DNA of 64,000 nt from the NCBI RefSeq assembly GCF_017312365.1, contig NZ_BLJI01000005.1, forward strand, positions 62,001-126,000, in the 5' to 3' direction. Of the stretch, positions 1 to 64,000 are shown in pieces. Made by a program: the position numbers and the translations under genes. The notes below the pieces were generated by a model, which was given only the letters and a program-made list of their open reading frames with translations, was not told the origin of the DNA and made no database searches. The stretch comes from Chroococcus sp. FPU101 (lineage in GTDB: Bacteria > Cyanobacteriota > Cyanobacteriia > Cyanobacteriales > Microcystaceae). Position 1 is the first letter of the stretch; the number at the start of each line of letters is the position of its first letter.

Positions 1-2
1 CT

Positions 3-1745
3 TTAGCCATTTTTTTTAGAAAGTTCAACCACAGTTTTGATTGGTTTAAAAACCGATACACAGGCTTGATCGAATTTTTCGTAAAGATCCGATATTTAAT
101 GATGGTGTTGTTTATCGGTGGTTTAATCGGAACATACTTAATTTATGTGGGACTCCCACAAGGTTTTATCCCAGAAGAAGATCAAGGCTATTTACCCGTT
201 ATTGTCGAAGCACCCCCTGGCGTATCTTTAGGCTACACAGCCAAGGTAGGGGAAAAAGTGATTAAAATCGCTCAATCACTGCCAAATAGCGAGAAAAATA
301 TCGAATCAGTCGTAGCATTAACGGGATTTTCCTTTGATGGTGCTAATAGTAACAAAGCCGTAGTTTTCGTCAAACTATCTGAATGGAGTGAACGCCCAGG
401 GGCAGAAAATTCTGCATTTGGTATAATTCAACAGCTTAATCAACGTTTTGCTAGAGAAATTAGTGAGGCTAGAGTTTTTGCGGTGAATGCACCTGCTGTT
501 GATGGTTTGAGTAGTTTCGGCGGTCTTGAAATGTACATTCAAGACAGACAATCGAGAGGGATGGAGGCTTTAATCGATAATACGCGGCGGCTCATGGCGG
601 CGGCTAATCAAAGACCCGAAATTGCCAGAGCTTTTACCACCTTCACGTTCGATAGCCCGATGTTAGAGATTAATATCGATCGCGAAAAAGTTAAAGCGCA
701 AAATGTAGCTTTTAATGAAGTTCTCAGAACAGTACAAACCTACTTTGGTTCCAACTTTGTTAATCAATTTGTGTTGGATGGGCGGCTTTATCGGGTGTTT
801 GTCCAAGCGGATACAGATGAACGCGCTAATCCTCAAGATCTAAATCGGGTCTATGTGCGTTCCTTAAATGGCGGACTGATTCAATTGAGCAATATTGTTA
901 CAGCGACACCAACAACCTATCCGCCGATTTTAACCAATTACAACACCTATCCAGCGATTAAAATCAACGCTACTCCCGCCCCGGGTTTTAGTTCTGGACA
1001 AGCGATTCAAGTGATGGAAGAAGTCGCACAAGAGACATTACAGCCTGGCTTTGGCTTTGAGTGGACTAATACAGCTTATGAAGAAAGAGCCTCAGCAGGT
1101 GCAGCACCGATTGTATTCGGTTTAGCTTTTGTGATGGCGTTCCTCGTTTTGGCCGCTCAGTATGAAAGTTACATCGATCCCCTGATTGTTATGCTGACGG
1201 TTCCGCTATCGATTTTAGGCGCGTTAGGGATGATTTGGTTACGAGCAACCTTTGTCCAAACAAGCGGGATTTGGCCGATTCTCGATAATAATATGTATGC
1301 TCAGGTGGCGTTAGTTATGCTCATTGGTCTAGCAGCTAAAAACGCCATTCTAATCGTAGAATTTGCTAATCAATCTTTAGCACTGGGGATGAGTATTCCC
1401 CAAGCGGCAGTTTATGCAGCAAGTGAACGCTTTCGACCGATTCTGATGACGGCGATTTCTGGATTAGTGGGTTTTGCACCTTTGTTATCTGCGTCTAGTG
1501 TAGGTTCAGTCAGCCGATGGTCACTTGGAACAGCCGTTTTTGGCGGATTGGCTCTAGCAACTGTTTTGAGTATGTTGTTAGTCCCGATTTTGTATATCGT
1601 GATCAAAACTTTTGAACACAATATATTGAATGGCGGAAAAGGTGGTAAACCTCCTCAATCTCGTTCTAAAGAACCACCAAAACCACCCACGCAACCAAAA
1701 GAAAAAGAAATTACAACTCTTAACGTTCCCTTGCAAAATGAGTAA
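3..1745 (+). CDS. RND efflux transporter permease, HAE1/AcrB family (5' partial)
   Basis: This is the C-terminal part of an inner-membrane proton-driven drug/solute pump that would work with a periplasmic adaptor and an outer-membrane channel. The frame is open from base 3 with no start, so the gene begins upstream. The TTG at 66 is internal, because the preceding codons continue the conserved sequence before the transmembrane segment. About 580 residues are visible, roughly the last 55 percent of a typical protein of about 1050 residues. They include the second periplasmic porter/docking region and the final membrane segments, with the motif LIGLAAKNAILIVEFA typical of the family. The tail is lysine/proline-rich and cytoplasmic. 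A possible 30-residue membrane microprotein follows 6 bases after the stop. Family assignment is firm; substrate unknown. Confidence 0.93.
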   Translation, partial: LAIFFRKFNHSFDWFKNRYTGLIEFFVKIRYLMMVLFIGGLIGTYLIYVGLPQGFIPEEDQGYLPVIVEAPPGVSLGYTAKVGEKVIKIAQSLPNSEKNIESVVALTGFSFDGANSNKAVVFVKLSEWSERPGAENSAFGIIQQLNQRFAREISEARVFAVNAPAVDGLSSFGGLEMYIQDRQSRGMEALIDNTRRLMAAANQRPEIARAFTTFTFDSPMLEINIDREKVKAQNVAFNEVLRTVQTYFGSNFVNQFVLDGRLYRVFVQADTDERANPQDLNRVYVRSLNGGLIQLSNIVTATPTTYPPILTNYNTYPAIKINATPAPGFSSGQAIQVMEEVAQETLQPGFGFEWTNTAYEERASAGAAPIVFGLAFVMAFLVLAAQYESYIDPLIVMLTVPLSILGALGMIWLRATFVQTSGIWPILDNNMYAQVALVMLIGLAAKNAILIVEFANQSLALGMSIPQAAVYAASERFRPILMTAISGLVGFAPLLSASSVGSVSRWSLGTAVFGGLALATVLSMLLVPILYIVIKTFEHNILNGGKGGKPPQSRSKEPPKPPTQPKEKEITTLNVPLQNE

Positions 1746-1751
1746 ATAAAT

Positions 1752-1844
1752 ATGTTTAAAAATTGGACATTTGATGATTGGATGAATCACATTCTTTTTA
1801 CTCTAACTGTGGTGTTACTGGTTTACTCATTTGTATTTCTCTAA
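1752..1844 (+). CDS. putative 30-residue single-span membrane microprotein
   Basis: This short frame starts with ATG 6 bases after the RND pump stop. It encodes MFKNWTFDDWMNH followed by a hydrophobic stretch (ILFTLTVVLLVYSFVFL) and a stop. The amphipathic aromatic N-terminus followed by one membrane span is the architecture of real bacterial membrane microproteins. E. coli AcrZ is a small single-span partner of AcrB, so a pump-associated role is conceivable, but that is inference and there is no sequence identity claim. No strong Shine-Dalgarno sequence precedes it; translational coupling to the pump gene would be needed. It could be chance. Confidence 0.35.
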   Translation: MFKNWTFDDWMNHILFTLTVVLLVYSFVFL

Positions 1845-1927
1845 GCAAAATGCTACAAATTGTAAGAATTTAAGTTCGTTTATGACAAAATTGTGATAAT
1901 GAAAATACACTTTTGGGTAAAAATGTC

Positions 1928-2149
1928 ATGAATTTAAAAGTTGCTCTTTTTTCGGGAGTAGTTGCGGCATTGATTGGGGCGATGATTGGTATTGCTTTAG
2001 CCCATATTTCACAAAGGGAATTAAGAAAACACGTGATCGTCGTTGGGGGTGCCTCTCTGGGTTTTGTTGTAGGTGCAACGTCATCAATGATGATGCAGCA
2101 AAAACAAGAAAATGCTGACGATTATAGTGATACTGATCGATTGAAATAA
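1928..2149 (+). CDS. small hypothetical membrane protein
   Basis: It encodes 73 residues from the ATG at 1928. A TTG at 1913 would add five residues but is less likely. Two hydrophobic glycine/alanine-rich helices (about residues 5-27 and 38-58) are separated by a short charged loop containing SQRELRKH. The C-terminus is polar and acidic. This suggests a two-span inner-membrane or thylakoid protein. I do not recognise a named family. It stands alone between the pump region and the TM2 gene. Confidence 0.55.
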   Translation: MNLKVALFSGVVAALIGAMIGIALAHISQRELRKHVIVVGGASLGFVVGATSSMMMQQKQENADDYSDTDRLK

Positions 2150-2296
2150 TTTAATACTACTCAAAAATTCATCAGTCTTAGGCACGGGAACTAGATTCAC
2201 TTTTTTTAGTCAATCTGATTAGACACTCTTTGCTAAATTAAGAAAAGTTTGATCAGTGAACGATTAACTAATCAATAAGAATGAATCATTAGATAG

Positions 2297-2710
2297 ATGG
2301 CGACTTTAACAGATTTAATGAATTTACCAAAAAGTCGAAAAGTAGCGATCGTTATTGCTTTACTGGGTACCGTTTTATCGCTGCCGTTTCCGATTGCGGG
2401 TTTACATAAATTCTATTTAGGTCAACCCGTGTGGGGTATTATCTACTTATTATTATGGCAAACGCCGATCCCTCGGATTGCCTGTGCGATCGATGTTGTC
2501 CTCTATTTGATTCAAGATTCAGAACAATTCGCTCAAAAATTCAATCTGAGTTTACCCACTACTCATCGAACCACAGCAATTGAACCGAGTTATCAAATCG
2601 GCTCAATTGCCCAAGCAATGCGAGAATTAGATCAATTGCGATTAGATGGACTCATTTCAGAATACGAATTTGAACAAAAACGTCGTCATATTCTTGACAA
2701 AATAAGTTAA
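2297..2710 (+). CDS. TM2 domain-containing membrane protein
   Basis: It encodes 137 residues. The N-terminal half has the TM2 pattern: two hydrophobic helices around a short turn with the G-L-H-K-F-Y-L-G core (about residues 35-42) and a following aspartate (CAIDVVLY). After a linker, the last 30 residues (LDQLRLDGLISEYEFEQKR) resemble a SHOCT-like short helical oligomerisation module. The function of TM2 proteins in bacteria is not established. The helix-hairpin-helix gene starts 6 bases downstream, so the two are probably co-transcribed. Confidence 0.8.
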   Translation: MATLTDLMNLPKSRKVAIVIALLGTVLSLPFPIAGLHKFYLGQPVWGIIYLLLWQTPIPRIACAIDVVLYLIQDSEQFAQKFNLSLPTTHRTTAIEPSYQIGSIAQAMRELDQLRLDGLISEYEFEQKRRHILDKIS

Positions 2711-2716
2711 ATATGT

Positions 2717-3232
2717 ATGGGCTGGTTGACTCAAAGAACGCTACAACAGAAAATTATTAATGATCCTTATTATCGATTTCAAACCTTTGAAGAAATTGCG
2801 ATCGCAGCCACATTAGGAATCAAAATCAACGTCAATCAAGCAAACGTCGATGATTGGCTTAGATTACCTGGAATATCTATCCATCAAGCTAAAATGCTCG
2901 TCCAATTAATCAGTAACGGGGTAGAAATACTATCGATTGAAGATCTATCAGCCGCCTTAAATCTTTCTCTTCAACGTCTCAAACCATTAGAACCCATTCT
3001 AGAATTTAATTATTATCATTCCGAAAGTTTCTTGACTCCAATAAGACTCAACCCGAATACCGCTACCCTTGAACAGTTATTAGACATTCCTTTAGTTACG
3101 CCGCGACTTGCCGAAAAAATCATCATTCAACGTCAAGAATACGGAAAATATCAAAACTTAGTTGACTTTCAACAGCGTTTAGAATTAGATGGTCAAATGA
3201 TGTCCCAACTGATGCACTATCTCCAGTTTTAG
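2717..3232 (+). CDS. ComEA-like helix-hairpin-helix protein
   Basis: It encodes 171 residues with two helix-hairpin-helix units. One lies around residues 36-60 (VNQANVDDWLRLPGIS) and one around 111-150 (LNPNTATLEQLLDIPLV). Such motifs bind the DNA backbone non-specifically. Unlike ComEA of competence systems there is no N-terminal membrane anchor or signal peptide, so a cytoplasmic role is more likely. It sits 6 bases after the TM2 gene and just before the SRPBCC reading frame, suggesting one operon. Role unknown beyond probable nucleic-acid binding. Confidence 0.75.
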   Translation: MGWLTQRTLQQKIINDPYYRFQTFEEIAIAATLGIKINVNQANVDDWLRLPGISIHQAKMLVQLISNGVEILSIEDLSAALNLSLQRLKPLEPILEFNYYHSESFLTPIRLNPNTATLEQLLDIPLVTPRLAEKIIIQRQEYGKYQNLVDFQQRLELDGQMMSQLMHYLQF

Positions 3233-3236
3233 AATT

Positions 3237-3685
3237 ATGCTACGTTTTGAATTATCGAGTCTGATTAATGCACCAGTGGAAACCGTTTGGAAATTTCACG
3301 AAAGATCAGATATTCTGCAAATACTGACCCCACCTTGGCAACCAGTAGAAATCATCCGTAGAGAGGGAGGTCTAGGAGTTGGGGCGATTTCAGAATTTCG
3401 GCTTTGGATAGGTTTTATTCCGTTCGTTGGGTAGCCCGTCATACTGAGTGTATCGCCTATCAACTATTTGTCGATCAACAAATTGAAGGCCCTATGCAGT
3501 CTTGGACACATCGCCATCAGTTTCAAACCGAAAACGGACAGACCCGCTTAACCGATATAATAGAATATGAACTCATCGGCAGCGAGATTACAGAATCTTT
3601 ACTTCATTGGTGGGTTAATTCTCGTTTAGAAGATATGTTTCGCTATCGTCATCAAGTAACTCAACAAGAATGCGAACAAAAATAA
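3237..3685 (+). pseudogene. SRPBCC (START-like) family protein, disrupted by a -1 frameshift
   Basis: Two overlapping frames make one protein of about 149 residues. The first (3237-3434) begins MLRFELSSLINAPVETVW, typical of SRPBCC ligand-binding folds, and runs to EFRLWIGFIP before reading into a stop at 3432. The second frame continues with VRWVARHTEC and ends at 3685. Restoring one base in the run attccgttcg near 3418-3424 (for example ccg to ccgg) joins them as IPVRWVARHTE, so one base appears missing. This is either a real recent inactivation or a sequencing error. The rest of the downstream frame is intact and well preserved (GPMQSWTHRHQF, RLEDMFRYRHQVT), which favours a recent event or an error. 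The gene follows the helix-hairpin-helix gene by 4 bases. Confidence 0.8.
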
Positions 3686-3829
3686 GACAATATCTTAATT
3701 ATTATTCGCAGAGAGTGAGTACATTAACTGATATAAGTAGAAAGATAGGTAGATAGTAGCATCGCCTCATAAAACGAGAAGTAGTTTTAAAATTTTCTTG
3801 TTATTTTTGCTGTATTAGGAGAGTTAAAC

Positions 3830-5710
3830 ATGAGTAACGAAATTATATACGAAGGCATAGGAGCAGTTGCAACATTTATTGGATTTGCGGCTATTCTACG
3901 CAATAGAAACAAAAAAATAACAGGAAATGATTCTCAAAATCAAACTAATCAAGTAGCTTGGATTGAAGAAAAAAAACAACTACAAGGAATTGTTAAACAA
4001 CTTGAATTTAACTTAAATCAAGCCCAAGAAACCGCTACAGACTTAGAACAAGATAAAATTAGGCTTGCTCAAGATTTGGACGACGTACAGCAAGAAATTA
4101 TTAGTTTTAATACACAACTTCATCGTTTAGAAGAAGATAAAAAGCAATTATTACAACAACTGGATGAAACTGCGAATCAGACCAAATTGCAAAAATCTGA
4201 TTTAGACAAAGAACTTAACACAACACAAAGTAAACTAACAACCTTAGAAGCCAATTTACAGAAAGTACAACAAGAAAAAATCGATTTAGTTAATCAAGTT
4301 AGTCAATTAACTGTCATTCAAGCTCAAATCAAAGAATTAGAGCGTTCAAAATCTGATGCTTCTAAACAACTTGTCACAGCACAAAGTCAAGTGACAAATC
4401 TGGAAATCAATTTACAGAAAGTACAACAAGAAAAAACTGATTTAGCCAATCAAGTTAACCAATTAAATGCTATACAAGCACAGATTAAAGAATTAGAACA
4501 GCAAAAATCTGATGTTTTTCAACAGCTTGCCACAGCACAAAATCAAGTGTCAACTCTAGAAACGAATTTACAGGAAGTACAACAAGAAAAAAACGATTTA
4601 GCAACTCAGCTTAAAGAATTAGAACAACAAAAAATTAGTTCTTCTCAGAAATTAGAAGATTTACAAACAGAGAATAAATCTTTACAAACTCAATTAAAAG
4701 ATTTACAACAACTCCAAACAAAATTAGAAAATCAAATTGCTTCCTCAAGTAATTTACCAAGTCAAATTCAAGAACTCGAACAAGAAAAAACTGAATTAAC
4801 CCAACATTTAAACTCAGTACAAGAAAAAGTTAAAACTCTTGAAATAGAAGCACAAGAACTGCAAAAAGTCAATCAAGGTTTAGAAACAAGATTAGCGAAT
4901 ATTAATGCTGTACAAAATCAAATTGAGGAACTCGAACAGCAAAAAGCAGAACTTAATACACAGCTAAAAACCGTTACAGCAAAAACTCAAGATTTAGAAA
5001 ATCAACTTCAAGAATTTCAGCAGCACAATTCAAGTTTAAAGTCTAACTTGTCGATGGCTCAAACTCAAATTAATGAATTACAAAATCAAGTTAAAGCATT
5101 AGAAACGCCAGTTATTTCCGAAGAAAAACCAAGCAATTTAGAAGAAATTGCCTCAGAAACAGTAACAGAAAGTTCCGACGATGACGAAACAATTGAAGCT
5201 GAAATAGTTTCAGAAGACATTCAACCGACTGAAACAGAAACTGTAGAAATGGTTCAACCCATTGAAACAGAGGAAGTTACAGAATCAGAACCAAATCCTG
5301 TCACCGTAGCAGAAGACATTCAACCGACTGAAACAGAAACTGTAGAAACGGTTCAACCCATTGAAACAGAAGAAGTTACAGAACCAGAACCAAATCCTGT
5401 CACCGTAGCAGAAGACACTCAACCGATTGAAAAAACCGAGAAAACTGCGGAAGTCAAAAATGAGTCCGAAGAAATCTCATTATCGGGTAAAAATGTTGTT
5501 TTGTTGGGAACATTGACTAAATTAAACAAAGAACAAGTTAAAGAGATTATTCAAAAAGCAGGGGGACAAATGAATAGTTCACCTAGTTCAACCACAGATT
5601 ATGTAATCGTTGGTAAATCGCCTGGTGATAAATTGAAAAAAGCTCAAAAAATGGGATTAACAATTTGGTCAGAATCCAAATTTTTAGAAATAGTAGACTC
5701 TTTAAATTAA
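3830..5710 (+). CDS. membrane-anchored coiled-coil protein with C-terminal BRCT domain
   Basis: It encodes 626 residues, preceded by a good Shine-Dalgarno (aggaga, 8 bases before ATG). Residues 1-25 form one hydrophobic span followed by RNRNKK, which would place the remainder in the cytoplasm. Residues about 45-430 are a Q/E/K/L-rich coiled coil with a 52-residue tandem repeat. Residues about 430-545 are acidic and threonine/glutamate-rich with a 33-residue tandem repeat. Residues 549-626 are a BRCT domain of the DNA-ligase LigA type (LSGKNVVLLGTL, IIQKAGGQMNSS, DYVIVGKSPGDKLKKA, ending with a tryptophan-containing helix). BRCT domains bind DNA ends or protein partners. The combination resembles a tether between membrane and DNA or a partner protein, which is inference. 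No recognised operon partner. Confidence 0.8.
   Translation: MSNEIIYEGIGAVATFIGFAAILRNRNKKITGNDSQNQTNQVAWIEEKKQLQGIVKQLEFNLNQAQETATDLEQDKIRLAQDLDDVQQEIISFNTQLHRLEEDKKQLLQQLDETANQTKLQKSDLDKELNTTQSKLTTLEANLQKVQQEKIDLVNQVSQLTVIQAQIKELERSKSDASKQLVTAQSQVTNLEINLQKVQQEKTDLANQVNQLNAIQAQIKELEQQKSDVFQQLATAQNQVSTLETNLQEVQQEKNDLATQLKELEQQKISSSQKLEDLQTENKSLQTQLKDLQQLQTKLENQIASSSNLPSQIQELEQEKTELTQHLNSVQEKVKTLEIEAQELQKVNQGLETRLANINAVQNQIEELEQQKAELNTQLKTVTAKTQDLENQLQEFQQHNSSLKSNLSMAQTQINELQNQVKALETPVISEEKPSNLEEIASETVTESSDDDETIEAEIVSEDIQPTETETVEMVQPIETEEVTESEPNPVTVAEDIQPTETETVETVQPIETEEVTEPEPNPVTVAEDTQPIEKTEKTAEVKNESEEISLSGKNVVLLGTLTKLNKEQVKEIIQKAGGQMNSSPSSTTDYVIVGKSPGDKLKKAQKMGLTIWSESKFLEIVDSLN
4230..4630 (+). 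repeat. 156-bp in-frame tandem repeats in the coiled-coil gene
   Basis: The segment gaaagtacaacaagaaaaaa recurs at 4261 and 4417 and, slightly diverged, at 4573, an exact 156-base spacing (52 codons). The repeat encodes units beginning LEANLQKVQQEK and containing IQAQIKELE. It probably arose by unequal duplication and makes the coiled-coil length likely to vary between strains. Confidence 0.8.
5213..5440 (+). repeat. 99-bp in-frame tandem repeats in the acidic linker
   Basis: Near-identical copies start at 5213 and 5312, with a partial third at 5411. The period is 99 bases (33 codons). The unit encodes EDIQPTETETVE followed by VQPIETEEVTE and PNPVTVA. The copies differ by only a few bases, indicating recent duplication. 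Confidence 0.9.
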
Positions 5711-5726
5711 TTAAATCTAAATGTAG

Positions 5727-5755
5727 GGGTTTGGTTGCCAAACCCTCATTTTTTA
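5727..5755 (+). terminator. intrinsic terminator after the BRCT gene
   Basis: An 8-bp stem GGGTTTGG (5727-5734) pairs with CCAAACCC (5738-5745) around a TTG loop, followed by a T-rich run from 5749. It lies 16 bases after the BRCT gene stop, in the gap to the convergent flavoprotein gene. Confidence 0.75.
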
Positions 5756-6796
5756 TAGTAATAAATTTCTGATCACCTTATCAGCCGCTGTAAAACCTGA
5801 ATGTAGCGCACTTTCTACTAAATTTCCGCCGCACCAATCCCCACAACAAACGATAGGTAAAGGCTCAGTCGTTACTAAACAAGGAACTGATAAAGAAGAT
5901 AGCGGTAAAGCATATCGCCAGCGATGAACTTGAAACCACAAAGGAGAATTTAATTCAGGAAATAAAAGTTGTGACGCACTATCTAATAAATGTTGTCCTG
6001 CAATCTCTAAATTAGAAATATCTAGATAAGTTTGAGCAAAAGAAGCCGTACTATGAAAAATAACAATAGGTAGCTCAGAATTAGTTTGTTTACTACTTTC
6101 TAAACACACCCAAGATACATCAGGATTTTGAGCAATTCTTAAACCTTGCCATTGAGCTAAATCAAAGGGGTTTTGAGTATCATAACCTGCCATCACAGCT
6201 AAACAAGGATCAAACTCAACAGAAGCTAGATCATGTAAAAATGAGGGTGGCAGATTTTTAAGAGTAGATGCTTCAAGTAACATCAAAGCTTGGGGTGCAG
6301 GAATCGCTAAAACAACAATTTTAGCCTCAACAACATGGGGAGAGTTGGTATCTGTTTCTAAGTTTAGTTGCCAAGTTTGAGACGGCGTAAGTGTTAGCTT
6401 AAAGACTCGACAAGATCGCCAAATCTCTAAATCAGTTGCCAGAAATTTAGCGATCGCATTAATTCCCGTAGCAGAAACATAAGCCGAATTTGTACTATAA
6501 GATTGAATTTCACCAGAAGGAGATAATTGATAAATCTCATCAAGCCAAGGATGACAGATATTTTGTTGACAAAGATTTTGTACTAATTGCTCAGTCAAAT
6601 TTCCTTGAATTGAGAGATAAGGTAAACCATGATCCGCCCAAGTATCCTGTAAACGTCGTGTTGCAACTCGCCCTCCTACTCCGCGTGATTTTTCTAAAAT
6701 TACCACACCAAAACCTAAATCTTGTAGCCGTTTGGCACAGGTTAGCCCCGCAAGGCCCGCACCTACGATCGCGATATCATATACTTGGTTCGTCAT
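5753..6796 (-). CDS. NAD(P)/FAD-dependent oxidoreductase, renalase/amine-oxidase-like
   Basis: It encodes 347 residues. The N-terminus has the dinucleotide-binding motif DIAIVGAGLAGLTCAKRL, then the ILEKSRGVGGR motif typical of renalase-like flavoproteins. Near the C-terminus, CCGDWCGGNLVESALHSG is the second FAD-contacting motif found in this family. It is soluble with no signal peptide. The substrate is unknown; relatives oxidise reduced-nicotinamide isomers or amines. It is convergent with the BRCT gene and divergent from the YaaW-like gene. Confidence 0.85.
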   Translation of the reverse strand: MTNQVYDIAIVGAGLAGLTCAKRLQDLGFGVVILEKSRGVGGRVATRRLQDTWADHGLPYLSIQGNLTEQLVQNLCQQNICHPWLDEIYQLSPSGEIQSYSTNSAYVSATGINAIAKFLATDLEIWRSCRVFKLTLTPSQTWQLNLETDTNSPHVVEAKIVVLAIPAPQALMLLEASTLKNLPPSFLHDLASVEFDPCLAVMAGYDTQNPFDLAQWQGLRIAQNPDVSWVCLESSKQTNSELPIVIFHSTASFAQTYLDISNLEIAGQHLLDSASQLLFPELNSPLWFQVHRWRYALPLSSLSVPCLVTTEPLPIVCCGDWCGGNLVESALHSGFTAADKVIRNLLL

Positions 6797-6905
6797 TCAA
6801 TCACCTTAAATGTCAATTAAATCTGATAATTGCTTGGATAAAAGCTACGCAATCTTAAACCACTAATATTAGAATAGTTGAGAGAAACTAAAAAGGTTTG
6901 GGGTT

Positions 6906-7757
6906 GTGGAGGAAAAAAAATTGGATGAACTCAGGTCTGTTTTAGAGTTAGCCACAGAAGAAGAACTACAACAGCTAACTCAACTGTTATTTAGCCGTCG
7001 CTTTAATCCCCTAGATTACCTACAAACACCTGATCCGATTGAAGTACAAAGTCAAGGATGGGATGCTTGGCTAGATGCGATTGAAAAACGTTTCCGTTAT
7101 CTGGCAGCAGATGGCATAACGGTTTTAAAAGGAAAAACAGCAGCCGTTAGTTATCGACAAGCTTTAATTAGAGTCTGTCATTATCTAAAAATTCCTTACT
7201 CTAATCAAATGCCCACTACAGATATCGAAGCCGAAATCTTTCTTAACTTAATTGGTAAAGCTTGGAAACGGTTGCCCGCATCTGAACAACAAAGCCTTTC
7301 AGTCAAAATTCAACGTTCATTAGCTGAATCTAATTTACCTGAACCCTTACCCGTTCAATTGCAACATAACCCCGTCAATGTGGTTCTTAAAGGTAGTAGT
7401 GCTTTTGCTGTTAACTCGATACTGAAACCCTTGATTCTCAAAAGTACAGCCGAACAATTTGCCCTACACTTTGCCCGTTATCAAGCCGCCCAAACCGCCT
7501 TACTGGGTGGTAGTACAAGGGCCGCCAGTCAATTAGCCATCAACACCGCAGAACGCGGCATGATGATGACGGCAGCGCGTTATGGTACAGTTCGGACAAT
7601 CTTTAGTTTTGTGGGGCCAGTTTTGTGGGGCTGGTTTATCGCCGATGTCGGTTGGAAAGCCATTTCAACCAACTATAGCCGAATTATTCCTGCCATTTTT
7701 GCCTTAGCTCAAATTCGCCTGACTCGCTCTGAGGAGGAATGCTGGGAGCCTGTATAA
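6906..7757 (+). CDS. YaaW family protein
   Basis: It encodes 283 residues and starts with GTG at 6906. The N-terminal two thirds are soluble and helical (LRSVLELATEEELQQLTQLLF at the start, suggesting a small helical recognition module). The C-terminal third is small-residue-rich (AAQTALLGGSTRAASQLA) followed by a hydrophobic stretch FSFVGPVLWGWFIADVGW. This overall plan matches the YaaW/UPF0174 family, whose function is not known. The O-antigen-ligase-like gene follows after 36 bases, so co-transcription is likely. Confidence 0.6.
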   Translation: MEEKKLDELRSVLELATEEELQQLTQLLFSRRFNPLDYLQTPDPIEVQSQGWDAWLDAIEKRFRYLAADGITVLKGKTAAVSYRQALIRVCHYLKIPYSNQMPTTDIEAEIFLNLIGKAWKRLPASEQQSLSVKIQRSLAESNLPEPLPVQLQHNPVNVVLKGSSAFAVNSILKPLILKSTAEQFALHFARYQAAQTALLGGSTRAASQLAINTAERGMMMTAARYGTVRTIFSFVGPVLWGWFIADVGWKAISTNYSRIIPAIFALAQIRLTRSEEECWEPV

Positions 7758-7793
7758 TAAGCAAAGTCAAAAAGAGACTAGGGGCTTGCCTTT

Positions 7794-9125
7794 ATGGCGC
7801 AGACGAGTCAAAACAGTAGTCAGTGGGAATGGAGATTAGTTAAAGCGGCGGTTTTTGTTTTTCCGCTTATCCCTGAATTAGGTGGTTTAGGATTATTGAT
7901 TGCAACAATACAAATACTGCGTCAACATTTTTTTAGGATTATTAAACAGCCAATTATTAAGACTTTTGGTGTCGTCAGTCTTTGGTTAATTTTCACCTGT
8001 ATTGTGTCGCCACGTCCTCTTGATGCGTTTTTGGGGTTAGGGAATTTTTTCCCCTTTTTTCTCGTCTTTATGAGTGTGAGTGATCTGATAAAAACGCCCT
8101 CTCATCTAAGACAATTAGCTTGGCAATTGGTCATCCCTTCTGTAGCTGTTTTTTGGCTCGGTGTAGGACAATTATTTTTAGGGTGGGGTGTTCCCCCTGC
8201 ACTCGATCCTATTATCAGTGCCGACTTGCCACCCTATGGTGATCCAGTGGGTCGAATGTCTTCTGTGTTTATGTATGCTAATATTTTGGCCTTTTATTTT
8301 TTAATGGTGTTTATTATCGGAATTGGCTTAACCCTCGATCTGTACCAACAGTGGCTTTTTCAACCGTCTTCAAAAAATCGGGCTTTATTAATTTTTGTAG
8401 GTTCAACTGTATTAAGTAATGGTGTCGGTCTTCTGCTGACTAATTCTCGAAATGCTTGGGGACTGGCGTTTTTAGCCTGTGTGGTTTTTGCCCTGTACTT
8501 AGGATGGCGATCACTTGTGGCAATTTGTGCTGTACTAGCGAGTAGTATAGCGATTGCTTCTTGGGGGCCAAGTCCGCTTAAAGAGGGTTTTCGTCAAATT
8601 GTTCCTGCTTATTTTTGGGCAAGATTATCCGATGAACTCTATCAACGTCCTTATGCCTTACTCAGAACCACACAATGGAAATTTGCAGGACAAATGATGT
8701 TAGATCGTCCGTTAACGGGTTGGGGACTCCGCAACTTTAGCCCAATGTATAAAGCACAAATGAAATTATGGTTAGGGCATCCTCATAATTTATTCTTGAT
8801 GTTTTTAGGGGAAATAGGGATCATTGGCACGATTTTATTCTGTAGCTGGGTAGGTTGGATTCTTTTCAAAGGTGTTCTTTTATATTTAAAACTTTGTTCT
8901 TTATCTACGGTTAAAAATTATTCAGGTCAACTGATGTTATTTACTTATTTACTCGCTTTTAGTGAAGCAATTTTATTTAACTGTTTTGATCTGAGTGTAT
9001 TTGATGGCAAAGCCAATACTTTCGGCTGGTTAATTTTAGCGGCTATCACGGGAATTGTACTTTCATCAGAAAATTTTATCTCAAATTACAAAAATCAGGA
9101 AGTTAATCAGGAAAATTTGTATTAA
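7794..9125 (+). CDS. O-antigen ligase / IctB-like polytopic membrane protein
   Basis: It encodes 443 residues with about 10-12 hydrophobic segments. A large extracytoplasmic loop precedes a late conserved motif, GWGLRNFSPMYK followed by GHPHNLFLMFLGEIGIIG, characteristic of the Wzy_C superfamily (O-antigen ligases, polymerases and cyanobacterial IctB-like proteins). The conserved histidine pair HPHN is present. Members transfer or polymerise lipid-linked glycans across the membrane. The acceptor here is unknown. The start ATG at 7794 follows the YaaW-like gene closely. Confidence 0.8.
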   Translation: MAQTSQNSSQWEWRLVKAAVFVFPLIPELGGLGLLIATIQILRQHFFRIIKQPIIKTFGVVSLWLIFTCIVSPRPLDAFLGLGNFFPFFLVFMSVSDLIKTPSHLRQLAWQLVIPSVAVFWLGVGQLFLGWGVPPALDPIISADLPPYGDPVGRMSSVFMYANILAFYFLMVFIIGIGLTLDLYQQWLFQPSSKNRALLIFVGSTVLSNGVGLLLTNSRNAWGLAFLACVVFALYLGWRSLVAICAVLASSIAIASWGPSPLKEGFRQIVPAYFWARLSDELYQRPYALLRTTQWKFAGQMMLDRPLTGWGLRNFSPMYKAQMKLWLGHPHNLFLMFLGEIGIIGTILFCSWVGWILFKGVLLYLKLCSLSTVKNYSGQLMLFTYLLAFSEAILFNCFDLSVFDGKANTFGWLILAAITGIVLSSENFISNYKNQEVNQENLY

Positions 9126-9601
9126 ACTAAAAACTTATTAATTATCTTAGTAAATTTAGATCAAATCGAAATGATACTATTTTTCTCTGGTCGTAAGAGT
9201 TGTCTTTACTTTCTTTTTACTGCTCCCTATCCCCTACTTCATATGATGGAGAACTATCAGGAATATTTTTATATTGTCGAGAGGACTGAGGGTGAGGTCA
9301 GTTAATTATCTCCTGCATAGCTTTTATAAAATGGTATTAGCTGCTGCTGAAACATCATTTTAATAAATGAATAAAAAATGAAAGATATTGACTGATTTTA
9401 AGCCCAATCAAAAATTTAAGACCATGTTATGATTTATGCGGAAAACTTGCTGGCTATCGAGTCAGATTTTGGTCAATTTACTAATTTTACCCTTTTTTAA
9501 AGGTATACTGCACTAAAAAATAAATGATTGTTCACTGACTGAATGAATAGCAAGTCCAACAACACAAAACTCACCAAAAATATAGCAAGGAGAGATTAAT
9601 A
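9126..9601. other. intergenic region upstream of the beta-helix gene
   Basis: I find no convincing coding frame in these 476 bases. A TATACT hexamer at 9504-9509 is a plausible -10 element for the downstream gene, which has a strong AAGGAG ribosome site at about 9589. The leader would then be about 90 bases. Confidence 0.4.
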
Positions 9602-11656
9602 ATGTTATTAATTGATGATTCATCGACAATTCTCTATGATAACTCAAGCTTTTTAGATAGATCCGAGCCAGAAACTCAAGAACCAGAAACTCAAGACTCA
9701 GAAATTAATCCCATCATCACAACACCAACAGTAGGACAAGCGATCAACTTTACCGCCACTCAAATTTCCAATGTTGAAGTGTTACCCCTAGCTACAACCA
9801 ACAACATCTCCATTCAAGGTAGTCCAATTATTTATGTACGACAAGGTGCAGGGGGTTCGGGAACATCTTGGGCTGATCCGCTTGGCGACTTACAAACAGC
9901 AATTAGTATCGCACCGTTTGGGAGTGAAATCTGGGTATCTACTGGCGTTTATGTGCCGTCTGGAATAGGCGATCGCAATGCCACCTTCACGCTGAAAGAT
10001 GGCATCGAGATTTATGGAGGATTTGGTGGTTTTGAAACCGAAAGAAGACAGAGAAACGTCGGAGCGTACGCTACTTTTTTAAGTGGTGATATCGGGGTTG
10101 GCGGCAACACATCAGACAATAGTTATCATGTTGTTTCTGCGACTAATGCGCCTAATTACGCTATTTTAGATGGCTTTACGATCACTGGAGGTAATGCTAG
10201 TCAGCAGAACACTAATGATGATGGCGGTGGGATTTTTATTCAAAATAGTAATGTATCTTTTGCTAATCTCGTCATTACAGCTAATAATGCTCGTGATCGA
10301 GGAGGTGCAGTTTACAGTAACAGTAGCGTAGCTCAGTTTACTAACGTTGTGTTCCTTGCTAACAGTGGTGGTGTTGGTGGAGCAATGTTCACTGATGCTA
10401 ATAATAACACTCCAGGTACAGTAACACTGATCAATTCTACGGTCAGCCAGAATACTTCTAGAAGTGATGGAGGCGGAATTAGGGCTTTTAGAACTGTTCT
10501 TTCGAGTATAGGTTCAGTGTTTGAGCGCAATGTTTCGGGTGGTAACGGTGGAGGAATTTTTACGACAGCTACTAACGCAAATATAATTAACAGTACTTTT
10601 AGTAATAATGTCGCACAGTCCAACGTTGATCCAACCAATCCAAATTCAGGAGGTGGCGGAATTAGACTGGGTTCAATTTTAAACCGAGGTTTTGTTGTAG
10701 TTAGTAATAATATTTTTTGGGGCAATCAAGCACCTCTACCCCAGAATAGCCAAATTATCAGTCAAATTACTGGCCAGATCAACAATAACCTTGTTCAAGG
10801 TGGATATGCAGATGGTAGTTCAAATTTAGATGCCGATCCAGTTTTTGTTGATGCAGCATCGGGAAATTTAGCTTTACAGGGGAATTCGCCAGCGATTAAT
10901 CGCGGTAATAATGGTGCGGTTCCCACTACTTTAATTAATGATATTGTCGGAAATCCTAGGATTTCAGGTGGTGTGATCGATTTAGGAGCGTATGAATTTT
11001 TCGCCTTTGAGCCCATATCCTATGGCGCATCTAATGTCGATTTAATTCCTTTTTACATTAACTCTGGCTACGATTTAGCCGTCTTGACGAATCATTATTT
11101 AACGGCGGGTCGTTTTGAAGGTCGTCCGACAGATACTTTTGACGAATTTCGTTATACTGCTTCTAGTTATGTCACAGGTGGCGACTTAATTAATGCTTTT
11201 CAATTGAATGGTGCTGGCGCGACTCTACACTATATCAATAATGGTTTTGTTGAAAATCGTCCGACAACCGCCTTTGATCCTGCTCGTTATTTGAATTCTT
11301 ATGATGATTTACTGGGTGCTTTTGGCCCTAATATCGCCGCAGGTACCCAACACTTTATTACGAGTGGTTTTTATGAAAATCGCAATCCTAATTTGTTCTC
11401 AAGCGATCGCTATCTAGCCTCTTATATCGACTTAATCAGCGCATTTGCACCGATTACAAATTATGCCGCTAAGATCGAAACCGCTTCTAATCATTATCTG
11501 TTGGCTGGACGCGGGGAGGGACGACAAATCACGTTTGATCCCAACGCCTATCTTAACGCAAATCAAGATCTAATCCCGTTTGCACAAGCAGGACAAATTG
11601 ACCCAACACAGCACTATATCTTATTTGGTGCTGCTGAAGGTCGTCCGACTGCTTAA
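9602..11656 (+). CDS. exported right-handed beta-helix protein with C-terminal YLxxYxDLxxAF repeats
   Basis: It encodes 684 residues. There is no classical signal peptide; the acidic N-terminus is like that of many cyanobacterial type I-secreted proteins. Residues about 75-470 are a polymorphic parallel beta-helix: IYVRQGAGGSGTSWADPL start, then repeated glycine-rich turns such as NDDGGGIFIQNSNVSF, RGGAVYSNSSVAQF and GNGGGIFTTATNANI, ending with the choice-of-anchor motif VIDLGAYEF. Residues about 475-684 hold five degenerate repeats of about 40-50 residues, with a core such as FDPARYLNSYDDLLGAFG followed by HYIxxGxxExR. This repeat is widespread in cyanobacterial surface proteins and may be a secretion or adhesion module, which is inference. 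It is followed by a terminator. Confidence 0.8.
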   Translation: MLLIDDSSTILYDNSSFLDRSEPETQEPETQDSEINPIITTPTVGQAINFTATQISNVEVLPLATTNNISIQGSPIIYVRQGAGGSGTSWADPLGDLQTAISIAPFGSEIWVSTGVYVPSGIGDRNATFTLKDGIEIYGGFGGFETERRQRNVGAYATFLSGDIGVGGNTSDNSYHVVSATNAPNYAILDGFTITGGNASQQNTNDDGGGIFIQNSNVSFANLVITANNARDRGGAVYSNSSVAQFTNVVFLANSGGVGGAMFTDANNNTPGTVTLINSTVSQNTSRSDGGGIRAFRTVLSSIGSVFERNVSGGNGGGIFTTATNANIINSTFSNNVAQSNVDPTNPNSGGGGIRLGSILNRGFVVVSNNIFWGNQAPLPQNSQIISQITGQINNNLVQGGYADGSSNLDADPVFVDAASGNLALQGNSPAINRGNNGAVPTTLINDIVGNPRISGGVIDLGAYEFFAFEPISYGASNVDLIPFYINSGYDLAVLTNHYLTAGRFEGRPTDTFDEFRYTASSYVTGGDLINAFQLNGAGATLHYINNGFVENRPTTAFDPARYLNSYDDLLGAFGPNIAAGTQHFITSGFYENRNPNLFSSDRYLASYIDLISAFAPITNYAAKIETASNHYLLAGRGEGRQITFDPNAYLNANQDLIPFAQAGQIDPTQHYILFGAAEGRPTA

Positions 11657-11664
11657 ATGAATGT

Positions 11665-11710
11665 AGGGATTAGGAGGTCAAAGTCAAAGCCCTAATCCCT
11701 GCTTTCTTTT
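11665..11710 (+). terminator. terminator between convergent genes
   Basis: A 10-bp perfect stem AGGGATTAGG (11665-11674) pairs with CCTAATCCCT (11691-11700), followed on the plus strand by gctttctttta. It lies 9 bases after the beta-helix gene stop and overlaps the 3' end of the convergent YdcF-like gene, so it may serve both directions. Confidence 0.75.
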
Positions 11711-12397
11711 ATATAGTCTCTGACGGCTTTCACACTGATAATTTTGGTCTGTCCAATTACTAAGATCCACTTTTGACAACTCGGTCACATCCCAACAATA
11801 GGGTCTAATGATCTGACTCAAAACGCCCCAGATCACACTTCGAGCAATATCTAATGCTGTCTTGAGCGATGATTCATTATTACCTGGAATTCCAGTTTCT
11901 CTTACGATATCCATTTCGACTGCGATACCTTGCGCCCCTAAATGAATTTTGGCCAGCCATTGGGCCCTCGGTAAATGAGTCGGTGAGGTGACAACTTTTA
12001 CTTTATGAACACCCCAACTTTTCAAAATAGGGACTGTAAAAAAGAAATTTTCAAAGGTTGAATTAGCGCATTTTTCTAGCCAAACATTGTTTTTTCGAGC
12101 CGCCGTAAAACGAAATAAATCAACAATACAAGGTTCTCTTGACCCTTGAGAGATCAAAAGCGGTATTCTAGGATACTGATTTGCTAACCGTGTCGCATAA
12201 ATTTCTCTTTGCACACTGCCACCTAAAACCAAAATCCCATCAACACTTTGCGTCTGATTTTGAGGAAGTCGAATCGCTAAATTAACAATAAGGCTAATGA
12301 TAATAAATCCGACAATACCGAGCAAAACAAAGCGAAATAGTCTAGTTTTTTCTTTCCATGATAAATGACGACTTAAATCTAATTTTTGCTTTTTCAC
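11684..12397 (-). CDS. YdcF/DUF218 family membrane-anchored protein
   Basis: It encodes 237 residues. A basic N-terminus is followed by one hydrophobic span (FVLLGIVGFIIISLIVNLAI, about residues 23-42). The DUF218 core follows, with DGILVLGGSVQREI, ISQGSRE and the conserved STFENFFFT and TSPTHLPRAQ motifs. The family includes ElyC and SanA, which act on envelope biogenesis, but the biochemical activity is unclear. It is anchored with its domain outside the cytoplasm. The topoisomerase gene lies 17 bases upstream on the same strand, so it is probably co-transcribed. Confidence 0.8.
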   Translation of the reverse strand: MKKQKLDLSRHLSWKEKTRLFRFVLLGIVGFIIISLIVNLAIRLPQNQTQSVDGILVLGGSVQREIYATRLANQYPRIPLLISQGSREPCIVDLFRFTAARKNNVWLEKCANSTFENFFFTVPILKSWGVHKVKVVTSPTHLPRAQWLAKIHLGAQGIAVEMDIVRETGIPGNNESSLKTALDIARSVIWGVLSQIIRPYCWDVTELSKVDLSNWTDQNYQCESRQRLYKRKQGLGL

Positions 12398-12414
12398 AGT
12401 GTACTTTAGCCTTC

Positions 12415-15051
12415 CTACATCTGAGAACTCATGACAGCGACAATTGATTCTTTGGTTTGTAATTGCACAATGCGATCGCCTACACCATCTTTACTGCCTT
12501 TTACGACAGAATCAGAATCTATCATTAAATGTCTCTTTTGATTCGTCAAGATGATCACTGGTTGTTTCGATTTTGCTTTGACCATGCCTGCTAAGTTATC
12601 GCTTTTACTAGAAAATTGTAAAGCAGTTGTACCCAGTTCACCCAGTTTGATTAAGCGTAATGTATTTATAGGAAGTCGTTTTCCATATCCTAACTGAGAA
12701 ACAAGTAGTAAATTATCTTGAGCTTGTAGGGTGACACAACCCACAATCGTTTCACCAAAACGCAAACGTAACGCCATATTTCCCTGTGCATTGCGTCCCA
12801 TGATTGGGATCTGTTCATCGGTAACAGCAAAACGTAAGACACGCCCTCCTGTAGTAGCGATCGCTACTTCTTCTCCTTCTTTTGTCCAACAGACGTAATT
12901 TAAACGATCCTGCTCCTTTAATTTGGTTAACGCTAAACCTCGATTGCCAATTTGTTCTAATTCGGCGGCATCAATTCGTTTAATTCGCCCAGATTCCGTT
13001 AATAACAACAAATCATGACTTTTTTGACCATCAGGCATCAAAAAGACGCTTACAGCCCGTTCTGAGTCCTGTTGTGCGGTTCTTGAGAGTAGGGTTAAAA
13101 CCGAAATCGGCTGACTATTCTTAGGTGGAATTTCATTAATCGCGACTGGATAAGCTTTGCCACTATCCGTAATCACGATTAATTTTTCGCGTTTTTGAAG
13201 TGATTGTGTATAAATTAAGGGTTGTTCTGAGTGTTGTTGATCGTTATACGGGGTTTTCCAGTAGATTTCGCCTTGATGCGTCAAACAGATTAGAGCTTCT
13301 TCTGGTGGTGTTTGAGGGGTAAACAGTGTCAGAAGAGATGCTTCTAGTTTTGGTGAGGTTTCTTTAAGGCTTACTTTATTATCTTTTATCTCCGATTTTT
13401 CTGGGCTTATTCTAGATTTATTTTTTGTTTCGGGAATTAATTTAGATTTATTAGCTTTTATCTCTGATTTTTCGGAGCTTATTTGGGATTTATTGTCTTT
13501 TTCAACTTCTACGACTGATTTTTTAGAAGATGTAGTGGTTTCTTTCGTTGGAGGTAAAATACGAGTACGACGTTCATCAGAAAATTTTCGTTTAAGAGTG
13601 CGAAAATCTTTTTTTAAGGTTTTAAGTAATTCATGACGATCGCCAAGTAAGGTTTGTAGTTCCTGAATTCGTTTTTGTAACTCCTCATATTCCGTTTGCA
13701 GTTTTTGACGTTCTAACCCCGTTAAACGACGTAGGGGCATGGCTAAAATTGAATCGGATTGCGCTTCACTAATGCCTAATTCTGCTTGAAATCGTTGTTT
13801 AGCAGTGGTTCCATCGGCTGCATTAGTTAAAATTTCGATGACAGTTTTGAGATTTTCTAAAGCAAGCAGTAACCCTTCGAGTAAATGTACTCGTTGTTGA
13901 ACTTCATTAAGTTCGTGGCTGTATTGTCGTCTTAAAGTTTCTTCACGAAATGCTAAAAATTCTTCGAGTAACTGACGTAAGGATAATTGACGCGGTTGGT
14001 TATTAACTAAAGCCAGAAAAATCGCGCCAAAATTGATTTGTAGTGCCGTTTGTTGATAGAGTGCATTCAAAATTGTTTTAGGCTCAATCTCGCGCTTGAG
14101 TTCAACAACAACCCGCATCCCTTGGCGATCGCTTTCATCTCGAATATCAGCAATTCCGTCTATTTTTCCCAAATTAACTAACTCGGCTACCTTTTCGATC
14201 CAAGCTGATTTATTGACTTGATAGGGTAACTCAGTGATAATAATCGCGGTTCTTTCCTTACGACGTTTTGCTTCGATATAAAGTGTTTCAATTTTGGTTA
14301 CCCCTCGAAGCGGAATTAAACCTTTTCCAGTACGATACGCTTCTCGAATGCCTTCTGTATCTAAAATTTCTCCTCCAGTCGGAAAATCTGGCCCTGGAAT
14401 TAACTTCCATAACGCTTCATCCGTTAGGCTAGAATTATCAATTAGTGCAATTAAACCATCGATAATTTCACCAGCGTTATGAGGGGGAACATTTGTCGCC
14501 ATCCCGACAGCAATTCCAGTACAGCCATTGAGGATTAAAAAAGGCAACTGTGCGGGCAAAACGACGGGTTCTTGTTGAGAATTATCAAAATTATTCGTAA
14601 AATCGACAATTGCCTCACTAATGCCCTGTAACATGGCTTGATCGGCGACCGCAGCTAGACGAGTTTCAGTGTAGCGCATGGCGGCAGCAGGATCATTATC
14701 GACTGAACCAAAATTGCCATGACCCGACAAGAGTGGATAACGGGTCGTGAAATCCTGTACCATACGGACAAGGGCTTCATAAACCGATTGATCGCCGTGA
14801 GGATGATATTTACCCAAAACATCTCCCACCACGCGGGCGCATTTCCTAAAAGGGCGATCGCTTGTAAGTCCTAATTCATACATGGCGTACAAAATCCGAC
14901 GATGAACGGGTTTAAGTCCATCTCTGACATCGGGTAAAGCGCGTCCCACAATCACACTCATGGCATACTCTAAATAAGAGCGTTCCATCTCTTGATGTAA
15001 AGCTGTGGGGATAATTTGACCCCTTGTCAAAATATTGAGTTGCTTTGCCAT
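12415..15051 (-). CDS. type IIA DNA topoisomerase subunit A (GyrA/ParC family)
   Basis: It encodes 878 residues. The breakage-reunion domain is complete: [43 protein letters not shown], and catalytic tyrosine Y127 in AAMRYTETR. The coiled-coil tower follows (about 370-520), then a charged lysine/serine-rich insert (about 525-580) and a C-terminal beta-pinwheel. I do not see the GyrA-box QRRGGKG, so this may be the ParC-like paralogue that cyanobacteria often carry rather than the supercoiling gyrase subunit. The residue aligned with E. coli GyrA Ser83 is Gln88, in [10 protein letters not shown]. It partners with a GyrB-type ATPase encoded elsewhere. YdcF-like gene follows. Confidence 0.9.
13384..13500 (-). 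repeat. 72-bp direct repeat in the topoisomerase insert
   Basis: The plus-strand string ttttatctc-gatttttc starts at 13384 and again at 13456, a 72-base period (24 codons). It encodes two copies of a unit containing EKSEIK and NKS. This low-complexity insert separates the catalytic core from the C-terminal pinwheel. Confidence 0.75.
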
Positions 15052-15158
15052 GAGTCTTGTTTTCCTGATTGACTTGTGTTTTAAATTCAGTAGTATTTAT
15101 CACAGAGGATTGTCGTGCTATCCTCCTTTATTAACAATACTTCTTTAGTACAATTCCT

Positions 15159-15602
15159 ATGACAACCGTTTTGATTGTAGAAGATGATCCGCTTAATTAT
15201 CGAGTTTTTGCCAAAATTTTGACGAAACGTGGCGGACTAGAGGTGAAAGGAACTGAAGATGTAGCAGAAGTAATTCGGATCGCTCAGTCTGGTGAAGCTG
15301 ATTTGATCCTGATGGATGTTTCTTTAGCTCATAGTACCTACCAAGGTAAATCGGTTGATGGGATTAAGATCACACAACTGTTAAAAGCTAATCCCGATAC
15401 AGCTTCGTTACCTATTATTTTAGTCACTGCTCACGCAATGGAAGGCGATCGAGAAAATTTTCTCAAACAAAGTGGTGCAGATGGCTACATTTCTAAACCG
15501 ATTGTTGATCATCAAGCTTTTGTCAATCAAGTTTTAGCAACGGTAGCCGCCCATCCCAATCAAAATTTTTCTGATTCGCGAACCGGGAGCCATGAATATT
15601 AA
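15159..15602 (+). CDS. single-domain response regulator
   Basis: It encodes 147 residues that form one receiver domain with no output domain. Visible landmarks are the acidic pair EDD at residues 8-10, the phospho-acceptor D53 in LILMDVSL, the conserved threonine in LVTAHA and the lysine in GYISKPI. A short unstructured tail follows. It would be phosphorylated by a histidine kinase encoded elsewhere and act by protein contact, as DivK/CheY-like proteins do. It is divergent from the topoisomerase gene and convergent with the DUF2993 gene. Confidence 0.9.
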   Translation: MTTVLIVEDDPLNYRVFAKILTKRGGLEVKGTEDVAEVIRIAQSGEADLILMDVSLAHSTYQGKSVDGIKITQLLKANPDTASLPIILVTAHAMEGDRENFLKQSGADGYISKPIVDHQAFVNQVLATVAAHPNQNFSDSRTGSHEY

Positions 15603-15669
15603 CTGACTAACCCGTTCACAGCAGATCATGATGCCAAAGTTAATCTTATTGTAGTACAAATGCTCGGAT

Positions 15670-16428
15670 TTATTGAGTTTTTTTCTGGGGGAATTGATTA
15701 ATGTGGGCAATTCCATAAAACACAATCTGTTGATCCTTGATTCTGGCTCGATCTATCCTGAGTTGAGTGCCATCTAGAGCAAATTTATCGAGATCCATCA
15801 AATCATTAACGTGATCAATGATAGCTTTTCCTAAGTCTTGTGCTTCAGGGCTTCCTTGATAAGTTACATTTGTAAATTGAATTTTGGTGCGTTCTTCTAC
15901 CTCCAAAAATGCCGTTACATCAATGTCTATGGGTTCTGATGCGTCTCCAACTCGGATCGAGGACTTCAAACATAATGATTTGTCATCATTTAAAATCATT
16001 TGCGTATCTTGAAAATGTAGCGATTGTCCTTGGTATTGTAAACGCTGTAGTTTTTCGACGACAAACGGCGTATTAAAAGAGGTTGTTAAATCTTCTTCAG
16101 TTAAAATCACCCTTAGACTCGCTTGAGTGGGTTGTTTGAGTTTAACCTGTCCAGTGAAAATGGCACTAAAATCGATCGCAACAGCCTGCACATATAATTC
16201 CATTGCTTCGATTCGCAATCCGTTATACATGAGCATTCCGTTACCAATAAAATCGAATCCGTCAATACTCCCAGAGAGGAGTTTCGCAACTGGTTCGGCC
16301 CGAACAGTAGCAACCAGTTTACCAGTTCGTTTAAAAAGAGCCGCAATCGCCGCGCTAACAGCTTTGCTGACGATTTGAGCGCCGCCTTGATTAGAAAAGG
16401 GTAGACTACCAAACACAAATGATGTCAT
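15670..16428 (-). CDS. DUF2993 (LmeA-like) protein
   Basis: It encodes 252 residues with no clear signal peptide. The sequence fits the cyanobacterial DUF2993 family: SKAVSAAIAALFKRTGKLVATVRAEP at the start, then alternating beta-strand patterns (IDGFDFIGNGMLMYNGLRIEAMELY) and a conserved end with LDGTQLRIDRARIKDQQIVFYG. The family is related to lipid-binding LmeA. A role in membrane lipid handling is inference. It is a single gene with RNase E upstream on the same strand after a terminator. Confidence 0.75.
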   Translation of the reverse strand: MTSFVFGSLPFSNQGGAQIVSKAVSAAIAALFKRTGKLVATVRAEPVAKLLSGSIDGFDFIGNGMLMYNGLRIEAMELYVQAVAIDFSAIFTGQVKLKQPTQASLRVILTEEDLTTSFNTPFVVEKLQRLQYQGQSLHFQDTQMILNDDKSLCLKSSIRVGDASEPIDIDVTAFLEVEERTKIQFTNVTYQGSPEAQDLGKAIIDHVNDLMDLDKFALDGTQLRIDRARIKDQQIVFYGIAHINQFPQKKTQ

Positions 16429-16558
16429 GTCCTAATGGCAAACTTCTTAACAGATCTTAACATTGTGTAGAAGAAAAAGCGTTAAGAACCACCAAAGTGT
16501 AGATCTAAAAAAAATTATTACAGTTATAACCTTCTCCTAACCTTTTAAAAAAACAACA

Positions 16559-16585
16559 AAACCCCCTCATGTTTTGAAGGGGTTT
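16559..16585 (-). terminator. intrinsic terminator after rne
   Basis: The plus-strand arms AAACCCC (16559-16565) and GGGGTTT (16579-16585) form a 7-bp stem. On the minus strand it is followed by ttgttgttttttt. It lies 18 bases downstream of the rne stop, so it terminates rne. Confidence 0.85.
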
Positions 16586-16602
16586 CAGACTTCTTAAAAA
16601 TT

Positions 16603-18612
16603 CTAAGCTTCTTTAGCCGAAGAACGACGACGACGACGACGAATTACTGGACTAGAATCTTCTGATTCGATACTGTCTTCAGGTTCTTCGTTCAATAATT
16701 CTAATGGTGGCTCAGTTTCAACGGGAGGTTCAATAGGTGGTTCAACAAAACTAGCCTCTCTAGTTTCGATTACTGGCTTTGTTACAATCGGACTTGGTGG
16801 AGACACCTCAACCGTTGGTGTCTCAGTAACGTCCGACTCACCCGGAAGTTTAACAGACACAACAACTGATTTAGGATCTTTAAATTCTCGATTGACTAAA
16901 ACCAGTGGCGAAATTCCCATCCGCGAATAAACATCTTGTTCTAAGGGTGTCATTTCGACTGATACTCTTTCGACTGGTACTTCTTCACGGCGTGATTGTC
17001 TAATGGTACGATTCCTATCTCTGTCTCCACGCTCATTGCGCTCTCTATCGTTTCTCTCTCTCTCTTCAATTCTCGGCGGTTCATACTCTACACCAACTTC
17101 ATTTGGTGTCGAATTAACATAAGGTTTTCCGATTTCGTCTTTGAATAATAAATCCGCACGACGGCGACGACGACGACGATTATTATTATTCATCCCTTGA
17201 TCTTGATAGGTCGGATGGTACAATAGTTCTAATTGTGGGCTGCTCTCTTCACCTTCAAATTCTGAGAAATTATCGAAATACGCAGGTTCAGGTTCTGATA
17301 CAGGTCGGTCAATTATTTTAGGAGATGAAACAACAGTTGGCGTAGCGGCAGCAATCTCAAGAGCAATTAGGTCGTTTTCACCCGGTAGATGAGCTAAATG
17401 TCCTAAACCACCGCAATGAGCGCAAGTTTGACCAAAAAGTTCATAGATATTTTTTCCTTGACGTTTGCGAGTCAGTTCAACCAGTCCAAGTTCAGACAGT
17501 TGAGCAATTTGGGGTCTAGCTTTATCAGCTTTGAGTTCGCGGTTAAAGTGTTCGAGTAATTTCAGTTGATCTCGGCGAGAGTCCATATCAATAAAATCGA
17601 CTACAATCACCCCACCAATATTCCTCAATCGTAGCTGACGAGCTATTTCGGTAGCGGCTTCGCTATTTGTCCAAAGAACGGTTTCTCTAGCGGTGGCAGA
17701 ACGCGTAAAAGAACCAGAGTTGACATCGATGACCGTTAATGCTTCAGTCGGTTCGATAATAACATAACCACCCGACGGTAAATCAACTCTCGGTTTGAGG
17801 GCTTCCCGAATGGCTGCATTAACTCGAAAATAATCAAGAATTGATTGTGATTCTCGATGATGGTCAATATAAACCCCTTCGGGCGCACGGCCTCCCCCCC
17901 AGTTAATCAGTTGTTGTTTAACGCGCTTAACGGCGGCTGGCGTATCAACAACAATTCGATTGACCTCGGCGGTGTACATATCTCTGAGGACGCGCTGAAT
18001 AAAGTCGTCATCTCGGTTTAGCAGTGCAGGGGGACGGCTACTGACGGCTTGCTGTTGAATGGTTTCCCATTGTTTGAGGAGACTTTCTAAGTCTTCCATA
18101 ATGGCTTCTTCTGCTTTACCTTCTGCTTCTGTCCGCACCAGTAACCCCATTCCTGCGGGTTTAATGAGAATGGCTAAAGCTCTTAATCGACTGCGTTCAT
18201 CATCGCTTTTAATGCGTCGCGATAAGTTAACCCCACGACCATAGGGCATCAGTACTAAATATCGTCCAGGTAAAGTAATGTTTCCAGTCAAACGTGGGCC
18301 TTTGTTGCCTGTAGGTTCCTTCATGACCTGTACTAGAACTTTTTGTTGTGGGGCTAAAAGTTCTGTAATTGCACCCGACGTTTTTTTCAAGCGTAAGGGG
18401 CCTAAATCAGTGACGTGAATGAAGCCATTTCGTTCTGCATCCCCAATGTTGACGAAAGCAGCATCAATTCCAGGGATGACGTTTTCAACTAAACCGAGAT
18501 AAGAGTCACCGACTTGTTGATTGCCTGTAGCTACAACTAATTCTTGAATTTGATCTTCCCAGAAAACTGCGGCCAGATGATGCTGTTCGGCAATAATTAT
18601 TTGTTTTGGCAT
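16603..18612 (-). CDS. rne: ribonuclease E/G
   Basis: It encodes 669 residues. The catalytic half is complete: N-terminal strand MPKQIIIAEQ, S1-type domain (DSYLGLVENVIPGIDAAFVNIGD), 5' sensor region, DNase-I-like domain with catalytic acidic residues in VIDVNSG and VDFIDM, and the zinc-link cysteines CAHCGG. Typical for cyanobacteria, it lacks the long E. coli scaffold domain and has instead a short acidic/proline-rich tail. Two arginine clusters are visible, NNNRRRRRRR and the extreme C-terminal RRRRRRSSAKEA; the latter is the cyanobacterial conserved C-terminal arginine-rich site. An RER/DRE low-complexity stretch lies near residues 530-550. It initiates mRNA decay. Confidence 0.95.
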   Translation of the reverse strand: MPKQIIIAEQHHLAAVFWEDQIQELVVATGNQQVGDSYLGLVENVIPGIDAAFVNIGDAERNGFIHVTDLGPLRLKKTSGAITELLAPQQKVLVQVMKEPTGNKGPRLTGNITLPGRYLVLMPYGRGVNLSRRIKSDDERSRLRALAILIKPAGMGLLVRTEAEGKAEEAIMEDLESLLKQWETIQQQAVSSRPPALLNRDDDFIQRVLRDMYTAEVNRIVVDTPAAVKRVKQQLINWGGGRAPEGVYIDHHRESQSILDYFRVNAAIREALKPRVDLPSGGYVIIEPTEALTVIDVNSGSFTRSATARETVLWTNSEAATEIARQLRLRNIGGVIVVDFIDMDSRRDQLKLLEHFNRELKADKARPQIAQLSELGLVELTRKRQGKNIYELFGQTCAHCGGLGHLAHLPGENDLIALEIAAATPTVVSSPKIIDRPVSEPEPAYFDNFSEFEGEESSPQLELLYHPTYQDQGMNNNNRRRRRRRADLLFKDEIGKPYVNSTPNEVGVEYEPPRIEERERNDRERNERGDRDRNRTIRQSRREEVPVERVSVEMTPLEQDVYSRMGISPLVLVNREFKDPKSVVVSVKLPGESDVTETPTVEVSPPSPIVTKPVIETREASFVEPPIEPPVETEPPLELLNEEPEDSIESEDSSPVIRRRRRRSSAKEA

Positions 18613-19106
18613 TTAATTTCCTCGATTCTTTTTATAGCAAATAGTGACAGCCTATGTCGGCTGTTTCATCAATTAAAAAAATGTAAATCACAGAGTTTTA
18701 GTGATTGTTCTTGAGATGAGAGGTAGTTCAGGTCAACAAAACTGCTTGTTAACAAAACAGTCTTTCTTAATCAATTTGAAACTAGGATTTGGCTTTCTGA
18801 GCCAGAAAATCATAATCCTTAGCTGACTTGGTTCAGGCTTCTCCCAACAAAATTGACCGAATGTAAGCTTTGAAATGATTGCTTAAATCTAAAAAAAGTC
18901 AATAAATCAATAAACAAAATTTCGGTCTGCATTCAATTGTCCTATGACTGATCTTGCAAAGATTGGGAAGAATCTTGTCTAGATTTGATGAACGTGAACG
19001 CCTTGGCTAACCTTGCCTCTATTACCGCAACCTAAGGGCGGTACCATTGTCCAAAAGATTTTAACTAAAATATAACCTGAAAGAGCTACAGATGACAAGA
19101 GAGAAC
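18613..19106 (-). promoter_or_regulatory. long upstream region of rne (possible 5' UTR)
   Basis: These 494 bases hold no convincing gene. In cyanobacteria rne has a long leader that takes part in autoregulation by RNase E cleavage, so much of this gap may be transcribed leader; that is inference from family knowledge. A small hairpin TGGCT/AGCCA sits at 18790-18804. I could not identify the start site. Confidence 0.35.
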
Positions 19107-20288
19107 TTAAGTTATTCCCAAAGACGCTGACACGTTAGCTTGACGAAGTGATTGAATCGTTGCGATCGCACTTTCAGCAACCTGTTCAATTTCATCAAGA
19201 GTATTAAACCGACCGATGCCAAATCTAAGAGAAGCATAGGCTAATGCTTCAGAATGCCCTAACGCGGTTAACACATGAGACGGAGCCGTTGATGTGGTTG
19301 AGCAAGCAGAACCTGAGGATACAGCCACTACAGACTGTAGACCTAGCAGTAAAGCTGAACCGTTCACACCTTCGATACTCACATTTAGATTACCTGGTAA
19401 ACGCTGATTTGGATGACCATTTAAGTGTACTCCTTCTAGTTGACTTAATTTATTCCATAAGGTTGTTTGAAGTAAAAGAAGGTGTTGGGTTTCTTCTAGC
19501 ATTTGCTCTATGCCAATTTCAACCGCTTTAGCAAAACCGACAATGTTAGGGGTCACCAATGTTCCCGAACGTAATCCCCTTTCTTGTCCTCCCCCTTGAA
19601 TTTGAGCCGCTAGACGGACTCTAGGGTGACGACGACGCACATACAAGGCCCCAATTCCTTTAGGCCCGTAAATTTTATGCGCGGTTAAAGACACTAGATC
19701 TAAGTTCATCTGTTCTACATCAAGGGGAATTTTCCCGATCGCTTGTGCTGCGTCGCTATGAAATAAAACTTCATGACGGCGACAGATGGCTCCAATTTCC
19801 GCTAAGGGTTGAATCACCCCAATTTCGTTATTAGCCGCCATCACCGAGACTAAAATGGTATCGGGTCGAATGGTCTTTTCAAGTAGATTGAGATCAATCA
19901 ATCCATCGGCTTGTACAGGTAAATAGCTAATTTCAAATCCCAGACTTTCCAAATACTGACACGGATCTAACACAGCGCGATGTTCAGTTTGAACCGTAAT
20001 GATGTGTCTACCTTTACTAAAGTAAGCTTCTGCAACACCTTTAATGGCTAGATTATTTGCTTCTGTCGCGCCACTGGTAAAGATAATCTCTTCTGGTGAC
20101 GAGTGAATCGCCTCTGCTAAAATTTCTCTAGCCTTCTTCGTAGCTGCTTCTGCTTCCCAACCATACTGATGAGTGATACTCGAAGCGTTGCCAAAATACT
20201 GTGTAAAGTAAGGCAACATGGCATCTAGCACCCTTTGATCCATTGGCGTTGTAGCATGACAGTCAAGGTAGATGGGCCGAACTAACAT
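19107..20288 (-). CDS. cysteine desulfurase, NifS/IscS family
   Basis: It encodes 393 residues of a PLP-dependent enzyme that removes sulfur from cysteine for Fe-S cluster and thiocofactor assembly. It begins IYLDCHATTPMD, with TSGATEANNLA (cofactor phosphate), SDAAQAIGK (PLP aspartate), LTAHKIYGPKG carrying the Schiff-base lysine, and the persulfide cysteine in SSGSACSTTSTAPSHVL. The short active-site loop identifies the class I (IscS/NifS) type. It stands alone, without an iscU neighbour, as is common in cyanobacteria. A palindrome matching the CRP consensus overlaps its upstream leader. Confidence 0.93.
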   Translation of the reverse strand: MLVRPIYLDCHATTPMDQRVLDAMLPYFTQYFGNASSITHQYGWEAEAATKKAREILAEAIHSSPEEIIFTSGATEANNLAIKGVAEAYFSKGRHIITVQTEHRAVLDPCQYLESLGFEISYLPVQADGLIDLNLLEKTIRPDTILVSVMAANNEIGVIQPLAEIGAICRRHEVLFHSDAAQAIGKIPLDVEQMNLDLVSLTAHKIYGPKGIGALYVRRRHPRVRLAAQIQGGGQERGLRSGTLVTPNIVGFAKAVEIGIEQMLEETQHLLLLQTTLWNKLSQLEGVHLNGHPNQRLPGNLNVSIEGVNGSALLLGLQSVVAVSSGSACSTTSTAPSHVLTALGHSEALAYASLRFGIGRFNTLDEIEQVAESAIATIQSLRQANVSASLGIT

Positions 20289-20599
20289 AAATTCTTGTGA
20301 ACAAGATCACAACTCATCAGTGATAACCATTATTGCTAACTTAACCTAAATCGAGAACACTAGATACTATGAACTCAGTATCTATGAGTTTCTTCTCTCC
20401 CTAGCTGATTGCTCTCATTCACTTATGGTAGTGTCTAATCAGATGAAATATAGAACGCCTTGCTTTTTGTAAATATCAATCAAGACATACTTTACAAGTT
20501 GTTTTCAGCCTAACCATCTTATTAGGTGTCTACTGATCAAGCATTTGAGAGCAATTCTTTGTTCCCTCTCCCTCCTATTCTAACTGTTGAAGGCGTGTT
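20289..20599. other. divergent intergenic region
   Basis: These 311 bases separate the cysteine desulfurase gene (minus) from the antitoxin-like gene (plus). Apart from the CRP-like palindrome at 20295-20312 I see no gene. An imperfect dyad (gatactatgaactcagtatc) occurs at about 20363-20383. Confidence 0.4.
20295..20312 (-). promoter_or_regulatory. CRP-family binding palindrome upstream of the cysteine desulfurase gene
   Basis: TTGTGA-N6-TCACAA is a perfect 6+6 palindrome. Read on the minus strand it is TTGTGATCTTGTTCACAA, matching the E. coli/SyCRP1 core TGTGATCTAGATCACA at 14 of 16 positions. It ends 6 bases before the ATG. A site that close to the start would be expected to repress, or to sit in a leader and act as an RNA hairpin instead. 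Confidence 0.5.
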
Positions 20600-20785
20600 A
20601 TGACTCAGAAATTAAGAGCAATCTATCAGAATGGAGCTTTTGTCCCTCAAAGTCAATGTTATTTACCCAACAATGCAGAGGTTGAGTTGACGGTGAGACA
20701 ACATTTTAATTTAGATATTATCGATCCAGAAGCCAGAAAACAAATTATAAAAGCACTTACTCAAAGAATGCGTCAAAAACGGTAG
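20600..20785 (+). CDS. DUF104/AF2212-like antitoxin family protein (orphan)
   Basis: It encodes 61 residues. The sequence LRAIYQNGAFVPQSQCYLPNNAEVELTV matches the beta-hairpin start of the DUF104 antitoxin-like family, which reads roughly aIYenGvfkPlepvdLpeg. The C-terminus is helical and strongly basic (KQIIKALTQRMRQKR). Members are often paired with PIN-domain toxins, but no toxin gene follows; an aldo/keto reductase starts 96 bases later. It may be a remnant, a stand-alone regulator, or may act on a toxin elsewhere. Confidence 0.65.
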   Translation: MTQKLRAIYQNGAFVPQSQCYLPNNAEVELTVRQHFNLDIIDPEARKQIIKALTQRMRQKR

Positions 20786-20880
20786 CTATATCTAATTTTT
20801 TACGAATTATAGACTATAGATTGATGAGCGAGTGAACGAGTCACGATAGAATTCTACAAAATTCTAACTTAGATCATGTC

Positions 20881-21906
20881 ATGAAATACACTCGACTCGG
20901 ACACACAGGTTTAATTGTTTCTAAACTTTCCTTTGGGGCGATGACTTTTGGGAATCATCCTTCTTTACCGACTATTTATAAGGTTGATCAAGAAAACGCA
21001 CAATTAATGATTGACAAATGTATCGAGTCAGGAATTAATTTTTTTGATACAGCCGATGGTTATGCAAATGGTCAGTCGGAAGTGATGTTAGGAAAACTTT
21101 TAGAACATCGCCGACAAGATGTTATTATAGCGACGAAAGTAGGTTTTAGAACGGGTGAACCTATTACTCAAGCTGGACTATCAAAAAGACATATTTTAGA
21201 TTCTTGTCACCGCAGTTTACAACGACTGAATACTGATTATATTGATCTCTATATTCTTCACAAAGAAGATCCCTATACTCCCTTAGAAGAAACCCTAGAA
21301 GTATTAAATGATTTAGTCCGTTCTGGTAAAGTGAGATATATTGGTTTTTCTAATTGGTCTGCGTGGAAAGCAGCAAGCGCATTACAAATTCAAAAAGCGA
21401 ATCATTTCGCACAATTTTGTAGCGGACAAATGAATTATTCATTATTAGGGAGAGATGTCGAACAAGATATCATTCCTTTTATGGACTATTCGGGAATTAG
21501 TATGACGGTTTGGAGTCCTTTAGCGAGTGGTTTTTTGAGTGGTAAATATACTCGTGAGTCTTTACAAGATCCAGATAATCGTTTTTCTGGATTTGATTTA
21601 TTACCCTTTGATAAAGAATTCGCTTTTACTGTTGTTGATAAAATTCGAGAAATTGCCCCAAATTATAACGCATCGGTTGCTCAAATTGCTTTAGCATGGT
21701 TATTGAGTAAATCGGTTGTTGCTAGTATTATTGTTGGTGCAAGTAAAATACCTCAACTCGAAGATAATCTAAAAGCAGTTGAAATTCAGTTAACTGATAC
21801 AGATATTGCCGCCTTAGATGAGATGACTAAACCACAACCTTTATATCCACATTGGTTTAATCAAAATCTAGTCGATGCGAAACATAAAGCTATCTTTGAA
21901 GGATAA
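20881..21906 (+). CDS. aldo/keto reductase
   Basis: It encodes 341 residues of an NADPH-dependent TIM-barrel reductase. The catalytic tetrad is visible: aspartate in FFDTADGYANGQSE, tyrosine in the same motif, lysine in IIATKVGF and histidine in IDLYILHKEDP. The C-terminal cofactor motif IIVGASKIPQLEDNL is present. This is the subgroup acting on small aldehydes or sugars, such as methylglyoxal reductases; the actual substrate cannot be read from sequence. Soluble. It stands alone, 79 bases before the lipoprotein nuclease gene. Confidence 0.9.
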   Translation: MKYTRLGHTGLIVSKLSFGAMTFGNHPSLPTIYKVDQENAQLMIDKCIESGINFFDTADGYANGQSEVMLGKLLEHRRQDVIIATKVGFRTGEPITQAGLSKRHILDSCHRSLQRLNTDYIDLYILHKEDPYTPLEETLEVLNDLVRSGKVRYIGFSNWSAWKAASALQIQKANHFAQFCSGQMNYSLLGRDVEQDIIPFMDYSGISMTVWSPLASGFLSGKYTRESLQDPDNRFSGFDLLPFDKEFAFTVVDKIREIAPNYNASVAQIALAWLLSKSVVASIIVGASKIPQLEDNLKAVEIQLTDTDIAALDEMTKPQPLYPHWFNQNLVDAKHKAIFEG

Positions 21907-21984
21907 ACCCGTATTTTTAGCGATGCTAAATATAAGGTGATCACCTATTGTATAATTATTGATTTTCAATTCCCTTAGCAAAAG

Positions 21985-23373
21985 ATGATCACTCGTTTTT
22001 TATTTTCTATTTCTACTATCTTCAGTAGTCTTTTTCTCTTAACTGCTTGTGATCATCCTACTGCTAATTCACGTCCTCAAACCTTACCTCAAGATTCATC
22101 CATTCAAGTCTATTTTAATCAAAACAACGCTGAAGGAATTAATTACACTGATCCTTATCGGAAAATCACTCGTTCTGGTGATAATTTAGAACAAATTATC
22201 ATTGATACGATTCAAACTGCAAAAACTTCTGTTGATATTGCGGTTCAAGAATTTCGTTTACCTAATTTGGCCCAAGAATTAGCGGCACTTCAAAAAAAAG
22301 GTGTTAAAGTTAGAGTAATTTTAGAAAATCAATATAGTCGACCACTCAGTCAATTAACTGTAAATGAAATTAACCAATTAGATGGTAGAGATCGAAATAG
22401 TTATCAAGATTATTTCGCTTTAATCGATCAAAATAAAGACAAAAAGCTAAGTTCACAAGAAATTAATCAAAACGATGCTTTAGTAATACTCAAAAATGCC
22501 AATATACCAATAATTAATGATACTGCAGATTCTTCTAAAGGTAGCGGACTAATGCACCACAAGTTTATTCTTATCGATCAACAAATGGTGATTGTTACTT
22601 CAGCTAATTTTACTTTAAGTGATACGATTGGTGATTTTAATAATGCTCAAAGTAGAGGAAATGCTAATCATTTAATTAAAATTATTAGTTCTGAAATTGC
22701 TAAAGTTTTTACACAAGAATTCAATTTAATGTGGCAGAATCATCAATTTGGTGTAGATAAATCTTATCGCCCTCCTTCACAAGCACAATTAGGTCAAACT
22801 AATCTAACTATAAAATTTTCTCCCAACTCATCAAAAATAGATTGGCATTTAACCAGTAACGGACTTATTGAAAAGACTTTAGATACGGCAACCCAATCAG
22901 TTGATTTAGCTTTATTTGTTTTTTCTGAACAAAATTTAGCCAATGCTTTAAAAAAACGTCATCAACAAAATGTAACAATTAGAGCTTTAATTGATTCAAA
23001 TTTTGCTTTTATAAATTATAGTGAAGCTTTAGATATGTTAGGTGTAGCGATTCGGAATAAATGTCAATATGAAAAGAATAATAATCCTTGGAAAAATCCA
23101 ATTACTACAGTAGGTATTCCTCAATTACCCCTCGGCGATAAACTTCATCATAAATTTGCTGTAATTGATAACCAAACTGTCATTACAGGTTCACATAATT
23201 GGTCAGCTTCGGCTAATTATCAAAATGATGAAACTTTATTAATTATTCAAAATCCGATTATTGCTGCTCATTTTAAACGAGAATTTGAAAGATTGTATAA
23301 AAATGCGTCTTTGGGTGTCCCAAAATTTATACAAGATAAGATTAAGCAAGATAATAAAAAGTGTAAAAACTAA
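21985..23373 (+). CDS. phospholipase D/nuclease-like lipoprotein with embedded EF-hand
   Basis: It encodes 462 residues. The N-terminus is a lipoprotein signal with lipobox LLTAC, so the protein is exported and lipid-anchored. Two HKD catalytic motifs show the PLD superfamily: HHKFILIDQQMVIVTSANF (about residue 190) and HHKFAVIDNQTVITGSHNW (about 387). Unusually, an EF-hand loop DQNKDKKLSSQE (about residue 148) lies within the first PLD half, with calcium ligands at positions 1, 3, 5, 7, 9 and 12. PLD enzymes of this type cleave phosphodiesters, often DNA, or transfer phosphatidyl groups. The next gene encodes another exported phosphodiesterase-fold protein. Regulation by calcium is inference. 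Confidence 0.82.
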   Translation: MITRFLFSISTIFSSLFLLTACDHPTANSRPQTLPQDSSIQVYFNQNNAEGINYTDPYRKITRSGDNLEQIIIDTIQTAKTSVDIAVQEFRLPNLAQELAALQKKGVKVRVILENQYSRPLSQLTVNEINQLDGRDRNSYQDYFALIDQNKDKKLSSQEINQNDALVILKNANIPIINDTADSSKGSGLMHHKFILIDQQMVIVTSANFTLSDTIGDFNNAQSRGNANHLIKIISSEIAKVFTQEFNLMWQNHQFGVDKSYRPPSQAQLGQTNLTIKFSPNSSKIDWHLTSNGLIEKTLDTATQSVDLALFVFSEQNLANALKKRHQQNVTIRALIDSNFAFINYSEALDMLGVAIRNKCQYEKNNNPWKNPITTVGIPQLPLGDKLHHKFAVIDNQTVITGSHNWSASANYQNDETLLIIQNPIIAAHFKREFERLYKNASLGVPKFIQDKIKQDNKKCKN

Positions 23374-23433
23374 TTGTTTATCTGAATTCAGCATAGATTG
23401 TATAATAAACATTGAAAAATAATAATTTAAAGA

Positions 23434-24237
23434 ATGAAACTTTTAAATATATTCTTTTGCTGTTTAATAATTCTGATTAGCTGTAATTTTCAAGCGAAGG
23501 CAGTAGAATTAACCGTAGCAGGTTACAATGTTGAATCTGGAGACGCTAACCCTTATTTTCTAGCTAAAAATTATATCGGGCCAATAAAAGGAGTAGATAT
23601 TTGGGGATTTAGTGAGGTTCAAGGAGAAAACTGGATCTTACCCCTAGAACAAGGCACAGAAGAAGGCGAGGTCAGTCATTTTACTCCCATTTTAGGTACA
23701 ACTGGATTCGCAGACCGCTTGTTAGTTTTATATAAAGATACAGAATTAGAAGAAATTCAGCATTTTGAACTTAAAAATATTAATATTGGGGGAAAAGTAC
23801 GCGCCCCCTTAGTTGTTCAGTTTCGCCTTAAAAAGACTGGACAAAAATTTTTATTTATGGTCAATCATCTTTATCGTACTCATAAAATAGAACGAAAAGA
23901 ACAAGCACATCTTTTAAACCGTTGGGCAAGTCAACAAACATTACCGATTATTGCAGTAGGGGATTATAATTTCGATTGGAACGTCAAAAGTACCGTGCAT
24001 GACCCAGGTTACGATTTAATGACTCAAGATGATGTCTTTAAATGGATACAACCTAAATCTAAGTTTCCCACCACTTGCGGACGTCATAACACAATTCTAG
24101 ATTTCGTTTTTGTCTCAAGAGAAGCCCAAAAATGGCTAGCTAGTTCTAAGATATACGATCGTCCAAACTACTGCCCTGATACTCCCCTTAGCAGTGATCA
24201 TCGTCCTCTTTTCGCTACCTTCCGTATTGCTAAATGA
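23434..24237 (+). CDS. exported endonuclease/exonuclease/phosphatase family protein
   Basis: It encodes 267 residues. A Sec signal peptide (residues 1-23) has a cleavage site after QAKA; a cysteine at residue 17 (LISC) also makes a lipoprotein reading possible. The mature part has the DNase-I/EEP fold: VAGYNVESGD, FSEVQG with the metal-binding glutamate, VNHLYR, VGDYNFDW and the terminal SSDHRPL catalytic Asp-His. The family hydrolyses phosphodiesters in nucleic acids or phospholipid headgroups. It starts 60 bases after the PLD lipoprotein, consistent with a shared function in degrading extracellular substrates. Confidence 0.85.
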   Translation: MKLLNIFFCCLIILISCNFQAKAVELTVAGYNVESGDANPYFLAKNYIGPIKGVDIWGFSEVQGENWILPLEQGTEEGEVSHFTPILGTTGFADRLLVLYKDTELEEIQHFELKNINIGGKVRAPLVVQFRLKKTGQKFLFMVNHLYRTHKIERKEQAHLLNRWASQQTLPIIAVGDYNFDWNVKSTVHDPGYDLMTQDDVFKWIQPKSKFPTTCGRHNTILDFVFVSREAQKWLASSKIYDRPNYCPDTPLSSDHRPLFATFRIAK

Positions 24238-24290
24238 AGGAGGATAACCGTATCTGAAAAGACTTTACTTTTTCGCTTTAACAGTGGTAG

Positions 24291-24296
24291 TATAAT
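24291..24296 (+). promoter_or_regulatory. candidate -10 element for the small basic protein gene
   Basis: A consensus TATAAT sits 29 bases before the ATG at 24325, embedded in the near-palindrome tagtataatacta (24288-24300). No good -35 hexamer is visible at standard spacing. Confidence 0.4.
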
Positions 24297-24324
24297 ACTA
24301 CAAAGCAAAAAGGAAAAAATACAT

Positions 24325-24549
24325 ATGCGTCTCAAAAGTTGGGAATCACCCCGCAAACAAGGACGAAACGACAAGGGCAAAGGCGGATCAGCCAGACAGC
24401 GACAAATTAGAAAGCAGATGAAAATGCTACAACAAAAACTAAAACAAGGTGTAGAACCCAGTCAGATCAAAGGAAAAAGCAAGGAGAGAGAAATTAACTT
24501 CTCTCTTTTTTTATTTAAAAATTTCAATTTACTTGATAAAACAAAATAA
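24325..24549 (+). CDS. small basic protein of unknown function
   Basis: It encodes 74 residues with a good ribosome site (aagga) before the ATG. The first about 55 residues are highly basic and hydrophilic (SWESPRKQGRNDKGKGG, then a helix with RQIRKQMKMLQQKLKQG), suggesting RNA or ribosome binding; that is inference. The last about 18 codons run through an intrinsic terminator hairpin and have a different, hydrophobic composition. The annotated C-terminus may therefore be a recent read-through extension. Not recognised as a named family. Confidence 0.5.
   Translation: MRLKSWESPRKQGRNDKGKGGSARQRQIRKQMKMLQQKLKQGVEPSQIKGKSKEREINFSLFLFKNFNLLDKTK
24486..24512 (+). terminator. intrinsic terminator inside the small basic protein frame
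   Basis: GAGAGAA (24486-24492) pairs with TTCTCTC (24499-24505) around ATTAAC and is followed by a run of T. It would stop transcription before the in-frame stop codon at 24547. Confidence 0.65.
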
Positions 24550-24792
24550 TCTAATTTTTCAACCGATTCAGTATTGTTACTTAAGATACCATTTTAAAAA
24601 ACTAAATTTCAGTAAATCTAACTAGACAAACTTTATAAAAAAATACAAAAAAAAACATCTAAAAACTAAAATCAGTAATACATTAAAAGTAGAGTGTATC
24701 AAACAATCGTGATGACCAGTTGCTTAGTCACGTTGTTGAATCAGTAAGGCAACGGAGGAGTGATCCTAACCCTACTTTAAAGGTAAATCCAT

Positions 24793-25215
24793 ATGTTTAC
24801 TACTTCCCCACGCTGTAAATTTAATTTGTCTCTTTTGTGTTTACTTGCTTTTGGTTTAGTTGCTGTAGCTGTTCCAGCCAAAGCTGATGATACTACGATT
24901 ATTACTGAACCCAAACCCTTAGTAATTCCTACTGGACAGTTACAAGACTTACAGGGAATTGAGTCTAAAACTCAAGTCGGTGATTTTGGGACTGTGGGCG
25001 GAGGAAATCAGGAAATAATGTCTAATATATCTGATAATCCCTATGGCGGTCGGAAAATAATTGTTTTTTATCCATCAAGACAAGAAACTCAACCCGAAAG
25101 CAGTTTAACATTAGAACCTGAACCCACATTAATCGGTGATTTAACGATCGAGCAAATTCGCTCAAATCTAGTAGGTCAACCCGATCGTAGTACAATTCAA
25201 CTACATTTCAGATAA
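24793..25215 (+). CDS. secreted hypothetical protein
   Basis: It encodes 140 residues. A clear Sec signal peptide (about residues 1-31, hydrophobic core LSLLCLLAFGLVAVAVP, cleavage after AKA) is followed by a mature domain of about 109 residues without cysteines. It contains QLQDLQGIE, GTVGGGNQEI and KIIVFYPSRQE. I do not recognise the family. The 243 bases upstream contain no gene; a leader with ggaggag at about 24755 precedes the start. A terminator follows directly. Confidence 0.6.
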   Translation: MFTTSPRCKFNLSLLCLLAFGLVAVAVPAKADDTTIITEPKPLVIPTGQLQDLQGIESKTQVGDFGTVGGGNQEIMSNISDNPYGGRKIIVFYPSRQETQPESSLTLEPEPTLIGDLTIEQIRSNLVGQPDRSTIQLHFR

Positions 25216-25231
25216 ATGAGTATAAAGTTTT

Positions 25232-25260
25232 AGGGCTTGGTCACACAAGCCCTTATCTTT
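25232..25260 (+). terminator. bidirectional terminator between convergent genes
   Basis: AGGGCTTG (25232-25239) pairs with CAAGCCCT (25246-25253), with tatcttt on the plus side. It separates the secreted protein gene from the 3' end of leuC and could serve both. Confidence 0.75.
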
Positions 25261-26662
25261 AGACAATCTCTCGAACATCGGCAACTTTTCCAGAAATAGC
25301 CGCAGCAACCACCATCGCTGGACTCATCAATAAAGTCCGTCCTGTCGAGGAACCCTGACGACCTTTAAAGTTACGATTAGAAGAAGATGCACTGAGTTGA
25401 TCGCCTTGTAGTTTATCTGGATTCATTGCTAAACACATTGAACAGCCTGCCTCACGCCATTCAAAACCCGCATTGACAAAGATCTGATCGAGTCCTTCTG
25501 CTTCTGCTTGTTGTTTAACTCGTTCTGAACCAGGAACCACAAATGCTTTCACTCCAGAGGCTACTTGATGTCCCTTGGCTAGTCTAGCTGCTTCTCTGAG
25601 ATCACTAATACGTCCATTAGTACAACTACCAATAAAACAAACATCGACTTTGGTTCCTTTAATGGGTTCACCTGGAGTCAGTTTCATGTATTGATAGGCT
25701 TCTTTGGCGATCGCTTGCTCACCATCGGCTAAACTTTCGGGTACAGGGATCATCTCATTCACACCGATACCTTGTCCTGGTGTAATTCCCCAGGTTATGG
25801 TCGGTTCAATTTCCAAAGCATCAAAAATCACCACATCATCATAGACCGCATCAGTATCACTGCAAATACTTCTCCACCAGTTAACTGCTTGATCCCATTC
25901 GGCATCTTTTGGCGCAAAATCACGACCTTTAAGATATTCAAACGTTATATCGTCAGGATTAATATAACCACATCTGGCTCCCCCTTCGATGGACATATTA
26001 CAAACTGTCATCCGTTCTTCCATCGACATTTGTTCAAAAGTAGTACCTGCGAACTCATAAGCATAACCGACACCACCTTTAACACCGAGTTTACGGATAA
26101 TATGTAAAATCACATCTTTGGCATAAACCCCAGGTGAAAGCGTTCCATTAACTTCAACGCGACGAACTTTTAATTTAGCTAAAGCAAGGGTTTGTGAGGC
26201 TAAAACATCCCGAACTTGAGAGGTTCCGATGCCAAATGCGATCGCACCAAACGCGCCATGTGTCGAGGTATGAGAGTCTCCACAAGCAATCGTCATACCC
26301 GGTTGGGTTAACCCTTGTTCGGGCGCAATCACGTGTACAATACCTTGATTACCAGAACCGATATTATAGAAACGAATCCCATTACTTGTAGCATTGGTTT
26401 CTATTGCTTCCATCATTTGTTCTGCAAGATCATCAACAAAGGGACGCGCTTGATTCTCAGTCGGTACAATATGATCAACCGTTGCAACCGTCCGTTCTGG
26501 AAATAATACTTTTAATCCTCTTTCTCTCAGCATTGCGAATGCTTGAGGACTGGTGACTTCATGAACTAAATGTAATCCTATAAAAAGTTGGGTTTGTCCT
26601 GAAGGTAAGATACTAACCGTGTGTAAATCCCAAACCTTATCAAATAGTGTTCCTCTTGACAT
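25259..26662 (-). CDS. leuC: 3-isopropylmalate dehydratase large subunit
   Basis: It encodes 467 residues, the normal length for LeuC, which isomerises isopropylmalate in leucine synthesis with the small subunit LeuD. Landmarks are [11 protein letters not shown], the substrate loop [30 protein letters not shown], and the 4Fe-4S cysteines in [10 protein letters not shown] and [12 protein letters not shown]. The C-terminus has [12 protein letters not shown]. leuD is not adjacent. The 106-base upstream region contains a CCCTAG/CTAGGG inverted repeat. Confidence 0.97.
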
Positions 26663-26684
26663 ATCAATCTCAGCATTTAATACA

Positions 26685-26704
26685 CCCTAGGTAGTTGACT
26701 AGGG
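26685..26704 (-). promoter_or_regulatory. inverted repeat in the leuC leader region
   Basis: CCCTAG (26685-26690) and CTAGGG (26699-26704) form a small dyad 22 bases upstream of the leuC ATG. There is no T-run toward leuC, so it is not an obvious attenuator; it could be an operator or could end a short upstream transcript. Confidence 0.3.
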
Positions 26705-26846
26705 CTGTCTTCTTACTTACATTTTACACGGGTGATACGCTTCAATTGACAATCGGCACTCTAGTCCAATGATGATTTCTGATTATTTTGTTGGTGTCGT
26801 AATTCTTGCGATCGCTTTCATCATGGGATTTCTTACGATAAATTAT

Positions 26847-27134
26847 TTAAAGGCTATAAGTGACACACCTTGCCACATTATCAAGATAAGTAACGTTGAT
26901 TGTTTCGGCCATGCACTTTTGCCCATGATTGTAGGTGCAGTCAATCACATCGCACTGGGAAACTTCACCGACTTCTATCTCGACTTGCTTGACTTTTTCT
27001 GGCTCTTGTGTATAAGTGTAGCACTCGGCTAACTTATTTTCAAAAGTAACTTTGATTGCGCCTGCATCACATTGCTGTTCTAAATTGTAAGTGCAATTAA
27101 TCGCGTCACATTGACAAACAAACCCTAAATCCAT
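26847..27134 (-). CDS. protein with two DUF1540 cysteine-rich domains
   Basis: It encodes 95 residues in two similar halves, each with the DUF1540 pattern. The first is CQCDAINCTYNLEQQCDA followed by CYTYT; the second is SQCDVIDCTYNHGQKCMA followed by CVTYSL. The regularly spaced cysteines suggest metal binding. No function is established for the family. The frame opposite it on the plus strand is judged a shadow. It is transcribed away from the porin promoter region. Confidence 0.8.
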   Translation of the reverse strand: MDLGFVCQCDAINCTYNLEQQCDAGAIKVTFENKLAECYTYTQEPEKVKQVEIEVGEVSQCDVIDCTYNHGQKCMAETINVTYLDNVARCVTYSL

Positions 27135-27822
27135 ATAACTCCCCTCTCTGACTAGCGGTCTTTTTTAACTGTTCGCCGTTGAATTTCAGGAATTTTATCA
27201 CAGGGAATTAGACGTTATTCGTAACAATGGTGTCAAAAGTGATGCTTTCTATGAGTCATTGGCAAAACTAACTTGGTTGCCCAATGACAAAGCTCAACCC
27301 CCGATTCTAGCGTCTAGATTTTTTAACAATAGAGACAAAAATCTTTAAGACAACATTTTATAAGTCAAATCTATAATAAATATTTCTTAAATCAATTTAA
27401 GTCATTTATTTTAGCTATTCTTCGAGAAAATTTTAGTCAAAGATGGCAAAAGAAGAATCAGTTTTTCAGCACAATCAGATTAAGAATATCTATTTTCTCT
27501 AGCATCAGTTTTGCAAAAATATAAGCCATGAGAATAGTGATTATTAAAAATTAATATACACAATCGTTACTCAATCTAAATGGTCATTTTTCTGCATACT
27601 CTAAAAAAACAGTTGTTATAGATATTTAAAAATTAAAATTATTGATTTTTATCATGTATTTATTGTCAAATATAATAACAAACCTCCCTATAATATGAAT
27701 ACAGATTAGTTGAATCATGTTGATAGCTCAGGTTTAAATCAATTCTTTAAATAGATGGTTATAGAAGAGAAAATCAACAAATATAATCAACTTTTAATTA
27801 AAGTGTGGTGTAAGGAGAAATC
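27135..27822. other. long AT-rich intergenic region upstream of the porin
   Basis: These 688 bases contain no confident gene. An open but startless frame (27169-27348) could encode 58 residues and may be a relic. Two TATAAT hexamers at 27671 and 27689 are candidate -10 elements for the porin, giving a leader of about 120 bases. Confidence 0.4.
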
Positions 27823-29517
27823 GTGAATAAATTGCAACTCGTTTCTATCAGCGAAAGAATTGTCTTATCCTTTTTGGCAGCTACGTTAGGTTGGGTAACT
27901 GAGGATGCGATCGCCTCGGAAGTCATTCCTCAATCTAAACAATCGATGGCTCAAATTACCTCAGTTTCAGAACTGCGAGACGTATCGCCCAATGACTGGG
28001 CCTATGAATCGTTAAGAAATCTGGTTGAGCGTTATGGCTGTATTGTTGGTTATCCCGATCGCACCTACCGAGGTACACGAGCTTTAAGCCGTTGGGAATT
28101 CGCAGCAGGGTTAAATGCGTGTCTTAATACAATGGAACGATTGATCCAAGAAGGCGTATCTATTTTACGAGAAGATATCGACAAACTGAAACGTTTAGCC
28201 CAAGAATTTGAAACAGAACTTGCCGTTTTAGGGACGCGAGTCGATAATTTAGAAAATCGTGTTGCTTTTTTAGAAGATCACCAATTTTCCACGACGACTA
28301 AACTCAGTGGAGAAGTTATCTTTTCAATAGCAGGAGCAACGGGCGGCGAACCCGATACAGACGATGCCCAGATTGTTTTTAATAATCGAGTGCGGCTCAA
28401 TTTTACAACTAGCTTCACTGGACAAGATGCACTAATTACAGGTTTACAAGCTTATAATTTCAACTCTCGTACTGGCGGTGGTTCTAGTATTGGTGAGGTG
28501 CTATTTCCTAACGATAGTTCAATCCTGAGCGATCCGATGACAAAACTCAGTTATGAGCCGCAATTTCCTGGGTTTAATCCTCAGACCTTATCTCAAGGAT
28601 GTGGTAATAATAGTGTTTGTCTGTATAAATTGCTCTATCTCTTTCCAGTCGTTAATAACCTCAAGGTATTTATCGCTCCCTTGGCAGAAACAACCGATGC
28701 TTTTCCCACGATCGTACCTTTTGCCAGTGAAGGACAAGGGGCTGTTTCTCGTTTTGCTTCGGTTAACCCAGTACTCAGAGTCTCTGGGGGAACTTCTCAA
28801 ACAGGTCTAGCAACGGCGGCGGGTTTTATTTTCACCCCCGATCCCAAAGTTGACTTTCGCGCCCTCTATGCTTCTGTCAATGCTGCATTACCTGACAATG
28901 AAGGTTTTCCTGGAACGCCTTTAGGTGCAGGTTTATTCAATGGGAGTTATGTAGCTGCGACACAGTTAACCTTAAAACCGACTAGCACCCTAGATATTGG
29001 TTTGAATTACTCTTTTAGCTATCACCAGATTAATATTCTGGCTACAAATTTAGCGGGATCTTCTACTGGAGTATTGGGCGGTTTGCCCCTGACGACTCCC
29101 GTTAACATTCATGCGGTTGGTGCTACATTAACTTGGCGTTTTAGTTCTTTTGCCCACTTCACGACTTACGGATCTTACTTTTTTGTTGATCAAGCAGGTT
29201 CTGGAGGATCAGCATATACCCAACTCTCTAGTTGGATGGCGGGCCTATATTTTCCCGATGCTCTGAAAAAAGGCAATACAGCAGGTTTATTATTCGGACA
29301 ACCGCAATATCGCACGACAGCAGGTAACGGGGCAACACGTCGAACGGCTAATATTGATTCTCTCGCTACTCCTTATCAAATCGAGGCTTACTACAATTTC
29401 AAGGTGACTGATAATATTAGTGTTACACCTGGTGGCTTTGTGATTTTTAACCCAGAAGGTGATTCTGAAAATTCAACCACTGGAGTAGGAGTCTTGAGAA
29501 CAACTTTTACTTTTTAG
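27823..29517 (+). CDS. iron uptake/OprB-type porin with SLH domain
   Basis: It encodes 564 residues, with a GTG start preceded by AAGGAG. The N-terminus has a signal sequence ending around TEDAIAS. One SLH domain (about 45-105: LRDVSPNDWAYESLRNLVERYG, GYPDRTYRGTRALSRWEFA) binds peptidoglycan-linked polymer. A coiled-coil (about 110-150) follows, then an OprB-type beta-barrel to the terminal phenylalanine (RTTFTF), the signal for outer-membrane insertion. Cyanobacterial members are the dominant outer-membrane channels and some are needed for iron uptake. Monocistronic. Confidence 0.9.
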   Translation: MNKLQLVSISERIVLSFLAATLGWVTEDAIASEVIPQSKQSMAQITSVSELRDVSPNDWAYESLRNLVERYGCIVGYPDRTYRGTRALSRWEFAAGLNACLNTMERLIQEGVSILREDIDKLKRLAQEFETELAVLGTRVDNLENRVAFLEDHQFSTTTKLSGEVIFSIAGATGGEPDTDDAQIVFNNRVRLNFTTSFTGQDALITGLQAYNFNSRTGGGSSIGEVLFPNDSSILSDPMTKLSYEPQFPGFNPQTLSQGCGNNSVCLYKLLYLFPVVNNLKVFIAPLAETTDAFPTIVPFASEGQGAVSRFASVNPVLRVSGGTSQTGLATAAGFIFTPDPKVDFRALYASVNAALPDNEGFPGTPLGAGLFNGSYVAATQLTLKPTSTLDIGLNYSFSYHQINILATNLAGSSTGVLGGLPLTTPVNIHAVGATLTWRFSSFAHFTTYGSYFFVDQAGSGGSAYTQLSSWMAGLYFPDALKKGNTAGLLFGQPQYRTTAGNGATRRTANIDSLATPYQIEAYYNFKVTDNISVTPGGFVIFNPEGDSENSTTGVGVLRTTFTF

Positions 29518-29603
29518 GAGACTTGCTCAATTTAGAGGTTTGATTTAAAAGCCATCCCCTGATTTTTGATCATATGTTGCTTTCTTTTTTCAATCTGATC
29601 GAA

Positions 29604-30545
29604 CTAAATTTTTCCGATTTGTTCGACCAAAGAACGCGAAATAAAGGGCAAGATGGCTTTATTTTGACTATTGGCTTTTCCTTCAGTCAAAACCACTAAA
29701 AGATAGGGAGACTGTTCAGGAATTTCAATATAAGCCGCATCATGACGTACTTGGCTCGTCCATCCTGCTTTTGACCAAAGTTGCGCGTTTTCGGGTAATC
29801 CATCGCCTAAAAAGCCAGTGACTTGATTTTCATCATTTGTGTTACTGGCTAAAACATCTGGTGCTAAACTACGCTTTAAGAATGACATCATTTGTTGCGA
29901 TCGTACTGAAGAAACGGCAATCCCCCCGACAATGGTATGAATTAAGCGAGCTACGGCATTTGAGGTTAACATATTGCGTTGCTCTAATAATTCCCCTAAA
30001 AACATCCTTTCGCGTCCGTATGGCCCGTCTCCCCACGTTTTTTGATTGACATTAATTGCCTCTAATTCTGACCAACCTAAAGATTTGTAATAACGGTTGA
30101 CAATATCGCGCTGATATGACCACGTCTCGAAAGGGCCAGGGGGTAATTCTGGCCCGCTAGTGGTTCCGCTTAAAACATCGACAATTAAACTGGTGGCATC
30201 ATTACTAGAATCGACAATCATATCCCGCATCGCCCGCAATAATTCGGGGGTTTCGGGAACCATCGCACTTTCTAACCATTCTTGAATCGCAACCAGATAA
30301 AATAATTTGACCAAACTAGCGGGATAAATTCGCTCATCCCCTCGGTGACTAAACCCTCTAACTCCATATTTCCAAAATTCCTCAGATGAAATGGCACCAC
30401 CTGTATTAACAATGACAGGAGCATCATACACAACCCAAGTTAAAGCAATTTGTTGCGGATTTAATGTAGGGAATTCTTGCCAAGTTGCCTCTAGAATACG
30501 GGTTCCGATTTGGGTGAGTTGATCGTCTGAGCGAAAAAAGGGCAT
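29604..30545 (-). CDS. serine hydrolase, class A beta-lactamase-like
   Basis: It encodes 313 residues. The active-site serine-lysine motif is SLVK at residues 77-80. The SDN-like motif is SSN in VDSSNDATSLIVD, and the KTG-like motif is KAG in WSKAGWTSQVRHDA. No signal peptide is evident. The deviations from SDN/KTG make a cell-wall or ester-hydrolase activity more likely than antibiotic hydrolysis. It is divergently arranged with the NlpC/P60 gene, only about 36 bases apart, and near PBP2, which supports a cell-wall context. Confidence 0.8.
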   Translation of the reverse strand: MPFFRSDDQLTQIGTRILEATWQEFPTLNPQQIALTWVVYDAPVIVNTGGAISSEEFWKYGVRGFSHRGDERIYPASLVKLFYLVAIQEWLESAMVPETPELLRAMRDMIVDSSNDATSLIVDVLSGTTSGPELPPGPFETWSYQRDIVNRYYKSLGWSELEAINVNQKTWGDGPYGRERMFLGELLEQRNMLTSNAVARLIHTIVGGIAVSSVRSQQMMSFLKRSLAPDVLASNTNDENQVTGFLGDGLPENAQLWSKAGWTSQVRHDAAYIEIPEQSPYLLVVLTEGKANSQNKAILPFISRSLVEQIGKI

Positions 30546-30581
30546 GATAAATTGAAAAAGAATGGCTTACCTCAAAATTAT

Positions 30582-31268
30582 ATGGTCTTACTGAACCAAA
30601 TCCCTCCATCGGCTAACGGTGAGTATTGTTGTCTACGTGATTTAGATTTATATAATTCTTCTGAATGTAAAGAGTTAGCCACGCAAGCATCCAAAGGACG
30701 ACATCTTAAGATTTTAAGCGAAACGGCTCTAAACGCAGTAAAAGTACAGTTATGTGAAGATGGCTATCTCGCTTGGTTATCCTCAGAAGACATTGACGCA
30801 TTAGAGCCCGCTACTACAGTGTATCAAGCGATCGCTCTTTCTCGTCCTGAAATTGAAACTCGTCTTGCGGATGTCATTGCCTTTACTAAAACCGCGTTAC
30901 AGACACCTAATTATTATCTTTGGGGAGGAACGCTTGGGCCAAACTATGATTGTTCGGGACTAATGCAAACCGCTTTTGCTAACTCTAGTATTTGGTTACC
31001 GAGAGACTCTTATCAACAAGAAGCATTCACCCAAAGAATATCGAGAAATGAACTTAAAGTAGGTGATTTAATTTTTTTTGGCTTAGAACGAGTCAATCAT
31101 GTTGCTCTCTATTTAGGAGATGACCGCTATATCCACAGTTCAGGAACAGAAATGGGACGCAATGGAATCGGAATCGATACACTTTCTGATATCACAAGTG
31201 ACACCGTTAGTCAAGCTTATTATCGTAAATTACGCAGTTTTGGGCGAGTGATGACGAGTTTTGCCTAG
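30582..31268 (+). CDS. NlpC/P60 (C40) cell-wall peptidase
   Basis: It encodes 228 residues from ATG 30582. A TTG at 30552 would add ten residues, but homologues begin close to the ATG. An N-terminal SH3b-like domain (YCCLRDLDLYNSSECKELATQA, GRHLKIL) is followed by the catalytic domain, with cysteine in NYDCSGLMQTAF, histidine in VNHVALYLGDD and a third polar residue in YIHSSG. This matches the cyanobacterial gamma-D-glutamyl-diamino-acid endopeptidases of known structure. It recycles or trims peptidoglycan stem peptides. Its 3' end abuts the convergent PBP2 gene by one base. Confidence 0.88.
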   Translation: MVLLNQIPPSANGEYCCLRDLDLYNSSECKELATQASKGRHLKILSETALNAVKVQLCEDGYLAWLSSEDIDALEPATTVYQAIALSRPEIETRLADVIAFTKTALQTPNYYLWGGTLGPNYDCSGLMQTAFANSSIWLPRDSYQQEAFTQRISRNELKVGDLIFFGLERVNHVALYLGDDRYIHSSGTEMGRNGIGIDTLSDITSDTVSQAYYRKLRSFGRVMTSFA

Positions 31269-31269
31269 A

Positions 31270-33180
31270 TTATCGATTGCGATTGACTGGCTGCTGTACA
31301 GTTGTTTGGGTTCCCGTTGTTGGCTTTTTCGGGTCTTCTTTCTTCTCGTATCTTGGCCCCGCTTTAAAATAGGTTTCTAGCACATCTAGAACAATTGGCC
31401 CAGCAGTAGAACCTCCACCACCGCCAGAGTGTTCTACAAACGCTAAGACAACGATTTCGGGTTTATCAAACGGTGCGTACCCACCAAACCAAGTATGAGA
31501 CTTACCTGGGGGGGCTTCTGCGGTACCACTTTTTCCGCCAATGTGGGGTAAATAAGGAACATCCAGCCGTCTAGCAGTCCCTTCTGCAACAACCGCCCGC
31601 AAACCTGCTCGTATCGTTTTCAAAGTTTCTGGTTTAAGATTGAGTGGAGTTCGCCATTTTTGAACATCACCGCTATCTTTAATTAAATGGGGTTTGACTA
31701 AATAACCACCATTGGCTATGGCAGAAAACATTCTTGCCACTTGTAGCGGTGTAGCAAGCGTAAAACCTTGCCCGATAGACATATTCACCGTGTCGCCGTC
31801 TGTCCAATCCCAGTTAAAATTCTTGCGCTTCCACTCCGCATCAACAATTAATCCGGGGGTTTCTTCGGCTAGTTCAATTCCTGTTCGACTGCCAAAACCG
31901 TATTTACGCGCCCATTTAATTAAAGCAGGGCCCCCGACACCTCGACCGATTTGACCATGAAAAGTATTACTACTCATGGCTAAAGCTCTAACATAACCAA
32001 CCGTGCCAAAACCAGCATGATTCCATTCACCAAATCTAGTCCCACCGACATTCAAATAAGCCGCAGTATGTAACATTGTTTTTGGTGGAAATTTACCCGA
32101 CTCTAAACCTGCTGTATCTGTGACCACTTTAAACGTAGAAGCAGGGGGAAAAGCTTGTAAAGAACGGTTAATAAAAGGGTTGCCTTCTCCTTGTAATTCG
32201 CGCCAAATTTTAGGAGTAATCGGTGTAGAAAAGACATTGGGGTCAAAACTCGGATAACTCACCATCGCTAACACTTCTCCCGTATTGGGGTTCATAGCAA
32301 CCACCGCCCCTTTACGTTTTCCTAGCGATTCTTCAGCCGTTTTTTGCAATTCTAAATCGAGGGATAAAGTAACATCATTTCCTGGTTTAGCGACTTTTTG
32401 CCCCAGAATTTTCATGACTTTCCCTTGTCCGTTCACTTCTAGCTGAATACCACCCCATTCTCCTCTTAGTTGTTTTTCATAGGCATCTTCTACACCCATT
32501 TTTCCCGCGACATCCCCTAAACGATAGCCGAATGGTTTACGTTCTTTTAATTCTTCGGCGTTGAGTTCTCCCGTATATCCTAAAACGTGGGCCCCATTTT
32601 TACCGTTAGGATAGTGTCGCAAGGTTTCGATATCGACTTCAATTCCGTTAATTTGATCTCGATATTCTTCTAAAGCGGTAATTTGTGCGGGTGTTAAACT
32701 TCGGGCAATGCGAACGAGGGTAGAACCATTATCGTCGGTTTGTTCGATGCGTTTTTGAATTTCAGCCGCAGGAACCCCTAAAATATCAGAAAGACGTTTC
32801 AGGTTTTCGGGCCAGTCTGCTTGATGTTGAACTCTTGGCCATAAATATAGCGCATGAGTCAAACGGGCGGTTGCTAAAACTTTTCCATTGCGGTCAAAAA
32901 GATTGCCTCTGACAGGTTGTTTGGGTAAAATACGAACACGATTATTTTCTGCTCTTTCTCGATTCAAATTTCCTTCATAGAGTTGAAGATAGGCTAGACG
33001 ACTGCCCACGCCACCCAATAAGACTAAACTGACCAATGACATGATTAAGACAGACTGGCGATTTTGTCCGATGGTACGCTCATTCTGTTTTTGTTTTTCT
33101 CCCGATACGATGGGACGTACCTGAATTTTGGGGTATCTGTTTTTGCTTTTACTTTTTGGTAGGATTCCAGTGTATCGCAT
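31270..33180 (-). CDS. mrdA: penicillin-binding protein 2 (elongation transpeptidase)
   Basis: It encodes 636 residues. A cytoplasmic basic tail and one membrane span (VLIMSLVSLVLLGGVGSRLAYLQL, about 46-69) precede the pedestal domain (LPKQPVRGNLFDRNGKVLA) and the transpeptidase domain. Active-site motifs are ASTFK, SSN (AMSSNTF) and KSGTAE. The protein crosslinks side-wall peptidoglycan with RodA and MreC. The C-terminus is proline/threonine/glutamine-rich. It ends one base away from the NlpC/P60 gene, so the two are convergent. Confidence 0.93.
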   Translation of the reverse strand: MRYTGILPKSKSKNRYPKIQVRPIVSGEKQKQNERTIGQNRQSVLIMSLVSLVLLGGVGSRLAYLQLYEGNLNRERAENNRVRILPKQPVRGNLFDRNGKVLATARLTHALYLWPRVQHQADWPENLKRLSDILGVPAAEIQKRIEQTDDNGSTLVRIARSLTPAQITALEEYRDQINGIEVDIETLRHYPNGKNGAHVLGYTGELNAEELKERKPFGYRLGDVAGKMGVEDAYEKQLRGEWGGIQLEVNGQGKVMKILGQKVAKPGNDVTLSLDLELQKTAEESLGKRKGAVVAMNPNTGEVLAMVSYPSFDPNVFSTPITPKIWRELQGEGNPFINRSLQAFPPASTFKVVTDTAGLESGKFPPKTMLHTAAYLNVGGTRFGEWNHAGFGTVGYVRALAMSSNTFHGQIGRGVGGPALIKWARKYGFGSRTGIELAEETPGLIVDAEWKRKNFNWDWTDGDTVNMSIGQGFTLATPLQVARMFSAIANGGYLVKPHLIKDSGDVQKWRTPLNLKPETLKTIRAGLRAVVAEGTARRLDVPYLPHIGGKSGTAEAPPGKSHTWFGGYAPFDKPEIVVLAFVEHSGGGGGSTAGPIVLDVLETYFKAGPRYEKKEDPKKPTTGTQTTVQQPVNRNR

Positions 33181-33285
33181 GAATTTCGCACAGGATGAGA
33201 AAAGGTCAGTATGAAAGAGCTTTGCCTCTTTTAGTAGTATAGGTATGATTAAAGGAAATTGACACTATTTAATTCAGTTGATTTT

Positions 33286-34842
33286 ATGTCTTTAACTGAA
33301 AGATTTCTCAGACAAATTCCAGAGCAAACATTATTACATCTACGAGAGGCTGACCGACGTTGGTCATCATTACGCAATGAAGATGATTCGACACGGGTTT
33401 CTGTTCCCTCGGTTGTTGCTTTAAATAACAATTCTCTTGATGAAATTAATTACGATGTCATCATTTGTGGTGGAACACTCGGAATATTACTGGGTGCTGC
33501 TTTACAGCGTCAAGGATGGCGAGTTTGTCTGATAGAACGAGGTATCTTGAAAGGTCGTGTACAAGAATGGAATATTTCACGCCAAGAATTAAGCATTTTT
33601 TTAGATTTGGAGTTATTATCAGAGACAGAATTAGAACAAGCGATCGCTACTCAATATAACCCCGCAAAAGTTCGTTTTCATCAAGGTTATGAGCTTTCGG
33701 TGACGGATGTCCTTAATATTGGTGTTGACCCCGTATTTTTACTTAATACACTTAAACAGAAGTTTCTTGCTTCAGGTGGCGCGTTATTTGAGCAAACACC
33801 GTTTACCTCAGCTATGGTTCATCCAGACGGAGTTACCCTAAATGCGGGAAATCAAACATTAACCACTCGTTTATTAATTGATGCGATGGGTCATTTTTCT
33901 CCCATTACTCAAAGCGCGAGAAACGGTCAAAAACCTGATGGCGTTTGTTTAGTGGTGGGTAGTTGTGCTGAAGGTTATCCCGTCAATGAAACAGGAGATT
34001 TAATCGCTACTTTTACACCCATTCTCAATCAATGTCAGTATTTTTGGGAAGCATTTCCCGCAAGAGATGGCCGAACGACTTATTTATTTACCTATCTCGA
34101 TCCCCATCGGGGGCGTTTTAGTTTAGAGTTTTTCATGGAGGAATATCTCAGATTATTACCTGAATATCAACAAATTGAGCTAGAACAATTAAACTTTAAA
34201 CGTTTTTTATTTGGCTTTTTCCCCTCTTTCCGTCAAAGTCCTTTAAAAATGCCTTGGTCACGCATTCTTGCCGTCGGTGATAGTAGTGGAAGTCAGTCCC
34301 CTGTAAGTTTTGGTGGGTTTGGGGCAATGGTTCGCCATTTAAGTCGATTAACGTTCGCTATTGATGAGTCCCTAAAAATTGATAGTTTAGATGAGAAATC
34401 TTTGGCTACATTACAACCCTATCAACCTAATCTATCGGTTACTTGGCTGTTTCAACGAACAATGATGGTAAAGATGAATCAAAAATATAAGCCCAATCAA
34501 ATTAATGATTTAATGAGTGGCGTTTTTCAAGTCATGGATAAGCTCGGCGATGATGTGCTAAAACCCTTTCTACAAGATGTTGTGCAATTTTCGGCTTTGT
34601 CTAAAACTCTACCGTTAGTCAATCCAACTCTTGTTTTACCCATGCTTCCTGAAGTGGGTTTAATGCCTTTTGCTGATTGGTTGCTGCATTATTTTAATTT
34701 AGGACTCTACACGGGTTTATATCCTGCTGCTCATTCTTTTAAAGGCTTAGAAAATCAACTTTCACCCCAACAGAAATATTATTATCATCGATGGTTAGAC
34801 CGATTAAAATACGGTTCAGGTAACGATTATCACTCACTGTAA
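33286..34842 (+). CDS. cruP: lycopene cyclase paralogue CruP-like flavoprotein
   Basis: It encodes 518 residues from ATG 33286; TTG 33259, preceded by AAAGGA, is an alternative start. The FAD motif YDVIICGGTLGILLGAALQR is followed by the CruA/CruP-type motifs WNISRQEL, ILAVGDSSGSQSPVSFGGFGAM and a C-terminal LGLYTGLYPAAHS. CruP is conserved in oxygenic phototrophs and affects carotenoid cyclisation or epoxide levels; its direct reaction is debated. It is divergent from PBP2 with a gap of about 100 bases. Confidence 0.85.
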   Translation: MSLTERFLRQIPEQTLLHLREADRRWSSLRNEDDSTRVSVPSVVALNNNSLDEINYDVIICGGTLGILLGAALQRQGWRVCLIERGILKGRVQEWNISRQELSIFLDLELLSETELEQAIATQYNPAKVRFHQGYELSVTDVLNIGVDPVFLLNTLKQKFLASGGALFEQTPFTSAMVHPDGVTLNAGNQTLTTRLLIDAMGHFSPITQSARNGQKPDGVCLVVGSCAEGYPVNETGDLIATFTPILNQCQYFWEAFPARDGRTTYLFTYLDPHRGRFSLEFFMEEYLRLLPEYQQIELEQLNFKRFLFGFFPSFRQSPLKMPWSRILAVGDSSGSQSPVSFGGFGAMVRHLSRLTFAIDESLKIDSLDEKSLATLQPYQPNLSVTWLFQRTMMVKMNQKYKPNQINDLMSGVFQVMDKLGDDVLKPFLQDVVQFSALSKTLPLVNPTLVLPMLPEVGLMPFADWLLHYFNLGLYTGLYPAAHSFKGLENQLSPQQKYYYHRWLDRLKYGSGNDYHSL

Positions 34843-34895
34843 AATTTTAAAATAGACCCCTTCTAAGAAGTCTATTAAATCAAAAAACCTAATTT

Positions 34896-35198
34896 CTAAT
34901 ATTCGTCTTGGAATTTCTCTAGAATATCCATTAAGCTGACTTGGCATTTCATCGGTAATAAATCAGCTAAAGGAACTTCGGTTTTTCCCCCACCTAAAGG
35001 GACTTTAATTTCTTTGAGAACTTTAAGCACAGAGTCTTCTGTTATCGCTTTGTCCTCAATCAATGGAAAAACTTTCTGCGCTACGGTTGTATGCAGATGA
35101 GCATCATTGAGATGTAAATGCCATTTTGCTACATCGATATACACATTTTCGCCGATTTCGGCAGCTAATGATTCAATGACTGGGGTTAGATTCGCCAT
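34896..35198 (-). CDS. DUF3181 family protein
   Basis: It encodes 100 residues from the ATG at 35198. A longer frame upstream overlaps the 2TM gene and is not used. It is soluble and acidic, with VIESLAAEIGENVYIDVAKW, VAQKVFPLIEDKAI and PLADLLPMKCQVSLMDIL, as in the cyanobacterial DUF3181 family. Function unknown. It is last in a probable operon of moaC, 2TM protein and this gene, with 5 bases from the 2TM stop. Confidence 0.8.
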   Translation of the reverse strand: MANLTPVIESLAAEIGENVYIDVAKWHLHLNDAHLHTTVAQKVFPLIEDKAITEDSVLKVLKEIKVPLGGGKTEVPLADLLPMKCQVSLMDILEKFQDEY

Positions 35199-35203
35199 AA
35201 TGT

Positions 35204-35452
35204 TTAGTTGGTTTTTACTGAATAATCGGCAATTGCTGTAATGTAAATCAAATGAGCTAATAAAATTATTGCCCACACTCCAGAGAACCCAGTTAGCCAA
35301 CTCCAATCAATATACTTGATGATATGGAAAAACCATAAACCAGAATTAATGGCTGCAAAAATAGCAACATGAACCGCGAAATTCATGCGATCGTCTAGTT
35401 TACGATAGGCGGGATCATTGCGATCGGGTTTTCTTGGCCAACGAGGAGGCAT
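35204..35452 (-). CDS. 2TM domain-containing protein
   Basis: It encodes 82 residues. A basic N-terminus (PPRWPRKPDRNDPAYRKLDDR) precedes two membrane helices (MNFAVHVAIFAAINSGLWFF and WLTGFSGVWAIILLAHLIYI), the classic 2TM arrangement. Role unknown. It is flanked within 30 bases by moaC and the DUF3181 gene on the same strand. Confidence 0.8.
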   Translation of the reverse strand: MPPRWPRKPDRNDPAYRKLDDRMNFAVHVAIFAAINSGLWFFHIIKYIDWSWLTGFSGVWAIILLAHLIYITAIADYSVKTN

Positions 35453-35481
35453 AATTTCAAACTGAACAAATACTGTTATTT

Positions 35482-35985
35482 CTATTTTAATTCTTCTAAG
35501 GAAAAATCACCTGATTTTCCTCCTGTTTTACTGATCAGGCGGATTTTTTCAATTTGCATTGATTTTTCTAAGGCTTTGGCCATATCATACAAAGTCAATG
35601 CTGCAACCGAAACCGCCGTTAGGGCTTCCATTTCTACACCTGTTTCGGCTTTCGTCACCACAGTAGCGCGAATTTGATAGCCAGGTAATTCAGCATCTGG
35701 AATTATCTTAACTTCTACTTTGCTCAAGGGTAGGGGATGACAGAGGGGAATTAAGTTAGACGTTTGTTTAGCTGCCATAATGCCCGCTATTTTCGCCGTT
35801 CCTAAAACATCGCCTTTAGGTGCGTTCCCTGCTTCAATGGCTGTAAATGTGGCTAAGGTCATTCTAACTTGTCCTGCTGCGATCGCTTCTCGTCTCGTCT
35901 GTGCTTTGCCTGAAACGTCTACCATTTGGGCTTCCCCTTCATTATTTAAATGAGACAGAGACGAATTCAAAGTATCCTCTTGCAT
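35482..35985 (-). CDS. moaC: cyclic pyranopterin monophosphate synthase MoaC
   Basis: It encodes 167 residues. It carries [18 protein letters not shown], the [15 protein letters not shown] motif, [23 protein letters not shown] and the C-terminal KTGGKSGDF. These are diagnostic for MoaC, which forms cyclic pyranopterin monophosphate after MoaA in molybdenum cofactor synthesis. It heads a short operon with two small genes not obviously related to the pathway. tRNA-Arg lies just upstream on the other strand. Confidence 0.96.
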
Positions 35986-36030
35986 TTTATTCCAAGTCCA
36001 TGTTATATTTAATTACTGTTGGCAAAACAG

Positions 36031-36103
36031 GGGCTTGTAGCTTAGTGGATAGAGTGCATGGCTACGGACCATGAGGTCGGGGGTTCGAATCCCTCCAAGC
36101 CCG
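36031..36103 (+). tRNA. tRNA-Arg (anticodon ACG)
   Basis: A complete 73-base cloverleaf. The acceptor stem GGGCTTG pairs with CAAGCCC (36096-36102) and the discriminator is G. The anticodon arm is ATGG-CTACGGA-CCAT with anticodon ACG, read as ICG after deamination. The T arm contains GGGTTCGAATCCC. CCA is not encoded. Confidence 0.97.
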
Positions 36104-36150
36104 TTAATTAGAATATCATACCGAATTGTCTAGCCTTTCAAACAAGGCCG

Positions 36151-37323
36151 CTAGAATGGTGTTAGAAAATAGAAAGCCTCTGGATCGCTTAGTTTAATGC
36201 TTGAACCTGAATCATCAATCCATCTCTTAGCGTAATATTTTTGCAATGTCTCTAGAATCTGATCTTGAACGGTTTCGCCAAACTGTTCTTTAATCTTAGA
36301 TAAACTGATGCCCTCTTTTAAACGTAATCCTAACATCAGTGTTTCTAATAAAATATCGGTGTTTGAACTTTGAGGGTAATCAATTTTGCCGTTGTTTTCT
36401 TTTAACTGTTGTACCCAGGGAAAATATTCTTTACGGTTGCGAGGACGAGTAAAACGCTGACGATAGGTATAACTCGCTGCGCCCATGCCAAAACCATAAT
36501 ACGCCCGATTTTCCCAATAAACTCGATTATGTCGGCATTGATAGCCGTTGAGCGCATAATTAGATATCTCATAATGTTCATATCCTGCTGAGGTGAGTTT
36601 ACTTTGGGCTAAACGATACATTTGGGCGGTTGTTTCATCGGTTGGTAAAGGTTTTTCTCCCCCTTCGTAAAGTTTTCCAAAAGCGGTAACAGGTTCTAAG
36701 ACTAAATCGTAACAAGAAAGATGGTTTGGTGAAATTTGAATCGCTTGTGATAAAGAATCATCCCAGTTTTCTATAGTTTGATTAGGTAAACCCGATATTA
36801 GGTCTAAACTAAAATTAGGGACATTGGCTTGCTGGAGTGAATCAATTGCAGTAAAAATATCAGATACAGAATGCGATCGTCCACATAGCTTTAATAATTC
36901 ATCTTGGAACGCTTGTACTCCTAGACTAACTCGATTAATGCCCGCTTGCTGATAACCTTGGAGTTGTTGTAAGGTAAAAGTCCCTGGATCGATTTCCATC
37001 GAAATTTCTGCATCTTTAACGATCTCAAATTGCTGATCTAAAGTGTATAAAATTAAATCTAAAGATTGAGTCGGTAATAGAGAAGGAGTTCCCCCACCAA
37101 AAAAAATTGTTTCTAAAGGATATCCTAAAGAGGGTGTCGCTAAAATTTCTTGGCAAAGTACCTCGACATATTCCTTAATTGCTAGGGAGGTTTCAATATT
37201 AGTTTGTCCTAAAACTGAAATTGGAAAATCGCAGTAATAGCAGCGACGACGACAAAAGGGAATATGCAAATAAGCAGAACGCGGTTGATCGAGATGAGAA
37301 TCACTCTTAAAACAACTTAACAT
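36151..37323 (-). CDS. hemW: radical SAM heme chaperone HemW
   Basis: It encodes 390 residues. The N-terminal radical SAM motif is FCRRRCYYCDF (cysteines 24, 28 and 31) followed by FFGGGTPSLL. The central barrel has SLGVQAFQDELLKLCGR and DLISGLPNQT, and the C-terminal HemN-like domain has HNRVYWENRAYYGFGMGAASY and MLGLRLKEGISL. HemW binds heme and inserts it into respiratory proteins; it is distinct from coproporphyrinogen oxidase HemN. A single gene. Confidence 0.9.
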   Translation of the reverse strand: MLSCFKSDSHLDQPRSAYLHIPFCRRRCYYCDFPISVLGQTNIETSLAIKEYVEVLCQEILATPSLGYPLETIFFGGGTPSLLPTQSLDLILYTLDQQFEIVKDAEISMEIDPGTFTLQQLQGYQQAGINRVSLGVQAFQDELLKLCGRSHSVSDIFTAIDSLQQANVPNFSLDLISGLPNQTIENWDDSLSQAIQISPNHLSCYDLVLEPVTAFGKLYEGGEKPLPTDETTAQMYRLAQSKLTSAGYEHYEISNYALNGYQCRHNRVYWENRAYYGFGMGAASYTYRQRFTRPRNRKEYFPWVQQLKENNGKIDYPQSSNTDILLETLMLGLRLKEGISLSKIKEQFGETVQDQILETLQKYYAKRWIDDSGSSIKLSDPEAFYFLTPF

Positions 37324-37533
37324 TAATAATTTTCCAGTTCTTCCGTCAAATGTTCTATTTTTAAGATTTTTCTAATAAGTTACTGTTTAATTTTATATAC
37401 AATTGAAGAGAAATCTATCTTAATAAATCCCTAGGAAGCAAGAGATATAATAGATCAATCTGGTTCATACTCATTATTCAAAGGGCAATTTTTGTCCTAA
37501 GACATCCCCATCTATTACGAGGGATAAACAATT

Positions 37534-38616
37534 ATGTTAGATGCAATTATTATTTTATTATTCGTGTTTGCCATTGGTGGAGTCGGTTTCAGTAGTGTCG
37601 ATCTACTTCCGTTGATGGTTCGAGATCAGATTACTAATATTGAAGCCCTACGCTGGCTATCGGCGGGTTTTGCTTCGATCATTGGTTTAGCCTTGGGTTT
37701 AGTCGCCCAAACCAGTTATCGTCGGGTAGAAGCCCAAATTCGACGCACTCCGATTGAAGTTTTGTTAACACGTGCGATCGGGTTAGTGATCGGCTTATTG
37801 ATTGCTAATTTAATTTTAGCACCGATCTTTTTTCTACCGATCCCCAAAGAATTTTCCTTCATTAAACCGATGATAGCGATTTTGGGTAGTGTGATGTTTT
37901 CTTATTTGGGTGTTACTCTAGCTGATACTCATGGTCGTACTTTTTTGCGTCTGATTAATCCCAATAGTATTGAAACCATGTTAGTCGCAGAAGGAACCCT
38001 ACAACCTGTCTCGACTAAGATTATTGATACCAGTTGTATTATTGATGGACGAATTGAACAACTGTTAGACACAGGTTTTATTGAAGGACAAATTCTGGTT
38101 CCTCAGTTTGTGCTACAAGAGTTACAACAGTTAGCAGATGGCAGTAATGATCAAAAACGGGTTAGAGGAAGACGGGGTTTAGATATCCTTAATCGTATCC
38201 AAGAAACGATGAGCGATCGTATTGTGATTCATTCGGCTGATTACGAAGATATTGCTACAGTAGATGCCAAGTTAGTTCATCTAGCGCAAGAAATCAACGG
38301 AATCTTATTGACGAATGATTACAACCTCAGCAAAGTGGCTAATCTACAAAAAGTAAGCATTCTTAATGTAAATGATTTAGCCCAAGCCTTGCGCCCGATT
38401 TATCTTCCTGGTGATACTTTAGATCTCAAAATTCTTAAACAGGGCAAAGAACCCACACAAGGGGTAGGTTATCTAGAAGATGGCACAATGGTCGTAGTTG
38501 AAGAAGGAAAAGATTATGTAGGGGAAGAGGTACGAGTAATTGTTACTTCTGCTTTACAAACGTCAGCTGGACGTATGATCTTCGCTAAACCTCAAACCTC
38601 GGTGATAGCATCGTAA
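37534..38616 (+). CDS. PIN/TRAM domain-containing membrane protein (YacL family)
   Basis: It encodes 360 residues. Four N-terminal membrane segments (about 1-150) are followed by a PIN nuclease-like domain (about 165-285: IIDTSCIIDGRIEQLLDTG, ILVPQFVLQELQQLAD, LVHLAQEINGILLTNDYNL with the metal-binding aspartates). A TRAM RNA-binding domain (about 295-355) closes the protein. It is a membrane-bound relative of B. subtilis YacL with probable RNase activity. It is monocistronic, ending in a strong terminator. Confidence 0.9.
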   Translation: MLDAIIILLFVFAIGGVGFSSVDLLPLMVRDQITNIEALRWLSAGFASIIGLALGLVAQTSYRRVEAQIRRTPIEVLLTRAIGLVIGLLIANLILAPIFFLPIPKEFSFIKPMIAILGSVMFSYLGVTLADTHGRTFLRLINPNSIETMLVAEGTLQPVSTKIIDTSCIIDGRIEQLLDTGFIEGQILVPQFVLQELQQLADGSNDQKRVRGRRGLDILNRIQETMSDRIVIHSADYEDIATVDAKLVHLAQEINGILLTNDYNLSKVANLQKVSILNVNDLAQALRPIYLPGDTLDLKILKQGKEPTQGVGYLEDGTMVVVEEGKDYVGEEVRVIVTSALQTSAGRMIFAKPQTSVIAS

Positions 38617-38640
38617 AACTAATCTACATAGAAATAATAG

Positions 38641-38670
38641 AGACGCGACAACTTAATCGCGTCTTTGTTT
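38641..38670 (+). terminator. intrinsic terminator after the PIN/TRAM gene
   Basis: AGACGCGA (38641-38648) pairs with TCGCGTCT (38657-38664), followed by ttgttta. The convergent gene ends at 38676, so the element may be shared. Confidence 0.8.
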
Positions 38671-38675
38671 ATATT

Positions 38676-39044
38676 TTAGAAAAAGGCATCTAAATCAATG
38701 GCTTTAGAACCGCCTTTTTGTAGTTGTTCTAATAATTTACCCAATTGTGTCCATACTAAAGCACCGATAAAAATCGTCATTGGCAGTGCGATCGCATAAG
38801 ATACCCAGCTATTCATCAAAAAGATTTCGACACCAGAAGCCAGGAAAACACAAATCCCGACGCAAATTCCCAAAAAAGGTAACTGTAGGGTAGAACTATC
38901 TAAAAGATTGGCGGGTTTTGAGGAAGATTTATACCATGTGTTGACAATTTGTTTTAGAGTAGCTTCAAAAGCAACCCCACAAGTTATTCCAGTAAAAAAA
39001 CCCACGAACATTAAAAAGTATGGCGGTTCAGGAAGATAATACAT
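38676..39044 (-). CDS. hypothetical membrane protein
   Basis: It encodes 122 residues with about three hydrophobic segments (FLMFVGFFTGITCGVAFEA, PFLGICVGICVFLASGVEIFL, YAIALPMTIFIGALVW) and a polar C-terminus. I do not recognise a named family. It lies 39 bases downstream of the ABC1 kinase gene on the same strand and may share its transcript. Confidence 0.6.
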   Translation of the reverse strand: MYYLPEPPYFLMFVGFFTGITCGVAFEATLKQIVNTWYKSSSKPANLLDSSTLQLPFLGICVGICVFLASGVEIFLMNSWVSYAIALPMTIFIGALVWTQLGKLLEQLQKGGSKAIDLDAFF

Positions 39045-39083
39045 ATCAGGTTATGAAATAAAACGTTACAAAGCATCATAAGC

Positions 39084-40778
39084 TTAATCGGACGACTTAG
39101 GAACCAGTGCGGCAACTGCTGGCGTAGCTAAATCACGAAAGGTACTCCATGCAACATCAAATAAACGTTGCGGTTTGAGTTCGTCTTGTACTAATGCCCA
39201 GATTCGTTGAACTTCTTCAGTATGCAAGCGATCGTCTTCGGTTAAGGCGAGAAGTAGCTGACGACGTAGATAACTGCCTTCATCGGATAATAAATATTTG
39301 ACACCAAGTTGTGCAGTGGGTAGAATATCAAACCGTCCATCGGTTCTGGCAATTTCGATTAAATTCTCTAAGCGTTGCCATTGGAATTTTCCATCTTTGA
39401 ATAGGATATCAAGTAATCTTCGTCTGAGTTGGGGGGATTCACCTGTTAGTAAGCGTTTAGCCACATAGGGATAGGCAACTTCTACTATTTTAAAATTCGG
39501 GTCTAAACTCAGTGCTAATCCTTCTTGAGTAACCAATGAACGGATGATTAAAGCAAATTTAGAAGGTAAACGGAATGGATACTCATACATCAACTCGGAA
39601 AATTCATCGGTGATCGTTTGAAAGTTAAAATCTGCGACACTTTGACCAAGGGCGTTACCCAAAACTTTTTCTAATGCGGGAATAATCGGCTCAATGTCAG
39701 TATCAGGGGTCAAAAATCCAAGCTTGACAAAATCTTCAACTAATGCTTCATAATCTTTATTAATCAGTTGTACGAGGGAACTGGCGATCGTTTCTTTGGT
39801 GATTTCTTCGAGTTGATCCATCATGCCAAAATCGATGTAAGCCATTCGACCATCATAGGTAGCGAATAGGTTGCCGGGGTGGGGATCGGCATGAAAGAAA
39901 CCATGCTCTAAAAGTTGACGTAAGCCTGATGTTACACCAATTTTAATAATATCGTTGGGATCAATCCCTGCCGCCTTAATCTGATCAATATCGTTGAGTT
40001 TATAGCCGTTGATCCATTCTAAAGTTAAAACCCGATTGCTACTATAGAGCCAGTAAATTTTCGGTACTTTGACATCGGGATCACCCTCAAAGTTAGCCGC
40101 GAATTTTTCGGCGTTTTTCCCTTCATTACAATAGTCGATTTCTTCAAAAAGCTTATTACCAAATTCATCAATAACTAGGGTTAAGTTATGACCTAAATTG
40201 AGGGGTAGCCAGTCACCAAACCATTGAGCGCAAAGACGCATCAAGTACAGATCTAACATTAATACGGGTCGCAAGTTGGGCCGTTGTACTTTGACGGCAA
40301 CCTCTTCTCCAGTGAATAAAATCGCCCGATAGACTTGTCCTAAACTAGCTGCGGCTACTGGGTTGGGGGAAATTTCTTTGTATATCTTATTAACAGGGTA
40401 CCCCAGATCCTGTTCAATAAAGCCAAAAGCCGTCTCATTGTCAAACGGAGGGAGTTGATCTTGTAGCTTGATCAGTTCATCTAAAAAGTCTTTGCGAATG
40501 AGATCAGGGCGGGTTGAGAGAGCTTGACCTACTTTAATAAAGGTTGGGCCCAAGCGAGTTAATAGGGTTCGTAACTCACTAGCTCGTTTGTACTTATTTT
40601 TTTCTTCCTGATGAGTCCAGCGATCAAATTGTAGATGCCCAATAAATAGGCTAAATGACCAAATAATTGTCAACGAACGCCAGAACACTAACCAGGGGCG
40701 ATAGCGATAGTAACGGGCGATCGCTGTAGCACTATAGCGTTGTAGTTCTCCTTCTTCGGGTGTTGGTTGCTGACTCAC
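39084..40778 (-). CDS. ABC1/UbiB/AarF family atypical kinase
   Basis: It encodes 564 residues. Signature motifs are the KxGQ helix (RLGPTFIKVGQALSTRPDL), the alanine-rich loop VAAASLGQVYRA that replaces the usual P-loop, the VAVKVQRP lysine, HADPHPGNLF and IDFGMMD. This family supports prenylquinone metabolism and redox homeostasis in bacteria, plastids and mitochondria. Cyanobacteria have several paralogues. A hydrophobic C-terminal region is absent; the N-terminus has a hydrophobic stretch (WLVFWRSLTIIWSFSLFIG). Confidence 0.9.
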   Translation of the reverse strand: MSQQPTPEEGELQRYSATAIARYYRYRPWLVFWRSLTIIWSFSLFIGHLQFDRWTHQEEKNKYKRASELRTLLTRLGPTFIKVGQALSTRPDLIRKDFLDELIKLQDQLPPFDNETAFGFIEQDLGYPVNKIYKEISPNPVAAASLGQVYRAILFTGEEVAVKVQRPNLRPVLMLDLYLMRLCAQWFGDWLPLNLGHNLTLVIDEFGNKLFEEIDYCNEGKNAEKFAANFEGDPDVKVPKIYWLYSSNRVLTLEWINGYKLNDIDQIKAAGIDPNDIIKIGVTSGLRQLLEHGFFHADPHPGNLFATYDGRMAYIDFGMMDQLEEITKETIASSLVQLINKDYEALVEDFVKLGFLTPDTDIEPIIPALEKVLGNALGQSVADFNFQTITDEFSELMYEYPFRLPSKFALIIRSLVTQEGLALSLDPNFKIVEVAYPYVAKRLLTGESPQLRRRLLDILFKDGKFQWQRLENLIEIARTDGRFDILPTAQLGVKYLLSDEGSYLRRQLLLALTEDDRLHTEEVQRIWALVQDELKPQRLFDVAWSTFRDLATPAVAALVPKSSD

Positions 40779-40945
40779 AAACTATTCTTTAGCCTCGTGT
40801 CTATTCGTCTTGGAGTTTAACAATACTTCATAACTCCAGTATACAAAACTACAAATTTTTTAACGTAAATTTTTCTAATTAGTTTAACTTCAGTTAATGG
40901 GTATAGATGAACAATATACCCAAAACTTTATATTTTCTTTAGATT

Positions 40946-41716
40946 TTAGCCTGCAATAATTTGATGTAAATCTTTGGGATCGAGATGAGAATAGATGACT
41001 TCTCCATCGCGGAACCAGACAACTCGTTTCGTTTTGGTGGCAACATCTGACTCATGAGTGACGATAACGACGGTAATACCACTGTCATTGAGTTCTTGGA
41101 AAATATTAATGACTTCTTGAGTGGTACGGGAGTCTAACGCGCCAGTCGGTTCATCGGCTAGAATCAAAACAGGTTGATTGACAATAGCACGTGCGATCGC
41201 TACCCGTTGTTGTTGTCCCCCTGAGAGTTGGTTGGGTTTATTGTGCAATCTATTTTCTAAACCGACTTTAATTAACGCTTCTGTGGCTCTTTCTTTGCGT
41301 TCTTTGGATGGTACACCTGCATATACCATCGTCAGCATGACATTATCTAAGGCACTCAACGCGGGGAGTAAATGAAACTGTTGAAAAACAAAACCTATTT
41401 TGCGGTTGCGAGTTTCTGCTAGTTGAGAACTGGGTAATTGTGCGACATCCAAATTTTCTAAATAATAGCTTCCTGAAGACGGACGATCCAAACAGCCAAT
41501 AATATTCATCGCTGTCGATTTTCCCGATCCTGAAGCCCCCATAATAGAACAGTATTCCCCTTTTTCGATGGTTAAATTGACCTCATTTAAAGCGTGTACG
41601 GCTGTATCACCGCTTCCATAAACTTTAGAGACGTTTTCTAGCCGAATAATGATGGGCTGATATTGAGGTGGGTTATCTTGAGGAGAAGAATTAGGGGAAA
41701 ATAGTTCTGATGCCAT
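40946..41716 (-). CDS. ABC transporter ATP-binding protein, MacB/LolD type
   Basis: It encodes 256 residues. Walker A is GASGSGKST, the Q-loop is VFQQFHLLPALSA, the signature is LSGGQQQR and Walker B is LILADEPTGALD, followed by the H-switch (VTHESDV). The sequence type matches ATPases paired with MacB/LolCE-like permeases, which drive tripartite export or lipoprotein release. No permease gene is adjacent, so it is an orphan whose partner lies elsewhere. Confidence 0.9.
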   Translation of the reverse strand: MASELFSPNSSPQDNPPQYQPIIIRLENVSKVYGSGDTAVHALNEVNLTIEKGEYCSIMGASGSGKSTAMNIIGCLDRPSSGSYYLENLDVAQLPSSQLAETRNRKIGFVFQQFHLLPALSALDNVMLTMVYAGVPSKERKERATEALIKVGLENRLHNKPNQLSGGQQQRVAIARAIVNQPVLILADEPTGALDSRTTQEVINIFQELNDSGITVVIVTHESDVATKTKRVVWFRDGEVIYSHLDPKDLHQIIAG

Positions 41717-41809
41717 AAAATAGAAAATGCTTTGCTTTTGTTTTGTTTCGGTCTTATTACTGTTTTCCCGCTACGACCTACTATTATAAATTTTTTCGTG
41801 ATCAACTGC

Positions 41810-42373
41810 ATGAGTAAATTTTATTCTGAATTAAATCCCACGCTACAAAATTTCATTCAAGAACAAAAAATCTTTTTTACTGCCACCGCACCGCAACAAG
41901 GAAGAATTAATCTTTCACCGAAAGGAATGGATAGCTTTAAATGTATCGATCCTCTAACGGTTGCATATTTAGATTTAACGGGTAGTGGCAATGAAACCGC
42001 CGCCCATTTAGCTGAAAATGAGCGAATCACTTTGATGTTTTGTAGCTTTACCGAAGACCCTTTAATCTTACGTTTGTATGGCAAAGGACAATCAATTAAA
42101 CCTCGTCATCAAAATTGGGAATCTTTAGCACTGCTTTTTCCGTCTATGGCAGGGACGAGACAAATTATTTTAGTCAAAATTGAATCGGTACAAACATCCT
42201 GTGGTTATGGTGTACCGCTTTATGAGTTTCAACAAGAACGGACTAATTTAGTTAAATGGGCTAAACAAAAAGGAGACAAAGCAATTTATGATTACTGGCA
42301 ATTAAAAAATCAAAAAAGTATTGATGGTTTGCCGACTTATTTACTCGAAAAAAAAGATGAGGAAATTTTTTAG
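41810..42373 (+). CDS. pyridoxamine 5'-phosphate oxidase-like flavin-binding protein
   Basis: It encodes 187 residues from ATG 41810; the open frame extends upstream but that part is hydrophobic and unlike the family. It carries QGRINLSPKGMDSFKCIDPLTVAYLD, GNETAAHLAENERITLMFCSF and CGYGVPLYEF, typical of FMN- or F420-binding split-barrel proteins. The substrate is unknown. Its 3' end overlaps the start of the amidase gene by 17 bases, suggesting translational coupling. Confidence 0.85.
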   Translation: MSKFYSELNPTLQNFIQEQKIFFTATAPQQGRINLSPKGMDSFKCIDPLTVAYLDLTGSGNETAAHLAENERITLMFCSFTEDPLILRLYGKGQSIKPRHQNWESLALLFPSMAGTRQIILVKIESVQTSCGYGVPLYEFQQERTNLVKWAKQKGDKAIYDYWQLKNQKSIDGLPTYLLEKKDEEIF

Positions 42374-44132
42374 ATTATTTATTTTAGTATTAATTATCAT
42401 TAGTTTTCAGCCAATGGTAACTCTTTTGGCACAATCACCCCAACCTTTATATTTAGCTTATCCTCCGAATAATCATCAAACAGTAGCAGAAAAAATCTTT
42501 TTTATTGGTTCAGCGTCTCCCACGAATCAAGTGACGATTAATCATCAGCCTATTCAACGCAGTAAAACAGGAAACTTTGCACCGAGTTTTCCTTTAAAAA
42601 TGGGTGAAAATAAATTTACCATTCGTGCTAAAGATCAAACCATTCAACGTCTGATTACTCGACTTCCAAATCAACCACAAATACCCAAAGGTGCCAAGTT
42701 TGCCGTTAATTCTCTTACACCCAGTCAAAATATTACTCGCACTTCAGGGGATAAGGTTTGTTTTAGTGCGATCGCTGTTAAAAATGCTCAAATTTCTGTC
42801 AAGATTGCTAATCAAAATATTACCCTAAAATCTCAAGTTCTCACCCCACAACTTCCACCTAATTCAGCCGTTCTCACCGCGACTAATCAGTCCCAATTAC
42901 CACAAGGAATTACACTATATCAAGGATGTACAAGTTTTGCTAATCTTGGAAATTTAGGTAAGCCGATTTATACAATTACAGTTAATGATCAAACCGCGAG
43001 TCAAACAGGTTCAGGAGAGATTAATATTATCGATCCATCACAAGTTACTGTAGTAGAAATTATCTCAGATACAGGCGTTACTCGAACAGGCCCCAGTACA
43101 GATTATTCAAGGCTTACACCTTTACCAAAAGGAACAAAAGTAAGTGTTACTGGAACCGAGGGAGACTGGCTAAGATTAGATTATGGGGCATGGATTTTAG
43201 CTCAAGAAACACAATTAATACCCGATGCTATTCTTACTACATCAATGGTTAGAGGAATTTCATCACAGAATACAGAAAACGCCACAGAAATTATTTTTCC
43301 TTTAGAAAATCCTGTACCGATTGAAATTAAACAAGAAGATAATAGATTGATTTTATCGTTACACAATACGGTCGCGCAAACCGATACGATTTATATTGTC
43401 GAAAATCCTTTAATTAGACGTTTAGACTGGCAACAAGTTAACCCTAAAAAAGTTGACTATACATTTAACTTATATTCGGCTCAACAATGGGGCTATGATG
43501 TGAGATATGAGGGAACCAGTTTAATTTTCTCTCTGCGACATCCTCCACAATTCCAAAATAAGCTAACTCGAAATTTAGAGGGAATCAGTATTTTATTAGA
43601 TCCAGGGCATGGGGGCAAAGAGACAGGTGCAGCAGGCCCGACAGGATATACTGAAAAAGAAGTGAATTTAGTCGTTTCTCAATTAATTAAAGAAGAATTA
43701 ATTAAACGTGGTGCAACAGTTTATATGACTAGAGAAACGGATCAAGATTTATCTTTAAATGAGCGAGTGGTGATGATTAATAAAATTAAGCCAACTCTAG
43801 CAATATCAGTTCATTATAACGCTTTACCCGATGGTGGAGATGCGATCAATACTGATGGAATTGGTGCTTTTTGGTATCATCCACAAGCACATAATTTAGC
43901 CGCTTTTCTCCATAATTATTTGACGAAAACATTAAAGCGTCCGTCTTATGGAGTGTATTGGAATAATCTTGCTTTAACACGTCCACATACTGCCCCTTCT
44001 ATTCTATTAGAATTAGGTTTTATGATTAATCCAACTGAATTTGAATGGATTATTGATCCTCAAGAACAAGTAAAATTAGCAAGTGCGATCGCAGATGGGA
44101 TTACCGAATGGCTACACAAACCACAAACCTAA
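42357..44132 (+). CDS. N-acetylmuramoyl-L-alanine amidase (Amidase_3) with SH3b domain
   Basis: It encodes 591 residues from ATG 42357. It has a signal peptide or anchor (FFRLFILVLIIISFQPMVTLLAQS), an N-terminal beta-rich region, an SH3b domain (about 225-280: TGVTRTGPSTDYSRLTPLPKG), an AMIN-like region and a C-terminal Amidase_3 domain. Zinc ligands are in LLDPGHGGKETGA, TEKEVNL and ISVHYNA, and the catalytic glutamate is in LLELGFM. It cleaves the bond between MurNAc and the stem peptide, as in cell separation or septal remodelling. It overlaps the upstream flavin-protein gene. Confidence 0.9.
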   Translation: MRKFFRLFILVLIIISFQPMVTLLAQSPQPLYLAYPPNNHQTVAEKIFFIGSASPTNQVTINHQPIQRSKTGNFAPSFPLKMGENKFTIRAKDQTIQRLITRLPNQPQIPKGAKFAVNSLTPSQNITRTSGDKVCFSAIAVKNAQISVKIANQNITLKSQVLTPQLPPNSAVLTATNQSQLPQGITLYQGCTSFANLGNLGKPIYTITVNDQTASQTGSGEINIIDPSQVTVVEIISDTGVTRTGPSTDYSRLTPLPKGTKVSVTGTEGDWLRLDYGAWILAQETQLIPDAILTTSMVRGISSQNTENATEIIFPLENPVPIEIKQEDNRLILSLHNTVAQTDTIYIVENPLIRRLDWQQVNPKKVDYTFNLYSAQQWGYDVRYEGTSLIFSLRHPPQFQNKLTRNLEGISILLDPGHGGKETGAAGPTGYTEKEVNLVVSQLIKEELIKRGATVYMTRETDQDLSLNERVVMINKIKPTLAISVHYNALPDGGDAINTDGIGAFWYHPQAHNLAAFLHNYLTKTLKRPSYGVYWNNLALTRPHTAPSILLELGFMINPTEFEWIIDPQEQVKLASAIADGITEWLHKPQT

Positions 44133-44175
44133 TCGATTAGGATAGAAATAGCTACATCAAAGGAGAGCGTAACGC

Positions 44176-44574
44176 GTGAATAATAACTTCCCCCGCATCT
44201 ATTCCATCAATGACTCTGGTTTGGGGTGTTTTGCCTCTATGGTCTTAGTGGGTGTACTATTGGGGGCAGTTGGTTTAGGTTGGTTAGTCAACGGTTTTTT
44301 AATTCTACTGGCTTTTTTCTTGGTCGCGCCTGTTATTGGTTGGTTTGCCCTACAATGGTGGTTAAAACGTAAGTTAGCAATTGATCAATGTCCAGTCTGT
44401 ACTTATGAGTTTACTGGATTTAATAATACTGAGTGTAGCTGTCCGAATTGTGGTGAACCTTTAAAAATAGAAAACGGACATTTTCATAGAATTACCCTAC
44501 CTGGAACGATTGATATTAATGCAATTGAAGTTCCTGTACAAGTTTTAGAAGAAAGTTCTGAGGAAATTGATTAA
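44176..44574 (+). CDS. membrane protein with C-terminal zinc ribbon
   Basis: It encodes 132 residues. Two hydrophobic helices (about 18-60, including SMVLVGVLLGAVGLGWLV and ILLAFFLVAPVIGWFALQW) are followed by a zinc ribbon formed by CPVC and CPNC (about 75-95) and an acidic tail. Probably a thylakoid or plasma-membrane protein with a cytoplasmic metal site. Conserved hypothetical; function unknown. It may be co-transcribed with the amidase, 43 bases upstream. Confidence 0.75.
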   Translation: MNNNFPRIYSINDSGLGCFASMVLVGVLLGAVGLGWLVNGFLILLAFFLVAPVIGWFALQWWLKRKLAIDQCPVCTYEFTGFNNTECSCPNCGEPLKIENGHFHRITLPGTIDINAIEVPVQVLEESSEEID

Positions 44575-44611
44575 TTAATGACTATAAGTCTTTTAATATA
44601 ACAATTCATCA

Positions 44612-44830
44612 ATGACAATTTCTAATGAAATTCAATCTTTAATTCAACGACTCAATCAAAACCTAGATTAAACAGAACAAAAAGCTTATCAAGGTATTAT
44701 CCTAGTTAGTCCTCTGCTGCTTCGTTCTCCAGAGAATCTTATGTTAATGCAGCATTTTGTCTATTTTAATAATTAGGCAAGACGTTATCCAAAACTCAAG
44801 TTAGTTAAATCTCAACACAAAAATGACTAT
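44612..44830 (+). pseudogene. small protein gene with two in-frame stops
   Basis: From ATG 44612 the frame reads MTISNEIQSLIQRLNQNLD then TAA (44669-44671), TEQKAYQGIILVSPLLLRSP and onward to FNN, then TAG (44774-44776), ARRYPKLKLVK. The frame is shared on both sides of each stop and both fit a single C-to-T change from a glutamine codon. It resembles cyanobacterial small helical hypothetical proteins, but I cannot name the family. Decay by two point mutations is the simplest reading. Confidence 0.55.
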
Positions 44831-44844
44831 TTAAAAAACACAAA

Positions 44845-44868
44845 AACCTCGTCAATAATGACAAGGTT
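44845..44868 (-). terminator. intrinsic terminator after the EF-hand gene
   Basis: The plus-strand arms AACCT-c-GTCA (44845-44854) and TGAC-a-AGGTT (44859-44868) pair around ATAA. On the minus strand a T-rich tract follows. It lies 33 bases downstream of the EF-hand stop. Confidence 0.7.
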
Positions 44869-44901
44869 CGATAAGGGATTGATTTCGCGATTTTTTAGTT
44901 G

Positions 44902-45141
44902 TTAGGTATCCGAATCCTCTGCTTCTGCTTGTTCCACTGCTTTCTTTAGTTCATCAAAAGAAATGCTACCATCTTTATCTGAATCGTATCCTTGTAATAT
45001 GCTAGATAAAGTGGTTCCTGTTAATCTTGGTAAGACTCCTGTCGTCACATGATCCCTAGTAATCTCTTGAATGGATATTTTGCCGTCTTTGTCAAGGTCT
45101 AAGCTATCAAATATTTGTTTAAGCTCTTGTTCATTTATCAT
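44902..45141 (-). CDS. two-EF-hand calcium-binding protein
   Basis: It encodes 79 residues with two canonical EF-hand loops, DLDKDGKISIQE and DSDKDGSISFDE, each flanked by helices, and no signal peptide. It is a small cytoplasmic calcium sensor or buffer. Size and architecture resemble CSE, the calcium sensor described from filamentous cyanobacteria, but I cannot establish orthology from motifs alone. Confidence 0.88.
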   Translation of the reverse strand: MINEQELKQIFDSLDLDKDGKISIQEITRDHVTTGVLPRLTGTTLSSILQGYDSDKDGSISFDELKKAVEQAEAEDSDT

Positions 45142-45478
45142 AAGTTTTCACTCCATAAACTTTTCATTTTGGTAGTGTCTCATGAATCTTGATGCAAACT
45201 CAAGGGCAGTTAAGACGGTGAAATAATATTTAATAATATCTTTGGCTTCTGAATCTGATAATTTTTACATTTCATTTGAGCCTAAATAATACTCATAATG
45301 ACTTTTTCATGGTTTAAAAAGCAGGAAACGTCATTAAAGTATTGCAATTTAAGTTTTCCTCAAACTCATAACAAAACTCAGGTTAATTAACTCAACAATT
45401 TAACCATAAAGGTTGAACAATATATTGGAACGATTATTCAAAAATCTTAGTGAAAAAGAATGCACCCTAAATTATAGT
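45142..45478. other. intergenic region between the EF-hand gene and the importer ATPase gene
   Basis: These 337 bases hold no coding frame I can support. They lie downstream of the guanidine operon and upstream of the EF-hand gene, so they probably hold the operon's end and the EF-hand promoter. I see no clear terminator stem. Confidence 0.3.
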
Positions 45479-46255
45479 TTATGCTGCTGCGGTAATGGCT
45501 TCTTGACCGTGTGAACGCAGTAAATCCATCAATTCATCTTTATAGTCGTGGAAGACGGTTTGACGTTTGATTTGATTTGATCGTTCTGGTAGATTGACGA
45601 CAATTTCCCGTCTGACTGTTCCAGGACGTGCGCCGAGGGCATAAATGCGATTAGATAAAAATACCGCTTCTTCGACATCATGGGTAATCATAAAGATAGT
45701 GATGTTGGTTCTTTGCCAGAGATCTAACATAAAATTGTGCATGGATTCTTTAGTATGAATATCCAATGCGCCAAAGGGTTCATCCATTAATAAAACTTTG
45801 GGTTCGGAGGCTAAAGCACGTGCGATCGCGGCCCGTTGTTTCATCCCTCCAGACAGTTCTTTGGATAATGATTTAGCAAACTTAGCCAAACCTACTACAT
45901 CTAGATAATAACTCGCTCTTTCACGTCTTTCTTTAGCGGGAATACCTTGTAACTTCAGACCAAATTCTGTATTTTCTTGAACGTTCATCCAAGGATACAA
46001 TGTATAGTGTTGAAAGACCATACCGCGATCGGGGCCTGGCCCTGTAACAGATTTTCCATTAATTTTGACATCACCACTGGTCGGTTGATCGAGTCCTGCA
46101 ATTTGTCGTAATAAAGTCGATTTTCCTGAACCTGACGCGCCGACTGCACAGATAAACTCGCCCTGTTCAATGTCCATATTAATATCTTTGAGAACAACGA
46201 GGGTACCTTGTTTGGTTTCAAAATGTTTATGTAAGTTCGTAATTTTTAGATACAT
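45479..46255 (-). CDS. NitT/TauT-type ABC importer, ATPase subunit
   Basis: It encodes 258 residues. Walker A is GASGSGKST, the signature is LSGGMKQR and Walker B is VLLMDEPFGALD, then ITHDVEEA. These are typical of nitrate/taurine/sulfonate-type import ATPases. It is the last gene of the guanidine operon, 75 bases after the permease. In the same position relative to a guanidine hydrolase, this transporter class probably brings in guanidine or a related cation, which is inference from context. Confidence 0.9.
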   Translation of the reverse strand: MYLKITNLHKHFETKQGTLVVLKDINMDIEQGEFICAVGASGSGKSTLLRQIAGLDQPTSGDVKINGKSVTGPGPDRGMVFQHYTLYPWMNVQENTEFGLKLQGIPAKERRERASYYLDVVGLAKFAKSLSKELSGGMKQRAAIARALASEPKVLLMDEPFGALDIHTKESMHNFMLDLWQRTNITIFMITHDVEEAVFLSNRIYALGARPGTVRREIVVNLPERSNQIKRQTVFHDYKDELMDLLRSHGQEAITAAA

Positions 46256-46330
46256 TGTTTCTTTTTCCTACCTGAGATAATGTTAATTCTGGACAACTTG
46301 TGTTGTGCGATATGTGTCACAAATCACTAA

Positions 46331-47179
46331 TTAGCGTTTTTGACTCGACCATTTACAAGTGACTCTGAGGAAATATTGGAACAACAGGTCAAAACATAAA
46401 CCAATAACTCCAATGACAATTAAACCCACAAAGATTTCATCGGTTCTTAAGAAACGTCCTGCAACACTAATACGTCTTCCTAAACCTTCTGTAGATGCGA
46501 TTAATTCTGATACAATAACCAATTGCCAAGCGGCAGCAAGGTTAATTCGACACGCATCGAGGATACCTGGTAACACGTGGGGGAAAATGACTTGAGTCAG
46601 GGTTTGCCAACGATTTCCACCTAAAATATATGTGGCTTCGATTAAGTCTTTGGGGACAAATTTGACCGTATCCATCACCATCAATGAATTAAAGAAGAAA
46701 ACCCCAATAAAAATTAAAGTTATTTTTGGTTCTTCCCCAATACCTAAATAGAGAATGAGTAGCGGAATAAAGGCAGGGGCGGGCATATAACGCATTAAAC
46801 CAAAAAGTGGTTCTAGAAGGGCGCGAATACTTGGAAAACTGCCCATCAACACCCCAACAGGAATAGAAAGCAGTGAGGCAAACAGAAAGCCAACACCAAC
46901 CCGCCACAAACTCGCTACGGTATCCTTGAGTAGTTCTCTTGTACTCCATAGTCTACCAAATGCTTCTAAAACTTTACCTGGTGAGGGCAAAAATTTTGGG
47001 TCAATATTGCCAAAGGTTGTAGCCAGCCACCACAATAATAGAGGAAGTGCGATCGAAGTAATGGTTAAAGCAATATAAAGAGGTCGCGGAATATCTTCAG
47101 CCAGTCGCCAGAAGACACTCGGTTGTAAATTATTATTACGGGCTGCTGTTTTAGTCGAAAATTCTGTACCTTGAGTCAT
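46331..47179 (-). CDS. NitT/TauT-type ABC importer, permease subunit
   Basis: It encodes 282 residues with about six membrane segments and the conserved permease loop (ATYILGGNRWQTLTQVIFPHV, an EAA-type coupling helix). It forms the channel of the importer with the downstream ATPase. The substrate-binding protein gene ends 25 bases upstream. Confidence 0.9.
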   Translation of the reverse strand: MTQGTEFSTKTAARNNNLQPSVFWRLAEDIPRPLYIALTITSIALPLLLWWLATTFGNIDPKFLPSPGKVLEAFGRLWSTRELLKDTVASLWRVGVGFLFASLLSIPVGVLMGSFPSIRALLEPLFGLMRYMPAPAFIPLLILYLGIGEEPKITLIFIGVFFFNSLMVMDTVKFVPKDLIEATYILGGNRWQTLTQVIFPHVLPGILDACRINLAAAWQLVIVSELIASTEGLGRRISVAGRFLRTDEIFVGLIVIGVIGLCFDLLFQYFLRVTCKWSSQKR

Positions 47180-47204
47180 AATCAGTTCTCACTTTCTCAA
47201 TGAT

Positions 47205-48251
47205 TTACGCTTGAGATTTTTCGGCGTATGCTTTAATAAAGCGATCGTCAAATAACTTACTGATGTCGGGTTCGTTTTTGGCTAAACCGACTTCAACCAA
47301 AAATTCGCCAAGTTTTTCGGCTGCATAGTGCAAAGAAGTCATATCATTACCCGGTTTAAAAGCTTTAAGATTTTCTTCAATGGTAAATAGCTTGGTACCA
47401 TCTGCATATTGTTGATATTCTGCAACCGAAACTCCCGCCCGTCTCGCCATAATTTCAGTTGCACGTGCTGGGTTTTTCTTGATAGCGTCTAGAGTGACAA
47501 ACCAAGCATCGACTAAAGCTTGTACTTTTTCGGGCTTTTCTTCGATATATTTACGAGTAAAGACCAAATGATCCGAAATTGAGCCAGGAAAGTCTTTAGA
47601 GCTAAATAATTCTTTACTACCAGGACGTTTTAAAGCTTGGGTGGTAAAAGGTGCAAAGACCGCAACTGCATCAACTTGTTCACCAACAAAAGCCGATGCT
47701 GCTTTTCCTGTTTCGAGGGGGACAAACTGAATATCTTTTGGTGACATTCCCGCTTGTTTAAGTCCCAGTAATAGAAGAAAATGATCGACGGTTCCTTCTT
47801 CGGCGGCTACTTTTTTTCCTTTAAGATCTTGAACTGAGTTGATGCCTTCACGGACAATTACTTTATCGTTTCCTGTTGAGTTATCATTCACTAAGACAAC
47901 CACTTGGTCAGCACCACCGACCACAGAACTGACAGTATCACCTAATGTTTGGCTATTAGCATCAATTTGTCCTGCTGTCAAGGTACTAATCGATTCTAAA
48001 TAACCATCGAACCATTTTAAATCGACTGGAACTTGTTGCTCTTTAAAGATTCCCTTTTCTTGAGCCACTTGCCAGGGAAACCAGCCTGGCCATGCACTAA
48101 AACCCAAACGTAGGGCATCCACTCCCGCAGAAATAGCGGTGTCCTCTTCATTGGTGGTTTTGATATAAACCGCAGGATTGGTACAGGCAACCGTTAGCGA
48201 TAGAGTGATAATAAATAAAAGAAAAGATGATATTAGCGATCGAGCTTTCAT
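47205..48251 (-). CDS. NitT/TauT-type ABC importer, substrate-binding lipoprotein
   Basis: It encodes 348 residues. The lipoprotein signal ends in a lipobox (SLTVAC). The mature part has the type II periplasmic-binding fold with LRLGFSAWPGWFPWQVAQEKGIF, the LTAGQIDANSQTLGD region and DLKGKKVAAEEGTVDHFLL. Relatives bind nitrate, taurine or cyanate-like compounds. Context with a guanidine hydrolase and guanidine riboswitch points to guanidine or a derivative as ligand. It starts 89 bases after the HypB-like gene. Confidence 0.9.
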   Translation of the reverse strand: MKARSLISSFLLFIITLSLTVACTNPAVYIKTTNEEDTAISAGVDALRLGFSAWPGWFPWQVAQEKGIFKEQQVPVDLKWFDGYLESISTLTAGQIDANSQTLGDTVSSVVGGADQVVVLVNDNSTGNDKVIVREGINSVQDLKGKKVAAEEGTVDHFLLLLGLKQAGMSPKDIQFVPLETGKAASAFVGEQVDAVAVFAPFTTQALKRPGSKELFSSKDFPGSISDHLVFTRKYIEEKPEKVQALVDAWFVTLDAIKKNPARATEIMARRAGVSVAEYQQYADGTKLFTIEENLKAFKPGNDMTSLHYAAEKLGEFLVEVGLAKNEPDISKLFDDRFIKAYAEKSQA

Positions 48252-48340
48252 ATTTATAATAAGAATTGAATTTCTATGATTCCTCTAATCTTTTTAAATA
48301 AGGGTCGGGGAATTTCTTTTGATTAATGAACAGATGATCA

Positions 48341-49030
48341 TCAATGGTGTTGAGTTGGGGCTTGACTAATTTGCCTTCTTACCCATTCATACCACTGTTC
48401 TAACCCTTCTCCTGTTTTGGCAGAAATGGGAATAATTGTTACAGTTGGATTCATCTGGCGTACATTATTAATAATGCGATCGAGATCGATTTCTAAATAG
48501 GGTGCTAAATCCATTTTGGTAATTAATAAACAATCAGCCTCTTGAAACATGACTGGATATTTCAAGGGTTTGTCTTCTCCTTCAGCAATACTGAGTAAAG
48601 CGACCTTAGCGTGTTCACCTACTTCAAATTCAGCAGGACATACTAAATTACCTACATTTTCGACGAAAACTAACTCAAAATCTGATGGATTATAGTCATG
48701 GGCGAGACGATGAATACCCCCTGCAACCATCTTAGAATCGAGGTGACAGGAACGACCCGTATTAATCGCTATCACTGGAACATCATATTGTCTGAGACGT
48801 TCGGCATCTAATTCGGTAGTCATATCGCCTTCAATAACGGCAATTTTTAGCTTATGACTCAGTTTTTCTAGAGTGCGTTCAAGTAATACCGTTTTTCCCG
48901 CACCTGGACTACTCATAATATTGAGACAAGTAATACCCCACTCGTCAAAATGTTCTCGGTTATGGTCGGCCCCTGCTTGGTTAGCATGAAGTAAATTGAC
49001 CCCAAGGGCTACGTCAAAAGTTTGGTGCAT
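48341..49030 (-). CDS. hypB: HypB-like nickel-insertion GTPase
   Basis: It encodes 229 residues. The Walker A motif is [12 protein letters not shown], followed by [28 protein letters not shown] (metal-binding Cys-His) and the [13 protein letters not shown]4 motif. HypB delivers nickel with HypA. Sitting next to the guanidine hydrolase gene rather than hydrogenase genes, it probably loads that enzyme; accessory proteins of this type are required for the Synechocystis guanidine hydrolase. The extended histidine-rich N-terminus of some HypB is absent. Confidence 0.9.
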
Positions 49031-49091
49031 ATTGGCTTAAACTCCTAGCAATAAGGGATTGAATCACCGAAACGGGGGAAGGGGATACTAT

Positions 49092-49445
49092 TTACGCATG
49101 AATCCCCTCAATTCGGTCGATTTTGAGTTCTCGACCTGAGCGAATATCTTCCATCGGAGCTTGACACTTAGGACAAGCGTACTTAATGCCAATTTCAGGG
49201 CGATATTCTTCTTGGCAACGGTGACAAAAAGCAATCAAAGGTGTTTCTTGAATAACCAGTTTAGCCCCATCTAAAAAAGTATTGCGGGTTTGGACTTCAA
49301 AGGCGAATTGTAAACTAGCGGGTTCAACACAGGTAAACTTTCCTACCGTTAGATGAATTTGTTTAATTTCAGGTCGTTCGGGCTGCGATTCCCACCAATC
49401 TTGTACCGTAATTAATAACGCCTTCGTCATGTCTGTTTCGTGCAT
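49092..49445 (-). CDS. hypA: HypA-like nickel chaperone
   Basis: It encodes 117 residues. The N-terminal MHE supplies the nickel-binding His2. Two CxxC pairs (CHRC and CPKC, about residues 74-95) form the structural zinc site. It hands nickel to HypB and the target enzyme. It begins 4 bases after the guanidine hydrolase stop, indicating tight co-expression. Confidence 0.92.
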   Translation of the reverse strand: MHETDMTKALLITVQDWWESQPERPEIKQIHLTVGKFTCVEPASLQFAFEVQTRNTFLDGAKLVIQETPLIAFCHRCQEEYRPEIGIKYACPKCQAPMEDIRSGRELKIDRIEGIHA

Positions 49446-49449
49446 GGTT

Positions 49450-50640
49450 TTAAGTCCAGGCCACTAATTCAGGTTGTGCTTCGGGGTGAATATAAGCGGG
49501 TTTTTCCTTGCGTGGTAATTGCCCAGATAACACTAAATGCGCCATTGAATCACAAATGACTCGTGTTGCCATTAGTGAAGTCATATCACTAACGTCATAG
49601 GGGGGAGAAACTTCGACAACTTCGATACCGCAGACTGGAACTTTTTGGATAATTTTACCCAGTAAACCGAGTGCTTCCCTAGGGAGTAGTCCACCTGGCT
49701 CAGGCCAACCTGTACCAGGAACAAATCCCGCGTCAATGCAGTCAATATCAAAACTAATCCAAACGCAATCTGTACCATCTGTAGCGCGTTCAATCGCATA
49801 ATTCGCTGCCGCATCTAATCCCATTTCGGTAATATCAGTCACGGTTAAGATATTAGTAGCCCGTTCTCGACAGACTTTCACACCTTGACGGGGGACTTGC
49901 CATCCACCAATCCCTAATTGTACGAGATTCTTAGCGGGGGCATTTTTCATATTGGTTGCATGAAACCAAGGACAAGTGTGCATCCGTTCGTCTAAATCGG
50001 TTTCTTGAGTGTCTACATGGCGGTCAAAATGGATAATTCCGACTTTTTTATCGCCTAAATGACGACAAATGCCTCGTACAGTAGGGAAACCAATGGAATG
50101 ATCACCACCCAAAAGAATCGGAAATGCGCCAGAATTAAAGATATGTGCGACACCTTTGGAAATTTGGTCGAATGACTTTTCGTTATTGCCTGGAATAGTG
50201 AAAATATCGCCCACATCACACATCTTGATCTGTTCACGCAAATCAACCCCTAATTCAAAGTTATAGGGGGTATAGAGTGCAGAGATGCGGCGAATTCCTT
50301 GCGGCCCAAAACGTGTTCCAGGACGATAAGTTGTGCCAGAATCATGAGGTATACCGACAATTGCTACATCATATTTACCTACTTGTCGGACATCTTCTAA
50401 ATAGGGGGCCTTCATAAAAGTATTAATTCCCGCGTAGTGTGGCAATTCACCACGAGAGAAGGTCGATATAGTACGATCAATAATACTCTCGGCCGCTTCG
50501 AGTCCGTATTCTAAACCTTGATTGACTTCTTGTTGCCAACCCGTCAAAGGCAGTCGCTGCTCTAGTTCTAAGGCTCGTTCGGCTTCCGAAGAATGTCCAT
50601 TATTATCACTATTCGGTGGTTGGAAAGGGTAGTCACTCAT
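49450..50640 (-). CDS. gdmH: guanidine hydrolase, arginase superfamily (nickel-dependent)
   Basis: It encodes 396 residues from ATG 50640; the longer frame to 50688 is less likely. Arginase-fold metal motifs are GGDHSIGFP, HFDRHVDT and SFDIDCIDAGFVPG. The pattern HFDRHVDTQ and the GTGWPEPGG stretch are as I remember for the Synechocystis Sll1077-type guanidine hydrolase, and differ from ordinary agmatinases (HFDAH). The reaction is guanidine to urea plus ammonia. Support comes equally from context: a guanidine-I riboswitch upstream and HypA/HypB-like genes plus an importer downstream, the same order as sll1077-sll1082. An agmatinase remains possible only if context is ignored. Confidence 0.9.
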   Translation of the reverse strand: MSDYPFQPPNSDNNGHSSEAERALELEQRLPLTGWQQEVNQGLEYGLEAAESIIDRTISTFSRGELPHYAGINTFMKAPYLEDVRQVGKYDVAIVGIPHDSGTTYRPGTRFGPQGIRRISALYTPYNFELGVDLREQIKMCDVGDIFTIPGNNEKSFDQISKGVAHIFNSGAFPILLGGDHSIGFPTVRGICRHLGDKKVGIIHFDRHVDTQETDLDERMHTCPWFHATNMKNAPAKNLVQLGIGGWQVPRQGVKVCRERATNILTVTDITEMGLDAAANYAIERATDGTDCVWISFDIDCIDAGFVPGTGWPEPGGLLPREALGLLGKIIQKVPVCGIEVVEVSPPYDVSDMTSLMATRVICDSMAHLVLSGQLPRKEKPAYIHPEAQPELVAWT

Positions 50641-50732
50641 CTGTAAACTCCTATTGTGATGGCCATACAAAGTAGTATAGATGCACAAATTCCCAAGAGA
50701 ATCATCTTAGAGCCTTTGTGCTAATCTATGAT

Positions 50733-50866
50733 TTCTCCCGGGCTTTTTTCCCTCCGTGTAGCCACCTATCAAGGGACTTAAATTTAATTAAGCCTAAATG
50801 TCTTTTAGTAAAGGTAGCTTGCTTCTCTTGGACCTGACGCAGTTAGCCGGAACCCTAGAAGCAATA
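50733..50866 (-). promoter_or_regulatory. guanidine-I (ykkC) riboswitch
   Basis: Read on the minus strand, the leader has gcttctagggttccggc, then aggtccaagag, and ends with acacggagggaaaaaagcccgggaga. These match the conserved blocks of the ykkC/guanidine-I aptamer (CUAGGGUUCCG, CUGGUCCGAGAG, ACACGG-GG-AAAAGCCCGGGAGA). It begins 222 bases and ends 93 bases upstream of the guanidine hydrolase ATG. Binding of guanidinium is expected to turn expression on. Confidence 0.93.
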
Positions 50867-50905
50867 AATATATGTCGATATACCAAGCTTTTTAAGCTAA
50901 AGATG

Positions 50906-50947
50906 AGCATAGCAACTGTTAATCCTATAGAAAGTATCAAAAACTAC
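50906..50947 (-). promoter_or_regulatory. NtcA-type promoter of the guanidine operon
   Basis: The palindrome GTA-N8-TAC lies at 50934-50947. On the minus strand it is followed after exactly 22 bases by TATGCT (50906-50911), fitting the canonical NtcA-activated form GTAN8TAC-N20-24-TAN3T. The predicted start is near 50899, about 33 bases before the riboswitch. This would tie guanidine use to nitrogen limitation. Confidence 0.6.
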
Positions 50948-51093
50948 AAAAATTTGAAATTTTGAGATAGATCAACGTGTATACCTACTATTTAATTTAG
51001 GATGAAACTGAAAAATCTGGGCTAAGTTCTGTAACGTATTTTGAAGTTATGTAGCTATTTAAGAAGGGAATTTCGCTGTGTGGGGTAAACTAG

Positions 51094-51390
<297 letters not shown>

Positions 51391-51452
51391 GTCCCCTTCT
51401 TTCATAAAGGCAATCATTCTGTTTAAAGTCTTTGGACATTATTTCTTGATGT

Positions 51453-51476
51453 AGAGGGAGTTTTTCCCTCTTTTTT
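51453..51476 (+). terminator. intrinsic terminator after psaC
   Basis: AGAGGGA (51453-51459) pairs with TCCCTCT (51465-51471) around GTTTT, followed by a run of T. It lies 63 bases after the psaC stop. Confidence 0.85.
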
Positions 51477-51623
51477 AGTCAAATCATGCCGATGAGATAG
51501 GTAGAAATAGGGTATGGCAATGTGACAAAAGCTGAAGATTGCTTGATTAGTCGTTACTCAACGTCATGGAACAATTGCAATTGAACAAGCGGTAAAAAAG
51601 ATAGCTATTCAGCAAAACCGAAT

Positions 51624-53294
51624 TTAATTCTTTTTTGTAATGCACTCAGCATCTAATACTATTAACTTTTCTGTTGTTTTTACTGAACACAGATTAATTA
51701 CTTGAGTAAGAGCAGGTAATTGATTTTGTTTTAATTTTGCAGTCGTTTTTAAAACAATATCATTAAAAGAACTATTAATCAGCCATTTTCGTTGTAATAA
51801 ATAATCAGAGTTAAAAAATGTTGGTTCAATCATCAGATAATCTATTCCATATTTTTTAATCAAATTTTGTATATCAGCTAAATTTGAACTGTATTGCGCT
51901 TGAATTAAATCAATTGCTTTTTGTTGCATCTGATTGTAATAAACAGGGTGAATGGGTAGGGCAAATTCGGTACTAAATAAAACTGAACGTTGGGCAAATG
52001 CAGGTAAATTACTGGTATCAGGTGTTAAGGAGGCTATTAAAATATCTTTAGGTTTTGAGGCAAAAAAATGATATATTTCTTGATTTTTCCCAATTCTCCA
52101 TTCTTGTAATCTTAAAAATAAAGCGGGTGTGAAAGCAGGTAATAAAAATATAATAGCTACCAAAATTAGGATAAATTTAGTTGTTTGAATTGAAAATTTT
52201 TGCTTTAATTTTGTATCAAAATAATTCAGTAACGCTAAAATAACAATAGCTGATGATATTGCCATCACAAATTTAAGACTATGATAAGTATAACGTCCAG
52301 GAAAATAAAGACGTAATGGAACAATAGAAGCGGCTATATACATAATTAAAGAAGCTAGTAAAAGTTGCCAAAGTATTTTTAATTCTTGATTCACTAAACT
52401 AGCTAAAAACTGTGATTTTTTTAAAACAAATGGTAAACCTAAGCTGAGCCAAATAAATGGCGGAAAAGTTGGCGCACCTATACCAGAACTACTTTTAAAC
52501 GGTAAAAATAATGGATTAAAACCAAAATATTCGATTCTTCCATTGATATAATATTCTGGCATTTGTTTCATTTGTTCTAAGGTTATTACTGAACCAAATT
52601 CTGAAATGTGTAGTGCAAAAGGAAGAAGCACTAAAAAAGATACAACTAATCCTAAACTCCAAAAGAGATAATTTGTTTTATCTAGAATAAATCTAAAATG
52701 ATTATTCTTCCATTCTAATAAACGAATGGTTAATAAAAGAACTTGAACAAAAACTAATTGAGGGAAAAATAAACCTTGTAAAGCAATGATGATCAAACAA
52801 AGAATAAGGGAACGTCTAACTAAATAATACAAAAAAGCCGCAAAAATCGGATAGACAAAAGCTCTAGGAGTTCCAGAGACTAAATCATCTTTTAGCCAAA
52901 TATTGATATTTAAGATTAAAGTCGATAGAAAAGCACTAAAGGGAATTGGTAAAATAATAAGAGAGAATTTATAAAAATAGCTTGTGGTAATCATTGCTAA
53001 AAAAACTGGAATAATTTTAGCAAGTAACATCGGCGAAATACCGAGTTTTGCACCGAGCCAATAAAATAATTTATAACCTGTTGGGGCGACGGATTGAAAA
53101 TAATTAAAGATTAAATCATTTTTAAATAACTCAGAATCGATAAACTGTTGAAACCAGATAATATGCTGTCGCGCATCATCTTGTACAACATAAGGCTGAC
53201 TTAACGCATAAAATAGAGTAATGATTCCAAAATATAGAGGTGGAATTAAACTAGCAATTAGCCAAAATCTAGTAGATTGATTAAATAATTTCAT
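51624..53294 (-). CDS. polytopic membrane protein, GT-C glycosyltransferase-like
   Basis: It encodes 556 residues with about 10-12 hydrophobic segments and a C-terminal soluble domain of about 150 residues. Just after the first span is YVVQDDARQHIIWFQQF, an acidic D-D motif in the first outer loop as in GT-C enzymes that use lipid-linked sugars. I do not recognise a specific family. It starts 11 bases after the lone ketosynthase gene, so the two probably share a transcript. A sugar- or lipid-modification role for the polyketide is inference only. Confidence 0.6.
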   Translation of the reverse strand: MKLFNQSTRFWLIASLIPPLYFGIITLFYALSQPYVVQDDARQHIIWFQQFIDSELFKNDLIFNYFQSVAPTGYKLFYWLGAKLGISPMLLAKIIPVFLAMITTSYFYKFSLIILPIPFSAFLSTLILNINIWLKDDLVSGTPRAFVYPIFAAFLYYLVRRSLILCLIIIALQGLFFPQLVFVQVLLLTIRLLEWKNNHFRFILDKTNYLFWSLGLVVSFLVLLPFALHISEFGSVITLEQMKQMPEYYINGRIEYFGFNPLFLPFKSSSGIGAPTFPPFIWLSLGLPFVLKKSQFLASLVNQELKILWQLLLASLIMYIAASIVPLRLYFPGRYTYHSLKFVMAISSAIVILALLNYFDTKLKQKFSIQTTKFILILVAIIFLLPAFTPALFLRLQEWRIGKNQEIYHFFASKPKDILIASLTPDTSNLPAFAQRSVLFSTEFALPIHPVYYNQMQQKAIDLIQAQYSSNLADIQNLIKKYGIDYLMIEPTFFNSDYLLQRKWLINSSFNDIVLKTTAKLKQNQLPALTQVINLCSVKTTEKLIVLDAECITKKN

Positions 53295-53305
53295 GACCTC
53301 TTTTT

Positions 53306-55153
53306 TTAGTCTAGATCAATCCAAAATCGTTGACGCTGGAACGGATAAGTAGGTAAGATGACTTTACGACAAGGATAATCTTGATATAGTTCTGACCAGT
53401 TAATTGATTCTCCTTGTAAATAAAGCTGTGCGATGGTTTGTAAATTATCTAACTGGTTTTCTAAAGTGTAACTAGCCGTTTTCTGTGTTGGGATTTGACC
53501 GTAAAAAACATCATTAGTTATCTGTCCATTAATAAATAAATTCAATTTTTGCTGTAATTCTTTTATTGAGGTGGCAATAATACATAAACGGTGTGAAAAA
53601 TGCGATCGTCCTGTATTCACTGTATAACACATATCAGTAAGAGAATAATTTGGGTGAGAATTGAAATAAACTTGATATTTTCGGGCTAATTCGTTTAAAG
53701 CTTTCTCATTTTTTGCCGACAATGTAAAAAGATTTAGAGCAATATCGTTTGTTTCTGTTTCTTGTAATGGTGCTTCTTCGATGACAACATGAGCATTAGT
53801 ACCGCTAAAACCAAAGGAACTAACCCCCGCAATACGGGATATATTACCGCGTTTCCAAGGGGTAAGCTGAGTGGGAATTGTAAACGGTAAATCGTTCCAA
53901 TTAATATTCGGGTTTGGGGATTTAAAATGGATTTGAGGGGGAATTTGTTCGTGTTGTAGTGCGAGAATAACTTTGATTAAACTTGCGATACCTGCTGAAG
54001 CTTCCGAATGTCCAATATTCGCTTTTACTGCCCCTAATAAGACTAATAGATTTTGTTCAAAAACTGCTCCTAACCCCCCAACTTCGATCGGATCACCTAA
54101 AGCCGTTCCCGTCCCATGTGTTTCGATATAATTAACTTGTTCTGGTTCAATTTTGGCATTATTCAACGCTTGTCGTATCACTGCTTGTTGTGCGGGGCCA
54201 TTGGGGACGGTTAAACCACTACTACGCCCATCTTGATTAATTGCAGAACCTCGAATGACAGCTAGAATATTGTCTTTAGACGCGATCGCATCACTTAAAC
54301 GTCTTAGAACAATGATGCCACATCCTTCCGATCGTACAAAACCATTAGCCGACGCATCAAAGGTTTTACAACGGCTATCAGGTGACAACATTCGCGCTTT
54401 AGAAAAATTAATACTAACTTCGGGTAACAGAATACTATTTACACCACCCGCAAGAGCGAGATCACATTCTCCATTCCGTAAACTCGAAATTGCTAGATGA
54501 ACCGCTACTAAAGAAGACGAACAAGCGGTATCTACAGCCAGACTGGGGCCTGTTAAACCTAAACTATAAGATAAACGTCCTGCCGCGATACTGTGGGTAT
54601 TTCCTGTCGTTAAATAGGCATCAATGTCAGTGACATCTCGTTTAAGTAAGCGATGCCAGTTATCATTACCACAAATGCCAATAAACACCCCAGTTTGACT
54701 ACCATTGAGATTTTCTGGGGCAATACCCGAAGATTCTAACGCTTCCCAACTCACCTCTAAGAGTAGACGTTGCTGAGGATCGAGACTCATCGCTTCTCGT
54801 GGTGCAATGCGGAAAAACTGAGCATCAAAATCTTGTAAATTAGATAAAAAGCCACCCTGACGGACATACATCTTACCGAGACTCGCCTGATTTGAATCAT
54901 AATAGGTTTGGCTGTCCCAACGATCGCTAGGAATATCAGTAATTGCATCACCACTCTTTTCTAAAAGCTGCCAAAATGTTTCAGGATCAGACACACCACC
55001 TGGAAAACGGCAACCCATCCCGATAATAGCAATGGGTTCGTGTAAATTTTGTTCTAAACGCTCTATTTTAGCCTGAAGTTGTTGAATCGCTGCGATCGCT
55101 CGTTTAACGTTACTAACTTCTTCGATGGGGTTTGAGTTTAAGTTAGATATCAT
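53306..55153 (-). CDS. stand-alone polyketide ketosynthase lacking its acyltransferase domain
   Basis: It encodes 615 residues. The N-terminal 35 residues are a short coiled-coil docking-like segment (VKRAIAAIQQLQAKIERLEQNLHEP). The ketosynthase (about 38-460) has all catalytic residues: C211 in VDTACSSSL, H346 in ETHGTGT and H382 in NIGHSEASAG. The KS-AT linker follows (about 470-552), and then, where an AT of about 300 residues should begin, the sequence passes directly to the post-AT linker (LYLQGESINW, LPTYPFQRQRFWI) and stops. No ACP, KR or other domain follows. The AT therefore appears excised. It shares a 174-base divergent promoter region with the large PKS. Confidence 0.85.
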   Translation of the reverse strand: MISNLNSNPIEEVSNVKRAIAAIQQLQAKIERLEQNLHEPIAIIGMGCRFPGGVSDPETFWQLLEKSGDAITDIPSDRWDSQTYYDSNQASLGKMYVRQGGFLSNLQDFDAQFFRIAPREAMSLDPQQRLLLEVSWEALESSGIAPENLNGSQTGVFIGICGNDNWHRLLKRDVTDIDAYLTTGNTHSIAAGRLSYSLGLTGPSLAVDTACSSSLVAVHLAISSLRNGECDLALAGGVNSILLPEVSINFSKARMLSPDSRCKTFDASANGFVRSEGCGIIVLRRLSDAIASKDNILAVIRGSAINQDGRSSGLTVPNGPAQQAVIRQALNNAKIEPEQVNYIETHGTGTALGDPIEVGGLGAVFEQNLLVLLGAVKANIGHSEASAGIASLIKVILALQHEQIPPQIHFKSPNPNINWNDLPFTIPTQLTPWKRGNISRIAGVSSFGFSGTNAHVVIEEAPLQETETNDIALNLFTLSAKNEKALNELARKYQVYFNSHPNYSLTDMCYTVNTGRSHFSHRLCIIATSIKELQQKLNLFINGQITNDVFYGQIPTQKTASYTLENQLDNLQTIAQLYLQGESINWSELYQDYPCRKVILPTYPFQRQRFWIDLD

Positions 55154-55327
55154 CCCTAATCTACAATTAAAATTTTCCGACAGTTATTAAAATGGAATCA
55201 AGATTATCAACAAACTGTCATGGTTAAGCTTAAGATCTATTGTTTGTTCGTTCATCGTCCTTTAAAGTATATAAGATAAAAAACACTGTTAGAGATCTAA
55301 TAAGAACGTAGGTTTAGTATAAAACCA
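55154..55327. promoter_or_regulatory. divergent promoter region of the polyketide locus
   Basis: The 174 bases between the two oppositely oriented PKS genes must carry promoters for both arms. It is AT-rich and contains no coding frame. I cannot assign -10/-35 elements with confidence. Confidence 0.45.
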
Positions 55328-58300
55328 ATGGTCGAGCCGACAAACCCCCCTCGTAGAGAAACCCAACCCTCTTTAGCCACCGACAAGGCAAAATCTCAGA
55401 TTGATTCTGATCAGTCTATCGCTCAACCTTTAGCTATCAGCAATGGGGGTATTCTGCCCAAAAAACACGATATACCAACGACTTTACCCAAAATCTTGCT
55501 ACAAGCGGCTTCAACAACAAGAAATTGTTTAATTTATCTAGATCGTCACGGAAAAGTCAAAACCGAGTCTTATCAGGAATTACTCGAAAACGCCTCAAAA
55601 ATTCTCACACGACTAAGACAAGCAGGTTTACAACCGCAAGATCCAGTTATCCTACAACTCGAAGCAACAGATGAACTTTTAGCTGCTTTCTGGGGATGTA
55701 TTTTGGGTGGTTTTGTTCCCGTCATTCTCGAAATGGCGACAACTCAACCTGTTAGAGAAAAACTAGATCATCTCTGGACATTTTTAGAACAACCTCTGAT
55801 TATTTCTGCTCAATCACTGTCATATTCACGTATTTTGAGGATTGATTACTCAGTATCACCAACTACCGACTATTATCAAGCTCAGAGTGATGATATTGCT
55901 TTTTTTAATCTGACTTCTGGTAGTACGGGTGTTCCCAAATGTATTCAACTGACCCATCAAAACATAATATCTCGTGCTGTTGGGGCAAATTTACATAATC
56001 ATCATCTCTCGGATGACATTATTCTCAACTGGCTTCCTTTCGATCATATTGGTAGTATTTCCGACTGGCATATACGCCCCTGTTTACTCGGTTGTACTGC
56101 TGTTTATGTCCAAAAAGAATATATCCTCAAACGTCCTCTAAACTGGCTCGATTTAATTAATCAGTACAGAGTTACTCATAGTTGGTCGCCGAACTTTTTC
56201 TATGCGTTACTCAATGACCAACTCAAAAATCAATTATCACAATGGGACTTATCCTGTGTGCGTTTTCTACTTACCGCAGGAGAAAATATTACTCAAAATG
56301 CGATTCAAGGATGTTTAGCACAACTGCAACCCTATCATTTATCTCAAACCGCCATTAGGCCCGCGTTTGGCATGGCTGAGGTTGGTTCTGGAATTACTTA
56401 TAATACTAACGAAACTGAAGCGTTTAAATTTCATGTCGAACAAGGGGGAACATTTGCTGATTTAGGAACGCCAATCCCTGGTATTACATTACGAATTGTT
56501 AATGAGCAAAATCACGTTTTACGAGAAGGTGAAATAGGTTATTTACAGATAAAAGGAGAAGCAGTTAGTAAAGGCTATTATCAGAACACAGAAGCCAATC
56601 AAGCAGCATTTTTAGCGGATGGATGGTTTAAAACAGGCGATTTGGGTTTAATTCGGTTGGGTCACTTGGTGCTGACGGGTCGCAGTAGTGAAATCATTAT
56701 TATTAATGGGACTAATTATTATAGTCATGAAATTGAAGCGATCGTTTCTCAAGTTGAGGGGGTAGCCGTTTCATATACCGCAGCAGTCGCGGTTACTGAA
56801 GATGAGGACGCAACCGAACGGTTAGCCATCTTTTTTAGTAGTGATTTAGAAAATGATCAACCCTTATTAAATCAGATTAGGCGAGTTCTTGTAACACACA
56901 TGGGTATTAATCCAGATTATCTGATTCGGATTGAGAAAACCGCTATCCCTAAAACCGCCATTGGTAAAATACAGCGTTCTGAACTCGCTCAAAGATTTAA
57001 AACAGGTGAATTTAAACAAAATATTGCGTCTCTCGGTCAAAAAGTTAATCTCAGCGAAATTGAACAAGATCTTAAACGCATTTGGCAAGACATTCTACAA
57101 AAATCAGAAATTGGTCTGCATGATAACTTTTTTGAATTGGGTGGTACTTCTTTTCTCCTCGTCCAAGTTCAGCAACAAATTCAAGAATATTTAGGACGAT
57201 CGCTATCAATTGCCAATCTATTTCGCCATCCCACTTTACATACGCTAAAAACGTATTTATATCAACCCCTAAACTCAATTTCAACCAAACCTAAAAAACA
57301 AATTATTCAGGGCGATATTGCTGTAATTGGTTTATCCTGCCGTTTTCCTGGGGCGAATAATATCGATCAATTCTGGCAAAATTTATGTAATGGAGTAGAA
57401 TCGATCCGCTTTTTTGACACCACAGAAATCATAAAATCGGGTGTATCGCCTGAATTGGTTCAAAATCCTGATTATATTAAAGCGAGTCCTATTCTAGATC
57501 AAATAGAAAGCTTTGATGCTGAATTTTTCGGATTTTCCGCCAAAGAAGCCGAATTATTAGACCCACAACAACGACTGTTACTCGAATGTGCTTATGAAGC
57601 CCTCGAAGATGCCCATCTGAACCCCCAAACCTATACAGGTGAAATCGGTATTTATGCGGGTGCAGCGATGAATACCTATCTATTGAATAATATTTATCCC
57701 AACCGTCATCAACTTGACCCCAATGATTCCTTAAATGTCACTACACTTGATTCAATGGGTGGTTTTCAGATGATGGTGGCAAATGACAAAGATTATCTAA
57801 CCACGCGAGTCTCTTATAAACTCAATCTGACGGGGCCTAGTATCAATGTTCAAACCGCTTGTTCAACTGGACTAGCTGCAATACATCTCGCCGCAATGAG
57901 TCTGAAAAATGGTGAATGTGACATCGTTTTAGCAGGAGGTGTATCGGTACAAGTTCCGCAAAAAATCGGCTATCTCTATCAAGAGGGGATGATTCTTTCA
58001 AACGATGGTCATTGTCGGGCTTTTGATGCACAGGCCAGTGGTACCATTTTTGGGAGTGGTTGCGGTTTCGTTGTTCTCAAACCCTTAGAAACAGCAATTC
58101 AAGATGGCGATCGCATTTATGCCGTACTCAAAGGATCAGCCCTGAGTAATGATGGTGGTACGAAAGTCGGTTATCTGGCACCTAATGGTGATGGACAGGC
58201 CCGCGCTGTTGCCCAAGCGCTAGAAAATGCAGGAGTCGATGCAGAAACCATTAGTTATCTAGAAGCACACGGTACTGGTACACTCCTTGGTGATCCCATT

Positions 58301-61300
58301 GAAGTCGCAGGACTAGAAAAAGCATTTCGTACCTATACTCAGAAAACAGGTTATTGTGCCATTGGTTCAGTAAAAACCAACATCGGACATTTACAAATTG
58401 CGTCTGGAATTGCGGGCTTTATTAAAACGGTTCTCGCACTGTATCATCAAAAAATCCCAGCTACACTGCATTTTGAAAAACCTAATCTGAACATCGATTT
58501 TAAACAGAGTCCTTTTTATGTCAATACAACGCTACAAGATTGGTCATCAGAAGGGGCTCCGCGTCGCGCTGGTGTAAATTCCTTGGGTATTGGTGGAACT
58601 AATGTTCATGTCATCCTCGAAGAAGCCCCAGTAGCCGAAAAGCCCCGCCAAAATCAAGATCGTCCGCTTCATTTGTTGACCCTCTCTGCCAAATCTGACA
58701 TAGCATTTTGTAATTTAGTCAAGCAATATCAACAATTTTTAACAAAAAATCCGAATATTTCTTTAACGGATCTTTGTTTTAGCGCGAATACAGGACGATC
58801 TCAGTACAGCGATCGCATAGCCATTATTGCGGAATCTATCCCAGAGTTACAGAGAAAATTAGCAAACCCTACATCTTATCAGGTTAATAATGTTCCTTCT
58901 AAAATCGCTTTTCTGTTCACGGGACAAGGTTCACAATACATTAATATGGGGCGACAACTCTATGAGACGCAACCCCTATTTAGAGAAACGCTTAATTACT
59001 GTGCTGAAATTTTGCAACCGTTCCTCAATCAATCTTTACTCGATGTTTTGTATCCACCCTCATTTAAGCAAAATGGTCACGTCTTACCCATCGACCAAAC
59101 CATCTATACACAGCCTGCTTTATTTGCCATAGAATACGCACTGTTTAAATTATGGCAATCTTGGGGGGTTGTGCCAACTGCGGTAATGGGTCATAGTGTC
59201 GGTGAATATGTTGCGGCAACTGTAGCGGGTGTTTTCAGTTTAGAAGATGGACTGAAATTAATTGCAACACGGGCTAAACTGATGCAAGCTTTACCCCAAG
59301 ATGGTGAAATGGTCGCAGTAATGGCCGATGAATCAATTGTAAAAGAACTGATTCGTCCTGTAACGTCAGAAATTGCCTTTGCTGCGTTGAATGGTTCACA
59401 AAATACAGTTATTTCGGGGACACGGAAAACCCTGCAAAAAATCATCGATCTTTTAGCCATTCATGGAATTAAAACCCAGTTTTTGAATACTTCTCATGCG
59501 TTTCATTCTCCCTTGATGGAACCGATGATCGCAGAATTTAGGAAAGTGGCGCAAGAAATTCGTTATTTTTCACCGCAAATCGATCTTATTTCTAATGTAA
59601 CAGGCAATCTGATCACAAATGAAATCGCTACATCAGATTATTGGTGTCGTCAGATAACCAAACCAGTACGGTTTGCTGATGGTTTTAAAGCGTTGTTGCA
59701 AGATGGCTATCAGGTGTTTCTCGAATGTGGTAGTAAACCTGTATTACTTGGGATGGGTCGCAGGATTTTAGCAGAAATGACACCAGACACGACTCAAAAT
59801 TATTTATGTTTACCCAGTTTATCGCCTAATTCAGACTGGGAACAGATGCTAGAGAGTGTTGCCCAACTCTATCTTAAAGGAATGGTGATCGATTGGATTA
59901 GTTTTGATCAAGATTATCAGCGTCGTAAAATCAGTTTACCGTCCTATCCATGGCATAGAAAACGCTATTGGATTGATCCACCTTCTAAAATATTGGTTCC
60001 CCCTCGTCCATCGTCGAATGTTCATCCATTACTCGGACAACGTTTACCATCAGCCTTAAAGGAAATTATCTTTCAATCTTGTCTCAGTGTAGATACTCTA
60101 AGCGGTGACTTGTCGTCGCCAGAATGGTTTAAAGATCATCAAGTGTATCAAGTCCCCGTTTTACCTGCTACAGCATACATCGAAATAGCTTTAGCCGCAG
60201 GGTCAAAGGTTTTCAAAACAGCAAATTTGGTTCTAGAACATTTAACTATTTCTAAACCGTTAATCTTTGCTCTCTCAGAGACGCAAACAGTACAAGTTAT
60301 TCTAAAAAAAGACGACAGACAAGCATCATTTGAAATTTATAGTTCACTTGATCAAGAAAATTGGAAATTACATAGTTTTGGGACAGTTACAACTCATCAA
60401 ACTTCTTTAGATAAAACAAACATCGATCTTTCTCAACTTCAACAAGAACTCATCCCTGTTTCCGTCGAGACTTTCTATCAACAATGTCAAAAACAAGGAT
60501 TAAAATATGGTTCTACTTTCCGAGGAATTAAAAAACTTTGGCGACAAAATGGTAAAGCTTTAGGAAAAATTACTTTACTGCTTGACCTAGAATCTTATTT
60601 ATATCATCCAAGTTTACTTGATGCGTGTTTTCAAGTTATTTTAGCTGCTTTTCCAACTAGGACAAAATCAGAAACTTATTTACCTGTAGCTATCGAACAA
60701 GTTTGCTTTTACCGTCCCTTGAGTTCAAACATTTGGAGTTATGTTCAACTGCGTCCCCAAACTGAACAAAATCAAATCATTGCTGACGTACAATTATTTG
60801 ATGAACAAGGAATAATCGCCCAAATCAAAGGAATTACATCAAAAAGAGCCAATTCACAAACATTACTCGGACAAGACCATAAAATAGATCAAGATTGGTT
60901 TTATCAGATTCAATGGCAACCGCAACCCCAAATACCCGTCTATAAATCGAAAAAAGAAGATATACACTGGCTTATTTTTGCGGATTATACAGGAATAGCT
61001 CAAGAATTAGCGAATTTGTTGGAATTAAAATCCCAATCTTGTACACTTGTATTTCCCAATGATCTTAACAGACAAAATCCCGAAGAGTATCAGCAATTAT
61101 TGAACTCATTAGAATCACTAACAGGAGTTATTTATCTTTGGAGTTTAGACCCCGCAGACAGTTTAGAACTTAGCACTCAAAGCACTTTATATTTAGTGCA
61201 AGCCTTAGTCAAGCAAAACTACCCAAGAACTCGTTTTTATCTAATCACACGCGGCACACAAGCAGTAACAAATCATCTTCCTAATATAAATGATCTTACA

Positions 61301-63583
61301 GCTTCTCCTCTGTGGGGAATGGGAAAAACGATCGCACTAGAACACCCAGAATTAAACTGTGTCCGCATTGATCTAGATGCCAAAAATAACGATATTCAGG
61401 CTTTGTCTTCTGAAATTAACTCGTTTAGCCAAGAAGATCAAATCGCGTATCGAGATGGTATACGTTATGTCGCTAGATTAGTTCGTTGTTCTTTAAATGA
61501 AAAATCAACACAACCTTTACAGTTAGCCATATCTGAAAGAGGAACTATCGATCATTTAACATGGCAACCAAAAGAGCGTCATTCACCTCAATTTGATGAA
61601 GTAGAAATTCAAGTTTCAGCAACTGGACTCAATTTTAGAGATTTACTGAATGTGTTAGGACTGTCTTCGGTGGGGGAATTAGGTTTAGAATGTGTCGGTG
61701 AAATCGTCGCTATTGGTGAAGGAGTGCGACATTTAAAAATAGGTGATCCTGTAATTGCTGTTGCTACAGGTAGTTTTAGTCAATATGTCACTGCTAATGC
61801 AAATATAGTCACTAAAAAACCTGAAAACTTAAATGATTTTGAAGCAGCAACGATTCCAGGTGCTTTTCTTACTGCTTATTATACCCTTCATCATTTGGCT
61901 AAACTCAAAGCGGGGGAACGTGTACTTATTCATGCAGCAGCAGGGGGAGTAGGTCTTGCAGCCGTTCAAATTGCACAATACATAGGTGCGGAAGTCTTCG
62001 CAACTGCATCAGAGGGGAAATGGGACTATCTAAAAACCCAAGGTGTGAACCATATTATGAATTCTCGTACCCTTGATTTTACTGATGAAGTAATGAAGCT
62101 AACTCAAGGAAAAGGAGTCGATGTTGTTCTAAATTGCCTTAGTGGTGAATTTATCCCAAACAGCTTATCTATTCTCTCATCTGGCGGTCGTTTTCTAGAA
62201 ATTGGTAAACAAGGAATTTGGCAAAGCGAACAAGTCGCACAAATTCGGGCTGATGTATTTTATACAAGCTGTGATTTACTCTCACTTGCGCAACAAAAAC
62301 CCCATCTTATTCAAAAAATGCTCAAACAATTACTGATCTTGTTTGAAAACGAGCAGCTTCAACCTCTACCTTATCAAGTCTTTTCCTGGGAACAAGCTAG
62401 AAATGCGTTTCGTAAAATGCAGCGTTCCGAACATATCGGCAAAATCTTAATTACTCCCCCTAAAGGCACTGTTATTCGCAGTAATAGCACTTATTTGATT
62501 ACAGGAGGAACAGGAGATCTCGGCTTAAAAGTCGCTCAATGGCTGATTACAAAAGGCGCATCACATCTTATTTTAGTCGGAAGACATCAACCTGCTACAC
62601 ACGTTCAGGAAACTATTACACAACTCACCAGTCTAGGGACAACAATTCAAGTCATACAAGCTGATGTGTCAAATAGTCATGATGTTGCTGAATTCCAAAA
62701 TATTAAGACATTTCCTCCACTACGAGGAATCATTCATGCAGCAGGTGTTCTTGATGATGGAATTATAGAAAATCAAACTTGGTCGCGTTTTGAGCAGGTA
62801 TATTTACCTAAAATTCAAGGGGCTTGGAACTTACACCAATTTAGCCAAAATCACTCACTAGATTTCTTTATCATGTTTTCTTCGGCAGCGTCCTTATTAG
62901 GGAGTACAGGACAAGCCAATTATACCGCCGCTAATAGCTTTCTCGATAGTTTAGCATTTGCCCGTCGTGGCTTGGGACTTCCTGCTATAAGTATCAATTG
63001 GGGAATGTGGGACGGAATGGGTTTATCTGCCAAAAATACTCATATTAGCCAAGGTATATCAGGAATACAAGCGATCGCACCCTCAGACTATTTAACCGTT
63101 CTAGAACAAGTTCTGGGTAGTGATTTGACCCAAATTGGTGTCATGTCGATTAATTGGTCAAACATCCAAAATTCTACATTTTTGAGCGAAATTAAACCAA
63201 CAGCCCATAATGCTATCACTAGCACGTCTGTACAGAGTGTAGAAAAAAACGATTTAATGAAACACGTTTTATTACAAATCGCTACCGTACTTGGTTTAAA
63301 ATCGATTAATACTATTGATCCAAATCAAGGATTGATCTCACTTGGTCTCGACTCCCTAACCTCAGTTGAACTCAGAAATCGACTCGCGATGACTTTAAAT
63401 TGTACCTTACCTTCTACGATCGCTTTTGATTACCCAACTGCTACCGATTTAGTCAACTATCTAATGAAAACTTTAGATCCGAAACAGCCTTTAGAAAAAT
63501 CAGAAATAACAAATTTACAACATCTCTCAGACTCCGAAGCAGAAGACCTACTCAATGAAGTATTAGAGAACCTCAATTATTAA
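55328..63583 (+). CDS. modular type I polyketide synthase: acyl-AMP ligase-ACP-KS-AT-DH-ER-KR-ACP
   Basis: It encodes 2751 residues. Order with landmarks: adenylate-forming ligase (about 45-560; LTSGSTGVPKCIQLTH at about 195, LADGWFKTGDLG); ACP1 (S608 in ELGGTSFLLVQ); KS (C845, H981, H1021); AT (S1290 in GHSVGEY, HAFH at 1390-1393 indicating malonyl-CoA); DH (H1604 and D1765; the usual glycine of HxxxGxxxxP is Gln); ER (NADPH motif HAAAGGVGLAAVQ at about 2200); KR (TGGTGDLG at about 2391, Y2532, LDD motif predicting B-type); ACP2 (S2676 in LGLDSL). One fully reducing module would extend an activated carboxylic acid starter by two saturated carbons. The ligase looks like FAAL/PksJ-type loaders. 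The second PKS starts 6 bases downstream. Confidence 0.92.
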   Translation: MVEPTNPPRRETQPSLATDKAKSQIDSDQSIAQPLAISNGGILPKKHDIPTTLPKILLQAASTTRNCLIYLDRHGKVKTESYQELLENASKILTRLRQAGLQPQDPVILQLEATDELLAAFWGCILGGFVPVILEMATTQPVREKLDHLWTFLEQPLIISAQSLSYSRILRIDYSVSPTTDYYQAQSDDIAFFNLTSGSTGVPKCIQLTHQNIISRAVGANLHNHHLSDDIILNWLPFDHIGSISDWHIRPCLLGCTAVYVQKEYILKRPLNWLDLINQYRVTHSWSPNFFYALLNDQLKNQLSQWDLSCVRFLLTAGENITQNAIQGCLAQLQPYHLSQTAIRPAFGMAEVGSGITYNTNETEAFKFHVEQGGTFADLGTPIPGITLRIVNEQNHVLREGEIGYLQIKGEAVSKGYYQNTEANQAAFLADGWFKTGDLGLIRLGHLVLTGRSSEIIIINGTNYYSHEIEAIVSQVEGVAVSYTAAVAVTEDEDATERLAIFFSSDLENDQPLLNQIRRVLVTHMGINPDYLIRIEKTAIPKTAIGKIQRSELAQRFKTGEFKQNIASLGQKVNLSEIEQDLKRIWQDILQKSEIGLHDNFFELGGTSFLLVQVQQQIQEYLGRSLSIANLFRHPTLHTLKTYLYQPLNSISTKPKKQIIQGDIAVIGLSCRFPGANNIDQFWQNLCNGVESIRFFDTTEIIKSGVSPELVQNPDYIKASPILDQIESFDAEFFGFSAKEAELLDPQQRLLLECAYEALEDAHLNPQTYTGEIGIYAGAAMNTYLLNNIYPNRHQLDPNDSLNVTTLDSMGGFQMMVANDKDYLTTRVSYKLNLTGPSINVQTACSTGLAAIHLAAMSLKNGECDIVLAGGVSVQVPQKIGYLYQEGMILSNDGHCRAFDAQASGTIFGSGCGFVVLKPLETAIQDGDRIYAVLKGSALSNDGGTKVGYLAPNGDGQARAVAQALENAGVDAETISYLEAHGTGTLLGDPIEVAGLEKAFRTYTQKTGYCAIGSVKTNIGHLQIASGIAGFIKTVLALYHQKIPATLHFEKPNLNIDFKQSPFYVNTTLQDWSSEGAPRRAGVNSLGIGGTNVHVILEEAPVAEKPRQNQDRPLHLLTLSAKSDIAFCNLVKQYQQFLTKNPNISLTDLCFSANTGRSQYSDRIAIIAESIPELQRKLANPTSYQVNNVPSKIAFLFTGQGSQYINMGRQLYETQPLFRETLNYCAEILQPFLNQSLLDVLYPPSFKQNGHVLPIDQTIYTQPALFAIEYALFKLWQSWGVVPTAVMGHSVGEYVAATVAGVFSLEDGLKLIATRAKLMQALPQDGEMVAVMADESIVKELIRPVTSEIAFAALNGSQNTVISGTRKTLQKIIDLLAIHGIKTQFLNTSHAFHSPLMEPMIAEFRKVAQEIRYFSPQIDLISNVTGNLITNEIATSDYWCRQITKPVRFADGFKALLQDGYQVFLECGSKPVLLGMGRRILAEMTPDTTQNYLCLPSLSPNSDWEQMLESVAQLYLKGMVIDWISFDQDYQRRKISLPSYPWHRKRYWIDPPSKILVPPRPSSNVHPLLGQRLPSALKEIIFQSCLSVDTLSGDLSSPEWFKDHQVYQVPVLPATAYIEIALAAGSKVFKTANLVLEHLTISKPLIFALSETQTVQVILKKDDRQASFEIYSSLDQENWKLHSFGTVTTHQTSLDKTNIDLSQLQQELIPVSVETFYQQCQKQGLKYGSTFRGIKKLWRQNGKALGKITLLLDLESYLYHPSLLDACFQVILAAFPTRTKSETYLPVAIEQVCFYRPLSSNIWSYVQLRPQTEQNQIIADVQLFDEQGIIAQIKGITSKRANSQTLLGQDHKIDQDWFYQIQWQPQPQIPVYKSKKEDIHWLIFADYTGIAQELANLLELKSQSCTLVFPNDLNRQNPEEYQQLLNSLESLTGVIYLWSLDPADSLELSTQSTLYLVQALVKQNYPRTRFYLITRGTQAVTNHLPNINDLTASPLWGMGKTIALEHPELNCVRIDLDAKNNDIQALSSEINSFSQEDQIAYRDGIRYVARLVRCSLNEKSTQPLQLAISERGTIDHLTWQPKERHSPQFDEVEIQVSATGLNFRDLLNVLGLSSVGELGLECVGEIVAIGEGVRHLKIGDPVIAVATGSFSQYVTANANIVTKKPENLNDFEAATIPGAFLTAYYTLHHLAKLKAGERVLIHAAAGGVGLAAVQIAQYIGAEVFATASEGKWDYLKTQGVNHIMNSRTLDFTDEVMKLTQGKGVDVVLNCLSGEFIPNSLSILSSGGRFLEIGKQGIWQSEQVAQIRADVFYTSCDLLSLAQQKPHLIQKMLKQLLILFENEQLQPLPYQVFSWEQARNAFRKMQRSEHIGKILITPPKGTVIRSNSTYLITGGTGDLGLKVAQWLITKGASHLILVGRHQPATHVQETITQLTSLGTTIQVIQADVSNSHDVAEFQNIKTFPPLRGIIHAAGVLDDGIIENQTWSRFEQVYLPKIQGAWNLHQFSQNHSLDFFIMFSSAASLLGSTGQANYTAANSFLDSLAFARRGLGLPAISINWGMWDGMGLSAKNTHISQGISGIQAIAPSDYLTVLEQVLGSDLTQIGVMSINWSNIQNSTFLSEIKPTAHNAITSTSVQSVEKNDLMKHVLLQIATVLGLKSINTIDPNQGLISLGLDSLTSVELRNRLAMTLNCTLPSTIAFDYPTATDLVNYLMKTLDPKQPLEKSEITNLQHLSDSEAEDLLNEVLENLNY

Positions 63584-63589
63584 TCAATT

Positions 63590-64000
63590 ATGTCAAGTGA
63601 ACCGATCGCGATCATAGGTATAGGCTGTCGTTTCCCAAAAGCGCCTAACCCCGATGCTTTCTGGCAGTTGATGCGAGATGGCAAAGACGCTATTACTGAA
63701 GTTCCTCCCTCGCGTTGGGATCTCAATCTTTATTATCATCCCGACTTCAAAGAACCCAATAAAACTAATACGAAATGGGGTGGCTTTCTCGAACAAGTCG
63801 ATCAATTTGATCCGCAGTTTTTTGGCATTGCCCCCCGTGAAGTCCCCACCATCGACCCACAACAGCGACTCATCCTTGAAGTTGCCTACGAAGCCCTTGA
63901 AGATGCGGGACTGATTCTTGAGCAATTAGCAGGTAGTAGAACAGGTGTATTTATTGGCATTGGGAGTCATGAATATTCAACAATGGTTTGGCATAAATTT
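63590..64000 (+). CDS. second polyketide synthase, N-terminal ketosynthase (3' partial)
   Basis: The frame from ATG 63590 (SSEPIAIIGIGCRFPKAPN) is open to the window edge, 137 residues. It shows the start of a ketosynthase: FWQLMRDGKDAITEVPPSRW, GGFLEQVDQFDPQFFGI, PREVPTIDPQQRLILEVAYEALE and GVFIGIGSHEY. The active-site cysteine lies beyond the window. It follows the large PKS after 6 bases and continues the assembly line. There is no N-terminal docking domain before the KS. Confidence 0.92.
   Translation, partial: MSSEPIAIIGIGCRFPKAPNPDAFWQLMRDGKDAITEVPPSRWDLNLYYHPDFKEPNKTNTKWGGFLEQVDQFDPQFFGIAPREVPTIDPQQRLILEVAYEALEDAGLILEQLAGSRTGVFIGIGSHEYSTMVWHKF

What the first reader, a model, noticed from the sequence alone, without database searches (positions are those of the whole stretch)
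51624..64000. Uncharacterised polyketide locus with a fully reducing loading PKS
The plus arm starts with an adenylate-forming acyl ligase and ACP, has one complete KS-AT-DH-ER-KR-ACP module with intact catalytic residues, and passes to a second PKS that leaves the window. The minus arm has a lone KS and a membrane protein. A ligase-loaded, fully reduced first extension suggests a lipid-like product, but I do not recognise the cluster as a known pathway.
Basis: partly seen in the sequence, partly recalled or inferred. Interest (0 to 1): 0.75.

Follow-up and report, generated by a model that had tools for sequence, protein, structure and literature searches.

The report
Cyanobacterial polyketide line for sphingolipid-like bases
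A cyanobacterium carries a polyketide assembly line that ends in a serine-palmitoyltransferase-like domain and is matched by a sphingolipid-type ketone reductase elsewhere in its genome, so it probably builds sphingolipid-like amino-alcohol lipids.

Summary
In detail: 51624-64000 carries a membrane protein and an AT-less KS on the minus strand, then ligase-ACP-KS-AT-DH-ER-KR-ACP and the start of a second PKS on the plus strand. PKS2 is KS-AT-DH-ER-KR-ACP plus a C-terminal alpha-oxoamine synthase (AOS). The best solved relative of the AOS is serine palmitoyltransferase. All 16 genomes in its PKS-linked clade also encode a 3-ketodihydrosphingosine-reductase-like SDR. Here it sits on another contig; in a distant relative it lies inside the cluster. 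Among 386 sampled cyanobacterial genomes the AOS (19) and the reductase (17) share 13.

Best reading: a reduced acyl chain is released by decarboxylative condensation with an amino acid, then reduced to a sphinganine-like base. This is a cyanobacterial, fused-release variant of the PfSgaAB and fumonisin logic. Amino acid, starter, chain length and final lipid are not shown. The loading ligase is closer to McyG-type domains than to solved fatty-acyl-AMP ligases. In this assembly PKS2's KR is split by a frame break that the sister species lacks.

The parts
51624..53294 (-). polytopic membrane protein, 556 aa, no Pfam family; kept beside the cluster in A. hegewaldii (70%) and in the cluster of G065 (43-45%)
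53306..55153 (-). KS-only protein, 615 aa: KS with catalytic Cys/His/His and linkers on both sides, AT missing
55154..55327 (.). 174-bp gap between the divergent KS and PKS1 genes; probably holds both promoters (inference)
55328..63583 (+). PKS1, 2751 aa: ligase-ACP-KS-AT-DH-ER-KR-ACP
55478..57007 (+). adenylate-forming loading ligase; nearest solved 6ulx/6ulw and McyG 4r0m
57068..57259 (+). first ACP (LGGTS)
57314..58477 (+). KS of PKS1
58910..59860 (+). AT of PKS1 (GHSVGE, HAFH)
60023..60859 (+). DH of PKS1
61523..62455 (+). ER of PKS1
62486..63013 (+). KR of PKS1 (LDD motif)
63185..63397 (+). second ACP of PKS1 (LGLDS)
63590..64000 (+). start (KS) of PKS2; beyond the window (L014:5590-10956 and 10896-13274) it continues as KS-AT-DH-ER-KR-ACP-AOS, with a frame break in the KR

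Best explanation
The locus is an assembly line for a sphingoid-base-like amino-alcohol lipid. Proposed steps: (1) the ligase activates a carboxylic acid starter and loads it on the first ACP (domains shown; starter unknown). (2) PKS1 and PKS2 extend it with malonyl units and reduce them fully (domains shown; number of cycles unknown). (3) The C-terminal AOS of PKS2 releases the ACP-bound chain by PLP-dependent decarboxylative condensation with an amino acid, probably L-serine (my odds about 0.6), giving a 2-amino-3-ketone, a 3-ketosphinganine analogue (domain and family shown; reaction and amino acid inferred). (4) A 3-ketodihydrosphingosine-reductase-like SDR, in this genome on contig C4, reduces the ketone to the 2-amino-3-ol (family and co-occurrence shown; reaction inferred). 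(5) The AT-less KS, an SRPBCC (START-like) protein and the membrane protein act later or in trans (association shown in some genomes; roles unknown).
For: PKS2 ends in ACP-AOS. Best solved relatives of the AOS are SPTs 3a2b and 8guh (E 1e-74), with the PLP Lys, the stacking His, the Asp-x-x-His pair and the substrate Arg aligned. The AOS lies in a 16-row clade (100/100), 15 rows in frame with PKS domains in the stretch held, away from ordinary cyanobacterial BioF-type enzymes. A KDSR-like SDR is in the G065 cluster between the KS and membrane genes; its best solved relative is TSC10, 3-ketodihydrosphingosine reductase, as is that of this genome's copy. The SDR is present in 16 of 16 genomes of the clade (9 of 9, 7 of 7). 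Over 386 genomes AOS 19, SDR 17, both 13. Precedents: PfSgaAB, a PKS plus AOS with SPT activity and a KDSR homolog (PMC12134224); SPTs that take acyl-ACP (PMC9386255 abstract).
Against: No product is known. NCBIfam scores BioF (361 bits) just above SPT (346), all under their cut-offs. A thermophilic AOS is nearly as close as SPT (E 1e-73). 6 of 19 AOS genomes lack the SDR and 4 of 17 SDR genomes lack this AOS. In this genome the SDR is not in the cluster. The ligase is not near solved FAALs. PKS2 is frame-broken in this assembly.
Confidence: 0.68

Rival explanations
1. Same line, but the AOS condenses alanine, glycine or another amino acid, giving a 1-deoxy-sphingoid base or other amino-ketone lipid, as in fumonisin (alanine) or vitroprocines (tyrosine).
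For: The AOS scores nearly equally with BioF and SPT models and with a thermophilic AOS. PKS chain release with alanine and tyrosine is known (PMC4523872 passages), and a KDSR homolog serves fumonisin too (PMC12134224 section 8).
Against: The two best solved relatives are SPTs, and the tested bacterial PKS-AOS pair, PfSgaB, almost only takes serine.
Confidence: 0.22
2. The starter is not a fatty acid: a McyG-type ligase loads an aryl or other small acid, and two single extensions give a short aryl or alkyl amino-ketone rather than a lipid.
For: Nearest solved ligases are 6ulx/6ulw and McyG 4r0m at 382-389 bits, FAAL 3pbk only 134. That McyG loads phenylpropanoids is recalled.
Against: Within NCBIfam the best ligase models are fatty-acid ones (PRK07768 261 bits, PRK09192 218, both under cut-off). 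Relatives in the same AOS clade have no loading ligase in the PKS. The KDSR partner points to a long-chain base.
Confidence: 0.18
3. In this strain the cluster is a fresh pseudogene and makes nothing; its function survives only in relatives. This does not exclude the main reading for the pathway.
For: PKS2 is read in two frames that change inside the KR; A. hegewaldii has one open frame.
Against: dN/dS is 0.17 before and 0.15 after the break, and no other stop was found; a slip in a draft assembly of 104 contigs would look the same.
Confidence: 0.35
4. A sulfonolipid (capnine-like) pathway in which the AOS uses cysteate, linked to the sulfonate ABC transporter genes at 45479-48251.
For: A cysteate-C-fatty acyltransferase (28eh) is among the solved relatives, E 6e-51; SsuA- and TauC-like transporter genes lie about 3.4 kb from the membrane-protein gene.
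Against: SPTs score far better (E 1e-74). The transporter genes do not lie at the A. hegewaldii locus. The partner reductase is KDSR-like.
Confidence: 0.04

Closest known systems
PfSgaAB of Pseudomonas fluorescens MYb115 (PMC12134224; abstract, sections 8 and 9, passages)
   Same: [quoted passage not shown] a KDSR homolog is in the cluster. Two-gene sets of this layout (PKS, then AOS) are in Amphritea and Rhodocyclaceae, whose AOS fall in the same 44-row clade as the window's.
   Different: PfSgaA is one iterative PKS with no loading ligase described and the AOS is a separate protein; here there are two PKS proteins, a loading ligase and an in-line AOS, plus an AT-less KS, and the KDSR can lie elsewhere. 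The PfSgaAB sequences themselves were not compared. The main text does not mention cyanobacteria.
Fungal fumonisin-type sphinganine-analog pathway (named in PMC12134224 section 8 and PMC4523872 passages)
   Same: Reducing PKS, PLP-dependent release with an amino acid, KDSR homolog (FUM13).
   Different: Fungal, alanine, separate AOS protein (last point recalled).
Rhodobacterial SPT with AcpR and AasR (PMC9386255, abstract)
   Same: A ligase loads a dedicated ACP and the SPT takes the acyl-ACP.
   Different: Three separate proteins, no PKS extension.
Cyanobacterial AMP-binding enzyme with an AOS domain, Synechococcus PCC 7002 B1XHP8 (PMC3870968, section 7 and passages)
   Same: Assembly-line AOS of the Aminotran_1_2 group; modelled there on SPT (42% identity).
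   Different: No extending PKS module or reductase described in the passages read. Of the 7 non-redundant entries in its table none is KS-AT-DH-ER-KR-CP-AOS; the nearest is KR-CP-PLP2 of Streptomyces albus.
BioF-type AOS of cyanobacteria, e.g. Npun_R3567 (PMC8895605, passages)
   Same: Same enzyme superfamily.
   Different: Npun_R3567 gave no 3-ketosphinganine and falls in a cyanobacterial BioF group; six ordinary cyanobacterial AOS form a separate clade here.

Membership tests
PKS-AOS sphinganine pathway (PfSgaAB type) | Fully reducing type I PKS feeding an AOS | tested here: met
   Domain scans
PKS-AOS sphinganine pathway (PfSgaAB type) | Two-gene layout with one iterative PKS and a separate AOS | tested here: not met
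   Two PKS proteins and the AOS fused to PKS2. Filed as works like it, a variant.
PKS-AOS sphinganine pathway (PfSgaAB type) | KDSR-like reductase | tested here: met
   Best solved relative TSC10; in this genome on another contig
PKS-AOS sphinganine pathway (PfSgaAB type) | SPT activity with serine and sphinganine product | not testable with these tools
   Needs enzyme assay or lipidomics
Serine palmitoyltransferase | PLP Lys, stacking His, Asp/His and substrate Arg in register with solved SPT | tested here: met
   Alignment to 3a2b; these residues are shared with other AOS enzymes
Serine palmitoyltransferase | Score over a curated SPT model cut-off | tested here: not met
   NCBIfam SPT models 346, 304 and 241 bits against cut-offs 640, 500 and 670; BioF 361 against 426
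3-ketodihydrosphingosine reductase (SDR partner) | Closest solved relative is a KDSR | tested here: met
   8jat TSC10 first, E 1.3e-34 against 5.9e-28 for the next; own copy 5.6e-33 against 1.1e-26
3-ketodihydrosphingosine reductase (SDR partner) | Curated family model | tested here: inconclusive
   No KDSR model among the 25 listed; best SDR model 204 bits, cut-off 215
Fatty acyl-AMP ligase (loading domain) | Nearest to solved FAALs | tested here: not met
   6ulx/6ulw/4r0m 382-389 bits, FAAL 3pbk 134 and 3kxw 123
GT-C glycosyltransferase (membrane protein) | Detectable homology to PMT-like GT-C proteins or solved GT-Cs | tested here: inconclusive
   Profile comparison with PMT_2 proteins: probability 63%, E 7e-5, acidic loop motifs not aligned; no PDB or Pfam match; predicted fold useless, mean pLDDT 43

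The most novel reading that the evidence does not exclude
A scattered set of cyanobacteria makes true sphingolipids through carrier-protein-bound assembly lines (ligase-ACP-AOS, with or without PKS modules, plus a KDSR). This would be the unknown genetic basis of cyanobacterial sphingolipids. The AT-less KS, START-like protein and membrane protein would add later acyl or head-group steps.
Probability: 0.5. Interest if true: 0.78.

Novelty: new variant of a known kind. Interest (0 to 1): 0.62.

Why it matters
A 2022 study (PMC8895605; passages read) says that ceramide-type sphingolipids are reported from only two cyanobacteria, that a genetic basis had yet to be reported, and that testing extra AOS homologs would be of interest. 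It names a 571-aa second AOS in Moorea producens, a size like the ACP-AOS frames here (532-580 aa). If right, this locus and its KDSR partner supply a two-gene marker, name candidate producers (Aphanothece hegewaldii CCALA 016, Xenococcus PCC 7305, Okeania SIO3B5, Pleurocapsa CCALA 161), and make the question testable by one E. coli expression. It would also extend PKS-made sphingoid bases to photosynthetic bacteria with in-line PLP release.

Tried and rejected
Sulfonate transporter, hypA/hypB and agmatinase as pathway genes: rejected, absent from the 12 kb examined beside the A. hegewaldii locus. Right flank (147-aa protein, kinase): kept in A. hegewaldii but about 10 kb of other genes away from PKS2, so outside the cluster.

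Membrane protein as a GT-C glycosyltransferase: not shown. PMT-like proteins do sit beside the PKS-AOS in L078, L079 and L080 (the PMT_2 domain tested in L079 only) and within 5 kb of the reductase in A. hegewaldii and G165. Left as a hint.

FAAL name for the ligase: not supported by nearest structures. The label 'FAAL' in the output means only 'matched by this ligase query'.

Olefin-synthase and heterocyst-glycolipid PKS: not pursued, because the release domain here is an AOS (their release domains recalled, not tested). Saxitoxin SxtA, a CP-AOS protein, was neither fetched nor compared.

Serine-specific residues: no residue in the passages read separates serine from other substrates, so the amino acid stays open.

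The scan uses short exact patterns, so organisms missing there mean nothing.
Full report
WHAT IS THERE. The window is part of contig C5 (62001-126000) of a 5.29-Mb, 104-contig genome. PKS1 is ligase-ACP-KS-AT-DH-ER-KR-ACP. Its catalytic motifs are present, apart from a Gln in place of Gly in the DH motif. The KS-only protein has the KS Cys/His/His and both flanking linkers but no AT.

BEYOND THE WINDOW. PKS2 continues as KS-AT-DH-ER-KR-ACP and ends in an alpha-oxoamine synthase, AOS. In this assembly it reads in two frames that change inside the KR. The sister species Aphanothece hegewaldii CCALA 016 (taken to be G001, since its contig length equals that of NZ_PXOH01000003.1) has one open frame of about 2550 aa. 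Both halves in this genome look under purifying selection and carry no other stop (dN/dS 0.17 and 0.15; PKS1 0.19). The break is therefore recent or an assembly slip.

CLUSTER LIMITS. A. hegewaldii keeps four genes in the same order: membrane protein 70%, KS 78%, PKS1 70%, and 81% for the part of PKS2 after the break. The left-hand neighbours of the window (agmatinase, hypAB, sulfonate ABC genes) gave no match in the 12 kb examined there. The right-hand neighbours are kept but lie after about 10 kb of other genes.

THE AOS. Solved relatives: serine palmitoyltransferases 3a2b and 8guh at E 1e-74, then a thermophilic AOS at 1e-73; KBL, BioF and ALAS follow at weaker values. NCBIfam puts BioF (361 bits) just ahead of SPT (346), all under their cut-offs. 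In a tree of 54 AOS domains (44 assembly-line type or close to it, 6 ordinary cyanobacterial ones, E. coli BioF and KBL, two solved enzymes) the window's AOS lies in a clade of 16 with support 100/100. Fifteen of these 16 are in frame with PKS domains in the stretch held (for the window's own, the half after the break); one, L023, is cut by its contig end. The 16 lie inside the 44-row clade (100/100), which includes the separate AOS of Amphritea and a Rhodocyclaceae bacterium that follow a single KS-AT-DH-ER-KR-ACP PKS. The outgroup branches are long and their placing is unsure.

DISTRIBUTION. At E 1e-90 the ACP-AOS is in 19 of 386 cyanobacterial genomes. Layouts in fetched loci are: two-PKS sets with a loading ligase in this genome, G001, G165 and G065; single PKS-AOS proteins; ACP-AOS; ligase with AOS in one protein; and PKS plus separate AOS. 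The PKS modules thus look like optional inserts between loading ligase and AOS (inference).

THE REDUCTASE. In G065, a genome of another family, the order is PKS2-AOS and an HMGL-like gene on one strand, then on the other PKS1, AT-less KS, SRPBCC protein, SDR and P0003-type membrane protein. The SDR's best solved relative is TSC10, 3-ketodihydrosphingosine reductase (8jat, E 1.3e-34; next 5.9e-28). Close homologs form a clear tier in 10 of the 12 AOS-bearing genomes chosen for (E at most 3e-84; next tier 2e-32 or weaker); G022 and G027 lack it. This genome's copy is at C4:108089-108877 (62%) and also has TSC10 as best solved relative. An SRPBCC gene lies beside the reductase in 4 of the 9 reductase stretches of G065, G000, G001, G010, G017, G023, G028, G165 and G326 (in G065, G000, G001 and G165). 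Acaryochloris also has it; the Planctomycetales, Rhodocyclaceae, Nitrospira and Amphritea genomes do not at E 1e-30. A motif YPPDTDTP...EN..KP was printed for 40 SDR frames, some of them repeats of one gene, by a script that looked for it; at least three stretches that hold a reductase match (L025, L168, L173) were not printed.

CO-OCCURRENCE. Over the same 386 genomes: AOS 19, SDR 17 (E 1e-50), both 13; Fisher p 1.1e-16 by genome, 3.7e-11 by genus (16 AOS genera, 13 SDR genera, 11 shared). This does not correct for deeper relatedness. From the coordinates, five of the 13 have both genes within 3 kb (G326, G041, G390, G125, G144), G065 has both in one cluster about 20 kb apart, and seven have them apart, this genome among them. 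Exceptions told in full: AOS without SDR in G022, G027, G042, G075, G283 and G412. SDR without this AOS in G108, G129, G246 and G160; in the first three the SDR lies within about 110 bp of another AOS lineage in a frame of 1095-1130 aa, while in G160 only one 401-aa AOS on another contig was seen.

THE AT-LESS KS. Counterparts: A. hegewaldii 78%, G065 55%, G165 57%. The G165 protein still holds a 51-residue piece that matches an AT (PF00698 positions 64-114, E 1e-5, under the curated cut-off), so the gene probably arose from a KS-AT protein by loss of the AT. In G165 it heads a KS-SRPBCC-SDR row. Its task is unknown; a trans-acting condensation is a guess.

THE LIGASE. Nearest solved domains are 6ulx/6ulw (389 and 385 bits) and McyG 4r0m (382), far ahead of 7r7f (152), FAAL 3pbk (134) and 3kxw (123). 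NCBIfam's best ligase models are fatty-acid ones, under their cut-offs. The starter is therefore open.

THE MEMBRANE PROTEIN. Its family is in 47 of 386 genomes, so it is broader than the pathway, but its best hit in that sample outside this genome is the in-cluster gene of G065. No fold or family could be assigned.

MECHANISM. I read it as activation, reducing extension, release by decarboxylative condensation with an amino acid, and ketone reduction, giving a sphinganine-like base. Domains, families and co-occurrence are shown. Amino acid (serine most likely), starter, chain length, number of cycles and later steps are inferred or unknown.

AGAINST THE LITERATURE. PfSgaAB (PMC12134224; abstract, sections 8-9 and passages seen) is the nearest tested system: an iterative PKS, a separate AOS with SPT activity nearly exclusive for serine, and a KDSR homolog; 6,101 homologous clusters are reported, dominated by Burkholderia. 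PMC9386255 (abstract) shows SPTs that prefer acyl-ACP. PMC3870968 (section 7 and passages) lists assembly-line AOS proteins, none with a full reducing module plus AOS. PMC8895605 (passages) reports that Nostoc punctiforme makes no sphingolipids, that its one AOS is BioF-type, and leaves other cyanobacterial AOS homologs as an open question. My paper searches listed no description of this locus type; only open-licence papers were searchable, listings were capped, and supplementary files were out of reach.

VERDICT. A real, conserved pathway; a new variant of a known kind. Interest 0.62.

Noticed in passing
G000:C1:76375-113912, C13:25768, C15:61874: Further KS domains in large frames (1462-2514 aa) in the same genome, i.e. 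other PKS loci.
   Followed up: no
G000:C4:107250-108900 (L155:8249-9895): KDSR-like SDR and an SRPBCC (Polyketide_cyc) gene as a divergent pair; the same pair in A. hegewaldii C67 and, in one row with a KS, in G165 C209.
   Followed up: partly
L103:6484-10608, L104:6795-10877: A compact cassette: ligase and AOS in one protein followed directly by the KDSR-like SDR, with no PKS.
   Followed up: partly
G108:C1:2085219-2087162, G129:C1:1822978-1824915, G246:C10:72813-74767: A different AOS lineage (36-38% identity) in frames of 1095-1130 aa directly beside the KDSR-like SDR, perhaps a second origin of the same pairing.
   Followed up: no
G165:C212 end and C209 start: The G165 cluster seems split over two contigs: PKS1 and PKS2-AOS near the end of C212, KS-SRPBCC-SDR at the start of C209.
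   Followed up: no
L017:2080-11526: The Okeania PKS-AOS is 3149 aa, longer than the others, with an insert between DH and ER that holds an RtxA-repeat-like match.
   Followed up: no
L095:2613-3533 and 12026-13246: Beside PKS2-AOS in G065 lie a PagL-like outer-membrane gene and an HMGL-like gene; link to the pathway unknown.
   Followed up: no
window 45479-50688: Sulfonate-type ABC transporter genes, hypA, hypB and an arginase/agmatinase-family gene left of the cluster; not at the A. hegewaldii locus.
   Followed up: partly
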